Part shown: in pieces, positions 1-64,000 of the stretch | How positions within the stretch are numbered: the stretch's first letter is position 1 | Layout: every line of letters starts with the position of its first letter | NCBI RefSeq assembly: GCF_002954265.1 | Contig: NZ_PPSL01000004.1 | Span: 434,001 to 498,000, forward strand | Reading direction: 5' to 3' | Length of the DNA stretch: 64,000 bases | DNA from: Flavipsychrobacter stenotrophus | GTDB taxonomy: Bacteria; Bacteroidota; Bacteroidia; Chitinophagales; Chitinophagaceae | Notes under the pieces: generated by a model | Database searches by the model: none | Told to the model about the DNA's origin: nothing | Seen by the model: the letters and a program-made list of their open reading frames with translations, nothing else | Program-made: the position numbers and the translations under genes

Positions 1-270
1 CAACATTATAATCAGCGCGGCCAGGTTGATATTGCCGTGCAAAAGAAACTGCTGAAAGGAAAGCTGAACACGACCCTGGGCATCTACGATATATTCTATA
101 CCGACTATGGCAGGTATACTAGCACCTTGCCGGGGCAGCAATATTATTATAAACAAAGGCCGGATAGCAGAAGACTGCGCCTTACCCTCAACTATCGCTT
201 TGGTAATATGAGAATAGACCGCAAGGTAAGTGATGGGGAGGATAATAGCAGGCTAAAGAAGGGGAGCTGA
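1..270 (+). CDS. Outer-membrane beta-barrel (TonB-dependent receptor type) protein, C-terminal end
   Basis: The frame is open from base 1, so the gene begins upstream of the window and only about 89 C-terminal residues are visible. They alternate polar and aromatic residues as in porin strands (for example TLGIYDIFYTDYGRYTS) and include a typical penultimate strand, LRLTLNYRFGN, followed by a short charged tail. This matches the end of the large outer-membrane beta-barrel proteins related to TonB-dependent receptors that are abundant in Bacteroidota. Such proteins sit in the outer membrane and usually import or bind ligands or act as signalling barrels. No plug domain is visible, so substrate and exact subfamily cannot be stated. 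Confidence 0.7.
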   Translation, partial: QHYNQRGQVDIAVQKKLLKGKLNTTLGIYDIFYTDYGRYTSTLPGQQYYYKQRPDSRRLRLTLNYRFGNMRIDRKVSDGEDNSRLKKGS

Positions 271-472
271 TGAAAGTTTAAAGTCAAAAGTTAAAACCTA
301 AAAGTGGGTCACAGCTTTGAATACTGAAGCAGCCTAATTCGTAAAGATCCACCCCAACTGGTCTTTGCGAGGAACGAAGCAATCTCGCATCGGGACGTAT
401 TCGTTTTGTATTGAGTATGCCTTTGCGCTCTTTGCCTGACCCTTTTTAATCATTCATAAAAAAATAAATTTT
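271..472. repeat. Gene-free spacer with dispersed Bacteroidota words
   Basis: This spacer carries three intergenic words that recur in the window or the phylum. AAGTCAAAAGTTAAAA near 281 recurs at 50697-50728. TTTGCGAGGAACGAAGCAAT near 364 is a word I know from many Bacteroidota genomes. CGTATTCGTTTTGTAT at 396-411 recurs, in whole or in its GTATTCGTTTT core, near 26148, 26350 and 46650. No ORF or clear terminator is supported here. Confidence 0.4.
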
Positions 473-1378
473 ATGTACTGTATAGAAACAACCGATCTTA
501 CCTACAAGTTCGAAAAGGGAGATCCGATTCTTAATAATATCAACATCCGGGTGCCGGAGGGGTCGATTTATGGTTTTCTTGGCCCCAATGGAGCGGGCAA
601 GACCACAACGCTTAAGCTCATTCTCGGGCTGTTGAAGATGCAGCAAGGCAGTATTTCGATACTCGGCAAACAGATCGACAAAGATAGAATAGCCATACTG
701 CGTCAGGTGGGATCTTTGATAGAGGCGCCATCGCTTTATGCCCATCTTACAGCAAAAGAGAATCTACGTGTCTTGCAGATGATATATCAATGTCCCGAAA
801 CGCGCATACAGGAGGTACTGGATATAGTAGGCCTGCCCGATACCGGCAAGAAGAAGGCCGGCCGCTTTTCGTTGGGTATGAAGCAACGGCTGAGTATTGC
901 CATTGCTCTCTTACCCAACCCCTCATTGCTTATTCTAGATGAGCCTACCAATGGCCTTGACCCCAACGGCATTATTGAAATGAGGGAGCTGCTGAAACGG
1001 CTGAATAAGGAACATAAGATGACTATTGTCATATCCAGTCACTTGCTATCGGAGGTAGAAAAGCTGGTAACCGATGTTGGCATCATCAACAAAAGCGAAC
1101 TTCTTTTCCAGGGCACGCTGGAAGAATTACTTAAACAACAGCAACAATCTGCCCACAGCCTGCTGGAAACCAGTGATAATGCGGGTGCGATAAAATTGCT
1201 TACAAAGGCTGGCATTAGTGCTCACGAGGAACATGGAAAGGTGGTGATGCCAGCGGCCACCAGAGAAGCACTTGGAGATATAAGCCAGAGCCTTGCGCAG
1301 CAGGGTATTAAAGTGTATGAGATCACCACAGTGAAGAACGACCTGGAAACAATATTTATTGACTTACTCAAAAACTAA
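473..1378 (+). CDS. ABC transporter ATP-binding protein (bacitracin/antibiotic-exporter type)
   Basis: This 301-residue cytoplasmic ATPase would drive the membrane protein encoded immediately downstream. Walker A (GPNGAGKT) is at about residues 37-44, the signature FSLGMKQRL at about 132-140, and Walker B (LLILDEP) at about 152-158 followed by a D-loop GLD. The order and the roughly 80-residue tail after the nucleotide-binding domain fit the BcrA/CcmA-like families of two-component ABC exporters, which move antibiotics, peptides or lipids. The ATG follows an A/T-rich leader without Shine-Dalgarno sequence. The next gene begins 10 bp after the stop, so the two are surely one operon. The substrate cannot be read from the sequence. 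Confidence 0.92.
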   Translation: MYCIETTDLTYKFEKGDPILNNINIRVPEGSIYGFLGPNGAGKTTTLKLILGLLKMQQGSISILGKQIDKDRIAILRQVGSLIEAPSLYAHLTAKENLRVLQMIYQCPETRIQEVLDIVGLPDTGKKKAGRFSLGMKQRLSIAIALLPNPSLLILDEPTNGLDPNGIIEMRELLKRLNKEHKMTIVISSHLLSEVEKLVTDVGIINKSELLFQGTLEELLKQQQQSAHSLLETSDNAGAIKLLTKAGISAHEEHGKVVMPAATREALGDISQSLAQQGIKVYEITTVKNDLETIFIDLLKN

Positions 1379-1388
1379 AACTAATTAT

Positions 1389-2165
1389 ATGAACGTCTCT
1401 TTTGTTAATAGTTTCAGGAGCGAATGGCTCAAAAGAAGGCATACTGCCTCATCGTGGATAGTACTCATCGGAGCGGCCTTTATGCCATTGCTGGTAATCC
1501 TTATGCGCCTGCAGGATCATGGTAAGCCGGCCGACAAAATATTTATGAAGAATATATGGGCGGCTATGTATCACCGCAACTGGACGGCCATGGGCATGTT
1601 CATGCTGCCATTCATGCTCATATTGAGTACCAGTCTTATTACCAATGTGGAATTTAAGAACAATACCTGGAAGCAGTTGCATACCACTCCTCAGAGCCTG
1701 ACTACTATTTATTTTGCCAAGTTTTCTGTGATCATTGTAATGCTTATTCAGCTCTTTCTGCTGTTCAATGTGGGTATATACTTGTCGGTAATGCTGCCAG
1801 GTTATATCTTCAGCGACCTACAGCTACCTACTGATCCGTATCCTTATCAGGCTTACTTTCGCGGCACCGGTTACTTTTTTATAGATTGCCTGCCTGTTAT
1901 AGCGCTCCAGTATTTGCTCAGTCTGAAGTTCAAAAACTTTATAGTGCCGATAGGTATAGGATTTTCAATGCTGGTAATAGCATTGCTCGCCCTTAACTGG
2001 AAGTATGGCTACATCATTCCCTATATCTACACGCCCCTCAATTTTAAAGAGAACCAGAATTTTGTAGATCCGTTAATGAACAGACACTATTGGGCAGCCG
2101 GTTATTGTGTAGTGCTGACTGTTGTCGGGTATATATTATATGTGACCAAAAAGGAGAAGGGGTAG
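1389..2165 (+). CDS. ABC transporter permease (ABC-2 type)
   Basis: This 258-residue integral membrane protein follows the ATPase gene closely. It begins with a cytoplasmic segment containing SFRSEWLKRRHT, typical of ABC-2 permeases, then has about six hydrophobic spans (near residues 20-40, 65-85, 105-125, 165-185, 190-210 and 230-250). I chose ATG 1389 because the longer in-frame start at 1359 overlaps the ATPase gene and adds only polar residues with no family support. Together with the upstream gene it would make a simple exporter. Such pairs often serve antibiotic or bacteriocin self-protection, but no neighbour indicates the cargo. Confidence 0.85.
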   Translation: MNVSFVNSFRSEWLKRRHTASSWIVLIGAAFMPLLVILMRLQDHGKPADKIFMKNIWAAMYHRNWTAMGMFMLPFMLILSTSLITNVEFKNNTWKQLHTTPQSLTTIYFAKFSVIIVMLIQLFLLFNVGIYLSVMLPGYIFSDLQLPTDPYPYQAYFRGTGYFFIDCLPVIALQYLLSLKFKNFIVPIGIGFSMLVIALLALNWKYGYIIPYIYTPLNFKENQNFVDPLMNRHYWAAGYCVVLTVVGYILYVTKKEKG

Positions 2166-2290
2166 TGGTATAGCACCTAGCTTGTAATGGTTGCTACTCC
2201 GGATTTAATTAACCCGTTTAATATGCTCTTAATATATAAATGCGGTTACCGCCGGTTTCTGTACTATCTTTATCCAAATTTATTTAAGAA

Positions 2291-3520
2291 TTGAAGTTTT
2301 CAGAATTTGGATTTGATGATTATCTCATGGATGGTATTGATGCCATGGGATATGTAGACGCTACACCTGTACAAGAGGCAGTAATACCAAGCATAATTAA
2401 TGGTAAAGACATTATAGCCGCCGCGCAAACCGGTACAGGTAAGACCGCAGCATTCCTGTTGCCCGTACTGCACAACATTCTCACGCACACTAAGGACGAC
2501 GGTAATATTAAGTGCATGATCATTGTGCCCACCCGCGAACTGGCTACACAGATAGCACAGACGCTGGAAGGTATCTCTTATTTTACCGAGGTGAGTTCCA
2601 TTGCCGTTTATGGTGGAGGCAGTGGCAACCTATTTGCTGCCGAGCGTAAGGCATTGTCATCGGGCGTAGATATTGTTATCTGCACTCCCGGTCGTATGAT
2701 CGCCCACCTCAACATGAATTATGTAAAGCTTGATGAGCTGAAGTACCTGGTACTGGACGAGGCCGACCGTATGTTGGATATGGGTTTCTTTGAGGATATC
2801 ACCAAGATACTCTCTTATATGCCCAAGAAAAGGCAGAACCTCATGTTCTCGGCTACCATGCCACCTGCCATCCGCAAGCTGGCCAATACCATGTTGCACA
2901 ACCCGGTAGAGGTGAATATTGCCATAAGCAAACCCGCAGAGCAGATCAAACAAGGCGTTTTCTATGTATTCGACGGACAGAAGATAAAGCTGGTAAAACA
3001 CGTGCTAACGCATGGCGAATTTACAAGTGTACTTATTTTCTGTAGCAGCAAGCTAAGTGTAAAAGCACTGACCGAAGAATTGAAGCGTGCCAAGTTTGCC
3101 GTAGATATGATACAGAGCGACCTGGAGCAGGAGAAACGCGAACAGGTATTGCTCGACTTCAAGAACAAGAAACTAAAGATACTAGTTGCTACAGATATCC
3201 TGAGCCGCGGTATTGATATAGAAGATATAGACCTGGTCATCAATTACGATGTGCCGCACGATGGTGAGGATTACATTCACCGTATTGGTCGTACAGCCCG
3301 TGCAGCTGCAAAGGGTACCGCTTATACCTTCGTAAATGAAAAAGAGCAATATAAGTTCAAGCAGATCGAAAAACTAATGGAGAGCACGGTCGAAAGCCAG
3401 AAAGTTCCTGACGAGTTTGGTCCTGTTCCTGAGGTCAGCGAAAATGCAAGGCCATTTAAGAAGCCGGGCGGCAGTAGCGGTGGCGGAAAAGGAAGGAATA
3501 ATAAGTTTAAGAAAAAGTAA
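2291..3520 (+). CDS. DEAD-box ATP-dependent RNA helicase (RhlE-like)
   Basis: A 409-residue RNA helicase with the full motif set: Q motif (TPVQEAVIP, about 25-33), motif I AQTGTGKT (45-52), Ia PTRELA (79-84), II DEAD (155-158), III SAT, and VI HRIGRTAR. The tail after about residue 370 is short, Gly/Lys-rich and basic, as in many RNA-binding DEAD proteins. The start is TTG at 2291; the family usually begins a few residues before the aromatic upstream of the Q motif, and this start gives exactly that (KFSEFGF). The likely role is RNA remodelling in ribosome assembly or RNA turnover, especially in the cold. The helicase is monocistronic and followed by a terminator at 3582-3610. Confidence 0.95.
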   Translation: MKFSEFGFDDYLMDGIDAMGYVDATPVQEAVIPSIINGKDIIAAAQTGTGKTAAFLLPVLHNILTHTKDDGNIKCMIIVPTRELATQIAQTLEGISYFTEVSSIAVYGGGSGNLFAAERKALSSGVDIVICTPGRMIAHLNMNYVKLDELKYLVLDEADRMLDMGFFEDITKILSYMPKKRQNLMFSATMPPAIRKLANTMLHNPVEVNIAISKPAEQIKQGVFYVFDGQKIKLVKHVLTHGEFTSVLIFCSSKLSVKALTEELKRAKFAVDMIQSDLEQEKREQVLLDFKNKKLKILVATDILSRGIDIEDIDLVINYDVPHDGEDYIHRIGRTARAAAKGTAYTFVNEKEQYKFKQIEKLMESTVESQKVPDEFGPVPEVSENARPFKKPGGSSGGGKGRNNKFKKK

Positions 3521-3521
3521 A

Positions 3522-3558
3522 ACAATTTGGCAATTCGGCAATTTGACAATTAGCCAAT
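3522..3558. repeat. Intergenic word CAATT(T/C)GGCAATT
   Basis: A short near-tandem run of the words CAATTTGGCAATT, CGGCAATTTGACAATT and TAGCCAATG lies just after the helicase stop. The same vocabulary (TTTGACAATTCGGCAAT) recurs after another gene at about 54092-54107. This looks like a dispersed Bacteroidota intergenic filler repeat rather than a functional site. Confidence 0.4.
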
Positions 3559-3581
3559 GATTTTTTGTAAAAATAGTAAAG

Positions 3582-3610
3582 AGGAATATGTTTCGGCATG
3601 TTCCTTTTTT
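3582..3610 (+). terminator. Rho-independent terminator of the DEAD-box gene
   Basis: The arms AGGAATATG (3582-3590) and CATGTTCCT (3597-3605) form a 9-bp stem with one G-U pair around a TTTCGG loop, followed by a T6 run. It ends the + strand helicase transcript exactly where the convergent lipoprotein gene ends. Confidence 0.7.
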
Positions 3611-4091
3611 AATAGTCAAAATAAAGGTACGTAAAACGACTGGTGCCTATTCCGTCTCCGGAAACTGTAATATCTGCACCATTTATTGTATAGCCGTAAT
3701 CATTAGCGCATTGATAACTATTGTATAGGGCAGGTTTCTTTCGACTTACGAAATGCGTGTTCTTAATATAGTATATCTTTTCAGAAGGATGGGCAACCAG
3801 TTTCCAATCATTCAAAGTAAAAAGCTTGCCTACCATGTCGCTTCCCCAAATCCCATAATGTTTTTTGTTATGGATCGAATTCATAATCCTGCAATCAAAT
3901 ACGGTATCGGATTGTGAAAAATAGCCCGACTTCGAATACCTGAAGATTGTGACCGATGTATCACTAATCCCGATGGTTGTATCGCGGGCTGTAAAAAATG
4001 CAAAACCAAACTGTTCATTTTTACATTCGGTCTTTCCCCGGCAGGAGAAAAGAGCAACTGTTAACGAGAGAATAGCTAGTAGTTGTTTCAT
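3609..4091 (-). CDS. Hypothetical lipoprotein
   Basis: A 160-residue protein with a classic lipoprotein signal, MKQLLAILSLTVALFSC, whose Cys at residue 17 would be lipidated. The mature part has no motif I recognise. It is rich in short polar beta-type segments (SDTSVTIFRYSKSGYFSQSD) and has several Tyr near the C-terminus. Expected location is the periplasmic or outer-membrane face. It is convergent with the helicase and lies 52 bp downstream of the glycosyltransferase gene on the same strand, so the two could be cotranscribed. Confidence 0.7.
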   Translation of the reverse strand: MKQLLAILSLTVALFSCRGKTECKNEQFGFAFFTARDTTIGISDTSVTIFRYSKSGYFSQSDTVFDCRIMNSIHNKKHYGIWGSDMVGKLFTLNDWKLVAHPSEKIYYIKNTHFVSRKKPALYNSYQCANDYGYTINGADITVSGDGIGTSRFTYLYFDY

Positions 4092-4143
4092 ATTAAGGAA
4101 TATAGACTGTTAGGAACGGAGATATCATGAAAATATTATCTGA

Positions 4144-6084
4144 CTACAGAAACCTAAAATTCTTCATCATCAATCCAATATCTGTTGCCGGGGTATAGTG
4201 CTGGGCATACGCCAGATTTATCTGTAGCTTCACGTGGTCAGATGGTTCATACCCCGCCAGTATGTTGTAGGGTGGGAGAGCTCCCGGCCGCAACGCTGGC
4301 AATCTGTTGGTTGCTGTGCCCGGGGCATAACCTACCCACGTTTTACCACCGCTAAGCACACTAAATATGTTGGTGAACATAGTCCCCGGCTTCTTTACAA
4401 GGAAGAAAGTGAATGGAAAAAGGATCAGTAATAGCAGGGACATCACTATGTCTACCAGTCGTTTATTCCGCTGCATGGCGAAAGAGGATAGGTTAAAGCT
4501 TCGGTCAATTGTATACAGGTCTCCGGATGTATTGCTTGAATTACTTCCTACAAAGCTTTGACTACCATTAAGATGTATTTTATATTCATAGCCATCACCA
4601 CACTCCTGCATTTGCTTGAACACATCCAGATAGCTCAAACCATCCACACAAAAGATCACTTCATTTACACCCGTAGTATATAGCAGTTGCTTCATTTCGG
4701 GTAGTGCAGCCAATGCATTATCCCGTTCGCTCGTCGGACTAACTCTGCCCGAAAGTTCGGGTGCGTAGTGTACTTTCTGCAATATGTCGGCAGTCTGTTG
4801 GTAGGAGGTTTCATCTGCCACTATCACTGCGCGCTTTGGCAGCTTGTCGTAAGGAATGTATTTCAGGATGCCTAGACGATACAATACCTCGTGCAGTCCC
4901 AGTAATCCTACCGTACCTACGATGCCCGAGAACACTATGATCGCCCTCGAATACCTCAATTCAGCCGGAAGAAGGCCGAAATAAGCCAATATGATGATCG
5001 TACCCATTAACATGCCCCTGATTACCTTAAGCGGGCGGTAAGGGCTGTCGTAGGCCCCGTTAAAATACAAAGACACCAGCCACAGCAATGCGTAGACAGG
5101 GAAAGTGGCATAAACCGACGATGCGGGTATGGGAAATATGTTCTTTACCTCATTTACCCAGAATTGTTTTATGCCGTAAAGCGTACCTAGTAGTATTAAT
5201 GCGTCAAATAGAGGCATGCGCAGCACCTTAAGCGCTGTCTTCAGCGAACCAAGTACTGCTCGCAGTATAATGCCTATGTTGATAAACAGTATGAACAACC
5301 GAGCATCTTTGGCCGAATAATGCTTTTTCACAAACGTAACCAGCGCTTCATTAAAGATGCGGACATACGATAACGTCATCTTTTTGGTACTCTCTCCTTT
5401 GTAGTGGATCAGGTCTACCTCCGGGTAATAGATGTTCTCGAACCCGGCTTTTAGTATGCGGTAAGACAGATCCACATCCTCGCAATACATAAAGTAATCC
5501 TCGTCAAATGCACCACCGGCTATGTCCATGGCCGAGCGGCGTACCAGCATACAGCAGCCACTCAGTACTTCCACAGGGGCGGTTTCCCGCTCACCGATAT
5601 GCACCGCATAATACTTGTTGAAGTAAGGAGATTTTTTGAATAACTTATTGATTCCCGTAGTTTTGAAGATAGCTACCGAAAGCGAAGGGAAAGATTTTTT
5701 TCCATCCGGTGCAAAGTCCCCTTTACCATCAATAAGCCTTGGTCCCAGCGATCCTGCCTTAGGGTGGGCATCCATATAGGCCACCGTCTTCACCAGGAAA
5801 TCCTCCGGCATCACCGTGTCCGGATTCAGGAAAAGGATGTATTCACCCATAGCAATATCCACACCCTGGTTGTTGGCTTTGGAGAAACCCCTATTGTCTA
5901 TATTTTCTATAAGTGTAACAGAAGGGAACTTTTCGCGCACCATTGCGCAGCTGGTATCGGTAGAATTATTATCCACAACGACCACCTCAACAGCCATACC
6001 TTCAGCCGCACGCATTACAGAATGCAGGCATACCTCCAGAAAGTACTTTACATTGTAATTAACTATAATGACTGTTACTTTCAT
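4144..6084 (-). CDS. Family 2 glycosyltransferase fused to a WbaP-like membrane scaffold
   Basis: The 646-residue protein has a GT-A domain at about 1-235, with VTVIIVNYN at the start, the nucleotide-site VVVDNNSTD (35-43), the acidic LNPDT (87-91) and the CEDVDLSYR acceptor motif (201-209). This is a rhamnosyl-transferase-like GT2 of cell-surface polysaccharide synthesis. It is followed by four to five membrane spans (about 263-281, 291-307, 324-343, 355-373, 381-400), a soluble Rossmann-like part (about 415-510) and a further hydrophobic hairpin KRLVDIVMSLLLLIL (541-555). That second half has the layout of the N-terminal scaffold of polyprenyl-phosphate sugar-1-phosphate transferases (WbaP/PglC superfamily). 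The catalytic part is missing: only GGKTWVGY stands where such enzymes carry their conserved catalytic motifs. The GT2 assignment is firm; the scaffold assignment is inferred from layout. Confidence 0.85.
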   Translation of the reverse strand: MKVTVIIVNYNVKYFLEVCLHSVMRAAEGMAVEVVVVDNNSTDTSCAMVREKFPSVTLIENIDNRGFSKANNQGVDIAMGEYILFLNPDTVMPEDFLVKTVAYMDAHPKAGSLGPRLIDGKGDFAPDGKKSFPSLSVAIFKTTGINKLFKKSPYFNKYYAVHIGERETAPVEVLSGCCMLVRRSAMDIAGGAFDEDYFMYCEDVDLSYRILKAGFENIYYPEVDLIHYKGESTKKMTLSYVRIFNEALVTFVKKHYSAKDARLFILFINIGIILRAVLGSLKTALKVLRMPLFDALILLGTLYGIKQFWVNEVKNIFPIPASSVYATFPVYALLWLVSLYFNGAYDSPYRPLKVIRGMLMGTIIILAYFGLLPAELRYSRAIIVFSGIVGTVGLLGLHEVLYRLGILKYIPYDKLPKRAVIVADETSYQQTADILQKVHYAPELSGRVSPTSERDNALAALPEMKQLLYTTGVNEVIFCVDGLSYLDVFKQMQECGDGYEYKIHLNGSQSFVGSNSSNTSGDLYTIDRSFNLSSFAMQRNKRLVDIVMSLLLLILFPFTFFLVKKPGTMFTNIFSVLSGGKTWVGYAPGTATNRLPALRPGALPPYNILAGYEPSDHVKLQINLAYAQHYTPATDIGLMMKNFRFL

Positions 6085-6214
6085 TCCTTACTGTAGCGGC
6101 TGTTGTTTTGAGGTTGCGAAGATAGTTGATTAATGGCTGAATTTCGAAATGGCTGAATGGCTCAATGAGGAACGGGAAATGCGTATATTTATTTTATTCA
6201 CTAACTTTACGTTT

Positions 6215-6451
6215 GTGAGCAAGCCCCGCATACATATCTATAGATCGTTTGAAGAGCAAGCAGCAGAAGAAGCTGCTGCCGAAGCGGCTTATTCTCCGGT
6301 GGAGCGCTTACGTGAAACGGTAGAGTTGATATTGCGTGTTTATGGCGTTACTAGGGAAGAGTTGATGTCCAGACCCAAGAGCAAAAGGATAAATTTTACA
6401 CAACCCGATTGGATTGTTAAGGCCAGGCAAATGGCACACGCTAAGAAATAG
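6215..6451 (+). CDS. Small conserved-looking hypothetical protein
   Basis: A 78-residue soluble protein read from GTG 6215 (VSKPRIHIYRSFEEQ). An upstream in-frame ATG at 6149 would add 22 residues, but that stretch is AT-rich, hydrophobic and contains a TAnnTTTA promoter-like box at 6202-6209, so I prefer the GTG. The middle is an Ala/Glu-rich helix followed by SPVERLRETVELILRVYGVT. This resembles short Bacteroidota proteins with a SFEEQ...SPVERL motif that I cannot assign to a function. It stands alone between a divergent glycosyltransferase gene and mutS2. Confidence 0.55.
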   Translation: MSKPRIHIYRSFEEQAAEEAAAEAAYSPVERLRETVELILRVYGVTREELMSRPKSKRINFTQPDWIVKARQMAHAKK

Positions 6452-6535
6452 CTCTATCACATTGCCACATTTCATCGCATTCCTCCCACATTACCCTATT
6501 GCCAAATTCAATTGAGCCATTGAGCTATTAAGCCA
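6452..6535. repeat. ATTGAGCC/GCCATT intergenic word cluster
   Basis: The spacer before mutS2 contains near-tandem words such as ATTGAGCCATTGAGC and AAGCCATTGGGCCATT. Their reverse complements (AATGGCTCAATAG, AATGGCTCAATGC) occur near 43970-43995 and at 6133-6166. It appears to be a dispersed filler repeat; no gene is seen. Confidence 0.4.
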
Positions 6536-6562
6536 TTGGGCCATTAAAATAGTTTATTTTTG
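6536..6562 (+). promoter_or_regulatory. Putative mutS2 promoter
   Basis: TATTTTTG at 6555-6562 matches the Bacteroidota -7 box TAnnTTTG perfectly and is followed by CACAG. A TTG at 6536-6538 could be the -33 element, though the 16-bp spacing is shorter than usual. Transcription would begin within a few bases of the ATG at 6570, so the mRNA may be nearly leaderless. Confidence 0.45.
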
Positions 6563-6569
6563 CACAGCC

Positions 6570-8681
6570 ATGATGCAACTGTACCCGGCTACTGCCATTG
6601 AGAGTTTAGAGTTTAATAAAGTGTGTGATCTGCTGCTGCATAAATGCCGCACAGATGCTGCACGTGAAAGAGTGCAATCCATTCGTTTTCATGTACGTAT
6701 GGAGCATATGCAGAAAGAGTTACTTCAGGTCAATGAGTTCAAAATGGTACTGCAGACCGGCGACCATTTCCCCAATGATTTTACCCGAAACATCACCCGC
6801 GAACTGAAACTCCTACAGATAACCGGTGGGGTACTGACCGGCGAGCAACTCCTGTTCTGCAATCAGCTGGCGCTCAATATGAAGGACATATTGCAGTGGT
6901 TCAGAAAAAATAATGATCTGTTTCCCACCCTTGAGGCTATAAGTGACAAGGTGGTCTATGAGAAAAAGATAACCGAACTCATCACATCTGTTGTCGACGA
7001 GACCGGGGTAGTGAGGGATACTGCATCTAAAGATCTCATGTATATCCGTTCCGAACTGGGTAAGGCACGCCATGCCGCAAGACGCACCTTCGATGGTGTT
7101 TTGCGCAAACTGGGCAAGGCCGGTTACCTGGCCGATATATCTGAAAGTTTCTATAATGGTCGCCGCACGGCTGCCGTACTGGCCGAGTACAAGCGTATAG
7201 TGAAAGGTATCTTGCACGGCGAGAGCGACACCCAGAAAACCGTTTTCATAGAACCTGAAGAGACCATAGACCTCAACAACGAGATATTCTCCCTCGAACG
7301 CTCAGAACAAAAAGAGATACAACGCATATTGGTTCAGGCCACAAAAGACCTGTCCGAGTTCGGGCCGCAGCTCGAAGGTTACTATCACATTAGTGGGATT
7401 TACGATTTTATAAGAGCCAAGGCAAATCTGGCGGTTGATATGAATGCGCATATGCCGCGGCTTAGTCCGCATGCGGTGATACAGTTGGTCAAGGCATATC
7501 ACCCCCTCTTGTTGCTGCGCAACAAGCAGAGCGGCAAGCCAACAATCCCCCTCAATATCTCCCTCGATCGTAATAACCGCATCCTCATCATTAGCGGACC
7601 TAACGCCGGTGGTAAGACGGTATCTATGAAAACAGTAGGCCTCCTGCAACTGATGGTGCAGGCAGGTATGCTCATTCCGGCCGATGAAAATTCAGAAGTA
7701 GGCGTGTTCCGCCAGTTGATGGTGCAGATAGGGGATACACAAAGTATAGAACACGAACTAAGTACCTACAGCGCCCACCTGCAGGACATGAAATACTTCA
7801 TGGACTTCGCCAATGGCAAGACCTTATTTTTCATAGATGAACTCGGAAGTGGTTCAGATCCAAACCTTGGCGGTGCCTTTGCTGAAGCGATAGTTGAAGA
7901 CATGGCATCTAAAAATGCCCTAGGTATCATCACCACCCACTACCTCAACCTGAAGGTTATGGCCGGCAAAGTGAAAGGTATTTTCAATGGCGCCATGGCA
8001 TTTGACGAGGAAAAACTGGAACCATTGTACCAGCTGACCGTTGGCAAACCGGGTAGCTCTTACACCTTTGCTATTGCCCAGCGCAGCGGTTTATCGCCCA
8101 AAGTAATAGCCCGCGCCAAAGAACTCACCCAGCGCGAACACTTCAAACTCGACAAAATGCTCCTGCAGACCGAGCAGCAATCGGTACGACTGGGAGACAA
8201 AGAAAAGGAACTGGACAGGCTGCTGAAGATCAACGAACAACTGAAAAAGAACCTGGAGACCGTTACCGACAAAGAGAAGATAAAGCAGCAGCACGACATA
8301 CTGAACCTGCAAAACAAGATAAAGAAAGAAGAGCTGGAATACCTGCGCGACACCGAGCGCAAGTTCAAACAGATCATACAAGACTGGAAAAAAGCCGACA
8401 ACAAGCAGGAAGTGATCACAGCTGCCGAGAATGTACTCTTCCGTAAAAAGAACGTACAGACCAATGCCGCCGCCGCCAAAAAGGCCGACAAAGCCTACGA
8501 ACTAACCGGAGGCAAACCCCACATCGGCAACCTTGTCCGCAACAAAATAAACCACCAGGTCGGCATCCTCACCGAGTTCCGCGACAAAAAAGCCATCGTC
8601 CAGATTGGCAAACTACCTTTTACTGTGAATATTGATGAGTGGTTGGTGGTGAGGAAGAAGGCGGAAGGAAAGGAAAAATAG
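6570..8681 (+). CDS. mutS2: MutS2-family ATPase lacking the Smr domain
   Basis: A 703-residue MutS2-type protein with the core/clamp region at about 1-320, Walker A GPNAGGKT (343-350), Walker B FFIDELGSGSDP, the ST-motif region and a long Lys/Glu-rich coiled coil at about 520-620. MutS2 proteins bind branched DNA or collided ribosomes and usually end in a Smr nuclease/RNA-binding domain at roughly residues 700-780. Here the protein stops after a small beta-rich segment (VGILTEFRDKKAIVQIGKLPFTVNIDEW), and the following DNA encodes no Smr in any frame. The ATPase is complete, so this looks like a natural short form. Two adjacent ATGs (6570, 6573) are possible starts. The RADAR cassette begins 60 bp downstream. 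Confidence 0.93.
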   Translation: MMQLYPATAIESLEFNKVCDLLLHKCRTDAARERVQSIRFHVRMEHMQKELLQVNEFKMVLQTGDHFPNDFTRNITRELKLLQITGGVLTGEQLLFCNQLALNMKDILQWFRKNNDLFPTLEAISDKVVYEKKITELITSVVDETGVVRDTASKDLMYIRSELGKARHAARRTFDGVLRKLGKAGYLADISESFYNGRRTAAVLAEYKRIVKGILHGESDTQKTVFIEPEETIDLNNEIFSLERSEQKEIQRILVQATKDLSEFGPQLEGYYHISGIYDFIRAKANLAVDMNAHMPRLSPHAVIQLVKAYHPLLLLRNKQSGKPTIPLNISLDRNNRILIISGPNAGGKTVSMKTVGLLQLMVQAGMLIPADENSEVGVFRQLMVQIGDTQSIEHELSTYSAHLQDMKYFMDFANGKTLFFIDELGSGSDPNLGGAFAEAIVEDMASKNALGIITTHYLNLKVMAGKVKGIFNGAMAFDEEKLEPLYQLTVGKPGSSYTFAIAQRSGLSPKVIARAKELTQREHFKLDKMLLQTEQQSVRLGDKEKELDRLLKINEQLKKNLETVTDKEKIKQQHDILNLQNKIKKEELEYLRDTERKFKQIIQDWKKADNKQEVITAAENVLFRKKNVQTNAAAAKKADKAYELTGGKPHIGNLVRNKINHQVGILTEFRDKKAIVQIGKLPFTVNIDEWLVVRKKAEGKEK

Positions 8682-8741
8682 CCCAGTTTAATTAGCATTT
8701 GTAATTAGTTTATCTATATTTATGGATAAAACTATTATTTC

Positions 8742-10259
8742 ATGTCTATGAAGCAACACACGCTCACTATTGATTTAAATAATGATTACAGAATTAACAT
8801 CGATAACAACCTAAATTACTCTTTCTTTAAGGATGTATATATTAAGGCAAAAGAGTTGACCGACGATATTATTAAGAAAAATAAACAAAGCAGCGAAAGA
8901 AGCAAGTTAGGTGATTTTGACAAGGACGTCTTTTATAATAATGTAATAGCTTTCGTAGGGGATAGAGGTACGGGAAAGAGTTCAGCTATGACTTCTTTTG
9001 CGCGGGCATTAATATTGAAAAGTAATACTGAAAACACTATTTTTTTTAAAGGTGCTGAACAAATTGGAGAGACTGAATTTGTGTCTATTGAAACAATTGA
9101 CCCATCCCTTTTTGATCAGAGAGATAACTTATTGCAGATAATTATCTCTAAAATGTTTTCAAAATTTGAGAAGACACTAAGAGACACCAATAGGCAAATA
9201 GATACAGACAAGAAAAGAAATTTAATTAGACTATTTAATGATGTTTATGAGAATCTAAAAACAATAAACCATCCTAATGAATTTAAAGGTGAGGCCATAG
9301 ATGAGCTTTCTAAGCTAGCTTTAGGGTCAAACCTACGGGTAAAGTTCATGGAATTGGTAAGGTCTTTCAACAATTTTTTTGCAAACAATGACAGTAAAAA
9401 AAGCCATTTGATAATTTGCATAGATGACTTCGATTTGAATATTGCAGAGGCTTATGATATGTTGGAGGATGTTAGAAAATATTTGACAGTAGAAAATGTG
9501 ATAGTATTTATATCGTGTAAGATTGAGCAATTGTTGAATGATATCGAGGAGAAAATACTGAGCAAATATCAATATGTGATTAATTTCTCAAACTTGATTG
9601 AACAGCCCAAACAGTCTGGGGAAAAATACCTTGAAAAGGTAATTCCATCAGACCGAAGACTCTATCTCCCAGAATTGAAGAGATTTAACAAAAATAATAT
9701 CTTGGATATTGAAATCGTAGGTGATCCGATTAAGTATGCTGAAACTAGTATAGAAGCTTTTGTAATGGGATTGATACATAAAAAAAGCGGGTTATTTATC
9801 ATACCCAGTAACTATTATATACACCCAGCAACGCCCTATTCTCTACGTGCGTTTATAAATAGTTATCAATTGTATAATAGTTTGACATTTTCTTCGTCCT
9901 CACTGTTTATATTGAGCAAAAATCTATTAAAGGAGGCGACCTCTATAAAAAATGATTATATAACATATGATAGGAATGATAAAGAGTTATTAAAAGAAGA
10001 TGCAGTAACTTATCACAGTTTTTTAGAGGATTTAGACAATTTCAATTTAGATATTTTAAATAAAAATATAATATTTTTCCTACTTGATAATGACTTTATC
10101 GACGAAAATTTATCAGAAAATTCGTTTATAAATAGCATCACCTCCAATTTAAACAATCCCAAGAATATCTCTTTTGGTGATTTGATCAATATTTTGCGAA
10201 TTATTCAAATAAGTATAGATCCTAATCAAGAGAGTAGCTACATTTTCTTGTATTGTTAA
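8742..10259 (+). CDS. rdrA: RADAR ATPase RdrA, N-terminal part (frame interrupted)
   Basis: This 505-residue ORF is a P-loop NTPase. Walker A is GDRGTGKS at about 73-80, Walker B LIICIDDFD at about 223-231, and a VFISCK sensor-like strand lies near 255-260. The sequence is visibly more AT-rich than its neighbours. Together with the next two ORFs it matches RADAR, in which a roughly 900-residue ATPase (RdrA) works with an adenosine-deaminase-like protein (RdrB) against phage. The ORF ends in YIFLYC-stop. Adding one T to the T4 run at 10243-10246 joins it seamlessly to the next frame (YIFLVLLKVIF...), giving 889 residues, the normal RdrA length. So this is probably the first 501 residues of a frameshifted rdrA. 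Authentic two-part RdrA remains possible. Confidence 0.8.
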   Translation: MSMKQHTLTIDLNNDYRINIDNNLNYSFFKDVYIKAKELTDDIIKKNKQSSERSKLGDFDKDVFYNNVIAFVGDRGTGKSSAMTSFARALILKSNTENTIFFKGAEQIGETEFVSIETIDPSLFDQRDNLLQIIISKMFSKFEKTLRDTNRQIDTDKKRNLIRLFNDVYENLKTINHPNEFKGEAIDELSKLALGSNLRVKFMELVRSFNNFFANNDSKKSHLIICIDDFDLNIAEAYDMLEDVRKYLTVENVIVFISCKIEQLLNDIEEKILSKYQYVINFSNLIEQPKQSGEKYLEKVIPSDRRLYLPELKRFNKNNILDIEIVGDPIKYAETSIEAFVMGLIHKKSGLFIIPSNYYIHPATPYSLRAFINSYQLYNSLTFSSSSLFILSKNLLKEATSIKNDYITYDRNDKELLKEDAVTYHSFLEDLDNFNLDILNKNIIFFLLDNDFIDENLSENSFINSITSNLNNPKNISFGDLINILRIIQISIDPNQESSYIFLYC

Positions 10260-11410
10260 AGGTTATATTTAATATGAAAATTGCTGGACTAATTTATGAT
10301 GAGGTAGATATTAGAGCAATTTTGGGCAATAGTTATATTGTTGAGAATGGTCATTATTTCCCGTCGTTAGAAAATAATGCAGTCAGGCGTGATATTTTTG
10401 AATTTAACTATAAATCCTTATGCGAAAATCTTGAAAAAGGTGTTATTAATGAGGAGGATTTTTTATGGTTATTCTCTTTTGTCTCGATTTTGGGGCGACG
10501 TAGTCCATTATTTATTAGGGTAATTCCTAATGAACAAAGAAATCAACTAGGATATCGGACAGATAGCATCGCAGTTTATGATCGTTTTGATTATGGTTCA
10601 AATGTTGGACAATACACTTCTGCTACATTTTCATTTATAGACTTTTTAATTAATTCATTGTTTATCGAGGAGAGGTACGAACGAATTTCTAGGCGACTTC
10701 AAAAAGCTAAAAAGAATAACGGTTTATATAAGAAAATTTTGGATTGGAGTAATATAAAAAGTAACAGAATCATGCTTTCCAATATGGATTTCGTCTCGGA
10801 ATTGATTGAAGAAATATCTTTATTTGGTATAAACTATAGGGAAAAATTGCCGGACAATTATTCAGCCGTTTTGAAAAAATACTTAATAGAAGGATCAGTG
10901 AAGGCAATAGAAAAAATGAAATTAAAATATAGTTATTTAGATATTAGTAGTGATTTTATTATCGAACATCCAATAATAAAATACTGGGTAAGCATTGACA
11001 ATCAAGTTAGAATTGACGATTTGTTGGATGCCGTATATCTTAGCCAGAATGGTAACAATGACGGTAATCTTAAAAAGAATGATGATGCCCCCACTACTCC
11101 TATTATATATAAAGTAGCGAAACGAAGGCCACCGCTAAAAAAAGAAGCTAGAACAAGGGATAGGTTGAATAAGACTATTGCTAGTACGATTAAGGTCCTC
11201 AGTACGATTTTAGAAAATCATAGGACAGCTAAAATTGTTTTAAGTAGACCGGAAATGGATAAAATCAGAAATGAGTACAATAAGTATTCAGAACGTAGAC
11301 CAGAAATTCATCTTAATATGAAAGAAGCGTACTTCAAATTTCAAAAGACCAAAAACAAAAAGTACTTATTGGGAATAATCGACTACTTGAATGAAATGAT
11401 AAATGGATAA
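10253..11410 (+). CDS. rdrA: RADAR ATPase RdrA, C-terminal part (second frame)
   Basis: The second frame encodes about 385 residues with no P-loop, no membrane segment and no domain I recognise on its own. It is helix-rich, has a basic linker near KVAKRRPPLKKEARTRDR (about residue 285-300), and ends ...DYLNEMING. The frame is open back to 10238, before any good start. TTG 10253 or ATG 10274 could initiate, but the residues before them (FLVLLKVIF) look like protein and continue the helical C-terminal region expected of RdrA. It therefore most likely represents the RdrA C-terminal regulatory half, separated by a one-base deletion. The rdrB start overlaps its end by 8 bp, which supports tight co-translation. 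Confidence 0.72.
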   Translation: MLKVIFNMKIAGLIYDEVDIRAILGNSYIVENGHYFPSLENNAVRRDIFEFNYKSLCENLEKGVINEEDFLWLFSFVSILGRRSPLFIRVIPNEQRNQLGYRTDSIAVYDRFDYGSNVGQYTSATFSFIDFLINSLFIEERYERISRRLQKAKKNNGLYKKILDWSNIKSNRIMLSNMDFVSELIEEISLFGINYREKLPDNYSAVLKKYLIEGSVKAIEKMKLKYSYLDISSDFIIEHPIIKYWVSIDNQVRIDDLLDAVYLSQNGNNDGNLKKNDDAPTTPIIYKVAKRRPPLKKEARTRDRLNKTIASTIKVLSTILENHRTAKIVLSRPEMDKIRNEYNKYSERRPEIHLNMKEAYFKFQKTKNKKYLLGIIDYLNEMING

Positions 11411-14051
11411 CCTTATCAACATAATTAGTACTCTATTTAGAAAGGTTAATCCAGAAGACTTATTCTTTTACGGGGGCGCTGTAGATGAAAAAAGTATTCT
11501 CAATTATTTGCTACGGCAACATAAAGAGTATATTGGCAATCACTCCGAAGATGACTGGAATAACATAATAAGCCTTGTTGGGCAAAAGTGGTTGATGACT
11601 CGTGATTTAGATGAGACTGCAAATAGGTATAACTTATTGTTACATTTCACTAAAGATATTTTAATTGAAGATCACGATCAACCAGGTGTTCAATTTAAGC
11701 ACTTGCTTCGATGGCGAATGTTGTCTTATGAGATAGGTGAAGATTTGTTGACCTGTTCTACTATGGCATATAGAGATGTCGTTTCGAGGCGGCATCGAGA
11801 TTTTTTCGCTTGGAAGCCAACTATAGCATCAGATAATTCAAGACTCAAGGCAATTCTAAGTGAAGGCGTAGCGGAAAATCATTTTCATTTAAAAGGTTCT
11901 GCGCCTGTCTTTGAAATCTCATGGATATCATTAATGAACCAACCCAACGAAAGGAGTGAGGAGTGGGCGGCGTTTACAAAGAAAGGAAGATTGAATGAGG
12001 CCACACATGCTGTGTTCAACTACCAAAATGTATCACTTGAAAGTTTGGTGAAATTTGCAGCGGTATTAAGGCTGCAACTCTTTGCCATGACCAGTGCTCC
12101 TTCAGTTGCAATTGATCCGTTGATACAAAACATTGATAAGCAGAATCTCGGTTCAAAATTCGACGATGTGTTTCTATTACTGCCAATTATGGAAAGTGAG
12201 AAAAGTGCTTTTACTGCAAGTAATATGTGCCTTAAGTTTCCTTACAGAGATAATAAGTATACTATAGACTATGCGATCCCTTCAAATATACACGCCTCAA
12301 ATTTATCTGCCAATGTAATATTGACCGGTGAACGAATACTGCTATATAATTGTTTTAGAAATATTTTCGGAAATGGAGAAAACCACGAGGTTATTGCTCA
12401 TAATCTATATATCTACTTATTGATAAAATCAAAACTTAGAGAGGAACTTGTTCAACTCAACAATAAGGTTGGTTTTGGAAATTTCTTGAGTTATCAGGAT
12501 AGGAAAGAAGTATTCATAAAGTCGGGTAGTATATATGAGGTAGCATTTTACAGTATGGCGGTCGATGATACTAGTAAGAACAATCGTTTACTTTCTTTCG
12601 AGACGCGTATTGCACCTAAGAATAATGCTAACAATTTATTGAAGTCTATTATTGTAACTGACAAATTATCTGCTTATCAGTACTTTGATAATGTCACAGA
12701 TAAGCTATCTAATTCATTGAGTGTAATTACTGGTACTTATGTAAAGCCCGAACCATCTAATCATCATACTATTCATTTCATTAAGCATAATCCAGATGAA
12801 AGGTATAGACATGACATTAGAGACTTGATTCTTACTGTTATTCCTCGAAACAATGTACTTAGGCAAAATGTTAAAAGAGAGGCAATTGCTATTCAACGAT
12901 TACGTGAGTTTGTGACAAAAAGATCAGAAAGAATATGGGGAATAGATGCTGCGTCCTCAGAGTTTCAGGCCAGACCTGAGGTGTTTGCCCAGGCTTTCAG
13001 ATACCTTAAAGGTCATCAATTATCTGGCAGAAATAATCATCTTAAGAACGAACTTGGTATAAGGAAATTGGGTGCTACTTATCATGTAGGAGAAGACTTT
13101 TTCGATATTATTGATGGTTTACGAGCTATAGATGAAGTACTTATTTATCTCGATTTTCAACAAGGTGACAGAATAGGGCATGCCTTGGCTATGGGTATAT
13201 CTGCTGAACAGTATTTTAGATTCAAAGGCAAGACGCTTGCCATTTCTAAGCAAGATTATTTAGATAATATTGTTTGGGTGATATTTAAGTCTATGAAGTT
13301 TGGCATAAAGGAGTGTTCGAACGAGGTATTGAAACTTAAGATCGAATTTCATAGGTTGTTCAATGAGATCTACCTTAATAATTTACCAACAGGCTCAAAT
13401 GTTTCATTTACACAGCTAGATTATCATGATGCATGGTTACTGAGAGGTGATGATCCAGAGCGATATTTGAACGATTGGGAAACTGCCGATAGATCACGTC
13501 AGAATTTGACTTATTGGGATCGGTGCGGCTTGAATTGTTCTATCTCCATCCTTGATACTGCTAGGGAGAACAGAAATGCTAGATTGCTTTACCATATGTA
13601 TCATTTCAACGCTAATGTCAAAAATGCGGGTAGCCTGATCGAAGAGGTAAAGATATCTCAAGAGTACATCCGACTGGTTGACAAGATTCAGCATGAATAT
13701 CGTCACTTCTTTAGCAAGAAGGGTATTGCAATTGAGTGTAATCCCACATCCAATTATTTGATAAGTACGTTCAAAAGATATGCAGATCATCCAATAAAGA
13801 CATTTTACAATTTAGGTCTCACTTACGATCCCCAAGAGAATAAAAACTGCCCGCAGATAATGGTATCAATTAACACTGATGATCAGGGTATTTTTTCTAC
13901 AAGTCTCGAAAATGAGTATGCTTTATTGGCGTTAGGTTTAGAAAAAGAAACTAATGCAGATGGCACTGCCAAGTATAGCCCAGCAATGATATATGACTGG
14001 TTAGATAGAATTAGAAAAATGGGCCTTGAAATGAGCTTCCAAAATAAGTAA
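11403..14051 (+). CDS. rdrB: RADAR adenosine-deaminase-like effector RdrB
   Basis: An 882-residue protein with the metal-dependent adenosine deaminase active site spread over a long chain. It has ENHFHLKGS with H160 and H162, HVGED with H561 and E564, DRIGH with H593, ECNPTSN, and INTDD with D826 and D827. These correspond to the HxH, HxxE, GH and DD residues of adenosine deaminases, so the site looks intact. The insertions and the length of over 800 residues are those of RdrB, whose known homologues form large shells and convert adenosine to inosine in RNA or nucleotides on phage infection. It overlaps the upstream frame by 8 bp and is equally AT-rich. No third accessory membrane gene of known RADAR variants follows. 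Confidence 0.88.
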   Translation: MDNLINIISTLFRKVNPEDLFFYGGAVDEKSILNYLLRQHKEYIGNHSEDDWNNIISLVGQKWLMTRDLDETANRYNLLLHFTKDILIEDHDQPGVQFKHLLRWRMLSYEIGEDLLTCSTMAYRDVVSRRHRDFFAWKPTIASDNSRLKAILSEGVAENHFHLKGSAPVFEISWISLMNQPNERSEEWAAFTKKGRLNEATHAVFNYQNVSLESLVKFAAVLRLQLFAMTSAPSVAIDPLIQNIDKQNLGSKFDDVFLLLPIMESEKSAFTASNMCLKFPYRDNKYTIDYAIPSNIHASNLSANVILTGERILLYNCFRNIFGNGENHEVIAHNLYIYLLIKSKLREELVQLNNKVGFGNFLSYQDRKEVFIKSGSIYEVAFYSMAVDDTSKNNRLLSFETRIAPKNNANNLLKSIIVTDKLSAYQYFDNVTDKLSNSLSVITGTYVKPEPSNHHTIHFIKHNPDERYRHDIRDLILTVIPRNNVLRQNVKREAIAIQRLREFVTKRSERIWGIDAASSEFQARPEVFAQAFRYLKGHQLSGRNNHLKNELGIRKLGATYHVGEDFFDIIDGLRAIDEVLIYLDFQQGDRIGHALAMGISAEQYFRFKGKTLAISKQDYLDNIVWVIFKSMKFGIKECSNEVLKLKIEFHRLFNEIYLNNLPTGSNVSFTQLDYHDAWLLRGDDPERYLNDWETADRSRQNLTYWDRCGLNCSISILDTARENRNARLLYHMYHFNANVKNAGSLIEEVKISQEYIRLVDKIQHEYRHFFSKKGIAIECNPTSNYLISTFKRYADHPIKTFYNLGLTYDPQENKNCPQIMVSINTDDQGIFSTSLENEYALLALGLEKETNADGTAKYSPAMIYDWLDRIRKMGLEMSFQNK

Positions 14052-14093
14052 ATTCATTTGATTACTTTATATAACAAAACACCACAACCCAAA

Positions 14094-14451
14094 ATGAAAA
14101 ACCTCCTCCTCCCTCTGCCTCCTCACCACACTCACCGACACCCGCCTCCATGCCCAAACCCTTATAGGCGGCAAGCACTGGTATCGCGTAACCAGCGATT
14201 CGGGTAGGGTGGTGATACCGGCCAACTGTGTTGTTACAGCTATTGGCGTTAATTACGAGAGTAAGCGTTCTTTTCCCGAGCGCATATTTATTGACCAACT
14301 ATCCTATACCCTCAATTTCGATGGTGGTATTCAGACATTCGGCTTTACCGGTGAGATCTTCAGCGGCAACAAGCCTCTCGATGTATACCTGGGCTCAAGT
14401 AAGGGCGCGCCTTTGAATAAGGGTATTATGGTCGTTACTTACTATAATTGA
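14094..14451 (+). pseudogene. Small secreted protein with frameshift in the signal peptide
   Basis: ATG 14094 opens MKNLLL, but the frame soon turns into a Pro/His-rich string and stops. From about 14112 the protein continues in the next frame (LCLLTTLTDTRLHAQTLIGGKHWYRV...) to 14451. Removing one C from the CCC at 14111-14113 gives a normal 118-residue secreted protein with a signal peptide ending at HAQ. The mature part (VVIPANCVVTAIGVN..., DQLSYTLNFDGG) has no motif I know. The CTC/CCT-rich tract is prone to slippage, so phase variation, decay and sequence error are all possible. It lies 42 bp after rdrB but shows no sign of belonging to that system. Confidence 0.6.
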
Positions 14452-14465
14452 TAGTTCAACTCCCA

Positions 14466-14978
14466 TTATTTCCTGAACACCCATACAGGAAATGGTGCTA
14501 AAGAATCATTAATAGCGGGTTGGCCATTAAACTTGCAATAGACAAGCTCATAGTAACATTGACATGTTTTGCTGCCGTTTTCATAATGCCGGTATTCCAT
14601 TTCTATACTGTCGAACGCTACGCCTTTCCTTTCCAGGTAAAACTTGTGTATGCCTACATCAGCGGTTTTAAAGATCAGGTCTCTTGAAGCAAATATGTGC
14701 TGAAACTTATAGGGCTCAGGATAGGGTGCATAGGCGAAGTCACCAATATAATATTTAGACCCCGCATAGTAGTACACCAGTGCCACAGAGTCAGATACTT
14801 TGGTAGTATCCGTATTGTCAACATAATAGTCATTGTTATTGCTATCCACTATTACAAAGCAAAATGGCGACGGCATAATACCCGGTATAGGGTCTTCGTA
14901 TATGTCGGGAAATTTTTTACAGCCGGCTACTGCATAGAGCAGGTAAAACAATAGTGCGGCAATAGAAGCTTTTTTCAT
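14466..14978 (-). CDS. Hypothetical lipoprotein
   Basis: A 170-residue protein with the lipoprotein signal MKKASIAALLFYLLYAVAGC, lipidated Cys at residue 20. The mature part carries a Pro-rich stretch (DPIPGIMPSPF), then beta-type segments (SVALVYYYAGSKYYIGDF) and several Cys near the end (CQCYYELVYC). No known domain is recognised. It would be anchored at the periplasmic or outer-membrane surface. It is convergent with the frameshifted gene at 14094-14451. Confidence 0.7.
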   Translation of the reverse strand: MKKASIAALLFYLLYAVAGCKKFPDIYEDPIPGIMPSPFCFVIVDSNNNDYYVDNTDTTKVSDSVALVYYYAGSKYYIGDFAYAPYPEPYKFQHIFASRDLIFKTADVGIHKFYLERKGVAFDSIEMEYRHYENGSKTCQCYYELVYCKFNGQPAINDSLAPFPVWVFRK

Positions 14979-15067
14979 TTGGTAGTGTATATCATCACCA
15001 AGGTATATACTTTTTTGTAAAGCGGCAACGGCTCGAAATACATTCTGCCACTTTGAATCAGATATGA

Positions 15068-15568
15068 CTAGTGTAGTCCATACAACTCCTTTAGTCGCTC
15101 AAGGTCTGTGTCTGTTATTTTAAGGAAATAAGCCACCTGCCACTGCTGTGTTTTCGTTGCTTTTTTGTTCAGGTCTTGTTCCCACGGCGGGTATACCCTA
15201 AATCCACGTTTGCCATCTTTGCCATTGGCCGAAAATACACCATGTTCCACCAGTGCCGTCACTGGAAAAACAAACTGTCCCGATAGCTGATCTTTGCGCA
15301 CATCAATCACCACCAGGTCTATGCCATCGGTCCTATCAAACGGAGCCGTAATGCCCTGCTCGTTTCTCTTCCATACAGTAACAAAGAGGCCGGGTTTGGT
15401 GGGTGTAATTTTGGCTTCACGGTATATTACACATTTCCCATTCAGGGTAAACCTGCAACCATTATAGGCTGCGCTCTCTTTGTCGGGTTGCACGTCTGTT
15501 GCCACCCAACCACTTTTATTATAAATGGCAGTTTGTACAGACCTTGGGCCGGTGATTTGATTGTTCAT
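15068..15568 (-). CDS. MepB family protein
   Basis: A 166-residue soluble protein matching the MepB family: AKITPTKPGLFVTVWKR at about 72-88, the acidic strand DGIDLVVIDV, GQFVFPVTALVEHG, and the hallmark GKRGFRVYPPW near 134-144 followed by QQWQVAYF. MepB proteins are small and widespread; the name comes from the Staphylococcus mepRAB locus and their biochemical role is unsettled. No multidrug pump or MarR-type regulator lies nearby, so the context does not clarify it. It is likely transcribed alone or after the exported protein at 15643-16194. Confidence 0.85.
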   Translation of the reverse strand: MNNQITGPRSVQTAIYNKSGWVATDVQPDKESAAYNGCRFTLNGKCVIYREAKITPTKPGLFVTVWKRNEQGITAPFDRTDGIDLVVIDVRKDQLSGQFVFPVTALVEHGVFSANGKDGKRGFRVYPPWEQDLNKKATKTQQWQVAYFLKITDTDLERLKELYGLH

Positions 15569-15588
15569 AGACTTTGCAATTTACAACA

Positions 15589-15619
15589 ATGCCGCTACCA
15601 GGCTAGCTGGTAACGGCAT
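15589..15619. other. Hairpin between the exported protein and mepB-like genes
   Basis: An interrupted inverted repeat, ATGCCG-ct-ACCAG / CTGGT-aa-CGGCAT, encloses a short GCTAG loop between two - strand genes. It lacks a T run on either side, so it is not a standard terminator. It may be a processing or stability hairpin in the 3' end of the upstream transcript. Confidence 0.4.
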
Positions 15620-15642
15620 CAGATAAAAAAGTTAATTGGAAA

Positions 15643-16194
15643 CTAAGCGCCTACTCTAAAGCAATAACCTATCAGAGCTGTTGTGCTACTTGCACCCATT
15701 ATAGATATGTTTGGCCTGTTTACGAGGAAGCAATACTCACCATTTTCAAGCTGATCTTTGCATGATACTGCGTAAACACCATCAGAAACTTTCTTGAACG
15801 TCAGTTTTACTTTGGTAAGTTCTACAGTTTTGTCTTTGCCCATGCTCATTTCAGCAACCAATATCTGGCGGTTTTTCTTAGTCTGTTCAAATTTGAACAA
15901 TTCAACCACGGTTTCAGGGTCAATACCTGGTTCTATCTTTACTACATATGTTTCGCTGGTGCTGCCCGCATGTACTGTTGCCGAGGTCTTTCCGTTAGCT
16001 ACAATGTTTACTTCAGAGTGGCCACCCATGTTGGTATGCAATACCGATGAAAGGTCTGTCTTGTCAAGATCAGCAAGCGCATTGCTCTTGTCTACAAACA
16101 TTACCTTGTTCTTAAATTCGGGCGCAGGAATGTTTTGCGCATAAGAATTGAATACAATTGCACCAAAGGCAATTAAAAGTGATAGTTTTTTCAT
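15643..16194 (-). CDS. Exported hypothetical protein
   Basis: A 183-residue protein with a clear Sec signal peptide (MKKLSLLIAFGAIVFNSYAQ, cleavage after AQ). The mature part has repeated strand-like segments (GKTSATVHAGSTSETYVVKIEPG, VELTKVKLTFKKVSDGVYAVSC) and ends in a hydrophobic segment. No family is recognised. It probably resides in the periplasm or is surface-attached. The next gene on the same strand (YjbR-like) ends 47 bp upstream of its start. Confidence 0.7.
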   Translation of the reverse strand: MKKLSLLIAFGAIVFNSYAQNIPAPEFKNKVMFVDKSNALADLDKTDLSSVLHTNMGGHSEVNIVANGKTSATVHAGSTSETYVVKIEPGIDPETVVELFKFEQTKKNRQILVAEMSMGKDKTVELTKVKLTFKKVSDGVYAVSCKDQLENGEYCFLVNRPNISIMGASSTTALIGYCFRVGA

Positions 16195-16241
16195 TTTTGT
16201 TTTTTGCTCAAAAGTAATCGATTATGTCCATTTTTAAACTA

Positions 16242-16601
16242 TCAGTCAATGGTATTTTCTTTCCGTGCCAATATAGGCTGCGCCAGTTTTTTAGGTGCTA
16301 CTGTACAATAGGCGGTCTCCAGTGCATCCTGTAGCATCTCCTTTTTTATCAGTGCGAGGTTGATGAGTGTCCACCCTTGCTTGCCCCATTTGTTGGGCAC
16401 CGGGTATATCACATCCCTATCAAAAGAGCAGAATGCCGACTGGTCTAGCTCCGAAAATTTCAGGCATGCCCGGTTCTCCACCATATTCAGCGTAGCAAAT
16501 ATCTTCTTCTTTACCCTGAAGGAAGTCTGCTCAAAATGAGGTTGCTCCTCCGCTTCAGGTAGCGATAAGGCTATATTGCGAAATGTGTGAATAGACGTCA
16601 T
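16242..16601 (-). CDS. MmcQ/YjbR family protein
   Basis: A 119-residue cytoplasmic protein with the YjbR/MmcQ fold signature: LSLPEAEEQPHFEQTSFRV at the start, KKIFATLN, a central CLKF strand, and KWGKQGWTLINLAL followed by a C-terminal helix. The family has a double-wing DNA-binding-like fold but no established function. The gene follows the DUF3667 gene on the same strand. The ATG at 16601 is followed directly by family-typical sequence. Confidence 0.88.
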   Translation of the reverse strand: MTSIHTFRNIALSLPEAEEQPHFEQTSFRVKKKIFATLNMVENRACLKFSELDQSAFCSFDRDVIYPVPNKWGKQGWTLINLALIKKEMLQDALETAYCTVAPKKLAQPILARKENTID

Positions 16602-16607
16602 AATACA

Positions 16608-17510
16608 CTAGTGTTTAAAATGAACATGTAGATATCTGACAATAAAGTAGTAGACCAAAAACACAATAAAGAGCATAAATGCATAAGAAATGATTATGAT
16701 CACATCATAAAGAATGGCTCTTCCCGTTTTTATCCCGTAAACTTGTTTTAGTGCCAGAACGGAATAAAGAAGTGGTGCAATTGTAAAGATGTACCCAATT
16801 ACCCTATTGAAGACATTATCACTATCATATAGCGTAAAGATGAGTGATAAGAAATAAAAAGTTTGAACGTGGAATGAAAATATGGTATGGTGCACGATGG
16901 TCAGTTCCTTTCGCTTACTAAATAATAGTTTCAATACAATAGCCAGAAGAGGGATCATAAAGAAAAAGAATTTGGGAATTGTGTGTTCAATATTTTCCCA
17001 TGTCTCGTCTCTCGTTTTTAGCCTTTCCGCCCTTTCTTCAGGGGTAAGTCTGGCTATTTTAGGTGCCTTAATGCCAAAGGCTGCTGCTACTGCCGCCTTT
17101 CCTGCAGAATCACTCTTTTCAAGTTGTAACTGCTGTGCAGCATCCGCAGACTTACGAGAAGAAGTCCACGTGTCCGGAGCCGAAAATGTATAAACAATGA
17201 AAAAGAAAACGAATGTTACGAATAAATACAACGATATAGGTGACAGGTAGCGGGTACGTTGTTTATTCCAATAAGCAATGGTTAACTTTCCCGGGCTTAC
17301 AATTAGTGTTTTCAGAGTTTGCCAAAACTTAGAGTCGTAGTGAATATAGTGACCAATGAAGTGCGTGGTGAGCGCCCACAAGGTATCACTATGTAAACGG
17401 GTCTCCTGTCCGCACTGGTAGCAGTAGTTGCCGGTGGTAGTGCTGCCACAGTTAGGGCAAATTTTGTTTTCTTCCGTATGGTGAGATTTATCTTCGGTGT
17501 TATAAGACAT
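16608..17510 (-). CDS. DUF3667 zinc-ribbon membrane protein
   Basis: About 300 residues. The N-terminal zinc ribbon CPNCGSTTTGNYCYQCGQ supplies four Cys ligands. It is followed by the DUF3667 core (YDSKFWQTLKTLIVSPGKL, YWNKQRTRYLSPISLYLFVTF) and four to five membrane spans. DUF3667 proteins are frequent in Bacteroidota and have no assigned role. I chose ATG 17510 (MSYNTEDKSHH); the longer reading starts at a TTG at 17555 and adds residues with no family support. It lies 6 bp upstream of the YjbR-like gene on the same strand, so the two form an operon. Confidence 0.85.
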   Translation of the reverse strand: MSYNTEDKSHHTEENKICPNCGSTTTGNYCYQCGQETRLHSDTLWALTTHFIGHYIHYDSKFWQTLKTLIVSPGKLTIAYWNKQRTRYLSPISLYLFVTFVFFFIVYTFSAPDTWTSSRKSADAAQQLQLEKSDSAGKAAVAAAFGIKAPKIARLTPEERAERLKTRDETWENIEHTIPKFFFFMIPLLAIVLKLLFSKRKELTIVHHTIFSFHVQTFYFLSLIFTLYDSDNVFNRVIGYIFTIAPLLYSVLALKQVYGIKTGRAILYDVIIIISYAFMLFIVFLVYYFIVRYLHVHFKH

Positions 17511-17602
17511 TAATGTGTAGCTATTGGCAGAGCAAGATAATAATTCTTTCAACAACAGCGTTGATATAGCCTTCCATATTACACCGGATTCTGCTACATT
17601 TA

Positions 17603-18412
17603 ATGAACAAAATGGACTTTCTTTCCTTACTACATACCGATCTTGACGAACTCCGCGAACTACAGCCTGTAGACTGGGCAGATATCATTGCCCCAACGTT
17701 GCGCAATATAAATTCATCATTCTGCATGGTGTATAAGGCTGTGATAGATGGTAAGATGGTTGGTACGGGAGCAGTTATTTATCATGGCCATACCGCCTGG
17801 CTGGCAACGATCATTGTGCATCCCGACCATAGAAACAAAGGCTATGGAAAGCGCATAACCCAATATTTAATAGATAGTATTGACCGCGTAAGATACCCAA
17901 CTATCTTGCTTGATGCTACCCACTTTGGTTATCTCGTCTACAAAAGCCTGGGCTTTGAAACCATAACGCATCATGTACACTTTGATATTACCAGTCCTTA
18001 CCCTGTAGTTGCATCATCGCCCCATATGAGACCATTTGAACAAAATGACCTTAAGCAGATACTCGCTCTTGACCGTGTAGCGACAGGGGAGGATAGAACA
18101 GCAACATTACTGACCAAAGTAAGCACAGCAATTGTATTTGCAGATGGCGGACGTGTAGGTGGCTTTTACATGCCGGATCTTATGAAGGGCCTGCTCATAG
18201 CAGACAATCCGGTAGCTGGTATCGAACTAATGAAGATACGCCTGCAGCATCAACCCAATTGTATGCTGCCAGAAGAAAACAATGCTGCTCTAGACTTTTT
18301 TATCGATGCCGGCTACACCCAATCACGTACATCTACCCGTATGAGGCTGGGCCCGGCTGTGGAGTGGCAGCCTGAATTTATATATAATGTGGCCAGTGGG
18401 GCGATTGGGTAG
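17603..18412 (+). CDS. GNAT N-acetyltransferase with C-terminal second domain
   Basis: A 269-residue protein. The first half is a GNAT domain with acetyl-CoA loop HPDHRNKGYGKRI at about 72-84 and preceding strand AWLATIIV. The second half (about 140-269) looks like the C-terminal acetyltransferase-like domain found in YitH/YitI-type GNATs (GGRVGGFYMPDLMKGLLIADNPVAGIELM, then FFIDAGYTQSRTSTRMRLG). It would acetylate a small amine or amino acid. It is divergent from the DUF3667 gene, with a shared 90-bp promoter region. Confidence 0.88.
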   Translation: MNKMDFLSLLHTDLDELRELQPVDWADIIAPTLRNINSSFCMVYKAVIDGKMVGTGAVIYHGHTAWLATIIVHPDHRNKGYGKRITQYLIDSIDRVRYPTILLDATHFGYLVYKSLGFETITHHVHFDITSPYPVVASSPHMRPFEQNDLKQILALDRVATGEDRTATLLTKVSTAIVFADGGRVGGFYMPDLMKGLLIADNPVAGIELMKIRLQHQPNCMLPEENNAALDFFIDAGYTQSRTSTRMRLGPAVEWQPEFIYNVASGAIG

Positions 18413-18443
18413 GGGATTAGCAGCATTCCTGTTAATAATCGCA

Positions 18444-20852
18444 TTATTGTCCACTGCCCTTACATGACCATACATATGGGTGGTTATCTATGATAATTCC
18501 TCTTCTGTTTATTATTCTATATTCTTTACTTTGTTTTACCAATGCGTCACCATACTTAAATTCTTGCGCACTATCAAAGGTGCAATGAATTATTTCCCTT
18601 CCATCGGCAGTAACATAGCCCCACTTGCCTTTTTTAGAAACTGGCTGTAATCCTTCCCTATACTCACCAACTGCATCGTATTGGTAGGGCACTATCAATG
18701 TTCCCTTGTTACTGATCATACCCCACTTGCCATTTTTCAATACCCATGACAGGCCATTCTTTTTATAGTCTATTTCGTCATAGATACAAGGTATTATTTC
18801 CTCGGCACTGAAATTAATTATTCCTTGTTTTTTTCCCTTATAAACCTTCGCAAAGCCATCAAACAAGTCATAGTTGCTGTTTTTCTATCTATGCGCGTAT
18901 AGTTACTGTAAATTATTGTTCCACTTTTGAAATTAAATATAGTCCAGGAGGTATCCTTGCTAAAAGCAATAAGTTGATCTCCTATATATCCAAGTACTAT
19001 ATTCAAATGGCAATACAGGATATCCTTTGTCGTTTATATAGCCCCATTTACCATTTTTTAATGCTGGTGCATATTTGTTGTGGATATGATAGACTTCTTC
19101 ATAGTGATAGGGAATAACAAGCTCCAGTTGGTTATCAATAAAGCCCCATTTTTTGCCATTTTTCACTGCCGCCATACCGCTCGAAAAATCCTGACAATCG
19201 TCATATAAACACGGGATTATTATTTTCCCGGTAGTGTCTACATAACCATATCTTTTATTTCTGGCCACCTTCACTACACCATCTTCTATATCGTCGGCAT
19301 AATCATAAATGCAGGGTATAGTTGCTCTTCCTAATGTATCTATATAGCCATATTTGTTATTTCTTTTTACTTTTGCAAAGCCACTTCTGAACACACTAAT
19401 GTTATCATAGGGTATGCCGCCAATTATTTGTCCATTTTCTTTTATAATATCCCACTTTCCAGCTTTCTTTGCTAATCCGGTTGTTCCATTAAAATTAACG
19501 GCTGTGTCGTACTTGCACTCTGCTATCAGCACACCGTCAGTATTAATAAATCCCCATTTTTTATCTTTTATTACAATTGCCACGTCTTCATTTTCCAGTT
19601 CATCGCCATATCTGTTGCCAGGTATTATTGCGTCATATATGCAGGGTATTATTTCCACTCCTTCATCATTGAGCATTCCATTCTTTTTATTTCGGGTTAC
19701 TATCATGTCAAATGGGTTATAAAAGACCTTGCTATGGTAACTAAGCCCGGCATCATATAAATTAGATGAGATTCTTTTGCCGCTACTATCCCACAATTCC
19801 CATTTGTCATCCACCCGCGCTTTCAATATTCTGTCTGTATAAAAATCTATCTCTTGGTATTTGCAAGGTATTACTTCTTTCAGTGAGGCATTTACCATCC
19901 CAATAAGTTCATTTTTTCTGATTATGGCGAAATTATTATAGCGTTTTACTACAAGGCTATCATAGATCTCACTCACCACCTTTCCTTTTTTATCAATAAG
20001 CATACTGCGGTGATTTATCTTTGCTGTTGCAAGACCATTACTGAATTCGTCAAGTTGACTATATATGATTGGTATTACTTCATGATCAGTTGAGTCTACA
20101 TATCCCCATAGGCTGTCTTTTTGTACTAATGAGATACCATCTTCAAAAAGGCCTATTGATTTATACTTGTTTTTTGCAAAATACCTACCATTTCTATCTA
20201 TAAGATTTTTGTTCCCATCTTTGACCACAAAGGCGTATCCGTTATAAAATACAGTGGCTTTGTCAAATTGGAATGGCAACACAATTTTTCCTTTCAGATC
20301 AACAAAGCCCCATTTGTCTTTTAAGTAAACACAAGCGATACCCCCGTAGCAGCCATTTACATCATCATACTTACAAGGCACAATTTCTTTTCCGTTTGTA
20401 TCCGCTAGGCCCCACAAATTATTTCTACATACTGGTGCGGTGTAAGCTATAAAGCGTTTTACTACGTCATATTTGTATTGAGATACCTGCTTTCCTGTAG
20501 CGTCAAGGTACATCCATTTCTCGCCTTCATTTACAAGCACCAAGTTGTTGGTGTATATATATACCTGATCGTAGATTAATGGAATTTTTATTTTGCCATT
20601 TTTGTCGACACATCCACACTTATAGTCACCCACAGAGACCGTTGCAAGTCCAAATTCAAACTCTCCTGCCGATTGATATTTACACGGGATAACTGTTTCG
20701 TTGCGACTATTTTTGTATCCCCAAAGCTTGAATTTTTTATACCGGTGAAGCGCACCTTGTTCTGTTTGGTTTGGTAGGGTAGAGGTTGTTTGCGCAAGGG
20801 TGCTATAAGAGCAGAGGCCAGTTACAACTATGAGCAGATCAATAAATCTCAT
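18444..20852 (-). pseudogene. WG-repeat secreted protein with two compensating frameshifts
   Basis: The signal peptide MRFIDLLIVVTGLCSYSTLAQ starts at ATG 20852; an upstream extension to 20924 would cross the rpsG terminator and is rejected. It is followed by more than a dozen WG repeats of the form LWGY/KWGFI(D)..G..(V/I)IPCKYD. The frame stops at 18960. About 45 residues continue in another frame (18840-19000; VLGYIGDQLIAFSKD), and the original frame resumes at about 18866 and runs to 18444 with more WG repeats. Two opposite one-base shifts, one of them at an A5 run near 18884, explain this. WG proteins are surface or periplasmic repeat proteins of unclear function in Bacteroidota. The real length would be about 800 residues. 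Confidence 0.75.
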
Positions 20853-20907
20853 GATAATAGGTATATAGTGAATACCTAAGTTACAAAATCTCCCGCACCC
20901 ACACAGC

Positions 20908-20940
20908 AAAAAGCCTTCCGACATAATCGAAAGGCTTTTT
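20908..20940 (-). terminator. Terminator after rpsG
   Basis: A perfect 10-bp stem AAAAAGCCTT (20908-20917) / AAGGCTTTTT (20931-20940) around a 13-base loop, with A/T runs on both sides so it can work in both directions. It separates rpsL-rpsG from the WG-repeat gene. It also shows that the WG gene's true start is the ATG at 20852, downstream of the hairpin. Confidence 0.85.
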
Positions 20941-20965
20941 AAATATATTACTAACTGTATAAAGG

Positions 20966-21436
20966 TTAGATCTTGAAGTGAGAGAACGCCTTGTTGGCTT
21001 CAGCCATACGGTGCGTATCTTCTTTTTTCTTGTATGCTCCACCTTCACCCTTAGCAGCTGCGATGATCTCGTTAGCCAACTTGTCAGCGATGGTCTTACC
21101 GTTTCTTTCACGAGAGAAGCGGATCAACCACTTCATGCTCAAAGAAATTTTACGGTCAGGGCGTACTTCAGATGGTATCTGGAAAGTAGCACCACCAATA
21201 CGGCGGCTACGAACCTCTACAGCAGGAGTTACATTCTGCAAAGCGCGTTTCCACACCTCGTAGCCTTCTTCTGTACCACTTATTTTAGTTACTTTATCAA
21301 GCGCATCATAGAATGCACTCAGAACTACTGTTTTATTACCACCCCACATAAGGCAGTTAACAAAACGGGTTACTTGTTTGTCGTTGAATTTTGGATCCGG
21401 TGCTAACGGGAACTTTTTGGCTTGTGCCTTTCTCAT
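20966..21436 (-). CDS. rpsG: 30S ribosomal protein S7
   Basis: A 156-residue S7, which nucleates assembly of the 30S head domain by binding 16S rRNA. Characteristic blocks are KFNDKQVTRFVNCLMWGGNKTVV, ALQNVTPAVEVRSRRIGGATFQIP, VRPDRKISLSMKWL and the C-terminal KKEDTHRMAEANKAFSHF. Length and sequence are normal. It follows rpsL by 42 bp in the usual str-operon order. fusA does not follow; a terminator does. Confidence 0.98.
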   Translation of the reverse strand: MRKAQAKKFPLAPDPKFNDKQVTRFVNCLMWGGNKTVVLSAFYDALDKVTKISGTEEGYEVWKRALQNVTPAVEVRSRRIGGATFQIPSEVRPDRKISLSMKWLIRFSRERNGKTIADKLANEIIAAAKGEGGAYKKKEDTHRMAEANKAFSHFKI

Positions 21437-21478
21437 TGCCTGAGCTTTACTTTGTTATCTTAATGAAATTAGTTTCGA

Positions 21479-21877
21479 TTATTTCTTCTTGGCTGCTCCG
21501 CCTTTGATCTTTTCTTTCTTAGTACCATACTTAGAGCGGCTCTGCTTACGGTCTTTAACACCTGCAGTATCCAATGCACCACGAACGATGTGGTAACGTA
21601 CACCCGGAAGGTCCTTAACACGACCACCGCGGATCAATACGATTGAGTGCTCCTGCAAGTTGTGGCCTTCACCCGGAATATAGGCGATAACCTCAATTTT
21701 GTTTGTCAGACGCACCTTTGCCACCTTACGTAGGGCAGAGTTTGGTTTCTTAGGAGTGGTTGTATATACGCGGGTACAAACACCACGGCGTTGAGGACAT
21801 GCGTCCAGTGCACGAGATTTGGATTTCGTCCGCATTTGTTCGCGGCCCTTGCGTACTAGTTGTTGTATTGTAGGCAT
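21479..21877 (-). CDS. rpsL: 30S ribosomal protein S12
   Basis: A 132-residue S12 starting at ATG 21877 ([14 protein letters not shown]), the family start; the longer in-frame extension to 21913 overlaps the promoter. S12 shapes the decoding centre. The conserved loops [18 protein letters not shown] and [20 protein letters not shown] are present. Both Lys residues altered in classical streptomycin-resistant mutants (in PKKPNS and in GRVKDLP) are wild type. The tail is Lys-rich ([13 protein letters not shown]). Confidence 0.98.
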
Positions 21878-21910
21878 TGTTAGCTTTAAGTAAAAAATTA
21901 AAACGGAGTG

Positions 21911-21939
21911 CAAAGGTAAATAAAAATTTCAATAGCAAA
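21911..21939 (-). promoter_or_regulatory. rpsL-rpsG promoter
   Basis: On the - strand, TACCTTTG (plus positions 21911-21918) is a perfect match to the Bacteroidota -7 consensus TAnnTTTG and is followed by CACTCC. A TTTG at 21936-21939 gives a -33 element with 17-bp spacing. The predicted leader to the rpsL ATG is about 25 bases and A/T-rich. Confidence 0.7.
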
Positions 21940-22204
21940 AACAAAAAGTAAAAAAATATTTTCTCAGCTTTTTATTTTACCACCGCTTCTTTATTTACGG
22001 ACTGCAAAAGTATAAAATATGAGTTATATAATGTTCAATTCTCAAAATTATATTTTTCCACAACCACAAAATAACTGGCTTTTGGGTGTTTTTTAACATA
22101 ATCTCTGTAAAATCAAGTTCTTTAAGGCTATTCGCCCTGTTCCATTCCCCGTTATTTCACGTTAGGTTTTAGCCAGACTTCTCATTCATACTCAACATAT
22201 AAAT
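21940..22204. other. AT-rich gene-free spacer upstream of rpsL
   Basis: No ORF of substance and no RNA gene is recognised here. The sequence is AT-rich with several A or T tracts, and probably holds upstream elements of the ribosomal promoter and the far flank of the structured element that begins at 22205. Confidence 0.35.
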
Positions 22205-22313
22205 GATCACACAGAACCCCACCATAACCTTACTTAACAATAGCGTTGTATACAGTAAGTAACTGCTGGTAGCGCCGGCAGTGGGAAGCAGCCGGCGGGA
22301 GATCTGTGTGATC
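22205..22313. ncRNA. Unidentified nested inverted-repeat element (possible structured RNA)
   Basis: Perfect 10-bp arms GATCACACAG (22205-22214) and CTGTGTGATC (22304-22313) enclose about 89 bases. Within them are a second pairing CCCAC/GTGGG, a hairpin TTACTTA...TAAGTAA and a hairpin CTGCTGG-tagcg-CCGGCAG. The whole can fold into a closed multibranch structure of about 109 nt. No coding potential is seen. It could be a small RNA, a regulatory RNA element or a small mobile inverted-repeat element. The strand is not determined. Confidence 0.4.
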
Positions 22314-22326
22314 CTCTAATAACGCC

Positions 22327-22373
22327 AAGTGAGGATGCGCATGCATCTTAGATACATAGCACGATCACTTTTT
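22327..22373 (+). terminator. Possible terminator-like hairpin after the structured element
   Basis: AAGTGA (22327-22332) pairs with TCACTT (22365-22370), which runs into T5. A second hairpin, GATGC-gcat-GCATC, sits inside. If the element at 22205-22313 is transcribed on the + strand, this would end it just before the convergent gene. The long loop makes this a weak call. Confidence 0.35.
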
Positions 22374-22377
22374 ACGC

Positions 22378-22920
22378 TCAATACTCGTACGTCCTCAGGT
22401 GGTCTTTAATAACCCTGGTGCCCGGTATTATCACATCGTGCTCCAGCTGCACATTATACTTATTCTTGCCATCCAGCATTTCTTCTCCTATATTACCTAT
22501 CAGGTAGGGCGCGGTTAGCTCTTTGCCCGCAAGGGTAGTATCTCCGTGGCCAAAATAGTGGTTGCCGTGGCGGGCATTTACAGCATGTACGCAACTATGC
22601 AGCAGGGTGTTGCAAATGCTGGCTACGGGGCGTTCCAGCTTCCATATATTCATGTGTATAATGTCGGGGTTACGGTCATCGTCATAGAGGTCTATGTTCT
22701 TTACCGGGCTTATTGCGTAATATAGGTCTACTTCCATTTTAAAAGCTGCATTGCGCATCAATACAGCTATTTCCATGGGCGATGCAGTTGAAAGGTCGAA
22801 CCAGCTATGCCTGGCTACATTATCATAAAAGCGGGGATCTTGTAGTAGTTTGTTCGTCTTGGATACTGCTTCCTGCACTATTGGCCTCATGCCAGAATAT
22901 TCTATGCATATCGTATTCAT
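22378..22920 (-). CDS. Hypothetical protein with a degenerate metalloprotease-like HxxxH motif
   Basis: A 180-residue soluble protein. The central part LLHSCVHAVNARHGNHYFGHGDTT followed by GKELTAPYLIGNIGEE resembles the zinc-site region of small metallopeptidase-like proteins. However, the Glu of an HExxH motif is Ser here (HSCVH), so catalytic activity is doubtful. The N-terminal half (RPIVQEAVSKTNKLLQDPRFYDNVARHSWFDLS) is helical. No membrane segment is present. I do not recognise a named family, and its neighbours give no functional hint. Confidence 0.65.
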   Translation of the reverse strand: MNTICIEYSGMRPIVQEAVSKTNKLLQDPRFYDNVARHSWFDLSTASPMEIAVLMRNAAFKMEVDLYYAISPVKNIDLYDDDRNPDIIHMNIWKLERPVASICNTLLHSCVHAVNARHGNHYFGHGDTTLAGKELTAPYLIGNIGEEMLDGKNKYNVQLEHDVIIPGTRVIKDHLRTYEY

Positions 22921-23077
22921 TGTGTTGGCTGATGTTATGTTCCCGTATCAGTATCGGGGTTTAGCGATGGTAAAAAGAAGTGATCTATAATCTGATGTAA
23001 AATTTGCGAAGTTCACTTTGCCCCGCAAGGTGAAAAGATGCAAAGGCAAAGGGGGTAGTTTTCACGGGTAGGAAAAA

Positions 23078-23110
23078 TTTGGTTTATTGGCAATCAGTAC
23101 TTTATATTTA
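23078..23110 (+). promoter_or_regulatory. Putative promoter
   Basis: TTTG (23078-23081) and TATATTTA (23103-23110) are separated by 21 bp. They match the Bacteroidota -33/-7 arrangement except for the last base of the -7 box, and lie about 26 bases before the ATG at 23136. Confidence 0.4.
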
Positions 23111-23135
23111 CTGTCTACCATTTAAACAAACCTTT

Positions 23136-23912
23136 ATGCCGGTAAAACTAAATTCAGAGAGCAATTCCCAGGATGCTATGAGCATATCCTTAGCCGAATA
23201 CAACCAGGGCCGCACCAACTTTACCTCTCATTATTACAGGTCTTCCTGCAACACTAATTTTGGCGGGCAGGACCTGCAAATACCGTGGGATACTTTGCAA
23301 ACCGACGTCAACAACTTTATTGCCAATGCCCAGACCACCGATGTAGCACTACGAATGGTATACTGCTTTGATGGTGCCACCAATGCACTTTATCTAAGAA
23401 TACAAATATGCAGGATGGATGAATTGGAACAATCGCTGGGTACCTATGCACTGATCACAACCGGCTGTTCATGGTATAAGTTGTGGAACGGCACATTAAT
23501 TACTACCCCCGACACTTCACTGCAAAACGCCGCTTACCTCAATAGTTTTTACTACTGCGCCAATCCTCCTTGCACAGGCACCAATGTGCAGCAACTGGCA
23601 GCTGATACTTCAGCTTCTCTATACGCACGTACCATTACCTTCCCTTGGACACAGGAAATACTGCAGATGTATATTGACAACGGCTCACCAACCGGTGCCA
23701 AGATATGCTTTGGTTCCACGTCTTATGTTCATGCCAACAGTGGAGAGTCTAACATACCATTTCCGCACGGGCTGGTGTTGTATCTAAGAAACAGCGCAGG
23801 GCAGCCGATGCTGGACAATAACGATACGATATCGGTGTTTCATAACAAGGGTGCTGACTTTGGTACTCTGTGCCCTAACGTTTGTGGCGTTTACGTATTG
23901 CCAAAGGTGTAA
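23136..23912 (+). CDS. Hypothetical protein
   Basis: A 258-residue protein starting MPVKLNSESNSQDAMSISLAEYNQGRTNF; the longer in-frame TTG start at 23079 would overlap the promoter. The protein has no signal peptide. It contains several Cys and aromatic-rich segments (LRIQICRMDELEQSLGTYALITTGCSWYKLWNG; GAKICFGSTSYVHANSG) and ends GVYVLPKV. No family is recognised. It is flanked by unrelated genes and probably transcribed alone. Confidence 0.65.
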   Translation: MPVKLNSESNSQDAMSISLAEYNQGRTNFTSHYYRSSCNTNFGGQDLQIPWDTLQTDVNNFIANAQTTDVALRMVYCFDGATNALYLRIQICRMDELEQSLGTYALITTGCSWYKLWNGTLITTPDTSLQNAAYLNSFYYCANPPCTGTNVQQLAADTSASLYARTITFPWTQEILQMYIDNGSPTGAKICFGSTSYVHANSGESNIPFPHGLVLYLRNSAGQPMLDNNDTISVFHNKGADFGTLCPNVCGVYVLPKV

Positions 23913-24021
23913 TCGTTTCTTCAAAAGATGGCAACAAGAATTGATAGCGAACAGTTTTCGAACTTGTTCGCTACTGTTGTTACCAGTGTTTAATTAGATT
24001 TGCAGGTAAATACACATCACC

Positions 24022-24687
24022 TTGCTGAACCTACATTTTTTACTCATTATTATAGCCCCGAAGGTAATCGGCATGTTGATAGGGCTCTATTATTTCAGGT
24101 GCTTATCGAATCCTTTCAGATTATTTTTTTTTATCAATGTTGTAGCGCTTCTGGTTGAAACCATTGGACATTTTATCAGTTATGGTCTGCAAAAACCTAA
24201 TTTGTGGCTGTTTAATATTTATCTTTTTGTCGATCCTATCTTATATCTCTCACTGTCAGGTTACTTTATAAGGGAGTATATAAAAAAATATTTATATTTA
24301 ATATGTTTGGCCAATCTTGTTGTTTGGGCATATTTGATCTACAGAAATTCGATTTTCAATTTCGCTTATTTTTCATTGGTGCTCACAGCCCTTATAATTA
24401 CTTTTATTTATACATTTATCTTGATCGATAATACTATGCGCTCATCAAAAGGGGTTGCGAAAGATCCATTGTTTTGGCTTTGTTTATCGATAGTATCGTA
24501 CTATGCCTGCGATATTCCGTTTATGAGTACGCTTGCGCTTGAAGCCAGTACTTTTATTAAAACTGCCGCACATATGCACATTTTTGATGTTAATGATGTG
24601 CTGGGTGTTGTGTCACAGGTGTTTGAATGTCTTACTATCGTTATGGCTGCTAAAGAAATGAAAAACTATAAACTAACTAACGGATGA
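24022..24687 (+). CDS. Integral membrane protein, putative sensor partner of the downstream kinase
   Basis: About 221 residues with six or seven hydrophobic spans (LLIIIAPKVIGMLIGLYYF, FFFINVVALLVETIGHF, LYLICLANLVVWAYLIY and others) and almost no soluble domain. The start is uncertain: TTG 24022, or ATG 24073 inside the first span. Its stop overlaps the histidine kinase ATG by 4 bp (ATGA), which implies translational coupling. The kinase itself has only one membrane span and no sensor domain, so I infer that this protein supplies sensing or membrane placement. No ligand can be named. Confidence 0.7.
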   Translation: MLNLHFLLIIIAPKVIGMLIGLYYFRCLSNPFRLFFFINVVALLVETIGHFISYGLQKPNLWLFNIYLFVDPILYLSLSGYFIREYIKKYLYLICLANLVVWAYLIYRNSIFNFAYFSLVLTALIITFIYTFILIDNTMRSSKGVAKDPLFWLCLSIVSYYACDIPFMSTLALEASTFIKTAAHMHIFDVNDVLGVVSQVFECLTIVMAAKEMKNYKLTNG

Positions 24688-25448
24688 CTGATCACAACGG
24701 TATTACGGTCATATTTTCCACTCTTGTTATACTCCTTTTATTGTGTAGCGTTATCATCAGTGTATTCGTTGCCAATCGCCGACACGTAAACCAGGAAGTA
24801 AAAATAGCCCGCATGGAGGCAGACTACGAAAAAGAACTACGTATAGCCGAACACGAGGTGCAGGAGCGCGTAATGGCCAATGTGGCCCGCGAATTGCACG
24901 ACAACCTGGGCCAGCGGCTCACGGTATTAAAGATGCACGTAGAGCGACACAAGATCATTCACAAGGACATAAGAGAGGAAATAGAACCGATAACGGCTGA
25001 TATTGACACAACTATAAGTGAACTAAGACAGATAAGCCGCAGCCTGAACAGCGATTTCCTGGAGAAGGGGGGCATGATAACCGCCATGCACGACGAAATA
25101 GAACGCATACGCAAGTTGAATACCTACACCATCCACTGGACCGCCGAAGAAGAACCTAAACTGGAAAAAGACCAACGTGTTATGATGTTCCGCATATTCC
25201 AGGAAACGCTTAATAATATATTGAAGCATGCCAGAGGTAAGAACATTTATATAACCCTGCAAGGAGGTAGCCAATTTATGTTGGAGGTAAAGGATGACGG
25301 CATGGGCTTCGACGTGGCTACTAAAATGACCACAGGTAATGGTGCCGGGCTGAACAATATGATAAAGCGTGCTGCCATAGCCAACATAAATGGCTCAATA
25401 GAAAGTGAGGAGGGTAAGGGTACAATCTGTAGATTTACACAAGTTTAG
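24684..25448 (+). CDS. Histidine kinase (HisKA_3, NarL/LuxR-system type)
   Basis: A 254-residue kinase: one membrane span (about 8-30), a coiled coil (35-65), a HisKA_3 dimerisation helix with phospho-acceptor H72 in ARELHDNLGQRL, and a HATPase_c domain with FQETLNNILKHARG (N box) and DDGMGFD, TGNGAGLNNM (G boxes). This is the kinase type that pairs with LuxR-family response regulators, and one follows 6 bp downstream. The upstream membrane protein gene overlaps it. The three genes form a signalling operon. Confidence 0.92.
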   Translation: MTDHNGITVIFSTLVILLLLCSVIISVFVANRRHVNQEVKIARMEADYEKELRIAEHEVQERVMANVARELHDNLGQRLTVLKMHVERHKIIHKDIREEIEPITADIDTTISELRQISRSLNSDFLEKGGMITAMHDEIERIRKLNTYTIHWTAEEEPKLEKDQRVMMFRIFQETLNNILKHARGKNIYITLQGGSQFMLEVKDDGMGFDVATKMTTGNGAGLNNMIKRAAIANINGSIESEEGKGTICRFTQV

Positions 25449-25454
25449 TATCTC

Positions 25455-26114
25455 ATGGAAAACAAAGTATCTATAGTATTAGTTGATGATCATGTAATTG
25501 TAAGGAGTGGTTTGCGGTCATTAATAGAAGTATTGGGCAATTACGAAGTGATTAAAGAATACTCTGACGGCAAAGAGCTTACAGAAGCCATAAAAGCCGG
25601 CGAGCCACTGCCCGATATTGTGATCATGGACCTGGAGATGCCCGTAATGGATGGAGAGGCAACAATGCTGTGGCTGCAAAAGAAAGTACCCAAACTAAAA
25701 GTGCTGATACTTACCTGGGATGCCAGTGAACGTAAAGTAATAGACCTCTTCAGGCTGGGCGTAAGAGGCTACCTGCTTAAAAGCTGCACTGCAGATGTGC
25801 TGCAAAAGGCCATTCATGACACCCACACCACGGGCTACTACCATAGCGAACTGCTGCAAACGGCCATGATGAAGAAGATGGAAACCAACGTGCCGGTAAA
25901 TGAAGTAGCGCAGCATGTTACCGAGCGCGAGATGATGTTCCTGAGGTTGGTATGCGATAAAAATGAATACACCTACGATAATATGGCAGATATACTACAG
26001 GTACACCGCCGCACCGTAGATGGCTACCGCGAGTCCCTCTTTGATAAATTCAATATCAAGTCAAAGACCGGTCTGGTGATGTTTGCGATCAAGCACGGTT
26101 TTGTGGAGTTGTAG
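25455..26114 (+). CDS. LuxR-family response regulator
   Basis: A 219-residue response regulator. The receiver domain has acidic pair D11-D12, phospho-acceptor D59 in IVIMDLEMPVMDG and a conserved Lys in LLKS. The C-terminal helix-turn-helix (about 150-219) reads VTEREMMFLRLVCDKNEYTYDNMADILQVHRRTVDGYRESLFDKF. It would bind promoter DNA when phosphorylated by the adjacent kinase. No target operon is visible; nearby candidates are absent on this strand until sucD. Confidence 0.93.
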   Translation: MENKVSIVLVDDHVIVRSGLRSLIEVLGNYEVIKEYSDGKELTEAIKAGEPLPDIVIMDLEMPVMDGEATMLWLQKKVPKLKVLILTWDASERKVIDLFRLGVRGYLLKSCTADVLQKAIHDTHTTGYYHSELLQTAMMKKMETNVPVNEVAQHVTEREMMFLRLVCDKNEYTYDNMADILQVHRRTVDGYRESLFDKFNIKSKTGLVMFAIKHGFVEL

Positions 26115-26145
26115 TAAATTTTTATATCAATAATGTTGGTGTTGA

Positions 26146-26361
26146 GCGTATTCGTTTTCTACCCATAGGGGCAATGTCATTGACTTAAAGCTCTGAAAGA
26201 GCGTCCTCAATAGCGTAGGGCGTTTAGCCCTACGTCAGAAACCACCGCATCACAAAAGCGCTGAAAGAGCGCAATCAGTATAGAAGACATCTTAAATCAA
26301 TGACATTGCCTGTATGGGCAATCCCTTGCGGTTGCCCTCCCAAGCGTATGTATTCGTTTTC
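26146..26361. repeat. Inverted-repeat element flanked by 12-bp direct repeats
   Basis: Outer direct repeats GTATTCGTTTTC lie at 26148-26159 and 26350-26361. Inside are long imperfect inverted arms, GGCAATGTCATTGACTTAA (about 26170-26188) and TTAAATCAATGACATTGCC (about 26292-26310), preceded and followed by CCCATA and TATGGG. The interior holds hairpins GTAGGGC-gttta-GCCCTAC and GCGCTGAAAGAGCGC, with CTGAAAGAGCG occurring twice. No ORF is present. This architecture fits a small non-autonomous mobile or palindromic intergenic element. Confidence 0.55.
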
Positions 26362-26492
26362 CCATTTCCATGCACTCTCTTGTCGGTCTGACTGACGACC
26401 ATCGAATTGAAATCATAGTCGATCTTTTAATCAGTGTAATCACAGTTCAGACAATTGTAGTTACGTTTCCTGCTTTTTTTCACCCGCTTATA

Positions 26493-26522
26493 TTGCTTTT
26501 GCGGCCAAATTGATTAATTTCG
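26493..26522 (+). promoter_or_regulatory. Putative sucD promoter
   Basis: TTG at 26493-26495 and TAATTTCG at 26515-26522 are 19 bp apart, the Bacteroidota -33/-7 arrangement with one change in the -7 box (C for T). The leader to the sucD ATG would be about 20 bases. Confidence 0.4.
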
Positions 26523-26548
26523 CCATCAAATTCAAAAAATAAAGGCTC

Positions 26549-27433
26549 ATGGCTGTTCTCGTAAATAAAGATTCAAAGGTAATTGTACAGGGTTTTACCG
26601 GTACTGAAGGTACTTTCCATGCTACCCAGATGATAGAATATGGTACCAACGTGGTTGGTGGTGTTACACCTGCAAAGGGTGGTACTACTCACCTCGACAG
26701 GCCTGTATTTAATACCGTTCAGGATGCTGTAGACACTACCGGTGCCGATGTTTCTATCATATTTGTACCGCCTGCATTTGCAGCAGATGCTATTATGGAA
26801 GCTGCTGACGCAGGTGTAAAGGTGATCATTTGCATTACAGAAGGCATTCCTGTACAGGATATGGTGAAGGCACGTGAATTCATCAGAAGCCGCGATTGCC
26901 GTTTGATCGGTCCTAACTGCCCTGGTGTTATCACTGCGGGTGAGGCTAAGGTAGGCATCATGCCGGGCTTTATCTTCGTTCCGGGTCGCATCGGTATCGT
27001 ATCTAAGTCAGGTACATTGACTTACGAAGCTGCCGACCAGGCTGTAAAGGCAGGATTGGGTATCTCTACTGCTATTGGTATTGGTGGCGATCCTATCATT
27101 GGCACAACTACCCGCGAAGCGGTAGAATTGCTGATGAACGATCCTGAAACTGACGGTATCATCATGATAGGTGAGATCGGCGGTAATATGGAAGCTGAAG
27201 CCGCTCATTGGCTTAAAGAAAATATGCGCAAGCCTGTTGTAGGTTTCATAGCTGGTCAAACTGCTCCAGCAGGTCGCCGTATGGGTCACGCTGGTGCTAT
27301 CATTGGTGGTGCCGATGATACAGCTGCTGCTAAAATGAAGACTATGGCTGAGTGTGGTATACACGTGGTTGCGAGCCCTGCAAACATTGGCGCTACAATG
27401 GCCAAAGTGCTTAAGGGTGAATTAGTTGCCTAG
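26549..27433 (+). CDS. sucD: Succinate-CoA ligase subunit alpha
   Basis: A 294-residue alpha subunit of succinyl-CoA synthetase, which interconverts succinyl-CoA and succinate with substrate-level ATP/GTP formation in the TCA cycle. Features are the CoA-binding start [33 protein letters not shown], the [12 protein letters not shown] loop and the phospho-histidine H247 in [13 protein letters not shown]. Length is normal. The beta subunit gene (sucC) is not adjacent, so the two subunits are encoded apart. A strong terminator follows. Confidence 0.97.
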
Positions 27434-27455
27434 TTAATGTTATTATATTTTGTAC

Positions 27456-27483
27456 ATCCCCGGTTATGCCGGGGATTTTTTTT
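27456..27483 (+). terminator. sucD terminator
   Basis: ATCCCCGG-ttatg-CCGGGGAT forms an 8-bp GC-rich stem with a 5-base loop, followed by T8. A textbook Rho-independent terminator. Confidence 0.92.
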
Positions 27484-27584
27484 AAGTTGTTGAAAATTAT
27501 TGGCATCATTATTGAACTATACAGATCAAACAGTGAGATTTTAAGTCAAATACAATCTGAAAAACAACATTTAAAAATAAAAAC

Positions 27585-29021
27585 ATGAAAAAAGTATTCA
27601 ATAGCCTGCTGTACGTCTCAGTGTTGAGCATGTTACTGCTTGTTTCTACCGGAAGCAAAACTCAGGCTCAGGATGTTTCCGTTTCTTACCAGACATTTTA
27701 TGATGAATTGTCTCCCTACGGCCAATGGGTTTATGATCCTGAATATGGTAACGTTTGGGTGCCTAACGAAGATGGTGATTTCCGTCCGTATGGCAGCCGC
27801 GGCCAGTGGGTGATGACCGACTATGGTAATACATGGGTTTCTGATGATCCTTGGGGATGGGCTTGCTACCACTATGGCCGCTGGACATATAACGGCTATT
27901 ATGGCTGGATATGGGTTCCGGGTTATGAATGGGCTCCGGCCTGGGTAAGCTGGAGATATGGCGGCGGTTATGCCGGTTGGGCGCCGCTGGCACCTGGTTA
28001 TGGTGTAGGCTCAAGCTATGGTTGCCCCGATTCATGGTGGGTATTCGTAGGTCCGCAGTATCTCTACAGGCATGATTACTATAACTACTGGAGAGGTCCT
28101 TCTTACAACAGAGGGTACATTAACCAGACTACCATCATCAATAATGTGTATGTCGATAATCGCTCTCATGTACAGTATAACTATGGTCCGCGTGCGTCTA
28201 CAATACAGGCTACAACACATGCACCTGTGCAGGTTTACAGAGTGTCAAACAGCACAAGGCCGGGTTCTTCTGCTATACAGCAGCGCACAGTAAGCATGTA
28301 TCGCCCTAATGTAGACAGAGGTACTTATACTACTGCTCGTCCGGGTAATGTTGTTCAGGCACCGCGCAATATCGGTCGCCCTGAAGCGGCAACACCAACT
28401 ACCGGTAGGCAGCCGGGTTTCAGACAGGAAATACAGAGGAACAACCCGGGTAACACTGGTGTTGTAGGTCCGAGGAACAATAATAATAATAATAATACGC
28501 CTAACCAGCAGCCTGGTCGTAATAACCCGCAGCAGGCAAACCCCGGAGGCCGTAACGATCGTAATCCCGAACCACGTAACCCGCAGCAGTCACCCGGCCG
28601 TTTCGACCAGAGAAATCCTCAGCAGACACGCCAGGAACCACAGCGTAACCCAGAGCCTGTAAGGCAGAACCCACAGGTGCAGCCACAACAGCCTCAGCGC
28701 TTTGACCCTCAGCCACAGCGTAACCCAGAGCCTGTAAGGCAGAACCCACAGGTACAGCCACAACAGCCACGCCCTGAGCCACAGCGCTTTACCCCTCAGC
28801 GTAATCCTGAGCCGCAGCAGCCACAACGTGCACCTGAGCCACAGCGCAATCCTGAACCTCAACGTTATAATCCGCCGCCACAGCAGCCACAGCGCGCACC
28901 GGAACAGCCAAGGCCACAGCCGCAACCACAAATGCAGCAGCCACGCCCTCAACCGGCACCGGCTCCCGCACCAAGGCCGCAGCAGGCACCACAGGAACAG
29001 CGTGGTGGTGGTAGAAGGTAA
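27585..29021 (+). CDS. DUF6600-type secreted protein with Pro/Gln-rich repeat tail
   Basis: A 478-residue protein with signal peptide (about 1-28, ending TQAQ). The folded domain (about 30-165) is full of Trp/Tyr/Gly repeats (FYDELSPYGQWVYDPEYGNVWVP, WGWACYHYGRWTYNGYYGWIWVPG, WAPAWVSWRYGGGYAGWAPL), the hallmark of DUF6600/YXWGXW proteins, likely surface or cell-envelope structures. From about 270 onward it is a low-complexity Pro/Gln/Arg/Asn tail. A 56-bp DNA unit in that tail is duplicated at 28638-28693 and 28713-28768 with one mismatch, so tail length is probably variable between strains. Function is unknown. Confidence 0.85.
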   Translation: MKKVFNSLLYVSVLSMLLLVSTGSKTQAQDVSVSYQTFYDELSPYGQWVYDPEYGNVWVPNEDGDFRPYGSRGQWVMTDYGNTWVSDDPWGWACYHYGRWTYNGYYGWIWVPGYEWAPAWVSWRYGGGYAGWAPLAPGYGVGSSYGCPDSWWVFVGPQYLYRHDYYNYWRGPSYNRGYINQTTIINNVYVDNRSHVQYNYGPRASTIQATTHAPVQVYRVSNSTRPGSSAIQQRTVSMYRPNVDRGTYTTARPGNVVQAPRNIGRPEAATPTTGRQPGFRQEIQRNNPGNTGVVGPRNNNNNNNTPNQQPGRNNPQQANPGGRNDRNPEPRNPQQSPGRFDQRNPQQTRQEPQRNPEPVRQNPQVQPQQPQRFDPQPQRNPEPVRQNPQVQPQQPRPEPQRFTPQRNPEPQQPQRAPEPQRNPEPQRYNPPPQQPQRAPEQPRPQPQPQMQQPRPQPAPAPAPRPQQAPQEQRGGGRR

Positions 29022-29076
29022 AATACCAGTAAGTTATAAGTTGTAAGTAGAAAGTCTGCTTATAGATACATAAAGA

Positions 29077-29106
29077 AACAGGCCGGTCATATCTGATCGG
29101 CCTGTT
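29077..29106 (+). terminator. Terminator after the DUF6600 gene
   Basis: AACAGGCCG (29077-29085) pairs with CGGCCTGTT (29098-29106), with an inner TCA/TGA pairing, followed by TTGTTTTT. A strong stem ends this + strand transcript. Confidence 0.8.
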
Positions 29107-29592
29107 TTGTTTTTCATCTCTCTGATCGCCTGCGTTTGAAACGCGGATGCAACGGTAGGCGTTTGTAACGCCCATACGCACCATAACATTTGCAGACTCC
29201 GTAGAATAGCTCCCATTATTTAGAATGAATTCATTTTTTGCGTCGCGAGAAAAAACATATCCACAAAATTCGTCGTCTGTAACCCTTGCCCACAAGGCGT
29301 ATCAGCCGACGCAGACGTAACTTTTGTGAATATCTTTATTTGCCCGAATCAATCTGCCGTATTAATTTACACCCGAATTATAAATTTGTCATCCTGAACT
29401 CAAGTTTACACTGAGTTTACCAAAGTGAAGGACGACGCGCTCTTTGACATTATGAACCCTATGAAAACACAATCACTCCACACAAATCGCACTGTAGGGG
29501 CTTAACATTTTCCGCCCCTGCACCAACCAATGAAAATCACTCATCTAATTAGAATCTGTAGAATCTGTGATTCAGACAAAAAGCAGAAGAAA
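29107..29592. other. Gene-free zone with small palindromes
   Basis: No gene is supported. The stretch holds palindromic words such as GCGTTTGTAACGC near 29158 and a GTCATCCTGAACT ... GTGAAGGACG pair near 29389-29434 that I recognise as common Bacteroidota intergenic repeat vocabulary. It leads into the repeat blocks at 29593-30131. Confidence 0.4.
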
Positions 29593-29742
29593 TGTAGAAG
29601 AAATGTAGAAGAAAGTGGAAGAAAAGTGGAAGAAAGTGGAAGTTTTTGGAAATTTGTTAAAACACACTGAAACGCAATACCATAAGGTACTTCAGCCAAA
29701 ACACACCCAACAAAACTTCCGCAAGCAAGAAAAAACTTCCAC
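29593..29742. repeat. Repeat block A: GTGGAAG array with inverted CTTCC copies
   Basis: The left part is a tandem array of GTAGAAGAAA / GTGGAAGAAA units (29593-29645). It is followed by TTTGTTAAAA (29653-29662), a TTCAGCCAAAA word (29691-29701), and two copies of AAAACTTCC (29712-29720, 29732-29740; the second extends to CCAC), the inverse of the left units. Block B at 29939-30131 has the same order with a changed base in both arms. An ORF crosses it but its content follows the repeats. Confidence 0.6.
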
Positions 29743-29764
29743 TGGCAAAAACTGGTTGTTCGTA

Positions 29765-29787
29765 GAGACGCAAGATTTTGCGTCTCC
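29765..29787. repeat. GAGACGCAA palindrome
   Basis: GAGACGCAA-gattt-TTGCGTCTC is a near-perfect 9-bp inverted repeat. The AGAGACGCAA...TTGCGTCTC type of palindrome is frequent between genes in this phylum. It has no T run, so it is unlikely to be a terminator. Confidence 0.5.
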
Positions 29788-29938
29788 TCAGCGGCAGGGT
29801 AAAAACAACATGTCTTACTGGTCGAAGCGTCCGCTTCGTCCTTATTATTGGAAGCGTCTCGCTTCCGAAAATGTCAGCAAATAACTACACGTATTATCTA
29901 ACCAACATGTAAACCTATTAAGGGACTACTCACCTAAA

Positions 29939-30131
29939 AAAGTAGCACCCAAAAAGTAGCATCCAAAAGTAGCATCAAAAAGTGGCAACATGTGGCAGAA
30001 AGTGGCAGGAAGTGGCAGAAAGTGGCAGAAAGTAGCAGTTTGTTAAAATACGCTGGAAATCACATCTGCAAAGCATTTCAGCCAAAAAACCTAAACCAAA
30101 ACTGCCACTTTTATGAAAAACTGCCACTTTT
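29939..30131. repeat. Repeat block B: GTGGCAG array with inverted CTGCCAC copies
   Basis: The left array consists of AGTAGCA(T/C)C and AGTGGCAGAA units (29941-30038). It is followed by TTTGTTAAAATACGCTGGAA, TTTCAGCCAAAA, and two copies of AACTGCCACTTTT (30100-30112, 30119-30131). The order of parts matches block A, but the unit is GTGGCAG instead of GTGGAAG, and the inverted copies carry the matching change. It ends just inside the convergent DUF4268 gene's 3' flank. Confidence 0.6.
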
Positions 30132-30139
30132 CAAAAACT

Positions 30140-30592
30140 TCACTCAAACCCATACTTTGCCATGCTCCAGAAAGCATCAAGTGCCACAATGCGTTGCTTA
30201 AAGAAAGAGATGATCTGTGGCCATTCGTCTTTACGAAGTACGTTTATATCGTCGAGGGTGATGCCTACCTGGCTTATCTGCTTACCATATTCATCCTGTA
30301 CTTCAGGTTGCCAGTCCCACTGCTCGTTGGTAGATTCAAGTAACACTGCTTTAAGGCGCACCAGTTGGTCATAATAAGCACGGCGTACGTCTGCATCACT
30401 CTGCGCAAATACAATGGCAATACTCGCACGTTCGGTATCAGCATCCATTTTAAAATGAATGCCAGATATGCCGGTCTTATAGTTGATCCAGTTTATTTTT
30501 TCCTTATCAGCCGACAATATAGGTTGCATATATTGCCCGAAGGTGGTCCAGAATAACTGCCTTTGTTTTTGTGCTTCCTGCCTGGTGTACAT
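30140..30592 (-). CDS. DUF4268 family protein
   Basis: A 150-residue cytoplasmic protein with the DUF4268 pattern: RQLFWTTFGQYM at the start, WINYKTGISGIHFKMDADTERASIAIVFAQ, and the C-terminal EWPQIISFFKQRIVALDAFWSMAKYGFE. The domain has a restriction-endonuclease-like relative in some larger proteins, but stand-alone copies have no known function. It is 12 bp downstream of the DUF6526 gene on the same strand, likely an operon. Confidence 0.85.
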   Translation of the reverse strand: MYTRQEAQKQRQLFWTTFGQYMQPILSADKEKINWINYKTGISGIHFKMDADTERASIAIVFAQSDADVRRAYYDQLVRLKAVLLESTNEQWDWQPEVQDEYGKQISQVGITLDDINVLRKDEWPQIISFFKQRIVALDAFWSMAKYGFE

Positions 30593-30604
30593 TGTGTGGT
30601 AAAA

Positions 30605-31042
30605 TTACACCCTCATATAATCACCTTCCCAGTTTTTGATCGCCTTTTTTATGTCGGTCGGTGATAGTTTTTCGGCAACCGCACGTTGCACCAATGCGGG
30701 TAGTTCTTCATCACTTGCAAAGCGCAATGCGGATAGTTGACCAAATGATAATTGCTGTTCTATTGGCTCCAGGCGTTGCTGCGTAAGTATAAAATAGCGC
30801 AGCCGCAATTCCAGTCTTACTGTTCGGTTTTGGTTGATCAGCCCGTAGTGTTGGCGCATCATAAAAGACAGCCAGGCCAGCAGCAGGAATATCCCGGTAA
30901 TGGCAAGCCATTCCATTTGCACCTCAGGATGAGTAAAAGCACGCCTGCCGCTATATATGGATGCAGCTAATACAACAGGGTAAAAAATAAAATGTTGTGG
31001 TACATACCACTGTATATGATTAGAATACTCTTGTTTTTTCAT
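30605..31042 (-). CDS. DUF6526 family membrane protein
   Basis: A 145-residue protein with two membrane spans (about 18-33 and 45-62), preceded by SNHIQWYVPQHFIFYPVV. A conserved soluble tail follows (RTVRLELRLRYFILTQQRLEPIEQQLSFGQLSALRFASDEELPALVQRAV). This is the DUF6526 layout, a small Bacteroidota/Firmicutes family of unknown role. It forms a probable two-gene operon with the DUF4268 gene. Confidence 0.85.
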   Translation of the reverse strand: MKKQEYSNHIQWYVPQHFIFYPVVLAASIYSGRRAFTHPEVQMEWLAITGIFLLLAWLSFMMRQHYGLINQNRTVRLELRLRYFILTQQRLEPIEQQLSFGQLSALRFASDEELPALVQRAVAEKLSPTDIKKAIKNWEGDYMRV

Positions 31043-31410
31043 CTCTTATTATGTCGATTTCAGGGTCAATTACCGCAGCCAAGCTACATGAATTTTTACT
31101 GCAACTTGTAGATTTTCTTCTATTGCCCTATTGTTATTATGTGTTGAAAAGCAGGCTAAAGTAAGAGGCTTTTATTCTTTGTTTTACATATTTACAGCCT
31201 TAGTAACCCATTTACACAGTGAATTTATATTAACTTACTATTTAAAAAACACATAATTAGGCAATACCCAACCAATAAAAGAATCCGCTGCTGGTAAGCG
31301 TTTCAGGCTATAAATGGCGGTTTTGGATGTGAAAGCACCAGGAGTAAGTATTTTTTGCAAGTATTTGTCTAATTTGCTTTAAAATTATTCATTAAAATAA
31401 TAGGTTAATT
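31043..31410. other. Gene-free divergent promoter region
   Basis: This 368-bp AT-rich spacer lies between divergent genes and must contain both promoters. I see no ORF, RNA gene or strong hairpin in it. No convincing -33/-7 pair stands out. Confidence 0.35.
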
Positions 31411-31863
31411 ATGAAAAAGCTAATCATTACCACTGCATTATTTGCGTTTGCAACTGTTCCGGTTTTCGCACAGTCTACGCAAACACAGGCTGCACCAATG
31501 CCTGCAAAGCAGCAGCCGGTTCAGCAGCAGCAAATGACGCCTGCACAACGCTCTGAGAAAATGGCTGAGCACCAGTCTCAAACTTACGCTCAGCAGTATA
31601 AGCTGAACGAAGATCAGACTAAAAAGATACACGCGGCATGCCTTGAGTTTGCCACCACATTGGAAAACAGCCGTGCATCGGGCAAGCAGATCACCCGCGC
31701 TGATGTAGATGCCGCTCTTGCTACAAGAAACGCTAAGTTCAAGTCTGTAATGACTGCAGAGCAGTACAAGGCTTACGATGCAACGTTGGTTCACTCTACG
31801 CCACAGCCAGTGCCTAATGGCCCGGTAAAAGTACAGGGTGCACCTGCCACAAAAACAAAATAA
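31411..31863 (+). CDS. Exported Gln-rich protein
   Basis: A 150-residue protein with signal peptide MKKLIITTALFAFATVPVFAQ. A short Pro/Gln-rich linker (about 22-45) leads to a helical domain: SEKMAEHQSQTYAQQYKLNEDQTKKIHAACLEFA and VMTAEQYKAYDATL. The helix pattern with AEQYKAYD recalls small periplasmic LTxxQ/Spy-like or DUF4890-like proteins, but the match is too weak to name. It probably acts in the periplasm and is followed by its own terminator. Confidence 0.7.
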   Translation: MKKLIITTALFAFATVPVFAQSTQTQAAPMPAKQQPVQQQQMTPAQRSEKMAEHQSQTYAQQYKLNEDQTKKIHAACLEFATTLENSRASGKQITRADVDAALATRNAKFKSVMTAEQYKAYDATLVHSTPQPVPNGPVKVQGAPATKTK

Positions 31864-31889
31864 TACTGTGTAAAGTACTTATATAATTG

Positions 31890-31922
31890 ATCAGCCTGTG
31901 GTTTTCCGCAGGCTGATTTTTT
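31890..31922 (+). terminator. Terminator of the exported Gln-rich protein
   Basis: ATCAGCCTG (31890-31898) pairs with CAGGCTGAT (31909-31917) around a 10-base loop, followed by T6. A strong Rho-independent terminator. Confidence 0.9.
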
Positions 31923-32069
31923 GTGGTAAAGCGCAAACAAATATTTGCCCGTTATAGAAAAGAAAAGTGAAATAAAAAAGTTTAGTTAGCGAATTAAAAC
32001 TAGCACGGGTGTGCACATTTGTATAATTTCGCATCTGCATTATAATTGTAAGCGTTTAAACTATTTTTC

Positions 32070-33335
32070 ATGATCGATGTTTTGCTGGGATTACAATGGG
32101 GGGATGAAGGAAAGGGTAAGATAGTAGACTATCTTGCTGACAAGTACGACATCATAGCCCGTTTCCAGGGTGGACCAAATGCCGGACATACCTTGTATGT
32201 AAACGGTGAGAAGGTAGTATTGCATACCATTCCTTCAGGTGTGTTCCACAATCATTGCCTTAACCTTATTGGTAATGGCGTAGTAATAGATCCTGTTACA
32301 TTGCAGGCCGAAATGAAGAAGATAGTGCCGCTTTGCCCCGATCTGCTCAGCAGGTTGTATGTATCGCAGAAGGCCCATCTTATACTGCCTACACACCGTG
32401 CGTTGGATGCTGCTTCTGAAGCGGCTAAGGGTAAGGATAAAATAGGCTCTACTCTTAAGGGCATAGGTCCTGCTTACATGGATAAAACAGGTCGTAACGG
32501 ACTAAGAGTAGGGGATATACTTTCAAAAAATTTCCGCGAGAAATATGACAAGCTTACGCAGAAGCATAAAGACATGCTGAAGCAGTATGATAATGTAGTA
32601 GAATGGCAACAGTGGGAACCTGCATTTTTTGAAGCGATAGAAGAGTTGAAAAAACTGCAGATAGTGAATGGTGAATACTGGCTGGATACACATATGAAAG
32701 CGGGTAAAACAGTATTGGCAGAAGGTGCGCAAGGTAGCATGCTCGATGTTGACTTTGGTACTTATCCGTTTGTTACATCATCCAATACTATATCGGCTGG
32801 TGTGTGTAATGGGCTGGGCGTTGCTCCGCAAAGGATTGGCGAAGTGTTTGGTATCACTAAGGCATATTGTACTCGTGTAGGTGGTGGTCCATTCCCTACA
32901 GAGCTGCATGATGAGACCGGTGAAGCGCTGCGTAAAGCAGGCAGTGAGTTTGGCGCAACTACCGGAAGGCCGCGCAGATGTGGCTGGATAGATCTTGTTG
33001 CACTGCGTTATGCAGTGATGCTGAGCGGGGTGACCAAACTCATCATGACAAAGACAGATGTACTCGATAACTTTACACCAATTAAGGCTGCAGTTGCGTA
33101 TATTGCAGATGGAAAAGAAACGGAAGAGTTTCCTTATGATGTAACCGATGATGTAAGCCTGGAGCCTGTTTACAAGGAATTTGCAGGATGGGGTGAGCCG
33201 CTTACTGGTGTTACAGAATATGATGCACTGCCACAGGATTTTAAAGATTACTGCAAGTTTGTAGAACAATTTCTAGGCACTAAGATAGCTTATATTTCTA
33301 ACGGTACAGGTCGTAACCAGTTGATAGTTATCTAA
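32070..33335 (+). CDS. purA: Adenylosuccinate synthetase
   Basis: A 421-residue enzyme making adenylosuccinate from IMP, aspartate and GTP, the first committed step to AMP. Visible signatures are the GTP/IMP loop GLQWGDEGKGK (7-17) with catalytic Asp, GPNAGHT (35-41) with catalytic His40, STLKGIGPAY, EGAQGSMLDVDFGTYPFVTSSN, and TTGRPRRCGW near the C-terminal region. Length and motifs are normal. It is followed at 107 bp by a Lys/Asp-rich gene and pabB on the same strand. If the RADAR system produces inosine nucleotides, this enzyme acts on the same IMP pool, though that link is only general. Confidence 0.98.
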   Translation: MIDVLLGLQWGDEGKGKIVDYLADKYDIIARFQGGPNAGHTLYVNGEKVVLHTIPSGVFHNHCLNLIGNGVVIDPVTLQAEMKKIVPLCPDLLSRLYVSQKAHLILPTHRALDAASEAAKGKDKIGSTLKGIGPAYMDKTGRNGLRVGDILSKNFREKYDKLTQKHKDMLKQYDNVVEWQQWEPAFFEAIEELKKLQIVNGEYWLDTHMKAGKTVLAEGAQGSMLDVDFGTYPFVTSSNTISAGVCNGLGVAPQRIGEVFGITKAYCTRVGGGPFPTELHDETGEALRKAGSEFGATTGRPRRCGWIDLVALRYAVMLSGVTKLIMTKTDVLDNFTPIKAAVAYIADGKETEEFPYDVTDDVSLEPVYKEFAGWGEPLTGVTEYDALPQDFKDYCKFVEQFLGTKIAYISNGTGRNQLIVI

Positions 33336-33442
33336 GCGCCAGAAGTCAATGTAACGAACATTTTTAAGAAAAAAAATTATAAAATTTCTGTCAAAAAAAT
33401 TTGGCAATCTCATCAAACTATTAAAATTTTACGTCAACAAGT

Positions 33443-33904
33443 ATGAGCGCGATGAAATCAAATACAGACAAAAAAACCGCAAGCAAAAAGAGTGCTGACG
33501 AAAGTGCGGTAGGAGCATCTAAGAAAGCAGCAGCTTCAAAGAAGAGCAAGGTGGAAGACGATGACGACGACCTTGATGACGATCTTGAAGATGATGATGC
33601 ACCTAAGAAAAAGGGCGCAGCTAAGAAGACAGCAGCAAAGAAATCTAAGGCTGATGACGATGATGACGACGATGATGATCTGGACGAAGTAGATGATGAC
33701 TTCGGCAAAGACGATGACGACGATTTTGATGTTGACATCGACAAGGATTTCGAAGAGTTTGAATTGCCGAAATCTAAGACCAAAGCTGCTGGCAAAAAGA
33801 AATCATCTAAGGATGATGACTTCGACAGTGATGATGATTTTAAAGACCTTGGTTTCTTCAGTGAAGGAGCAAGTGGTTTTGATGACGACGACGACGATTT
33901 TTAA
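33443..33904 (+). CDS. Lys/Ala- and Asp-rich low-complexity protein
   Basis: A 153-residue protein made of alternating basic KKxAAKK segments (KKTASKKSADE, APKKKGAAKKTAAKK) and long Asp runs (DDDDLDDDLEDDD, DDDDDDDDLDEVDDD). Only FEEFELPKSKTK and FKDLGFFSEGASGF look less simple. It resembles histone-tail-like or RNA-polymerase-delta-like disordered proteins, but no fold or family can be claimed. It ends 3 bp before pabB, suggesting co-transcription. Codon periodicity and lack of stops support a real gene, but low complexity makes this less certain. Confidence 0.6.
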   Translation: MSAMKSNTDKKTASKKSADESAVGASKKAAASKKSKVEDDDDDLDDDLEDDDAPKKKGAAKKTAAKKSKADDDDDDDDDLDEVDDDFGKDDDDDFDVDIDKDFEEFELPKSKTKAAGKKKSSKDDDFDSDDDFKDLGFFSEGASGFDDDDDDF

Positions 33905-33907
33905 TTA

Positions 33908-35212
33908 ATGTCCACATCGCTGCACAGGCAGAAAATAGAATTTCCTATCGGTCCGCATGAGGCCGGTAATATAAAAGCAAGGATGCTGAATTGGTCTCAA
34001 CAATTCAGCATCCTTCTTTATCTTGATAGCAACAGTTATCCATCGGTTTACGGCACTTATGAGTGCTTGCTGGCTACAGGTGCAAGGGATAGCATATCGT
34101 CCGTTAATGGTGAAGATCTTAGTTCACTTTCCGCCCGCTACAATTCGCATAAAGACTGGTTGTTCGGGCATATCAATTACGACTTCAAGAATGTACTATT
34201 TAACAAGCTACATTCAGACCACAAAGCCACATCACAGTTCCCGCAACTCCACTTCTTTGTCCCTGAAACGGTGTGCCATATTAACCCGGCACAAACTTCC
34301 CTAACCATAGAGTCATTTTATGATCCGGCCTTAGTTTATGACCAGATAATCAATTGGGAAATTGCAGCCGCACCCGCCTTACCAAAAGTTACGTTTACGA
34401 GTCTCTTCAATAAAGAAGATTATGTTGCCACTATTGAGGCACTAAGAGATCACATTAGGGAAGGAGATTGCTACGAGATCAACTTCTGCAACAAGGGTTA
34501 TTGTGATGATGTATTGCTTGATCCGTTGGAGGTATTCAAAGCACTCAATGAGCTTTCTCCGGCACCGTTTGCCGCATACTATAAGCTTAACGGGCAATAC
34601 ATGGCATGTGCCAGCCCCGAGCGCTATTTGAAGAAGCGAGGTAGTAAAATACTTTCGCAGCCCATAAAGGGCACCGCAAAGCGTAGCAATGACCCTTCTG
34701 CAGACAATGAGATAAGAGAACAGTTGCGGAATGATGTTAAAGAGCGTGCCGAAAATGTAATGATAGTAGACCTGGTGCGTAACGACCTTGCAAAGGCGTG
34801 TGAGGTGGGCAGTATTGCAGTAGATGAATTGTTTGGCATATACACTTACCCTCAGGTGCACCAGATGATATCTACCGTAAGCGGTCATTTAAAGGCGGAC
34901 ACCCCATTTACAGATGCCATACATCATTCATTCCCTATGGGTAGCATGACAGGGGCACCGAAGTACAAAGTAATGCAACTGATAGAGCAACATGAGCGCT
35001 CGCAACGAGAACTGTTTTCGGGCTCGGTAGGGTATATAACACCTGCAGGAGATTTTGATTTTAACGTCATTATCCGTAGCCTTTTCTACAATGCCGACAC
35101 TCATTATCTTTCTTATCAAACTGGTGGCGCTATTACATATGATAGTATTCCTGAACAGGAGTGGGAAGAAATGAGGCTAAAAGCCTGGGCTTTGGAGCGA
35201 ATTTTTGAATAA
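33908..35212 (+). CDS. pabB: Aminodeoxychorismate synthase component I
   Basis: A 434-residue chorismate-binding enzyme. The N-terminal half is variable. The C-terminal half has the family core: QPIKGTAKRS (251-260), ENVMIVDLVRNDL, VHQMISTVSG, FPMGSMTGAPK and the terminal SGSVGYITPAGDFDFNVIIR. The Lys in PIKGT (K254) is the residue typical of PabB-type enzymes, where anthranilate synthases have Ala. I therefore prefer PabB (folate pathway) over TrpE. No glutaminase partner gene is adjacent. ATG 33908 follows the upstream stop by 3 bp. Confidence 0.88.
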   Translation: MSTSLHRQKIEFPIGPHEAGNIKARMLNWSQQFSILLYLDSNSYPSVYGTYECLLATGARDSISSVNGEDLSSLSARYNSHKDWLFGHINYDFKNVLFNKLHSDHKATSQFPQLHFFVPETVCHINPAQTSLTIESFYDPALVYDQIINWEIAAAPALPKVTFTSLFNKEDYVATIEALRDHIREGDCYEINFCNKGYCDDVLLDPLEVFKALNELSPAPFAAYYKLNGQYMACASPERYLKKRGSKILSQPIKGTAKRSNDPSADNEIREQLRNDVKERAENVMIVDLVRNDLAKACEVGSIAVDELFGIYTYPQVHQMISTVSGHLKADTPFTDAIHHSFPMGSMTGAPKYKVMQLIEQHERSQRELFSGSVGYITPAGDFDFNVIIRSLFYNADTHYLSYQTGGAITYDSIPEQEWEEMRLKAWALERIFE

Positions 35213-35269
35213 CTGAAGGTTTTAAGAAAATTTTCGGGAGAAATTTTTCATTATCTCTGAAAACCTTCT

Positions 35270-35277
35270 TAACATTG
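35270..35277 (+). promoter_or_regulatory. -7 box of the tRNA-Gln gene
   Basis: TAACATTG followed by CACTCC is one base off the Bacteroidota -7 consensus TAnnTTTG and has the CACTCC follow-up also seen at the rpsL promoter. It lies 21 bases before the tRNA. No clear -33 TTG is visible. Confidence 0.5.
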
Positions 35278-35297
35278 CACTCCCAAACACAAATCAT

Positions 35298-35368
35298 AGT
35301 TCGATGGTGTAACGGTAGCATTACAGTCTCTGACTCTGTCTGTCTAGGTTCGAATCCTAGTCGAACTA
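35298..35368 (+). tRNA. tRNA-Gln (CTG anticodon)
   Basis: A 71-nt tRNA. The acceptor stem is AGTTCGA / TCGAACT with discriminator A. The D arm has GGTGTAACGGTAGCAT, the anticodon arm ACAGT-CTCTGAC-TCTGT has anticodon CTG (one T-T mismatch at the loop base), and the T arm is CTAGG-TTCGAAT-CCTAG. CCA is not encoded, as is usual in this phylum. A terminator follows 6 bases later. Confidence 0.93.
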
Positions 35369-35373
35369 CTTGA

Positions 35374-35402
35374 AAAATGCAAGCCACGTGCTTGCATTTT
35401 TT
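35374..35402 (+). terminator. tRNA-Gln terminator
   Basis: AAAATGCAAGC (35374-35384) pairs perfectly with GCTTGCATTTT (35390-35400) around a 5-base loop and runs into a T-rich tail. Confidence 0.88.
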
Positions 35403-35431
35403 ATTTATATTACTGCCTGAAATTGATACAT

Positions 35432-36567
35432 ATGGGCACTTACCTCCGCTTCAGTCATTCTATTTTTATCCTATCACTCTTTTTGTGTACAAATGGCTAT
35501 GCGCAATACAAGCGCGTGCCTGATGTAAACAAAGACCGCAATGAGGTTAATCAGCAGATACTGAAAGGGCACTATAAGGGCACAAAATTATACGAGTTGG
35601 AGTTGTTTCCTGATAAGGCAATGGACACAGTGATGTATAGCGACTTTAGTTACTATCCGTCTGGTCAGTTAAAAGAGTTTAAAGGCTACAGTTATACGAA
35701 ATGGGAGGAAGTGAAAGAGCTGGAGTATTGGCGGAAGTTGGGTAGGTATCAGCAGGGGGCAGCGGTTAGTTTTTCTTACGATGGCAAAGGCAATATGGTA
35801 GCTAAAAGAAGCACCATCCTCTATCCGCGCAATTCATATATGGCAATGATGGCAATAGCCATGAAGCCAGAAGTTAAGCAGGGTCTGGACCCCGATTCAT
35901 TGTTGGCGGTAGGAGTACCGGAGCAAGCCATGGCCAGAGAAGTACTTACTTACAAGTATGATAAAGATGGCAATCCTGTATCTTCATTTGATTCGGTAAA
36001 CGGCGCTACTACGGTCTATAGATATAAGTATGATAATGCTAAAAGAGTAACAGTTCAACGACAGACCACTTACGAAAGCGACAAGCAGCGCCCTAAAACA
36101 GTTTCGGAGTTTCATTTTGGATATGACAAGACCGGTAACCTTGATTCTATAATGGCGTATCGATCATTTATGGACACGGTAAATGTGGTTATAGCGCGCA
36201 ACAGGCAATACATGGTAGGTAGAGTGTATAACGGAAAAGGCAAGGTGATCAGAGAGTATACAAGCAGCCAGAGCACGGATCCCGCTGAGACTGTTTTTAT
36301 ATTTGATGATACCTTAATATGGGTAGCGTGACGATCAGGAAATTTACGAACGATACTGATGCCATAACCGAAAATCGGTATGACGATAAGAAACGCCCGA
36401 TAGAGGAAAAGAAGACAGTGTTTAATAGGGGCATCCGATATTCCTACAATAGAAAAGAATTCACCTATGACGATGCCGATAATGTAACCGAGATCCGCTA
36501 CTATAGCCGCGAGGCGGCCGCTACTAAAGAGCAGATGAACAAGAGAAATGTGTTTATATTTTACTAG
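35432..36567 (+). pseudogene. Secreted YD-repeat-like protein, frameshifted near its C-terminus
   Basis: ATG 35432 opens a signal peptide (MGTYLRFSHSIFILSLFLCTNGYAQ), followed by beta-rich sequence with YD/RHS-like strands (YKYDKDGNPVSSFDSVNG, YRYKYDNAKRVTVQRQ, FGYDKTGNLDSIM). The frame ends at 36331, but the same type of sequence continues in another frame from about 36316 (RKFTNDTDAITENRYDDKKRPIEEKK) to 36567. One missing base near 36311-36315 (CCTTAATATGG) restores a 378-residue protein. An alternative is two separate genes, which is unlikely because the second has no start region of its own. Confidence 0.7.
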
Positions 36568-36588
36568 TTATGTGCAGTATTGATCGGG

Positions 36589-38739
36589 TCACTTTTCGCT
36601 GGCCTCATCCCAGTATTTAATGCCGCTTACAGAGTAGAAACCGCCTATGAGTTTTACATAGTTGGTATGGTGTGTGATCTTGCTTTCCGGGTCTGATTCG
36701 TAGTCTTTTTTCATGGCGTGAAGTATGATGCCACTTTCCATTCCGGGTTTAGTATTGATCACTTCTTTCGCCGTCATTCCCGAATATTCTTCATAATCGC
36801 TAAAGGGCAAGACGGGCGAAAGATCGAGCGCTGAGAAGACTCCCTGTTCCTTATCGGTGTTGGTGCAGATAATAACAATAGCTGCATTATTCAGCGTTTT
36901 GTAGTCGCGGTAAGCGTAGGGTAGAGAATCGATTTTATTTGTGGCCGGGTTGTACAATTGAATAGAAGTAGGGGGAAGGAACTTTGATGAATGATAGCGT
37001 AATATTTTCCCATTAACGGTAAGTAGGTATGCTGCGCCTACTACATTGCTTACATCCCATGTGGCCAGGATTTCTCCATTTGCATTGATGATATAGGCCT
37101 TTGCTACTTCGGTATAATCGTAGTTGTTGTTACGCCAGTAGGCAGGTGGTGCCTGATAGGTAAAGGCGAGCCATTTGCCGTTTACAGAATAGTCTGAGAT
37201 ATAGTCGAAATATACACCGTCGAATACCACATTGTTAGCAGTGTCGATCCAGTACGTTTTGCCCTTTCTTGTTACTTTGGCATACAGGCTATTCTTAAAC
37301 TCGAGGTAGTCGTACAAAGGCGAAATTGTTTCCTCCATACTGCTGTTGATCAGTCCATACTTGTCCTTTCTCTTTACCTTGGCAAACTTATTGGCAAGTA
37401 TTCTTAATGATACAATGGAGTCGTACTTTTTGTTGATAATATTTAGTTGTGGGTCGAAAAGGGTAAGTGGTCTGTCCATCTTTTCTCTCACAAAATTGTA
37501 TCGCACATTTGTCCAGTGGCCATCTATAAGCTTGGTATAGGTTAGGTCGCCCATAACCTGTCTATAGGGTTTGTGTCCCCACATTGAGTCGGGCATGGAG
37601 AATTGAATCTTCCCGGTGTAGCCGTTAATGTATTGCTGGTAGCCAGCATGTCTAACCGTAAGAAACTGACCATAGTCGGTAGACAGTGCTGTAGGCTCGG
37701 GAATTGTGCTTTCGGCTGCTTGTACAAATGGTTCCTTGTAGATCAGCTTCCATGAGTTCTTTACAATATCATACAAGTAGGTATTTGTGGTAAGTGCCGG
37801 AGTTGAATCGGCAATGGCAACCAGCAGCATGCCGTTTAGCCATTCTCTAACTGTGCACACGTTTTTAATAAAGGTGCCATCGGTCGAATAGAGTGCTATT
37901 CTGTTATCCGGTTTCATGGTCTGTTTTCTATTGCTCAGCCATAGTGCCTTTACTTTTTCGTTAGGGTATATCATTCGGCCCCAATCTTTATCAGCGGCAA
38001 AAAGTAGCTTGCCGGTATTAGTATACAAAGAACCTTTCTCTCCCTTTTTGGCATGTGTTTCCAATAGCAGTCCATCATTGTATATTTCCTTTAGGTCACT
38101 TGCGGCAATTGGGATATTATATGATTTGCCCGTGAAGGTGTAGGCTGTACATTTATCAGCACTACTTACAAGTATAAATTTATGAGGGACGATCCTCATG
38201 CTGTCGGGCGACAATGGGACAATGTATTGCTGTGTGTTGATGTCATAAACGCCTTGATAGTTTCCGTTACTGACACGTACCCAGGCATGGCCATCGTGCA
38301 TGGCAATGAGTGTGTCTTTGACCACTGTTTTGTATCCCAAACTATCTATTGTCCATGCTCGGGATGGTGTTAGTTCTGTCCACTCACTTAGGGTGCGCCG
38401 ACTATTTTGTTGCTGCGCAATCAACAGCTTTACCATATCTCTTACATTATATGGCTCAATTAGCAGTACCTTGCTCGTACCTATCCTGAATATGTTGTAG
38501 GATGCGCTATCTATGGCTTGTGCTTTGCTATTAAATACTGTAACCATTCCTGTAGAGGCCGTGCAGATATAGAAATTGTCATTAGCCTCTGTGGTAATAT
38601 ATACCGGAGGAATAGCCATTCTTTTTTCTTTTGTGCAATAGCCAAACAGCTTACCTGCTTTGTAGGGATACAGCGGCTCCTGTGCAAAGGAGTTGGTTAT
38701 TAGAAACAATGCAATCAGGCAGGCTACCGGGAACTTCAT
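36589..38739 (-). CDS. Secreted WG-repeat-like protein
   Basis: A 716-residue protein with signal peptide MKFPVACLIALFLITNSFAQ. The body contains diverged WG-type repeats (KLFGYCTKEKRMAIPPVY at the start, DKYGLINSSMEETISPLYDYLEF near residue 455, GKTYWIDTANNVVFDGVYFDYI) separated by beta-propeller-like segments. It is related in style to the WG gene at 18444-20852 but much less regular. Its frame is intact. Likely periplasmic or surface-located; function unknown. Confidence 0.8.
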   Translation of the reverse strand: MKFPVACLIALFLITNSFAQEPLYPYKAGKLFGYCTKEKRMAIPPVYITTEANDNFYICTASTGMVTVFNSKAQAIDSASYNIFRIGTSKVLLIEPYNVRDMVKLLIAQQQNSRRTLSEWTELTPSRAWTIDSLGYKTVVKDTLIAMHDGHAWVRVSNGNYQGVYDINTQQYIVPLSPDSMRIVPHKFILVSSADKCTAYTFTGKSYNIPIAASDLKEIYNDGLLLETHAKKGEKGSLYTNTGKLLFAADKDWGRMIYPNEKVKALWLSNRKQTMKPDNRIALYSTDGTFIKNVCTVREWLNGMLLVAIADSTPALTTNTYLYDIVKNSWKLIYKEPFVQAAESTIPEPTALSTDYGQFLTVRHAGYQQYINGYTGKIQFSMPDSMWGHKPYRQVMGDLTYTKLIDGHWTNVRYNFVREKMDRPLTLFDPQLNIINKKYDSIVSLRILANKFAKVKRKDKYGLINSSMEETISPLYDYLEFKNSLYAKVTRKGKTYWIDTANNVVFDGVYFDYISDYSVNGKWLAFTYQAPPAYWRNNNYDYTEVAKAYIINANGEILATWDVSNVVGAAYLLTVNGKILRYHSSKFLPPTSIQLYNPATNKIDSLPYAYRDYKTLNNAAIVIICTNTDKEQGVFSALDLSPVLPFSDYEEYSGMTAKEVINTKPGMESGIILHAMKKDYESDPESKITHHTNYVKLIGGFYSVSGIKYWDEASEK

Positions 38740-38788
38740 TGGTTGGCTATTAGTTTACCGAAGATAAAAATTTCCCAATTGAAATTTG

Positions 38789-41302
38789 TTAGTTAGCTGG
38801 CTTCTTACTAATAATCCTCTTCCGCCACTTTACAGCTTCATACCAGATCACAGATAATGCGCCAATGCCAATACTTGTGCCTGCCTGCGCCGGTGTGAGG
38901 TAGCCAAACTTGAAAAAGTTGCTTAGTGAAGGGACATAGATAAGCGCCACTGCAATTGCCATGGTTATGCCAATTATCAACCAGACCAGATTGTTTCTAT
39001 ACCTGATGGTAGTGAGTATTGAATAATAGAATGAGCGGTTGATCAAGGTAAGCAAAATGTTTGCAGACAATAATGCCGTGAATACCATGGTACGGGTTAT
39101 TGGTTCATTATAGCCCTGATGTACTGCATATTGATAGGTGGTGAGCGTGCCGGCTGTAATGAGTAGTCCCTGTAGTAAACTTGTTGCCAGTTCGCTCCAG
39201 TTGAAGAATGTTGTTGCAAATGGGCGTGGCTTAAGTGACATGGTATTCTTTTCCATGGGTTCATTCTCATAGATGATAGAGCATGTTGGCCCCATTATCA
39301 GCTCCAGGAAAATTATATGTACCGGGGAAAAGATATTGGGGTATATCCAACCCAATGCCAATGGTATAAATACGGTAAGTATAATGGGTATATGAATAGA
39401 GATTATATACTGAATGGCCTTTTTGAGGTTGGTGTATATCTTACGTCCTATAGCTACTGCGTCGACCATTTTAGAAAGGTCGTCTTCCATGAGAATGAGT
39501 GATGCTGCGTGTTTGGCAATTTCAGTACCTTTCTTCCCCATAGCAATTCCAATGTGCGCCGCTTTTAAGGCGGGCCCATCATTTACTCCATCGCCTGTCA
39601 TGGCTACAATTTCGTTGCGGGCTTTCAGCGAGTTTATGATCCGCAGTTTTGCTTCCGGGAACATGCGGGTAAATATATTGGTTGTTTCTACGCGCTCCTC
39701 AAGTTCGGCATCTGAAAGGGCCATTAGTTCATCGCCTGTAATACTTTGTTCAGAACCCTTAAATCCTATTTGTCGTGCAATAGCGCCTGTGGTAGCTGCA
39801 TTGTCGCCGGTTACTATTTTTACCGCTATGCCTGCCTTATAAAATTCCTGTAGTACAGCTGCTATGTTCTTTTTCGGAGGATCATAAAATGCCACCATAC
39901 CCATAAATTTGAATTTGTAATCCTGCTGTTGTTCGGGACAGTTGTTACCCTGCATGGATGTTACTCCCACAGCCAGCAACCGGTATCCTTCCGCAGCCAT
40001 TGAGTTGATGGCGGTGTGTATATTCTGTTTTTCGGTGTCCGAAAGGTCTGCTACTGCCATTATAGCCTCCGGTGCGCCCTTGGCAGCTATAATGCGGTTG
40101 CCTGCCTTGTTTTCATGTATATGAGTCATCATAGGCGGTTTGCCGCCCAGCGGATATTCATGGATCAATTTGTAGTCGGGGCGGTCATCAACCTTTGCAG
40201 ATCGGGCATAGGCGTCGTGCAGTGCTATTTCCATCGGGTCGAAGGGAATAGGCTCGCTGGCCCACATAGCCAGTGTGATCAATTCTTTTTCTTCGTCATT
40301 CAGTGTTTCCTCGGGAGTGATCGTCTTGTTGGCGGTAAGTGTGAAGAGACGCGCTAGTGTCATTTTATTCTCGGTGATAGTACCTGTCTTGTCGGTGCAA
40401 ATAACGGTGGCACTACCCAGGGTTTCCACGGTTTTCATTTGCTTTACTACAATTCCCATCTTCATCAGCCGCCATGCGCCCATAGCCATAAAAGTGGTAA
40501 ATGCTACCGGTATCTCTTCCGGCAATATGCTCATGGCTAATGTAAGCGCTTTGAGCAGGCTATCCAGTATACTGCGTGAATGATAATAGTTAATGCCCCA
40601 GACCACCACAAATACTATTGCGCCAATGATCACCATCTTCTTGACAAAATTGGTGATCTGTAATTCTAAAGGCGTTGGCTCGTCTTCAATGCTTTCCAGG
40701 CTTTTGCCTATTTTACCTAGTTTAGTCTTATTGCCAATAGCCGTGATCTCTACTATTGCCAGTCCACTTATCACTGAAGTGCCCCTGAACACAAGGTTAT
40801 TCTCACTTGCGTGATCTTTGTAAACCGATAAAGATTCTCCCGTGAGAATAGACTCATTTACTGAAAAATCGTTGGAATGAACTATGGTGCCATCGGCCGC
40901 GATAGCGCCGCCTTCTTCGATCATCAGGCTGTCGCCTATGACTAGTTCTTCACTACCTATTTCGATCACCTCGCCATTGCGTATTACTTTGGCGTTGGGT
41001 TGGGTGAAACTTTTTAGTTTGGCCAGGGCATCCCGGCTTTTTGCATCCTGGTACAGGGAAATGGTGGCTACCAGAACAATGGCGAATGTCAGAAACGCAC
41101 CATCACCAAAATCACCGCTTATGAAGTAAATAGAAGCAGTAATGATCAGCAAGATGACCATCGGCTCTTTAGCCAGGCTTTTAATAGCATCAATTATTGT
41201 ATTTTCCTTCTTGTAGTCAAGCCTATTAGCACCGTTCTTATTTCTTGATTCGATTACTTCATTATTACTCAACCCTTTTATTTCGGTATTGTTAATTATC
41301 AT
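38789..41302 (-). CDS. P-type cation-transporting ATPase (P2/Ca2+-ATPase-like)
   Basis: An 837-residue membrane pump with actuator loop TGES (154-157), ion-site helix LPEEIPVAF (260-268), phosphorylation site CTDKTGT with D304, nucleotide-binding KGAPEA, and hinge TGDGVNDGPALK followed by about six C-terminal spans. It has no N-terminal heavy-metal domain and no CPx motif, so it belongs with P2-type (calcium-like) ATPases rather than copper or zinc pumps. The ion is not certain, because the usual PEGLP of SERCA types is PEEIP. It is divergent from the SpoIIAA-like gene. Confidence 0.92.
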   Translation of the reverse strand: MIINNTEIKGLSNNEVIESRNKNGANRLDYKKENTIIDAIKSLAKEPMVILLIITASIYFISGDFGDGAFLTFAIVLVATISLYQDAKSRDALAKLKSFTQPNAKVIRNGEVIEIGSEELVIGDSLMIEEGGAIAADGTIVHSNDFSVNESILTGESLSVYKDHASENNLVFRGTSVISGLAIVEITAIGNKTKLGKIGKSLESIEDEPTPLELQITNFVKKMVIIGAIVFVVVWGINYYHSRSILDSLLKALTLAMSILPEEIPVAFTTFMAMGAWRLMKMGIVVKQMKTVETLGSATVICTDKTGTITENKMTLARLFTLTANKTITPEETLNDEEKELITLAMWASEPIPFDPMEIALHDAYARSAKVDDRPDYKLIHEYPLGGKPPMMTHIHENKAGNRIIAAKGAPEAIMAVADLSDTEKQNIHTAINSMAAEGYRLLAVGVTSMQGNNCPEQQQDYKFKFMGMVAFYDPPKKNIAAVLQEFYKAGIAVKIVTGDNAATTGAIARQIGFKGSEQSITGDELMALSDAELEERVETTNIFTRMFPEAKLRIINSLKARNEIVAMTGDGVNDGPALKAAHIGIAMGKKGTEIAKHAASLILMEDDLSKMVDAVAIGRKIYTNLKKAIQYIISIHIPIILTVFIPLALGWIYPNIFSPVHIIFLELIMGPTCSIIYENEPMEKNTMSLKPRPFATTFFNWSELATSLLQGLLITAGTLTTYQYAVHQGYNEPITRTMVFTALLSANILLTLINRSFYYSILTTIRYRNNLVWLIIGITMAIAVALIYVPSLSNFFKFGYLTPAQAGTSIGIGALSVIWYEAVKWRKRIISKKPAN

Positions 41303-41406
41303 AAGTGGCTGATTTTGTATGGGATCCCATTGCTGAAATTACAACAAATAGCGTGCCCCTGCCGTGGCATAGAAATTATTGCAGCCTAAAATACAAAAAG
41401 CATTTT

Positions 41407-41769
41407 ATGATAGAACAGATGAAAGACCTGCCGGCCAATGTGGTTGGGTTCAGGGCAACCGGAAAGATAACTAAAGAAGAATTTGACACGGTACTGATAC
41501 CTGCAGTTGATAAAGTTGCTGATGCTACCGGAAAGATCAACTATCTGTTTGTACTGGACACAGATGTAAGCAATATGAGCGCAGGTGCATGGTATGATGA
41601 TATGAAATTAGGATTAAAACACCTGCTGCAGTGGCGGAAGATAGCTATTGCCAGTGGCCAGGATGGCGTAAATAGGGCAACCGATATTGCGAAACATGTG
41701 ATGCCAGGAGAAGTAAGGTCATTTACGCTGGGTGAAATAGACGAGGCTGTCAATTGGCTGTCTATATAA
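41407..41769 (+). CDS. SpoIIAA-like (STAS-related) protein
   Basis: A 120-residue soluble protein starting at ATG 41407 (MIEQMKDLPANVVGFRATGKITKEEF). The long in-frame extension to 41305 reaches into the divergent gene's promoter and is rejected. The alternating strand/helix pattern with VVGFRATGKITKEEFD, INYLFVLDTD, WRKIAIASGQDGV and GEVRSFTLGEIDEAVNWL matches the SpoIIAA-like family of STAS-fold proteins, often membrane-associated or stress-related, with unknown ligand. Confidence 0.82.
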   Translation: MIEQMKDLPANVVGFRATGKITKEEFDTVLIPAVDKVADATGKINYLFVLDTDVSNMSAGAWYDDMKLGLKHLLQWRKIAIASGQDGVNRATDIAKHVMPGEVRSFTLGEIDEAVNWLSI

Positions 41770-41864
41770 ATTTTTCTGTCTATTTGGTTGGTTGATAGGT
41801 ATATATATATTCTCCTGTAATCATTCGGGTATATTAGTCTACCTTTCACCGCTAACGGTATATC

Positions 41865-42287
41865 ATGAATAAAAATGGTCCAATAATAGTAATTGAGGAT
41901 GATCTTGATGATCAGCATTTGTTGATAGAGATATTTGCTAAACTGGGTTATGCCAATGAAGTGCACTATTTCATGAACGGATATGAGGCATTGGATTTTT
42001 TGAACCGAACAGACATTCAGCCATTTTTAATTCTATCTGATATCAATATGCCTAAGATCAACGGATTTGAACTGCGGTATAAAGTGTTCAACAATGAAGA
42101 ATTGAAAATGAAGTGCATTCCTTACCTGTTTTTCACCACCGGGGCTAATAAGCAATCTGTTGTTGAAGCCTATGCCATGTCGGTGCAGGGATTTTTTAAG
42201 AAGCCGGGATCGCTGGAAGAGTTTGAAAGTACCATAAAAAAGATCGTTGAATACTGGAAGGAATGCATAGCACCGAATGAATACTAG
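41865..42287 (+). CDS. Single-domain response regulator
   Basis: A 140-residue receiver domain with no output domain: acidic residues E11-D12-D13, phospho-acceptor D59 in LILSDINMPKING, Thr in FFTTG and Lys in FFKKP. This is the type of stand-alone receiver common in Bacteroidota, often near phytochrome-like or hybrid kinases, acting as phosphate relay. No kinase gene is adjacent here; topoisomerase IB follows at 34 bp. Confidence 0.9.
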   Translation: MNKNGPIIVIEDDLDDQHLLIEIFAKLGYANEVHYFMNGYEALDFLNRTDIQPFLILSDINMPKINGFELRYKVFNNEELKMKCIPYLFFTTGANKQSVVEAYAMSVQGFFKKPGSLEEFESTIKKIVEYWKECIAPNEY

Positions 42288-42321
42288 CTGAAGGCACGAA
42301 TTTTTTAGGGTTATTAGCATT

Positions 42322-43419
42322 ATGCGAAAAGTTACCCAAACAGATAGCAAAAACGAGTTAACCCTTCCTGCAAAAAAGCTGGCGGCCCTATTTAAGGATG
42401 GGGAAGGAAGTGCAGAGGTGGTGAACCTGGTATATGTGAGTGATAGTGAGCCGGGTATAACACGGGAAAAGGAGGGGTCTGACTTCGTTTACGTGTTTAA
42501 ATACCGGGAAGTTAAAGATAAAAACGTACTAAAAAGGATAAAGCAACTTGTACTTCCTCCAGCCTGGGAGAATGTGTGGATCTGTGTTAATCAGGATGGG
42601 CATCTGCAGGCAACTGGTATAGATGCAATGGGTAGAAAGCAATACCGCTATCACGCTATGTGGAATGCGGTGCGCAATGAAACCAAGTTTCACCATCTGT
42701 ATGAATTTGGTAAGGTGTTGCCACAGATCAGGGAGCGACTTCATAAGGATCTTTCGCTATCGGGTTTACCAATGGAAAAGGTGTTGGCTACAATAGTGTC
42801 GCTTATGCAGTGCACCTGTATACGCATTGGCAGTAATGCCTATGAAAAGCTATATGGTTCTTATGGATTAACAACTTTGAAAGATAAGCATGTCAGTTTT
42901 TCGGGCGCTACCATGGAATTCAAGTTTAAAGGGAAGAAGGGTGTGCTGCATGATATATCTATGCATAACAAACACCTGGCCCATATTGTAAAGCAGTGCC
43001 AGGATATACCCGGAAAGGAGCTGTTCCAGTTTCTTGATGCTGATGGCAAGCATCATAAGGTAGAGTCGGGGATGGTGAATAATTATATAAAAGAAATAAG
43101 CGGCGGTGAGTTTACCGCTAAAGATTTCAGGACATGGGCGGGGTCGCTGCACGCCATAGAGGCGTTTATGGAATTGGGTGATGCTGAATCGGAATCTGGC
43201 TTGAAGAAGAATGTAGTGGCAGCACTGGATAAGGTAGCCGAACATTTGGGTAATACTCGTATGGTGTGCAAGAAGTATTATGTACACCCTATTGTAATAG
43301 ATCATTACATGAACAAAACTATAAAGAAATACTTTGCGAAAGCAGAGAAGAAAAAGGATTGTGATACATCTTCATTACTTAGTGCAGAAGAACAATTGCT
43401 GATGGATATGATAAAATAA
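42322..43419 (+). CDS. DNA topoisomerase IB (poxvirus/bacterial type)
   Basis: A 365-residue type IB topoisomerase that relaxes supercoils through a 3'-phosphotyrosine link. Features are the N-terminal KRIKQLVLPPAWENVWIC and YRYHAMWNAVRNETKFHHL blocks, catalytic RIGSNAYEK, the Lys-bearing beta hairpin FKGKKGVLHDI, FRTWAGSLHAIEAF with the second catalytic Arg, and CKKYYVHPIVIDHY with the nucleophilic Tyr (319 or 320). All expected catalytic residues are visible. Bacterial copies are accessory and spread sporadically, so its presence does not define a pathway. Confidence 0.93.
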   Translation: MRKVTQTDSKNELTLPAKKLAALFKDGEGSAEVVNLVYVSDSEPGITREKEGSDFVYVFKYREVKDKNVLKRIKQLVLPPAWENVWICVNQDGHLQATGIDAMGRKQYRYHAMWNAVRNETKFHHLYEFGKVLPQIRERLHKDLSLSGLPMEKVLATIVSLMQCTCIRIGSNAYEKLYGSYGLTTLKDKHVSFSGATMEFKFKGKKGVLHDISMHNKHLAHIVKQCQDIPGKELFQFLDADGKHHKVESGMVNNYIKEISGGEFTAKDFRTWAGSLHAIEAFMELGDAESESGLKKNVVAALDKVAEHLGNTRMVCKKYYVHPIVIDHYMNKTIKKYFAKAEKKKDCDTSSLLSAEEQLLMDMIK

Positions 43420-43444
43420 TTTGACAATTTTTACTGAATAAAAA

Positions 43445-43475
43445 AACGTGGCATACTTTCAAAGTGTGCCACGTT
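43445..43475. terminator. Bidirectional terminator between topoisomerase IB and the acidic protein gene
   Basis: AACGTGGCATACTT (43445-43458) pairs with AAGTGTGCCACGTT (43462-43475) with one G-U pair and a 3-base loop. The A6 run before it gives a T run on the - strand, so it mainly ends the convergent - strand gene; it can also stop the + strand transcript. Confidence 0.75.
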
Positions 43476-43497
43476 CCTGTATTATTGTTGTAGATAA

Positions 43498-43923
43498 TTA
43501 TTCTCCCTTATTTTTTTCCTGTGCTTCGTGGTTATCGCCGCCAAGGCTGTAGTAGTTGTTTTCTTCATCCTCTTCGCCTAAGGCTTCGTTTTTGTCGTCA
43601 TCCTCACTTCCCGGTACGTCCAGATCGCTGCCCGACAGGTTGCCGGGAAGCGTTGCTTCATTGAGCGGATCTCCATCTTCATCGACATTATCTAAGATAG
43701 ACTGCTGTAAATTGGCAGCATCGGTAGTGTCCATATTATTTTCTGTGGCATCCAGTATTTGCAGGTCATCAGCAGATACATCTGCATCATTATCTGTTGC
43801 TGTAGGTGCATTAGGTGTAGCATCTCCGGCCTCTTCCTTTAGGGTTACTTTCCCGGCATTGTTAGTGATGTCTTCATTGGCAGGGTAGTGTGGATACCCG
43901 GGAAACTGTTCGTTCTTGTCCAT
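43498..43923 (-). CDS. Acidic hypothetical protein
   Basis: A 141-residue, very acidic, low-complexity protein (runs such as GSEDDDKNEALGEEDEENNYYSLGGD) without signal peptide, Cys or membrane segment. It looks disordered. No family is recognised. An AT-rich leader and ATG in context GTCCATGG (reverse) support the start. It may bind cations or basic proteins, but nothing in the sequence shows this. Confidence 0.6.
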   Translation of the reverse strand: MDKNEQFPGYPHYPANEDITNNAGKVTLKEEAGDATPNAPTATDNDADVSADDLQILDATENNMDTTDAANLQQSILDNVDEDGDPLNEATLPGNLSGSDLDVPGSEDDDKNEALGEEDEENNYYSLGGDNHEAQEKNKGE

Positions 43924-44032
43924 GGTGGTTTGTTTTTATGGAGTGTTACAAAATCGTGCCTAAAGAAATGGCTCAATAGCTTAATGGCTCAATGCAGTAA
44001 CATGAAATTTGCCGAATTGGGAGAGGTAATTA

Positions 44033-44419
44033 CTAAACATCAATAGAATCGAACTTAATGTGGTCGTACCTGCCACGTACATTCAGGAATTTCTTTCTGC
44101 CGTTTCTTAAATAAATGGTTCCGATTATAAAAAATGGCAATAACAAGGGTAAGGATGTAGTAAAGAAACCTAGAAAGGCAAGACTTGTGATGATGACCAG
44201 TATTATCAGCGGAATTCCCCACAGCAATTTTGTGCTTAAAGATGCCTTACGGGAACCGAATATTTCAATTGCCATTATTATCATACATACCATCTCAATG
44301 GCCGTGCCTGTCACAGAGCAATACAAACCACCTGGCCAGTGTTGTATTTTGAATAAAGCACCTACAATGAGAAAGGAAATGCCAATGTAGAATGTGCCAG
44401 GAACCACTCGGGTTTTCAT
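44033..44419 (-). CDS. Small membrane protein with GldL-like N-terminal motif
   Basis: A 128-residue protein with four membrane spans. The first span and loop read GISFLIVGALFKIQHWPGG, a motif typical of the N-terminus of GldL-type and related Bacteroidota membrane proteins. The protein lacks the long GldL periplasmic tail, so it is not GldL itself. It follows pyrB by 16 bp on the same strand, so it may be cotranscribed with it. Function unknown. Confidence 0.7.
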   Translation of the reverse strand: MKTRVVPGTFYIGISFLIVGALFKIQHWPGGLYCSVTGTAIEMVCMIIMAIEIFGSRKASLSTKLLWGIPLIILVIITSLAFLGFFTTSLPLLLPFFIIGTIYLRNGRKKFLNVRGRYDHIKFDSIDV

Positions 44420-44435
44420 AGTGTATCGTTTTGGT

Positions 44436-45368
44436 CTATTCGTTCATGTCTCTTTTCCCAGACAGCAGGTAGATGACTGCCATACGGATGGCTACACCAT
44501 TTTCAACCTGATTGAGGATGATGGATTGTTTGCTATCGGCAACATCACTGTTTATTTCCACGCCGCGGTTTATGGGGCCCGGGTGCATGATCACTATGTC
44601 TTTCTCCAGGCTATCGAGCATTTGCTTGTTTACGCCATAGTAGAGTGCATATTCGCGTAGGGTAGAGAAGAGCGGCTTGTGCTGGCGTTCCAGCTGTATA
44701 CGCAGCACGTTGGCTACATCACACCATTCCAAGGCCTTCTTCACGTTGTATTCCACCTTTACACCCAGTGATTCTATGTGTTTAGGTATCAGCGTGGGAG
44801 GGCCTGATACGACTACCTCGGCACCAAGTTTATTCAAACAGTATATATTGCTCAGTGCTACGCGGGAGTGCATGATATCACCCAATATGGCCACACGCTT
44901 ACCTTTTAAGTTGCCCAATTGTTCCCGCATAGAATAGGCATCCAGCAGGGCCTGTGTGGGGTGTTCATTTGTTCCATCGCCGGCATTTACTATGCTGGCA
45001 TCTATATGCTGAGCCAGAAACCATGGCGCTCCGCTGGCAGAGTGGCGCATCACCACCATATCTACCTTCATAGCCAGAATGTTATTGACCGTATCTATCA
45101 GCGTTTCTCCCTTGCTTACAGAAGAGCCAGATGCGGAGAAGTTGACTACATCGGCACCGAGGCGTTTTTCGGCCAATTCAAAAGAAAGACGCGTACGGGT
45201 AGAGTTTTCGAAAAATATGTTGGCAACGGTAGTATCCCGAAGGGTGGGTACTTTCTTAATAGGCCGCTGTAATACTTGTTTAAAATTATCAGCCGTCTGA
45301 AATATCTGTTCAATATCCTGAGCATTCAATTCTTTGATACCTAACAGATGTTTTACCGATAGCGCCAT
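44436..45368 (-). CDS. pyrB: Aspartate carbamoyltransferase catalytic subunit
   Basis: A 310-residue ATCase that makes carbamoyl-aspartate, the second step of pyrimidine synthesis. Present are the carbamoyl-phosphate loop ENSTRTRLSFE (54-64), the HPTQALLD motif, and the aspartate-site region VLRIQLERQ. Length is normal for the stand-alone catalytic chain; no pyrI regulatory subunit is adjacent. It follows pyrR by 88 bp. A terminator-like hairpin lies between them at 45436-45456. Confidence 0.96.
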   Translation of the reverse strand: MALSVKHLLGIKELNAQDIEQIFQTADNFKQVLQRPIKKVPTLRDTTVANIFFENSTRTRLSFELAEKRLGADVVNFSASGSSVSKGETLIDTVNNILAMKVDMVVMRHSASGAPWFLAQHIDASIVNAGDGTNEHPTQALLDAYSMREQLGNLKGKRVAILGDIMHSRVALSNIYCLNKLGAEVVVSGPPTLIPKHIESLGVKVEYNVKKALEWCDVANVLRIQLERQHKPLFSTLREYALYYGVNKQMLDSLEKDIVIMHPGPINRGVEINSDVADSKQSIILNQVENGVAIRMAVIYLLSGKRDMNE

Positions 45369-45435
45369 TTTTCTTTTTTTTCAGTTGTGGTGGTTGTCAG
45401 CTTTTTCCGATCAGCCACCGGTTATGCAATAAAAA

Positions 45436-45456
45436 AACAGGAATAAATATCCTGTT
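45436..45456 (-). terminator. Terminator-like hairpin between pyrR and pyrB
   Basis: On the - strand, AACAGGA-tatttat-TCCTGTT is followed by T7, directly after the pyrR stop and 67 bases before the pyrB ATG. It has the form of a Rho-independent terminator in an intercistronic position. No PyrR-type binding loop or alternative antiterminator stem is evident, so whether it is a constitutive attenuator cannot be said. Confidence 0.7.
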
Positions 45457-46002
45457 CTACTTAATTTCAGTATTCTTTTCAATCAATACCACTTCATCTT
45501 TACCATCTTTTTCATCCCAGTATACTTTCACTTTCTGGGTAAGAATAGTATCAACGGAATAGCCTACATAGTCGGGCTGTACCGGTAATTCTCTGCTGAA
45601 ACGCCTGTCTATAAGTGTGAGCAGCTCTACTTTCTTGGGGCGGCCAAAGTCTATCAGCGCATCCATAGCCGAGCGTATGGTACGGCCGGTGTAGAGCACA
45701 TCATCGATGAGGATTACGTTCTTATCTTCTATGCTGAAGGAAATATCGGTATGAGATGGCACCTGAATATTAGTCGTGTGCACATCATCGCGGTAAAAGG
45801 TGATGTCGAGCAGGCCGTAATTAATATTGTTATTGCCACTGATCTTTTTTACCAGCCTGGCAATGCGGTCGGAAAGGTAAATGCCCCTGGGTTGAATGCC
45901 TATCAGCACGGTGTCAGCAAAAGACAGGTGGTTCTCTACCAACTGGTGTGCCAACCGCTGCAGCGTGATATTCATATGGGTACTGGATAGCAGGGTCTTC
46001 AA
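45457..46002 (-). CDS. pyrR: PyrR pyrimidine operon regulator/uracil phosphoribosyltransferase
   Basis: A 181-residue phosphoribosyltransferase-fold protein. The PRPP loop VILIDDVLYTGRTIRSAMDAL is at about 106-126, IGIQPRGIYLSDRIARL at about 35-51, and the C-terminal VGYSVDTILTQKVKVYW. In Bacillus, PyrR binds pyr mRNA and controls attenuation. The start is uncertain: TTG 46002 gives the N-terminal family residues, while ATG 45975 would shorten it by nine. It stands first of the pyrR-pyrB pair. Confidence 0.9.
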   Translation of the reverse strand: MKTLLSSTHMNITLQRLAHQLVENHLSFADTVLIGIQPRGIYLSDRIARLVKKISGNNNINYGLLDITFYRDDVHTTNIQVPSHTDISFSIEDKNVILIDDVLYTGRTIRSAMDALIDFGRPKKVELLTLIDRRFSRELPVQPDYVGYSVDTILTQKVKVYWDEKDGKDEVVLIEKNTEIK

Positions 46003-46132
46003 TGATTGCTGGTTTTAGGGTCAAAATTAAAAATCTCAGCGGGATTATTCTGAATTATTTTTTGAAAAATGTTTTTTGCTACTTTACAAAATAGGATAAA
46101 GTGGTACTTTCGCGGCGTGAAATGAGTGAGTT

Positions 46133-46570
46133 ATGAATAGTTCTGCCATGCCGGTACAAAATATAAATGATTTTTTTGAAATATATGCTAATGCTCTTGT
46201 GCAGCACAACACAAAAGGCATGGCCTACCTGCATCATGTTCCGTGTACTATGCTATCGGACGATGCTACAACGATATTTAGTGATGCCAGTAAGCTAGAG
46301 GGCTTCTTTAACCAGGGAATGTCTTTTTACAGGCAATTTGGTATTACCCATGTGCGCTCGGATGTGTGGAGCTCGCAGCAACTCACAGATAGAATTTGCA
46401 AGGTGAAGGTGTTGTGGCAGTATATGGACGCGTTCAAGCAGCCTATATACAACTGCGATTATCACTATGTAATGAAGCTGGATAAGTACAATACTTGGAA
46501 GATCATTCTCTCTGTATCGGTAAATGAGAAGGAAAGAATGGAAGAGTGGAAGAGCAAGAGCGAAGGTTAA
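46133..46570 (+). CDS. NTF2-like (SnoaL-type) hypothetical protein
   Basis: A 145-residue soluble protein with an NTF2/SnoaL-like pattern: an N-terminal helix INDFFEIYANALVQHN, YLHHVPCTMLSDD, the long helix SDASKLEGFFNQGMSFYRQF, then antiparallel strands ICKVKVLWQYMD and DYHYVMKLDKYNTWKIILSVSV. Such domains often bind small molecules or form dimers. No conserved catalytic residues stand out. A TACTTTCG box at 46105-46112 could be its -7 element. Confidence 0.65.
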   Translation: MNSSAMPVQNINDFFEIYANALVQHNTKGMAYLHHVPCTMLSDDATTIFSDASKLEGFFNQGMSFYRQFGITHVRSDVWSSQQLTDRICKVKVLWQYMDAFKQPIYNCDYHYVMKLDKYNTWKIILSVSVNEKERMEEWKSKSEG

Positions 46571-46768
46571 GTTGAGAGCGGGTCTGGGAGCGGAGAGCGG
46601 CTGCCGTGACATAGAGCGTGTGGCCGTATGTGGAAGCAGTGTAGTAATATACAAAACGAATACGCCCCGATGATCCGGCCGGGAGACCAGCAACCGCTAA
46701 GACGTAGTCAGTGACTACTTCTGCCATCAAGAATGTTTTAAGTTTGTTTGATAAAATATTAAAAAACC
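46571..46768. other. Spacer with repeated word and palindrome
   Basis: The reverse complement of the GTATTCGTTTTGTAT word occurs at about 46650-46664, and a GTAGTCA-g-TGACTAC palindrome at 46704-46718. The rest is unremarkable. No gene is supported, although weak ORFs exist on both strands. Confidence 0.35.
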
Positions 46769-47149
46769 ATGCTGAATAAGCGCACAAGTTCGTTCCAGGT
46801 GTGGGTGTATATAGCCTACGGGTTCTACTTCCTGGTGGGGCTTGCCTGGTTTTTAATGAGCCTGCTGAAGGGCGGGCGTTTTAACATTTACCCGGTCTTT
46901 ATCATGGCTATTTTCGGGGTGCAGTATTACTACAAGCACCTTATAACCAACCTGGTACTTGGATTGCTGTCCTTGTTGTTATCTGTTTATTCTCTTCTTG
47001 AAGCGGTTAATCTCGCAGCCTATTACGCCAAGTTACGTCCACTTGAAATGGCGGACAGGCTATTGATCGCTTTGCCTGTAGTAGGCATCGTAATGTCCGG
47101 AATCCTGGTGTTCAGCTACATAAAGTTGAATCTGGACAGGAAGCTGTAA
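46769..47149 (+). CDS. Small four-span membrane protein
   Basis: A 126-residue protein with three or four membrane spans (VWVYIAYGFYFLVGLAWFLM, YPVFIMAIFGVQYYY, LVLGLLSLLLSVYSLLEAV, LIALPVVGIVMSGILVFSYI) and positive ends. It is too short and lacks the features of MreD, despite standing upstream of mrdA-rodA. A 185-bp gap to mrdA makes cotranscription doubtful. Unrecognised family. Confidence 0.6.
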   Translation: MLNKRTSSFQVWVYIAYGFYFLVGLAWFLMSLLKGGRFNIYPVFIMAIFGVQYYYKHLITNLVLGLLSLLLSVYSLLEAVNLAAYYAKLRPLEMADRLLIALPVVGIVMSGILVFSYIKLNLDRKL

Positions 47150-47334
47150 TGGTGGACAACCCGTTTTTATCCTTTCAATTTCTTGCTTCCAAATGCATAT
47201 TTGTACTAATTTGTTTTAGTTAATAAGTGTGTGAGTAAATAATTGGGTTTTGTATTAAAATTACCTTTTGCAATGCTGTTTTATTAATAGCTTTGTAATG
47301 AATTTTCCCCCTACTTTTTAAATAGTAAAATTAT

Positions 47335-49350
47335 ATGTCTTCAGCGGCAAACCCGCGTCAATATATTATTCAGATAATATTCCTTGGCGTGGCCTCGGTG
47401 ATATTATTGCGCTTGTTCTTTTTGCAGAATTTCGAGTCGAAGTATAAGGTCATGGCCAATGATATTGCCATCTATAAAAAGGTGGTGTATCCTCCCCGTG
47501 GTGTTATATATGACCGCAAGGGCAAGGTAATGCTCTCTAATACTACTATCTATGATCTGATGGTGACGCCGAGGAATATGAAGAACTTTGATACCGCACA
47601 GTTTTGTGTGGCTATGGGTCTTGATCTGCCGGGCTTTCTGAAGATAATGAAAGGTGTGCAGACACGTAATATCGATGTTCGCCAGAGTACATTTATGGAG
47701 CAGCTGAGTCCGGAACAGACGGCAAGGTTCCAGGAGAATGCATTTTCATTCCAGGGATTTGAGTTGGTAGAGCGTAACATACGTGAATACAAAAATGCTA
47801 CAGCAGGTATAGTGCTTGGTTATATAGGCGAGGTGTCGCTGGATATGCTGAAGAAAGATCGCTATGCATCTTACCGACAGGGTGACTATACCGGGTTGAG
47901 CGGGTTAGAATTGCAGTATGAGGAGGCTCTTCGCGGACAGCGAGGGGTACACTTTATGGAAAGAGACAAGTTCAATCGTCCGAAGGACCCTTACCGCAAT
48001 GGTGCGCTCGATACCATGGAAATTTCCGGTAAATCTCTGGAACTATATATGGATGCCGATCTGCAATCTTATGCAGAGAAGCTGATGCAAAACAAAGTGG
48101 GCAGTGTAGTGGCAATAGATCCGCAAACAGGTGGCATTCTTACCATGGTAAGTAGCCCTTGTTATGACCCTAATTTATTGCGAGGAAGAGACAGAGCTAA
48201 GAATTACGGCGCACTTTATCGCGAAGCAACAAGGCCTCTGTTCAACCGTGCCACCCAGGCAGCCTATCCTCCGGGTTCTACTATTAAACCTATGACTGGG
48301 CTTGTGGCATTGAGTGTAGGCGCTATTACGCCTTCATTTGGGTTGGGCTGCTTCGGTTCGTATAACTATTGTGGCAGACCTATTGCCTGTGAGCACCATG
48401 ATGCGGGCCACGCGGCAAACTTCCGTCTTGCTTTGGCGCACTCCTGCAACTCTTATTTCAGTCATATCTTCAGGATGACCATCGACTACAAGGGCTTTGG
48501 TAGCGTGAAGGTGGGTCTACAAAAGTGGCACGATTACTTCTCTGCCTGCGGTTTCGGTCGCCAGTCGGGTATAGATCTGCCATTTGAGGGTAAGGGATTG
48601 CTGCCCGATACCACTACCTATAACAAAATGTATCGCGGCGTTTGGAACTCCTGCACAGTGGTATTTGTGGGTATGGGACAGGGCGAGTTGGCGTTGACGC
48701 CACTACAGATGGCTAATAGTATGGCTATTATTGCCAATAAGGGTTTTTACTACATACCGCACTTTGTAAAGTCTATAGGCAAAAACGAAAACGATCCGCA
48801 ACTTAAAAAATACCGCGAAAGAAAGACAGTGTTGAATATCCCCGATTCTTCATTTAGTGTGGTGCAACAGGCCATGCAGGATGTGGTAGAAAGCGGTACG
48901 GCCATAGGTGCAAAAGTAGATGGTGTTACTGTATGTGCTAAGACAGGTACGGCGGAAAATAAGGCGATAGTAAATGGCGCGGTGATCAAAATGGCCAATC
49001 ACTCTATGTTTGTGGCATTTGCTCCAAGAGAGCATCCCAGGATAGCAATAGCGGTGGCAGTAGAAAATTCGGGATTTGGTGCTACGTGGGCAGCCCCTAT
49101 TGCCAGCTTATTAATAGAAAAATACCTTAAGGATAGTGTGTCGGTAAAGAGAAAGGCAGTTGAAGACAAGATGTTTAATGCCAAGCTGATCAATAAATAT
49201 GTATACACTATCGATTCGGCAATAAGGTTAAGGGATGCGAACAATTACGCGGCAAGAGTGGAACGGAAGAGAGCCGCGGAAAGCATGAAGAGAGCGCAGG
49301 ATTCCTTAATGTTTGTAAGGTGGATGGAAAGAAGAGGAAGAAAAAAATAA
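47335..49350 (+). CDS. mrdA: Penicillin-binding protein 2 (elongation transpeptidase)
   Basis: A 671-residue class B PBP of the elongasome that cross-links side-wall peptidoglycan. Features are an N-terminal membrane anchor (about 10-28), the dimerisation region with VVYPPRGVIYDRKG (about 50-63), the transpeptidase SxxK motif PPGSTIKP with S315 and K318, the SCN motif (HSCNSY) and KTGTAE. The C-terminal coiled, basic tail (RKRAAESMKRAQDSLMFVRWMERRGRKK) is longer than in many PBP2s. rodA follows 25 bp downstream, the standard pairing. Confidence 0.96.
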   Translation: MSSAANPRQYIIQIIFLGVASVILLRLFFLQNFESKYKVMANDIAIYKKVVYPPRGVIYDRKGKVMLSNTTIYDLMVTPRNMKNFDTAQFCVAMGLDLPGFLKIMKGVQTRNIDVRQSTFMEQLSPEQTARFQENAFSFQGFELVERNIREYKNATAGIVLGYIGEVSLDMLKKDRYASYRQGDYTGLSGLELQYEEALRGQRGVHFMERDKFNRPKDPYRNGALDTMEISGKSLELYMDADLQSYAEKLMQNKVGSVVAIDPQTGGILTMVSSPCYDPNLLRGRDRAKNYGALYREATRPLFNRATQAAYPPGSTIKPMTGLVALSVGAITPSFGLGCFGSYNYCGRPIACEHHDAGHAANFRLALAHSCNSYFSHIFRMTIDYKGFGSVKVGLQKWHDYFSACGFGRQSGIDLPFEGKGLLPDTTTYNKMYRGVWNSCTVVFVGMGQGELALTPLQMANSMAIIANKGFYYIPHFVKSIGKNENDPQLKKYRERKTVLNIPDSSFSVVQQAMQDVVESGTAIGAKVDGVTVCAKTGTAENKAIVNGAVIKMANHSMFVAFAPREHPRIAIAVAVENSGFGATWAAPIASLLIEKYLKDSVSVKRKAVEDKMFNAKLINKYVYTIDSAIRLRDANNYAARVERKRAAESMKRAQDSLMFVRWMERRGRKK

Positions 49351-49375
49351 TAGAACAAGGTCAGGTTTTTATAAT

Positions 49376-50698
49376 ATGAGTCCAGTAAGAAAATCGTTGT
49401 TTTACCGTATTGATGGCGTGATGATCATGCTGTATGTGATCCTTGTGATAATAGGATTGCTTGCTGTGTTTTCCGTTGAGCACCGTAGTACCGACCTTAC
49501 CATATTTATTGCTAACAAGAACTATTCAAAGCAGGTGATCTGGTTTGGATACTCTTTGTTTTTAGGGTTCCTTATATTACTTACTGATAGTAAGTTCTTT
49601 GCGTCCACAGCATTCCTTGGCTATACCGTAGGGGTTGTTGTGCTCATTCTAACCATATTTATTGGGGTCGATGTGAAGGGTTCCCATTCTTGGCTGGGGG
49701 TAGGCAGTTTCAGGTTTCAACCTGGTGAGGTATGTAAAATTTTTACCTCGTTGGCGCTGGCTAAATTTCTCTCTTTGCCAGAGACGAATTTTAAAACGTT
49801 AAAACACCGGTTGCTGGGTGTGGCGCTGGCCATGGGGCCTGCAGTTATCATCCTGCTACAAAATGAAGCCGGTCTTGCATTGGTTTACTTCTGTTTCTTG
49901 TTGGTGATGTATAGAGAAGGCTTGCCCAATGCAGTGCTTGTATTAGGCTTCTCACTTATTGCCCTGGTGCTGGGCACGTTGCTGGTCGATCGTAAGGTGT
50001 TCTTTATCATTCTTACTGTGCTTGCGCTGATCACTGCTTACTTGATGCGCTCTGCATTACGCCGCCGTATGGAACCAAGAATAATACTCATAAGCATATG
50101 GGCGGTGTGTATCCTCTTTTCGCAGCTGGCAGTACCAATGGTTTTCAAGCACGGTTTGAAGCAACACCAGATAGATCGTATCTACTCTATGCTGGGTAAG
50201 GAAGTACCTGTAGAATACAATAAGAATGCCGAGGAAGGTGATGAGAAAAAGGTAAACGCTTCGGAGTATAATGTACTACAGTCTAAGATAGCTATCGGTT
50301 CGGGTGGATTTACCGGCAAAGGATTTTTGAACGGCACATCTACTAAAAATCAGTTTGTACCCGAGCAAAATACCGACTTTATATTCACCGCAGTTGCGGA
50401 GCAATTTGGCTTTTTAGGGAGCTTCTTTCTCATAGGTATCTATGTGTCATTGATGCTGAGGATCATATTTGTGGCCGAGCGCCAGCGCTCGGCATTTACC
50501 CGTATATATGCCTACTGTGTAGCGTCAATATTGTTCTTCCACTTTGCTATCAACATATCTATGACCATCGGCCTGGCACCGGTAATTGGCATCACACTGC
50601 CGTTCCTCAGTTATGGTGGCTCATCTTTACTCTCTTTTAGTATCCTTATTTTCATACTCGTGCGACTCGATGCCGACCGGCAGGCGATGATAAGATAA
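49376..50698 (+). CDS. rodA: RodA peptidoglycan glycosyltransferase (SEDS)
   Basis: A 440-residue SEDS-family membrane protein with about ten spans. It carries the family motifs: GVDVKGSHSWLGVGSFRFQPGEVCKI early, EAGLALVYF, the large periplasmic loop, and the C-terminal FIFTAVAEQFGFLGS and LPFLSYGGSSLLS. RodA polymerises glycan strands in the elongasome with PBP2. The conserved Trp/Arg-bearing loop between spans is present. The stop overlaps the left arm of the large inverted repeat at 50697-50873. Confidence 0.95.
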   Translation: MSPVRKSLFYRIDGVMIMLYVILVIIGLLAVFSVEHRSTDLTIFIANKNYSKQVIWFGYSLFLGFLILLTDSKFFASTAFLGYTVGVVVLILTIFIGVDVKGSHSWLGVGSFRFQPGEVCKIFTSLALAKFLSLPETNFKTLKHRLLGVALAMGPAVIILLQNEAGLALVYFCFLLVMYREGLPNAVLVLGFSLIALVLGTLLVDRKVFFIILTVLALITAYLMRSALRRRMEPRIILISIWAVCILFSQLAVPMVFKHGLKQHQIDRIYSMLGKEVPVEYNKNAEEGDEKKVNASEYNVLQSKIAIGSGGFTGKGFLNGTSTKNQFVPEQNTDFIFTAVAEQFGFLGSFFLIGIYVSLMLRIIFVAERQRSAFTRIYAYCVASILFFHFAINISMTIGLAPVIGITLPFLSYGGSSLLSFSILIFILVRLDADRQAMIR

Positions 50699-50873
50699 GT
50701 CAAAAGTTAAAAGTGAAAAGCAAAAAGTATGGGCTTGTAAGATATTCGATAACATTCTTCATTAAGAAGCCCGCTTATATTACACAGATATTTTGTAAAC
50801 ATTTACATTTTCAGGTTTTGACTTTTGCATTACTATCACGCACTTTTTGGTTTTGACTTTTAACTTTTAACTT
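50697..50873. repeat. Large inverted repeat of GTCAAAAGTTAAAA words
   Basis: Left arm (50697-50728) and right arm (50842-50873) are 32-bp inverted copies with three mismatches, built from AAGTCAAAAGTTAAAAGT / ACTTTTAACTTTTGACTT-like words and enclosing about 113 bases. The word AAGTCAAAAGTTAAAA also occurs near 281. The right arm ends two bases before the ATG of the MBL gene, so transcripts from rodA would form a long hairpin just upstream of it. Confidence 0.6.
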
Positions 50874-50875
50874 AA

Positions 50876-51622
50876 ATGGCTACAATTTTCCCATTATCCG
50901 AAGGGCATTTTACAATAGGGCGCGATAAACAGTTCATTCCTTTTGATCTGGAGAATGATATCTTGAATGAACGCCCTACAGGGTCATTGTTGGTTGAAGT
51001 GCAGCCTTTCCTGGTAATTACCGACAAAGATGTAATAGTGCTGGATACGGGTCTGGGTTTTAAAAACAGCAAGGGTACACTAATGATACATGAGAACCTG
51101 TATGCCCGTGGATACGGCCCCGGTGATGTTACTAAAGTGCTGCTCTCTCACCTGCACAAAGACCATGCAGGTTGTATGACCTACAAAGATGAACAAGGCA
51201 ACAATGTGCCTACCTTCCCCGATGCCGACTACTACATTTATAGCCCCGAAGCCAACTTCGCGATAAAGACAGGTACACCATCTTATTATCCGCAGGATAT
51301 AGAGCCAATAATGACCACCGACAGGGTGAAATGGCTGGAAGGGGAAACCGGTATGATAGATGGTTACATTTCTTTCCGACACTCAGGTGGGCATTGTCCC
51401 GAGCATATAGTGTACATTATTGATGATGGTACTGACAAGGTATTTTTTGGTGGAGATGAAGCGCCACAGTTAAAGCAGATGAAAATGAAGTACGTGGCCA
51501 AGTATGACTACGATGGCAAAAGAGCAATGATGCTGCGCGAAGAATATGCGGAAGAGGGCAGAAGAGAAGGCTGGCAGTTCTTATTCTACCATGATGTGAA
51601 GACGCCTGTTGCAAAACTGTAG
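50876..51622 (+). CDS. Metallo-beta-lactamase-fold hydrolase
   Basis: A 248-residue MBL-fold enzyme with the metal motif LSHLHKDHAG (H92, H94, D96, H97), GGHCPEHIVY with the next His, and GGDEAPQ with the bridging Asp. The fold and length are those of lactonase-like or phosphodiesterase-like hydrolases; sequence alone does not choose a substrate. The ATG lies directly after the inverted repeat right arm, with almost no leader of its own. A bidirectional terminator follows. Confidence 0.9.
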   Translation: MATIFPLSEGHFTIGRDKQFIPFDLENDILNERPTGSLLVEVQPFLVITDKDVIVLDTGLGFKNSKGTLMIHENLYARGYGPGDVTKVLLSHLHKDHAGCMTYKDEQGNNVPTFPDADYYIYSPEANFAIKTGTPSYYPQDIEPIMTTDRVKWLEGETGMIDGYISFRHSGGHCPEHIVYIIDDGTDKVFFGGDEAPQLKQMKMKYVAKYDYDGKRAMMLREEYAEEGRREGWQFLFYHDVKTPVAKL

Positions 51623-51652
51623 TGCGCGTTGAATAGACCGAAATACAAAACT

Positions 51653-51684
51653 AAAAGCGGCAATCCTTATGGATCGCCGCTTTT
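51653..51684. terminator. Bidirectional terminator after the MBL gene
   Basis: AAAAGCGGC-a-ATCC / GGAT-c-GCCGCTTTT forms a long stem with one A-C mismatch and a 4-base loop, with A and T runs on both sides. It serves the MBL gene (+) and the convergent phosphatase gene (-). Confidence 0.85.
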
Positions 51685-51707
51685 ATATTTTGTTGAATGT
51701 TCTATTA

Positions 51708-52547
51708 TTAATACTTCTTCAATGCTCTTACCCTTATAGCGTAAATACTATCAAGGCTAATGCTTTTTACTTCGGGATGTGCTTTGCGGTAGTCCATGTA
51801 TAGTGCATTTTCCCAATCGCCATAGGTAGCATTAGGGAATACAATATAGCGGTCTCCCCATGCCATACGCAGACTGTCCGCTGCATGCTGGCGCACGTTC
51901 TCTGGTGCTTTATCAAATGCGGCATCCATATCTACAAGATTATCGCCCAATAGTGCTACTATCTTGTAGTTCTTCGCTATCTCTCTGCGGCGTTCTTCCT
52001 TGCTGCTGGTGGTTGTCTTTAGTTTAAAATGGTCTTCGCTTACCTGCGGAAAGCCCAGCCTTTTCATTTTTTCCATGGTCTTGGCCAGTGCCGCATTGCT
52101 ACGGTTGGAAACATAGAATATGGTTACGCCCTTTTTCTCGGCATACTTAAAGAAGGTAACACTGCCCGGTACGGAATCTGCAACGGCATCATTGCACCAC
52201 TTGTTCCATGAATCATCGGTATATCCATGCCCTTCCTCAAAACACCTTACCGCATAGCCACTGTTGTCAACAGCGGTTTCATCAAGATCAGTGATCACTG
52301 CCAGTTTTATATTCTTCTTCTTGCCCTTTGCTGCATCGTCTATTTTGTGCATGGCAATATTATAAGCCTGAAAGCAGAGTGCCCTGTATTCTGCAGCGCG
52401 CTGCTGGTAGATAACACCCATTACATTTTGTTCTACGGGCGCAGGTTTTACCATTTCAGATATAGCATGGCTAATGGGTTTAAACCCCACGATTGCTATA
52501 ATAGAGAGGCCTGCAATGAAGGCGGTAATAGATATGCGTTTGCTCAT
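51708..52547 (-). CDS. 5'-nucleotidase, lipoprotein e(P4)-type HAD acid phosphatase
   Basis: A 279-residue exported phosphatase of the class C acid phosphatase (e(P4)) family. An N-terminal hydrophobic segment (about 8-22) without a lipobox Cys suggests a signal anchor or signal peptide. Catalytic DLDET (D87, D89) is followed by SWNKWC, VTIFYVSNRS, and the C-terminal acidic loop LLGDNLVDMDAAF. Such enzymes dephosphorylate nucleotides outside the cytoplasm for nucleoside uptake. The family's usual N-terminal lipid Cys is absent. Confidence 0.92.
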   Translation of the reverse strand: MSKRISITAFIAGLSIIAIVGFKPISHAISEMVKPAPVEQNVMGVIYQQRAAEYRALCFQAYNIAMHKIDDAAKGKKKNIKLAVITDLDETAVDNSGYAVRCFEEGHGYTDDSWNKWCNDAVADSVPGSVTFFKYAEKKGVTIFYVSNRSNAALAKTMEKMKRLGFPQVSEDHFKLKTTTSSKEERRREIAKNYKIVALLGDNLVDMDAAFDKAPENVRQHAADSLRMAWGDRYIVFPNATYGDWENALYMDYRKAHPEVKSISLDSIYAIRVRALKKY

Positions 52548-52611
52548 GTGGTGTAAAATTATAAAACTTATTGCTGTTTCAGATCGTCGTGTTTTATGAA
52601 GATGTTATGTT

Positions 52612-53607
52612 TTACACCGCCATCAGGCTGCAGCCCCTCAGTGCACTGTGGTCCATACGGCCCATTACTTCAAAAGTTCCGTCTTCGTGCACTTTGCCAA
52701 TATCTTCAGTGGCTATAAAAGCACATGAGTTGATATTGGCCAGGTCTATGATGTTTATACAGCCCGTGCCTGATGATGTTACATCAAGCGGGTCATTCAC
52801 ATCTCTTATCAATACACTCATTGTATTGGTAGGGGCATAGATACCATCGGCCATTGCATAGGCTTGTGAGAGGAGTTCGGTCATGCCGTATTCAGAGTGG
52901 ACGGCATTGAGCTGCCATTGTTGTTTCAGGTAATCATGTACCTGTACGCGTGTCCACTCTTCTCTGCGTCCTTTCATGCCGCCGGTTTCCATTACAATTA
53001 CATTGCGCAGGTCCATAGGGTGGTGTTCTGCAAAGTCGAGTAAGGCAAATGTTACGCCCAATAGTATCACTTTCTGCCCCTGGGCTATCAGCTGTTGTAA
53101 TCTGGCCTGCAGCTCGTCCCATTCCTTAATGTAAAAGCCGTTATCGGGGTGCCCGCTTGCCTTCATCAGCTGTTGCGCCATGTATACCAAAGAGGCGTTC
53201 TTTCGCTCCAGATAAGAAGGGAGGAGCGCTAGTATCGCATAATCTTCAGGGCTTCCATATTGCAGGGTAAAACCGTGCATTAGTGATTGCTCATAAACAG
53301 CAGCCTCTTTTACATAGTGTTTAGAGGTTATTTCGCCGGTGGTGCCGCTGCTTTCAAACAGCAATTCTTCTTTGTCCCATATTTCTGTTTGTATGCGGTG
53401 AGATTTAAAGAAGGAGATGGGCAAGTAAGGAATTTGAGTGATCGTTTGTACGTCGTCTGCATTTACACGTAATGCATCGCAAAACTGACGGTACACAATA
53501 TTATGGGTATGCTGGTAGTTAAATAGCTGTATAGCCGCATCGGCAAAGCCCGACGGGGTTATGGTGATGATATTTTCGGTATTTATTAACGAGTTTTTAA
53601 TACTCAC
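52612..53607 (-). CDS. LuxE-like acyl-protein synthetase family protein
   Basis: A 331-residue adenylate-forming-like protein. FESSGTTGEITSKHY (about 88-102) is the AMP-loop-like motif of the LuxE/acyl-protein synthetase family, followed by ILALLPSYLERKNASLVYMAQ, VILLGVTFALLDFAE, METGGMKGRREEWTR and HSEYGMTELLSQAYA. It would activate a fatty acid or other carboxylate as acyl-adenylate. The start is GTG 53607; no ATG is available close by. It is divergent from the lipoprotein gene 20 bp away. No luciferase-related genes are near, so the link to bioluminescence is only a family name. Confidence 0.88.
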   Translation of the reverse strand: MSIKNSLINTENIITITPSGFADAAIQLFNYQHTHNIVYRQFCDALRVNADDVQTITQIPYLPISFFKSHRIQTEIWDKEELLFESSGTTGEITSKHYVKEAAVYEQSLMHGFTLQYGSPEDYAILALLPSYLERKNASLVYMAQQLMKASGHPDNGFYIKEWDELQARLQQLIAQGQKVILLGVTFALLDFAEHHPMDLRNVIVMETGGMKGRREEWTRVQVHDYLKQQWQLNAVHSEYGMTELLSQAYAMADGIYAPTNTMSVLIRDVNDPLDVTSSGTGCINIIDLANINSCAFIATEDIGKVHEDGTFEVMGRMDHSALRGCSLMAV

Positions 53608-53613
53608 TTTCGT

Positions 53614-53621
53614 TAACTTTG
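53614..53621 (+). promoter_or_regulatory. Perfect -7 box TAACTTTG close to a start codon
   Basis: TAACTTTG matches TAnnTTTG exactly and ends 6 bases before the ATG at 53628. If used, the mRNA would be leaderless or nearly so. A good -33 TTG at the right distance is not visible. Confidence 0.45.
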
Positions 53622-53627
53622 GTTTAT

Positions 53628-54086
53628 ATGAAAATGTGGTTAATTGTTATGCTGGTTGGTTGCACTGTGCTTTTCTCTTGCGAGAAGAATACGATGTCAA
53701 AGATACCACACATAGTGCTTAAACAATTCGGCCCCGATTCAATAAGATCTAATTACGATACTGCTTACATATTATTCAGCTTTGCCGATGGTGATGCAGA
53801 TCTTGCCAATGACACCTCATCCTCAGTTTACATAAAGGATCTGCGCTTTCCGGATGATGGCTATATCCGGTACGATTTTCCTCAAGTAGACCCGGGGATC
53901 GAAGATCCCAAAAAAGGTTTAACAGGATCCGGAGTCGTTCTTTTACTCGGTCCGCCACCTGTTCCCCGTTCAGATACCTTTCACATGCTCAACGGCGATA
54001 CAACCTCATTTGAGATGTATATTACCGACAGGGCACGTAATGAAAGCAATCACATTACCACAGGGCAGTTGATCATAAGGCCATAG
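53628..54086 (+). CDS. Hypothetical lipoprotein
   Basis: A 152-residue protein starting at ATG 53628 (MKMWLIVMLVGCTVLFSC), with a lipobox ending LFSC (Cys 18). The mature part contains strand-rich segments (YILFSFADGDADLANDTSSSVYIKDLRF, FEMYITDRARNESNHITTGQLIIRP) similar in style to surface lipoproteins near polysaccharide or secretion loci. The family is not recognised. It is divergent from the LuxE-like gene. Confidence 0.7.
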   Translation: MKMWLIVMLVGCTVLFSCEKNTMSKIPHIVLKQFGPDSIRSNYDTAYILFSFADGDADLANDTSSSVYIKDLRFPDDGYIRYDFPQVDPGIEDPKKGLTGSGVVLLLGPPPVPRSDTFHMLNGDTTSFEMYITDRARNESNHITTGQLIIRP

Positions 54087-54144
54087 CTGAATTTGACAAT
54101 TCGGCAATGCGCCTGAAAATTGTTACATGCCAGTATTATCTGGT

Positions 54145-54573
54145 TTAGCTTTCCAGGTAGTTTCTTAGGTTGGTATTGATGATCTCATTCCACCCGTTCT
54201 CGAAGCTTGTTCTTGAAAAATTAGTGTCGTAAGTCGGGAAGGTTTCAGTGCCCGAATGCACCAGTCGCAATTTCGTTTTGTCTCCTTCCTCGGGATGGAT
54301 TTCAAAGGTTACATGCGAATCTCCTTCTACACCGTCATACTTCCAGTCATAGCCAATTTTCTGGTCCTGCACCAGGTCAGTGATCTTGCACTTATGCAGG
54401 TACTGCCGTTCAGGTGTGCCACCATAAAACTCAAATTCGGCGCCATACTCGGCAATGAAATCTTCGATATCAAAATACCAGTGCTTCATTTGCCTGTGAT
54501 GCGTGAGTGCTGCCCACACTTTGTCTGCCGGGGCATTTAAAATTGCTTCAACTATTATAGGTGGTGTTTTCAT
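54145..54573 (-). CDS. SRPBCC/AHSA1-family protein
   Basis: A 142-residue soluble START-like domain. The start is TPPIIVEAILNAPADKVWAALTHHRQMKHWYFDIEDF, followed by CKITDLVQDQKIGYDWKYDG, and the C-terminal NFSRTSFENGWNEIINTNLRNYLES. Such proteins bind hydrophobic ligands or are co-chaperone-like; the ligand is unknown. It is 5 bp downstream of the giant secreted protein on the same strand but probably unrelated to it. Confidence 0.88.
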   Translation of the reverse strand: MKTPPIIVEAILNAPADKVWAALTHHRQMKHWYFDIEDFIAEYGAEFEFYGGTPERQYLHKCKITDLVQDQKIGYDWKYDGVEGDSHVTFEIHPEEGDKTKLRLVHSGTETFPTYDTNFSRTSFENGWNEIINTNLRNYLES

Positions 54574-54578
54574 GATGC

Positions 54579-57500
54579 TTATTTTGCTATTACAAATTTA
54601 ACTGTATGCCACGCTTTCTTAGATACTACTGATAGCATGTATACGCCATTAGCCAGGTTATCTGATGTCATTTCTGTGGCCACATTAGTATGTACCGGAA
54701 TTACACTAATGATCTGGTAAGCACTATTGGCAATAACTACACTTAATTCTTCATCAAGGCTTGATGATAGAAGTATGGTGAACTTACCACTATTAGGGTT
54801 GGGGTACAATTTAATATCCGTTATTTCGCCGCCCTGTGTTGATTCAAGAATGGTGATCGGATATACTGCTACCGATGAACCGCATGAATTGGTGACAGTA
54901 TATTTTACCGTGTCCGGTCCTACTATCAATGCACCTAGTTTACCTACCGATGATATTACTGCTTTGGAGCCCTTCATACTCCATACACCACCTGTTGTTG
55001 AGTCTTTCAGCGTTACCTGCTCGCCAACATATAGCATTGAATCACCGGTGATCATTGCCACATAAGGTAATGGGTTCACCGTTATCTTCTTCAATACAGA
55101 AACCATGCCGCAGCCTGTACTTATTGTATACCTGATCGTGTCGCTGCCTGCTGAGGTGCCCGTAAGAATGCTGTCTGCCAGTGTTGTATGGGTGCCAATG
55201 TTGCTCCATACACCTCCTGCCACACTGCTTCGTAAAGTTATAGACTTACCAACGCAAACTGATGCGGCACTCGTTATACTGCCTGCTGATGGTGTCTGGT
55301 TGATAGTTATCTCTTTTGTTGCCACCATAGGGCATGTACCCAACGGGGTGTATTTAATTGTATCCACACCTGCTGAAACCCCTGTTACTACCCCTGTTGC
55401 AGACACATTTGCTTTTGCATTGGTTTTGCTCCAGGTGCCACCGGTTGTGGCATTGGTCAGTGTTATCATTCCGCCTGTGCATACGCTTGAAAGACCCGAT
55501 ATAGTATCGACCAGAGTGGTAGGATTAATGGTAATTTTCTTTATGGCAATGGCCGATCCGCATGAATTGGTTACTGTATACCTGATCGTATCTATGCCCG
55601 ATGCTACACCGGTAACAATACTGTCGGCAGTGCTTACCAGTCCTATCAAGCTGCTCCATACGCCACCTGTTACGGATGCATGTAGTGTAGTAGATACGCC
55701 TATACATAAGGTGGTTGCACCTGTCAAAGTACCTGCATTGGGTAATGGTAAAACATCTACTATAGCTGATGCCGTGTCTGTGCCACAGCCTGTGGTTACT
55801 AAGTAATAAACGGTATCTGTACCTGCTGTTATTCCTCTAACGTCGCCATTCGCAAATGCCTGTGCTCTGCTATTGCTTACCTGCCAGGTGCCGCCGCTTA
55901 CTGTATTGGTCAGGTTAATGGTGTCGGCCTGGCAAACAGTTGCTGGACCGATGATAGTGCCGGCTACCGGAGAAAGAGATACGACTATTACCTTGGTACC
56001 TATGGCGGTGCCGCAGCTGTTAGCAATTGTGTATGTGATCGTGTCAATTCCTACCGTTACGCCTGTAACAATGCCTGTAGACGAAATGGTTGCAGAACCA
56101 TTGCTGGCCGTCCAGTTGCCTCCGGGTCCTGCAATGTTAACCAGCGTTATTGACGCACCGGTGCAAACAGCCGCCGGGCCGGAAATTACTGAAGCATTAT
56201 ATGTAGTGTCTACTGCCAATGGCAGGGTAGACTGGTATAAACCGCATGCCGTTGTTTTGGCATAGGTGATCGTTGCGGTACCATAACTAAATGCATGCAA
56301 TGAACCTGTTGTATTTACAGATGCCACAATTGCATTACTGCTACTCCATGTGCCACCTGCGGAGGTGTCTGTAAGCGTTACCGTACTTCCTGCACATAGT
56401 GCTGATGGGCCGTTTATTGAACCTATAACATAGCCTGTGCCGGGAGTTACGGTAATGTTTATGGTGTCAAATGATGTATAACAACCTGTGGTAACCGCAT
56501 AAGTGATCATAGCTGTGCCCGCACTTACTCCGGTAACAAACCCATTATCGTCAATCGTTGCAACAGCAGGTGCATTACTTGACCAGTTACCTGTTGTAGC
56601 TATCTCGTGCAACTGTAACAACGCACCGGCACACAATGTAGTCGATGAGCTGGTAATGGCTCTTACGGTGTCAGAGTTTTTTATGAATACATCAAATGCC
56701 ACATAGTTGGTATCACCCTGAGCTATGGTGTAGTAGGATATTGTTGCTGTGCCCGTGGCTACACCGGTAACCATGCCTGTGTTGGTGATCGTGGCTATTG
56801 ATGGCTGGCTGCTCAGCCATGTGCCGCCCGGTTGTGTATTAGAAAGCGTTGCAACAGTTCCTTTGCAGATGGTATCGCTGCCGGTAATTGTACCTGCCGG
56901 TGGCAATGGATAGTTTTTAAGAACAGCTACAGATGACGTAGTAGTACTAACAACAGCAAGGTCCGGTTTACCATCGCTATCTATATCACTGAATGCTACA
57001 CCGCCTACATCAACTCCTGTATTAAAGCTCTTACGTGTGGCCAATGAACTTGCGTCTATTGCGCCAGTGCTAGCAGTATTGCGGAATATCGATACATTGT
57101 TGGCAGAATAGTTTGCTACTGCTATGTCGGGTTTACTATCACCGTCTACATCAGCAATAGCCAGGTCCTCAGGTGCTGTTTCAGTAGCAAACGTATTACC
57201 TGCTGCAAAAGACATTGAGCCCGCTGTAACATTGGTATTGCGGAATACGCTTATCGTATTGCTGCCACTATTGGCCACTATCAGTTCAGGTTTGCCATCG
57301 CCATCTATATCAGTAGCATTGATGCCTGCGGGCGATGTTTGCGTAGTAAGGGTAATAGTGTTAGAAAAGGCGGTAGTATTAAATGTGCCGGTGATGAAGT
57401 TATTATGCATCACATATATTTTCGTTGTGCCGTAATCGGAAAACGCAATATCTGGTTTGCCGTCATTGTCTAGGTCTCCGGCAAAGATCCTGTAAGGGAA

Positions 57501-60500
57501 AGCCGGACTTACCGAAGTGAAAATAGTTGATGTGAATGATGAACTGGTGATGACACCGGTGGTTGTTACATTGCGTAGCACAGATATCCAACCTGTGTTT
57601 TGATTGACAACAGCTATATCCGGTTTGCCATCACCATCAAAGTCTGCAATGTTCAGATCTATAGGCCCGCCGGTGGTACTTATGCTCACCGGAGATGCAA
57701 AGGAAATAACACCGGGAATTGATTGATTTTTGTAAATACTGATGGAGTTAAATCCAAGGTTGGCAACCAATACTTCCGGCAATCCGTCTCCATCCATGTC
57801 CGCTATTCTTGCATAGTGCGGGCCATTGCCGGTAACATATGTATTGGGTGTGGCGAATGATGCTGAAGTGATAGAGCCGTTAGTGCTGGTATTGCGATAC
57901 ACATACATGTTATTCGGACCGCTGTTTACCACAATCATGTCTGATTTACCATCTCCATCAAGGTCACCAAGTGTTACACCTACAGGCGTAGCACCGGCAG
58001 TAAAGTTCACTTTAGGTTTAAAGTTCACTGAATCAGGCATAAGGCCTGTATTGGTATAGGTAGGGTTGAATCTTGATGGCGAATAGCCGATTAGACCAGT
58101 TGCAATGTCTTGCACGATGATGTAATCGTGCATAGCATTAACAGGTATGGTAACTTGCAATGAGGTCGGTGTAGCAGCTACAACTGTAGCCTTTACTGCA
58201 CCAAAGGACACTATATTATTAGCAGCAACAGGATTAAAATTGCTTCCTGTTATGGTTACTGAAGCCCCGGGATTGCCATATATCGGGCTAACCGAGATGA
58301 CAGACGGAATTGGTACAACGGTAACGGTATCTAAAACGTAAGCCGATAAACCGCAAAAATTAGTGATCGTATAGGTGATAAATGTTGTGCCCAGACTAAG
58401 TCCGGTAACCACGCCACTTGTATTTACCGTTGCGATTGTAGGTGCATAACTTGTCCATACACCGCCTGATGTGGTATTTCGTAAAGTAACATTACGGCCC
58501 AATGGTATCATAGACGGGCCAGTAATAGCCGAGACTATGGGTGTGCCCGTTACTGAAATATTAGATCCATTGTTGGTGCCAAATACATTGACCACACTGT
58601 TGTTGGTCACCCTTACTCTATAGCCGGTGCCGGTTGGTGTACCCATCGGGATGGTAGCTGTAATAGGAGATGTAGTGCCTGTGCCGATGATGTTGGTGGT
58701 AAAGTCGTTGGTAAACGTGCCCGTAGGGCCGGACAGCTGCACATAAAATGGAGCACTAATAGGCCCCGTATAGGTAAAGGCCACACTCAGGAAATTATCT
58801 ATGGTATTGCAATAGCCGCCATACGTAGCCGGGGTGGTGGTGATGGTGGCTGCAAGTGGTACTATTTCACCGGTACTCAACTGCGTTGCGCTGAAGGTGT
58901 TGCCACTGCCGTCTATAAATACAATTTGAGCACGTTGTGTAGCCGTTAGTCCTGTAGCATTGGTACCTATGAATATGCGACCCTTTGTGCCTGCTGTACT
59001 GTTCCATCCGCCTTTCCAGTTAAAGATGGTCAATAACTTACCTGGTGTCCAAATTATAGAGCTGCTGTTAGTAAATCTTATTGAGTGGAGTGTATCTATG
59101 CCAAGGTCTATAGTAGAGTTGTCAGCAAGTGCCAGTGTGCCAAAATTGAAAGTAAACGTTCTGGTAATACCATTCGTGCTTAGTGTTCCGCCAGCCAGTG
59201 TATCAGGCGATGAATTGGTTACATTAATAGCTGAAGACGGATTATACCTTACTTCTCCTAAAACGATCCTAAGGCCGCCGGAAAATGTGTTGGCTGCACT
59301 GGTAAGTATAAGTCTGCCGGTGCCCGTCTTTACTACTGAGCCTGTGCCGGTAATCGTGCTGGTTAATGTAGATGTACTTCCGCCGTATACCGTATTGCTG
59401 TTCTGGGCAATCGTCAGTCTGGTGCCATTAAGTATTACTGCATTATTGTTGTTGATACCTGTAAAACTGCTGCTGAGGCTGGTAATGGTTTGTGCTGCGT
59501 TATTAAAGCTGATAGAAGGATTTGAAGTAACCTGTGCCATCAGCAGATCTCCTACAGGTATAGATGAACCGGAATTTACAGTTATCCGTCCGCTGTTTAT
59601 TTGTGTGCCGCCTGCCCATGCGTTGGCCGCTCCACTTAGCACCAGATTACCAAGTCCCGATTTGATCAACTGCCCTGTACCGGATATGTTTCCCATTACT
59701 GTAAGCGTTGTAACTGCTGAACCTGCAACGTTTATTCCCGCATTACTTGCCAGGTCTATATTGCCAGTCCAGGTATAATTGCTGTTAGCCAGATTTACCA
59801 GTGCACCTTTGCCGGTTGTTGTATAGGCATTGCCATTACCATTCAGATGGAGCAAAATGTTGTTGGTGTTATAAATGCTACCAGTTCCGTCTGCAAGGTA
59901 TAGTTGACTGTTGTTATTGACAGTAATGTTATTTCCGGAAATGTTAGCGATGGCGTCTGTTGTGTCCAGTTCCAGTATACCACTTAGCGATCCATCGCTC
60001 ATTCCTACTGTTATCCCTCCGGTAAATGTATTGGCGGTTCCCAGTCTTAATAATCCGCCATTCAAGCCGGTGTCTGCCGCGCCATCTCTTGTGCCACCTC
60101 CCAGAAAGGTGAGTGCAGCTGAGCCGCTGATAACATTACTGATGCTTATAGTATTGCCGATAGCTAATGTTGTACCCGATCCTGTAATTATTTTCTTAGT
60201 CCCGGTTCCAATGTTTATGCCTAGGGTACTTGCGCCTGCGCCTTGTTTGTTTTGCAGTTGTAGTCTGGCGTTCGCCGCTGCCAGGTTAGCCAGTATTACA
60301 TTGGGTGTGCCATCTACAGTTGTGCCGGTTAAGGTAAGTATGCCAGGTGTTAAAGGTGAGTTGTTGCCTATGATCAGGTTGTTGCTTCTTAATGGAGATA
60401 CATAAATAGCCCCAACAGTTACTGCGCCACTTGCCGTGTCCATATTGATGCCAATACCTGTAGTTGCAGAGGCTGGGTTAGCGTTAAATTGCGCCACCTG

Positions 60501-60671
60501 GGTAGCACTCGGAACAACTCCGCCTGTCCAGTTAGCGGGTGTTAGCCATGCGGTACCTGCAGGTGCAGACCAGATGACCTGTGCGTGAGAATTGAGGGAT
60601 ATTAAAACTAATAGGACTGTTAGGGAAAGCAGGGTAGCTTTATGATAGAAATTGTAGAAAATACGAGCCAT
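54579..60671 (-). CDS. Giant secreted adhesin-like protein with T9SS sorting domain
   Basis: About 2030 residues; I use ATG 60671 (MARIFYNFYHKATLLSLTVLLVLISLNSHAQ, a signal peptide) rather than ATG 60737. Order: beta-helix/autotransporter-like repeats (about 35-620; NTFSGGLRI, GTGRLILTSAANTFSGG); a beta-rich linker; one Ig-like Big_2-type domain; an IPT/TIG domain (PIYGNPGASVTITGSNF); seven FG-GAP/VCBS repeats with DxDGD Ca-binding loops (a seven-bladed propeller); nine tandem Big_2-like repeats with VC.G at the start and SCG near the end; and a C-terminal T9SS type A sorting signal (LYPNPNSGKFTI ... ANGVYMLSV). It would be exported across the outer membrane and anchored or released, likely for adhesion. 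Confidence 0.92.
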   Translation of the reverse strand: MARIFYNFYHKATLLSLTVLLVLISLNSHAQVIWSAPAGTAWLTPANWTGGVVPSATQVAQFNANPASATTGIGINMDTASGAVTVGAIYVSPLRSNNLIIGNNSPLTPGILTLTGTTVDGTPNVILANLAAANARLQLQNKQGAGASTLGINIGTGTKKIITGSGTTLAIGNTISISNVISGSAALTFLGGGTRDGAADTGLNGGLLRLGTANTFTGGITVGMSDGSLSGILELDTTDAIANISGNNITVNNNSQLYLADGTGSIYNTNNILLHLNGNGNAYTTTGKGALVNLANSNYTWTGNIDLASNAGINVAGSAVTTLTVMGNISGTGQLIKSGLGNLVLSGAANAWAGGTQINSGRITVNSGSSIPVGDLLMAQVTSNPSISFNNAAQTITSLSSSFTGINNNNAVILNGTRLTIAQNSNTVYGGSTSTLTSTITGTGSVVKTGTGRLILTSAANTFSGGLRIVLGEVRYNPSSAINVTNSSPDTLAGGTLSTNGITRTFTFNFGTLALADNSTIDLGIDTLHSIRFTNSSSIIWTPGKLLTIFNWKGGWNSTAGTKGRIFIGTNATGLTATQRAQIVFIDGSGNTFSATQLSTGEIVPLAATITTTPATYGGYCNTIDNFLSVAFTYTGPISAPFYVQLSGPTGTFTNDFTTNIIGTGTTSPITATIPMGTPTGTGYRVRVTNNSVVNVFGTNNGSNISVTGTPIVSAITGPSMIPLGRNVTLRNTTSGGVWTSYAPTIATVNTSGVVTGLSLGTTFITYTITNFCGLSAYVLDTVTVVPIPSVISVSPIYGNPGASVTITGSNFNPVAANNIVSFGAVKATVVAATPTSLQVTIPVNAMHDYIIVQDIATGLIGYSPSRFNPTYTNTGLMPDSVNFKPKVNFTAGATPVGVTLGDLDGDGKSDMIVVNSGPNNMYVYRNTSTNGSITSASFATPNTYVTGNGPHYARIADMDGDGLPEVLVANLGFNSISIYKNQSIPGVISFASPVSISTTGGPIDLNIADFDGDGKPDIAVVNQNTGWISVLRNVTTTGVITSSSFTSTIFTSVSPAFPYRIFAGDLDNDGKPDIAFSDYGTTKIYVMHNNFITGTFNTTAFSNTITLTTQTSPAGINATDIDGDGKPELIVANSGSNTISVFRNTNVTAGSMSFAAGNTFATETAPEDLAIADVDGDSKPDIAVANYSANNVSIFRNTASTGAIDASSLATRKSFNTGVDVGGVAFSDIDSDGKPDLAVVSTTTSSVAVLKNYPLPPAGTITGSDTICKGTVATLSNTQPGGTWLSSQPSIATITNTGMVTGVATGTATISYYTIAQGDTNYVAFDVFIKNSDTVRAITSSSTTLCAGALLQLHEIATTGNWSSNAPAVATIDDNGFVTGVSAGTAMITYAVTTGCYTSFDTINITVTPGTGYVIGSINGPSALCAGSTVTLTDTSAGGTWSSSNAIVASVNTTGSLHAFSYGTATITYAKTTACGLYQSTLPLAVDTTYNASVISGPAAVCTGASITLVNIAGPGGNWTASNGSATISSTGIVTGVTVGIDTITYTIANSCGTAIGTKVIVVSLSPVAGTIIGPATVCQADTINLTNTVSGGTWQVSNSRAQAFANGDVRGITAGTDTVYYLVTTGCGTDTASAIVDVLPLPNAGTLTGATTLCIGVSTTLHASVTGGVWSSLIGLVSTADSIVTGVASGIDTIRYTVTNSCGSAIAIKKITINPTTLVDTISGLSSVCTGGMITLTNATTGGTWSKTNAKANVSATGVVTGVSAGVDTIKYTPLGTCPMVATKEITINQTPSAGSITSAASVCVGKSITLRSSVAGGVWSNIGTHTTLADSILTGTSAGSDTIRYTISTGCGMVSVLKKITVNPLPYVAMITGDSMLYVGEQVTLKDSTTGGVWSMKGSKAVISSVGKLGALIVGPDTVKYTVTNSCGSSVAVYPITILESTQGGEITDIKLYPNPNSGKFTILLSSSLDEELSVVIANSAYQIISVIPVHTNVATEMTSDNLANGVYMLSVVSKKAWHTVKFVIAK

Positions 60672-60833
60672 TACAGAGGGTAATTTTAAAAAATTGAACA
60701 ACACAAAGAGCACACGCACAATACTATCAATAAACATTTTATTTATGTTTAATATAGTAGTATTTAAATAGAATCAAAGATAATACTTTTTGTGGATTTG
60801 TCGGCTGCGGAATGACTGAAATGGCTAAGGTGA

Positions 60834-62477
60834 CTAGTTTTTGACAAACTTAATTACTTGCTGCTGTGCGCCCGAATTTACCTGAAGCAAGTACATGCCT
60901 GCAGGCACTTTACTGATGTTGTAAGCAACCGGGCTGTTCAAGCCTTGCAGAAAATGATCGGAGAAGCTCGAAACTGTTCTGCCGGTCGCATCAACAATTC
61001 TGAAATCAACTACACCGGATACTTGCAGCCGGAGTGTAACAACAATATCGCTGCTGGTAGGATTAGGTGTAAGGGTCAGCAATGCTCCATTACCAGGTGT
61101 GGGTGTATCTACAATATTCAGCGCCTGTGCAGCACATTGAAAATTGGGTATGCCATAGCCAATCTGATTGCCGGGAGTGGTGTAGCGGCTGGCACATTGT
61201 CTTATGGCTTGTCTTATTTGTCCGGGGGTAGAGTGGGGCGATGCTTGCCACAGGCACGTTGCGAACCCGGCAATTTCCGGTGTAGATAATGATGTGCCTG
61301 AGGTGGAACTGAAGTCTGTGGAGTTAAAGACGGCAGCGTTTTGCCCCATTCCGCATACATCGGGTTTTATGTGCCCTGCGGCATTTGGTCCGTATCCGCT
61401 GTTGGTAGGATTAACACCGCTAACATCTACGCTGCCGATAGTTAAAGCACTGTCCGCATCACCCGGTGTGAGTATCTTTTGCCATGAATTATTGCCTTCA
61501 TTTCCGGCAGAGGTAACGAATAAAATACCCTTTTTGGTGGCCAGGTTGGCGGCCTTAGCTACTACGGTCGTCTTGCCATCAAAGTCTGTAGCAAATACAT
61601 AATCGTAGATCGGATCATCAAAAGTATTGTACCCCAATGAACTTGAGATAACGTCTGCACCCAGGCTGTCTGCACGTTCTGCACCGCTCACCAGGTTCAG
61701 CAATTCTATTGGTTGTTCCCCTGCATCTTCAGTAACATACAGCGCATAAGATGCCAGCGGAGCCGAGCCTACAAATGTATCAGGCACATAACCTGCCATG
61801 GTAGACAATACCTCTGTTCCATGATTGTCATAGTCAAATACCCATGATGTATCGTTAGTGAAATTATGCGCATCTACCAGGCGCCCAGAAGTGCGCATAC
61901 TGTCGAATCCTCGGTGTGTATTAGTGGCTATATAACCACCATCTACCACTGCAATTATCTTACCTTGTCCTTTGTATCCCAGGTCGTGCAGGTAGTTGCC
62001 GTTTACAATTGATGTTTGCGGCCACGTAAGTCCATAGTAAGCAGCTCCTGAAGTGGTCTTGGCCTGCAGGTCATTGGTCTTTTGGTGCGCCCACTTATGC
62101 AAAGTACCTGTGTAGTAACCCACCAACTGAACGCTGCTGATAAACGTCTTGCCGCTCAGCGCATGTATTTGTGTAGAGTCATTGACCAGTATAACGCAGA
62201 AGTTGAACCACTTAGATACTGCATGGAATTTTCCACCTGTAAGCACAAGCACACTATCTACATAGGCGCGCGTTACAGGCAGGTCGGTACTGTCTAGTGC
62301 AATGCCGAAATTATTTCTGCGGGCCATAGCCCTGGGAGATAGAAATGTAAGGGAGTCGCTGAAAGTGAGTGTGCCGTTCTTATCCGTAAAATTTACCCTG
62401 TAGGCAAACTGTGTTGCCTCAGCTGCATCTGTAAGAAAGAGCAGGATAAAAAACGATAGGATCAGCTTTCTGCACAT
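60834..62477 (-). CDS. Secreted S8 (subtilisin-like) serine peptidase with T9SS sorting tail
   Basis: A 547-residue secreted protease. The signal peptide is about 1-21 (DAAEA). The catalytic triad is D179 in IIAVVDGGY, H219 in YDNHGTEV and S396 in SGTSLSTPEIAG, with oxyanion Asn in SAGNEGNN. The C-terminal about 80 residues form a T9SS type A sorting domain (TLTPNPTSSDIVV, DATGRTVSSF, VPAGMYLLQV). It would degrade extracellular proteins. It is followed by the giant adhesin gene and preceded at 6 bp by a lipoprotein gene on the same strand. Confidence 0.95.
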   Translation of the reverse strand: MCRKLILSFFILLFLTDAAEATQFAYRVNFTDKNGTLTFSDSLTFLSPRAMARRNNFGIALDSTDLPVTRAYVDSVLVLTGGKFHAVSKWFNFCVILVNDSTQIHALSGKTFISSVQLVGYYTGTLHKWAHQKTNDLQAKTTSGAAYYGLTWPQTSIVNGNYLHDLGYKGQGKIIAVVDGGYIATNTHRGFDSMRTSGRLVDAHNFTNDTSWVFDYDNHGTEVLSTMAGYVPDTFVGSAPLASYALYVTEDAGEQPIELLNLVSGAERADSLGADVISSSLGYNTFDDPIYDYVFATDFDGKTTVVAKAANLATKKGILFVTSAGNEGNNSWQKILTPGDADSALTIGSVDVSGVNPTNSGYGPNAAGHIKPDVCGMGQNAAVFNSTDFSSTSGTSLSTPEIAGFATCLWQASPHSTPGQIRQAIRQCASRYTTPGNQIGYGIPNFQCAAQALNIVDTPTPGNGALLTLTPNPTSSDIVVTLRLQVSGVVDFRIVDATGRTVSSFSDHFLQGLNSPVAYNISKVPAGMYLLQVNSGAQQQVIKFVKN

Positions 62478-62483
62478 AACATT

Positions 62484-63257
62484 TTAGTTGTGATCAATGG
62501 CGCGCATTATTACCGTGTACCCCTTCACGCAGGTTGAATGATTGGGGTGGTAGATATAATGTGTCCATTCCTTATAAACCATACCCACATTGTAGCCATA
62601 AACTTCTTTGGCATAAGTGCGGTAAGCATATTGCGTAGTATCCAGCTGCGGATTGTAAACAGATTCGTTGTTCTCCAGAACGGTAACAGTATTATCAAAG
62701 TTCATAAAGCCGGTGTTGAATGAGCTGTAGACATTCTGATAAACGTAGTTCCAGTTATTAAAGTATGCGTAGTCAGTGTCTAAAACGGGTACCAGCGCAT
62801 TGCCCTTCCATGTATTACCTTCCACAATAGGGAATTCAAGTCTGATGAACTGAACACCAATTTCTGAGAATATGAGGCTGTTAGTAGGGGTATTAGGTGG
62901 AGGGGTAGTGGTAGTAGGCGCAACAATTGCAGGTGTAATAGTGATCACGCGTGCTTTCTGCCATACTGCACCATCGTGCGGTCGGCTGAAAACATCCATG
63001 ATGTAAGAAAGCCTCTTTTTGCTGTCGCGGAAAGTGTCGGTGATGGCATACTTCAACTGCGTCCTCGATTCTCTTTGGGTGCAGTTAGCATCATCATATA
63101 TAATGGAGTCAACGTTATAAGTAACGGTTTTTCCAAACTGTAGAGGGAAGTAATTAAGGGTCTGATCGCCGGTGTTTGAATTAGTCTTTCTGCAGGAATA
63201 AAATGCTGTAGCGCACATTCCTATTGTCAAAATACTAAGTATGATCTTTTTTGTCAT
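62484..63257 (-). CDS. Hypothetical lipoprotein
   Basis: A 257-residue protein with lipoprotein signal MTKKIILSILTIGMCATAFYSC (lipid Cys 22). The mature part has strand-rich sequence (KTVTYNVDSIIYDDANCTQRESRTQLKYAITDTF, a TTTTPPPNT linker near 115, and KEVYGYNVGMVYKEWTHYIYH). No family is recognised. It stands 6 bp upstream of the secreted peptidase, so the two are cotranscribed. Confidence 0.75.
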   Translation of the reverse strand: MTKKIILSILTIGMCATAFYSCRKTNSNTGDQTLNYFPLQFGKTVTYNVDSIIYDDANCTQRESRTQLKYAITDTFRDSKKRLSYIMDVFSRPHDGAVWQKARVITITPAIVAPTTTTPPPNTPTNSLIFSEIGVQFIRLEFPIVEGNTWKGNALVPVLDTDYAYFNNWNYVYQNVYSSFNTGFMNFDNTVTVLENNESVYNPQLDTTQYAYRTYAKEVYGYNVGMVYKEWTHYIYHPNHSTCVKGYTVIMRAIDHN

Positions 63258-63366
63258 AAATCCCGTCTGAATATATTTAGCGTAAATTTAGTTAAAGAAG
63301 CGAAAATAACTATAATAAATCAAAAAACCATCTGATATTCTTTTAATCAGTATGTTAGTAACTATT

Positions 63367-63391
63367 AAGCCTGCACACATGGCGCAGGCTT
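63367..63391. terminator. Possible terminator after mnmA
   Basis: AAGCCTGC (63367-63374) pairs with GCAGGCTT (63384-63391) around a 9-base loop. A TTATATTTT tail follows on the + strand, and only a weak T-rich tail follows on the - strand downstream of mnmA. Confidence 0.45.
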
Positions 63392-63418
63392 ATATTTTCG
63401 TTGTTTCAGATTATTCTT

Positions 63419-64000
63419 TTATTGAAACTGCAATGCTGGTGATTTGTGTATCACGCCACCACCTATCACATCATCGCCTTCATAAAATACTGCCGACTGG
63501 CCCGGTGCAATACTATTTACCGAATGGTCAAAAACAACTTTCACACCATCGTCAGTTGGCGTTAGGGTGCTTTCGCTACCAGGATCCTTATATCGGATCT
63601 TAGTAACAGCCTGCATAGTACCGGGTATTGCATCATATTTTATCATATTGATACCCTTCACTATCATTTCATTGGCCTCTAGTTCGTGCAACTCACCCAG
63701 TACTACCGTATTGGTCTCTGGTATAATATTGGTCACAAACATGGGCTTACCCAACGCTACCAATCCCTTACGCTGACCAATAGTGTAAAACGGGTAGCCA
63801 TTATGTTTACCCACTTTCTTGCCGTCTGCCAATACAAAATCACCACCGCTCACCCTGTCTTCCAGTCCGTCCACATTCCTTTTCAGGAACCCGCGGTAGT
63901 CGTTATCGGGCACAAAGCATATTTCGTAGCTCTCCGCTTTTTTAGATAATTCCTTGTAGCCCATGTCATAGGCCAGCTGACGAACTTCGGTTTTCAGCAT
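63419..64000 (-). CDS. mnmA: tRNA-specific 2-thiouridylase, C-terminal part (cut by window edge)
   Basis: 193 residues of the C-terminal region are visible; the gene continues beyond 64000. The catalytic second Cys lies in SYEICFVPDNDYRGFL (Cys 28 of the visible part), followed by GYPFYTIGQRKGLVALGKPMFV and the C-terminal barrel with FYEGDDVIGGGVI. The enzyme makes s2U34 in tRNA Lys, Glu and Gln. The tRNA-Gln in this window has anticodon CTG and is not itself a substrate, so no direct link is implied. Confidence 0.93.
   Translation of the reverse strand: MLKTEVRQLAYDMGYKELSKKAESYEICFVPDNDYRGFLKRNVDGLEDRVSGGDFVLADGKKVGKHNGYPFYTIGQRKGLVALGKPMFVTNIIPETNTVVLGELHELEANEMIVKGINMIKYDAIPGTMQAVTKIRYKDPGSESTLTPTDDGVKVVFDHSVNSIAPGQSAVFYEGDDVIGGGVIHKSPALQFQ

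Follow-up and report, generated by a model that had tools for sequence, protein, structure and literature searches.

A divergent RADAR locus in Flavipsychrobacter stenotrophus with an intact rdrB and an interrupted rdrA

Introduction

Does a cassette of three overlapping open reading frames (ORFs) in the genome of Flavipsychrobacter stenotrophus encode the RADAR anti-phage system, and, if so, why is its ATPase gene found in two pieces? The cassette lies in a 64,000-nucleotide stretch of contig NZ_PPSL01000004.1 (positions 434,001–498,000), which we refer to as the window and number from its first base. The original prediction described a RADAR locus that pairs an ATPase (RdrA) with a large deaminase (RdrB) generating inosine on infection. 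The pairing was borne out, whereas the product has to be amended, as the activity given in the available text of PMC9994260 is the conversion of ATP/dATP into ITP/dITP. Comparisons below are to the Escherichia coli system of that study (RdrA 8fnt/8hr7, RdrB 8fnv), with its close copy L017 as a yardstick.

Gene layout

All three ORFs are on the forward strand and follow each other in the order ATPase, lobe, deaminase. The first piece of rdrA (8742..10259, 505 aa) covers the AAA+ ATPase core and the start of the C-terminal lobe. It is followed by the second piece (10253..11410), which encodes the rest of the putatively α-helical lobe in 385 aa, if counted from the TTG at 10253, or 378 aa from the ATG at 10274, and then by rdrB (11403..14051, 882 aa). 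As originally described, the ORFs run into each other, sharing 7 bases at the first junction and 8 at the second, and all are AT-rich, with GC fractions of 0.306, 0.311 and 0.364 compared with 0.486 in the adjoining mutS2 gene (6570..8681, forward strand; NCBIfam TIGR01069, 585 bits against a cut-off of 400). The third-position values are 0.29–0.34 and 0.59, respectively. All three ORFs lie where they had been placed, whereas the 'joined 889-residue ATPase' exists only as two pieces in different frames and not as a single ORF.

An intact RADAR deaminase

The 882-residue protein carries every deaminase motif predicted for it: H160/H162 (HxH), H561/E564 (HxxE), G592/H593 (GH) and D826/D827 (DD), invariant in 13 of 13 aligned RdrBs. 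Five of these residues (H160, H162, H561, E564 and H593) align with H152, H154, H498, E501 and H530 of the E. coli protein. The best profile matches were to RdrB in both PADLOC (3.1e-31) and NCBIfam (4.4e-52; 178 bits against an equivalog cut-off of 800), and solved E. coli RdrB (8fnv/8fnw) was matched by sequence at 1.3e-24. The predicted model (pLDDT 71.5, with E. coli-type L017 included in the predictor's input alignment) showed the RdrB fold, including the RdrB-specific extensions to the deaminase core: Foldseek aligned it to solved RdrB 8hr7 with an E value of 1.7e-26 and a TM score (target) of 0.77, and all 8 matches at E ≤ 0.001 were RdrB chains. Judged by alignment, rdrB is intact and keeps the zinc His tetrad and the catalytic Glu of its E. 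coli counterpart.

A_deaminase was the sole Pfam family above its cut-off (35.8 bits, cut-off 27). We rejected a housekeeping adenosine/AMP deaminase, as TIGR01430 reached only 43.1 bits against a cut-off of 216.55, with the best stretch at residues 765–843, and the best ordinary deaminase fold in the Foldseek search had an E value of 1.9e-3. Cad1, the CARF-fused adenosine deaminase of type III CRISPR systems, is alike in its adenosine deaminase fold and in converting ATP to ITP, as stated in the available text of PMC11645235. The corresponding PADLOC profile, CARF_ADA, matched RdrB of the window weakly (8.8e-7) and over residues 770–843 only, and in the fold search, which RdrB chains lead, Cad1 appeared at an E value of 0.38.

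RdrB of the window is only about 21% identical to that of L017. Glu595–597 of E. coli RdrB, at a three-fold interface of its dodecameric shell, align to Asn660, Val667 and Ser668, positions that are unconserved in most of the 13 rows.

The ATPase and its detached lobe

The first piece of rdrA contains the predicted P-loop (Walker A GDRGTGKS) with K79, the Walker B residues D228 and D229 and the sensor-2 arginine R369, all mapped to E. coli RdrA. Its best matches were RdrA in NCBIfam (5.7e-23; 81 bits against an equivalog cut-off of 600) and in PADLOC (5.9e-13). The sensor-1 aspartate (E. coli D253) is replaced by K260. As this position is N, K or E in 6 of 12 rows (L023, L021, L058, L024, L002 and L016) and D in the other 6, the change is best read from the alignment as a branch difference and not as the absence of a family-defining feature. 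A profile of six one-ORF RdrA relatives matched solved E. coli RdrA at 5.8e-15. For the predicted RdrA of the intact relative L023, all 20 Foldseek matches at E ≤ 0.001 were RdrA chains; in that model (pLDDT 62.5, pTM 0.42) the ATPase supports RdrA, but the C-terminal lobe is modelled too weakly to establish its fold.

The second piece on its own matched no family in PADLOC or NCBIfam and gave no pairwise BLAST match to RdrA of L002 or L003. The suspicion that it is an unrelated gene was dropped when closer relatives matched it with the C-terminal part of their RdrA in tblastn searches (L022, 2.3e-13; L023, 5.5e-11; L058, 2.4e-5). In a fragment alignment it is colinear with the tail of the one-piece RdrAs; a MAFFT alignment of whole and part proteins, which put it at the wrong end, was discarded. 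The second frame stays open over 390 codons, more than chance would give (2000 first-order Markov shuffles never exceeded 147), and even the part ahead of its first ATG can be aligned with the relatives. On this evidence the second ORF codes for the C-terminal lobe that belongs to the RdrA of the first piece, with a lobe fold predicted from sequence. A frame change therefore interrupts rdrA. A single RdrA of ∼900 aa would require that change within the 22 bases at 10238..10259 of the forward strand, which three-frame translation places between the nearest preceding stop of the second frame and the stop of the first. Neither a slippery X XXY YYZ heptamer (10200–10300) nor a stable RNA structure at the junction (fold of 10239–10339, z = −0.06) was found.

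Taken together, the matches leave hardly any doubt that the locus is RADAR. The KAP/STAND ATPases and ordinary amidohydrolases that were named as possible best hits in place of RdrA and RdrB did not appear in that role. The scores of 81 and 178 bits fall far below the NCBIfam cut-offs, which are too narrow to decide membership because the E. coli-type L017 itself scores only 135 and 116 bits for RdrA and RdrB, respectively.

Related loci and split rdrA genes

The RdrB of the window is 43–45% identical to those of L021, L022, L023, L055, L056 and L058 and 36% identical to that of L003, and falls with high support (100/100) into a clade of 8 rows in a tree that leaves out L016 (partial RdrB), L018, L019, L029 and L062. 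The locus thus belongs, by this phylogeny, to a well-supported, divergent RADAR branch, in which rdrA lies directly upstream of rdrB as it does in E. coli. The 20-base spacer that precedes rdrB in L017 is replaced in the window by the 8-base overlap. RdrA is a single protein of 802–823 aa in L021, L023 and L058 and is also in one piece in L003, the locus on plasmid pAT1 of Aureibacter tunicatorum, both RADAR proteins of which are annotated only as hypothetical.

Split rdrA genes were found in 3 of the 7 judgeable loci of the branch (the window, L022 and L056) and in none of the 14 outside loci that were judged by ORF length only (L002, L016–L020, L025–L028, L030, L031, L063 and L064); one further outside locus, L024, is doubtful. 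The rdrA of L024 may be split near its end: beyond residue 718 of its 794 residues it has no match, and a further open frame separates it from rdrB. The contrast is weak: with L024 set aside, the one-sided Fisher test gives 0.026 for groups drawn after the data were seen, with L024 counted as split it gives 0.077, and 0.10 after dropping L018 and L019, near-copies of L017 (91–98% identical). These counts leave out L055 (a stretch of N in rdrA), L029 (whose RdrB lies at the end of a contig with no sign of rdrA ahead of it) and L062, a remnant consisting of rdrA residues 1–89 and rdrB residues 683–875 in L023 numbering.

The splits fall after residue 317 or 325 in L022 and L056, at nearly the same linker, and at residue 505 in the window, on separate branches of the tree. 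Both L022 and L056 carry the sensor-2 arginine on the second piece, so that the AAA+ domain itself is cut. L056 is broken by an in-frame stop with no shift, and L022 is surrounded by one-piece sisters. An ATG follows the first rdrA stop by 2, 3 and 14 bases in the three loci (14 in the window). Literature searches, which reached few of the subscription journals, returned no paper on split rdrA. By sequence alone and irrespective of frame, three X XXY YYZ heptamers are present near the L022 junction. In E. coli 1303, it is rdrB that is annotated in two pieces.

Genomic context

The DNA shared with the closest congener (G677, locus L044; 88.8% identity) ends at window position 8679, beyond which nothing matches G677 until rpsG except one YjbR-like gene and repeat sequence. 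The gap from mutS2 to rpsG in which the locus sits is variable and holds no RADAR in G677 or G675, and none was found in the other 297 genomes sampled in the host's order. Because the operon is AT-rich, sits in this gap and is absent from those genomes, its composition and distribution make horizontal acquisition likely. There was no clear flanking direct repeat of the kind expected of terminal repeats or a target-site duplication, and a search of 50,697 phage records gave no match; the five IMG/VR matches were either E. coli-type (L017–L019) or 26–30% identical (L016 and L020). The 8 ORFs scanned between window positions 14469 and 20924 had no PADLOC match, which gives no sign of a defence island. 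The predicted lack of accessory membrane genes held as well: the left neighbour is mutS2 and the same 8 ORFs had no SLATT-type Pfam match, whereas L003 has an extra gene annotated as a SLATT-domain protein.

What interrupted rdrA?

We favour a recent disabling mutation of rdrA, with a probability of about 0.6. This reading is supported by the recurrence of breakage in the branch (the splits in L022 and L056, the remnant L062), by the one-piece sisters and by the missing signature of a programmed shift; counting against it are a second piece that is fully open, still relative-like at its C-terminal end and free of decay, and an ATG close enough to the first stop to permit separate translation of the second piece. 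A disabling mutation is also more likely than a sequencing or assembly error in a truly continuous rdrA of an ordinary intact RADAR. Such an error, while unlikely, is the strongest of the competing accounts, given that there is one frame change, that the DNA is AT-rich and that the assembly is a 21-contig draft; yet long ORFs, among them one of 2052 codons, are seen in the 64-kb window (though 14080–14451 may be a broken gene), and rdrA is split or stopped in two other genomes, one of which (G841) is a single contig. Programmed frameshifting, by which one gene would yield a short ATPase and a full-length RdrA, would fit the short 22-base overlap and the relative-like character of both frames, but the absence of a heptamer and of stable downstream structure at the window junction, the in-frame stop of L056 and the plain single ORFs of the sisters make it highly implausible.

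The motor and the C-terminal lobe could instead be translationally coupled separate proteins that assemble into a working system. The excess of splits in the branch, the ATG soon after each first stop, the open and relative-like state of both pieces and the near-identical cuts in L022 and L056 all speak for this arrangement. Nevertheless, we consider it improbable, as the excess fades once L024 is counted and rests on post hoc groups, the split of the window lies elsewhere on the protein and the tree, the AAA+ domain is severed in L022 and L056, and L022 sits among one-piece sisters. Less probable again is that RADAR has split RdrA repeatedly into an ATPase and a sensor lobe that are separate proteins but still work together; the breaks in the window, L022 and L056 are most likely independent disabling mutations.

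Under the favoured explanation, an operon of the divergent branch would have been acquired horizontally. By analogy with the family, a ring of RdrA ATPase would dock on a shell of RdrB deaminase and, on infection, the complex would turn ATP/dATP into ITP/dITP, blocking phage replication. A frame change inside the C-terminal lobe would then have interrupted rdrA and left rdrB intact. The operon as sequenced would be impaired or silent because rdrA is interrupted, most likely by a recent disabling mutation. A point against the favoured reading is that overexpression of RdrB in the absence of phage is toxic according to the available text of PMC9994260, so that a cell with a broken rdrA might pay a price for keeping rdrB intact. 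This argument weighs little because, in the same text, the cells of the liquid toxicity assay also carried rdrA.

Implications

The locus confirms a divergent branch of RADAR, and, because its proteins score below the NCBI cut-offs, RADAR is probably under-counted in this branch. An interrupted rdrA next to an intact rdrB raises the question of whether RdrB tolerates the loss of the lobe that has been proposed in print as the infection sensor of RdrA, or whether RdrA acts in two pieces. Should the latter be true, motor and suspected phage sensor would be modules that the cell makes as two distinct proteins. Whichever holds, the outcome is relevant to the trigger of RADAR.

Components of the RADAR locus

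Three ORFs of the RADAR locus are arranged head to tail on the same strand: the first rdrA ORF (8742-10259), which has RdrA profile matches, a second rdrA ORF (10253-11410), which matches the C-terminal part of RdrA, and rdrB (11403-14051), which has RdrB profile matches. They are flanked by mutS2 (TIGR01069, 585 bits; cut-off 400) and a group of unrelated small genes. The cassette was described from the outset as AT-rich, and its ORFs indeed have GC contents of 0.31, 0.31 and 0.36 versus 0.486 in mutS2, with third-position GC of 0.29-0.34 versus 0.59. The region directly 3' of rdrB (14080-14451) resembles, by eye, a small broken gene and includes an 80-codon ORF (14209-14451) that lacks a clean start.

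The original prediction identified an 882-residue protein with adenosine deaminase residues as RdrB and proposed a profile search and a structural prediction as checks. This protein is RdrB. It matches the RdrB profiles of PADLOC (3.1e-31) and NCBIfam (4.4e-52, covering residues 74-877) and, in a phmmer search, the solved Escherichia coli RdrB (1.3e-24), whereas ordinary adenosine deaminases score no better than 0.065. The zinc and catalytic residues of E. coli RdrB, H152, H154, H498, E501 and H530 (PMC9994260), align with H160, H162, H561, E564 and H593 of the window protein, each of which is invariant in all 13 RdrB sequences. An AlphaFold model (pLDDT 71.5, pTM 0.73) was built from a 12-row alignment that included the E. 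coli-type locus L017, which may steer the model to the RdrB fold; its eight fold matches at E<=0.001 are RdrB chains (top match 1.7e-26, target TM 0.77), and ordinary deaminases reach an E-value of 1.9e-3 at best.

The P-loop NTPase likewise proved to be RdrA, as had been proposed: the first ORF matches the RdrA profiles of NCBIfam (5.7e-23) and PADLOC (5.9e-13) and carries Walker A K79, Walker B D228/D229 and sensor-2 R369. In a single-sequence search it did not match the solved RdrA; a profile built from six relatives did so at 5.8e-15. For L023, a relative with one-piece RdrA, the predicted structure, weak past the ATPase (pLDDT 62.5, pTM 0.42), gave 20 matches at E<=0.001, to RdrA chains. 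The position of the E. coli sensor-1 Asp is occupied by Lys260 in the window. In the 12-row RdrA alignment this column holds Asn, Lys or Glu in six rows, those nearest the window, and Asp in the other six, which suggests a difference in ATPase detail.

Window scores fall below the NCBIfam cut-offs (81 of 600 bits for RdrA, 178 of 800 for RdrB). However, so do those of L017 (135 and 116 bits), which closely resembles the E. coli RADAR whose structures were solved, and the low scores are therefore no argument against RADAR membership.

Distribution and phylogeny

Profile A1 (E<=1e-20) detected RADAR, of whatever branch, in 10 of 395 genomes of the phylum. A search with the window protein in a sample of 298 genomes of the order returned only the window's own genome. 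The named relatives L002 and L003 are in keeping with the proposed Bacteroidota host. At 1e-100, profile A8 found 3/397 genomes in the family of G491, 3/395 in the class and 3/299 in the genus of G491; at 1e-60, it found 1/7 in the genus of G841 and 4/69 in that of G589. These samples overlap and their thresholds are not uniform. In the 20-row RdrB tree, where the very long rows L030 and L031 are of unsure placement, the window belongs to a clade of eight rows (support 100/100) that also holds Aureibacter and six further genomes, and its nearest sequences are just 43-45% identical.

Interruption of rdrA

The second ORF alone has no family match in PADLOC or NCBIfam, and no partner was found in L002 or L003. 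It does match RdrA of L022 (2.3e-13), L023 (5.5e-11) and L058 (2.4e-5) in the C-terminal part, with which it is colinear in a fragment alignment, and so represents that part of RdrA, a proposed sensor (PMC9994260). Its 390 open codons, versus at most 147 in 2000 shuffles, show that it is no chance opening. The frame change is confined to 10238-10259. No X XXY YYZ heptamer occurs in 10200-10300, and the RNA downstream of the junction is no more stably folded than shuffled sequence (z -0.06). An ATG lies 14 bases past the stop of the first ORF, so that separate translation of the second piece is possible.

Within the clade, rdrA is split in three of the seven judgeable loci, L055 being left out because of an N stretch: in the window (505 + 385 residues), in L022 (317 + 486, by a frame change) and in L056 (325 + 507, by an in-frame stop followed by an ATG). 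It is a single ORF in L021, L023, L058 and L003. Each of the three splits falls on its own branch of the tree, although L056 is sister to L055, which was left unjudged. The P-loop core and the sensor-2 arginine end up on different pieces in L022 and L056; in the window, both Walker motifs and sensor 2 remain on the first piece. Beyond the clade, rdrA is a long single ORF in 14 loci; in the doubtful L024 (genome G628, 7938-8600) the rdrA tail has no match and a second open frame comes before rdrB, so that the tail may run out of frame close to its end. The one-sided Fisher test gives 0.026 with L024 set aside and 0.077 with L024 counted as split (0.036 and 0.10, respectively, without the near-copies L018 and L019), for a grouping drawn after the data had been seen; the case for splitting as a peculiarity of this branch is therefore weak.

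In E. coli, a near RADAR match occurs in 4 of 5426 genomes, with a one-ORF rdrA in all four. E. coli 1303 (L065, 4407-6806) has E. coli-type RADAR with a one-piece rdrA and an rdrB annotated as two pieces, so breakage reaches beyond rdrA. In L062 (G1733, 4827-5677), a relative outside the tree, a deletion remnant joins rdrA residues 1-89 to rdrB residues 683-875 (L023 numbering), the remainder being gone, and has one internal stop.

The same gene pair lies directly upstream of RADAR in L022 (10710-13240) and L023 (10504-13035), encoding a GIY-YIG/Schlafen-group-3 helicase/S24-peptidase-like protein with weak PADLOC matches (PDC-S14, 7.8e-11) and a small MazG-like protein. Genes 3' of rdrB include one annotated as a SLATT-domain protein (Pfam match below cut-off) in Aureibacter L003 (10732-11439) and a VanZ-family gene in Cetobacterium L031 (8762-9193).

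Genomic site

RADAR DNA was absent from all seven congener regions examined (11 genomes with mutS2). Two of these, G677 and G675, could be compared across the site; the other five either stopped short of rpsG or carried different genes behind mutS2. In G677, the closest congener (mutS2 97% identical), the match to the window ends at 8679 and resumes at rpsG near 20895, with just one YjbR-like gene and repeat sequence matching in between; in G675 the mutS2-rpsG gap is only ~1.8 kb. Since the gap differs in congeners, the site is variable and RADAR is probably an arrival. The whole interval (window 8682-20924), which also encodes two WG-repeat proteins, differs in both congeners with both ends visible and is apparently subject to gene turnover. 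At 29579-30139 there is a cluster of minisatellites of 10-21 bases, and related sequence directly follows mutS2 in G677 (L044, 3501-4624).

Working model

In the published system, RdrA heptamers dock onto an RdrB dodecamer, and infection leads to deamination of ATP and dATP to ITP and dITP (PMC9994260). By analogy, the window RADAR would assemble and act in the same manner. Three departures from this scheme were found, namely the break in rdrA, the altered sensor-1 residue and a shell interface that is not conserved; no others were found. As sequenced, this copy is most likely unable to make normal RdrA, and it may be silent, harmful to its host or functional in two pieces.
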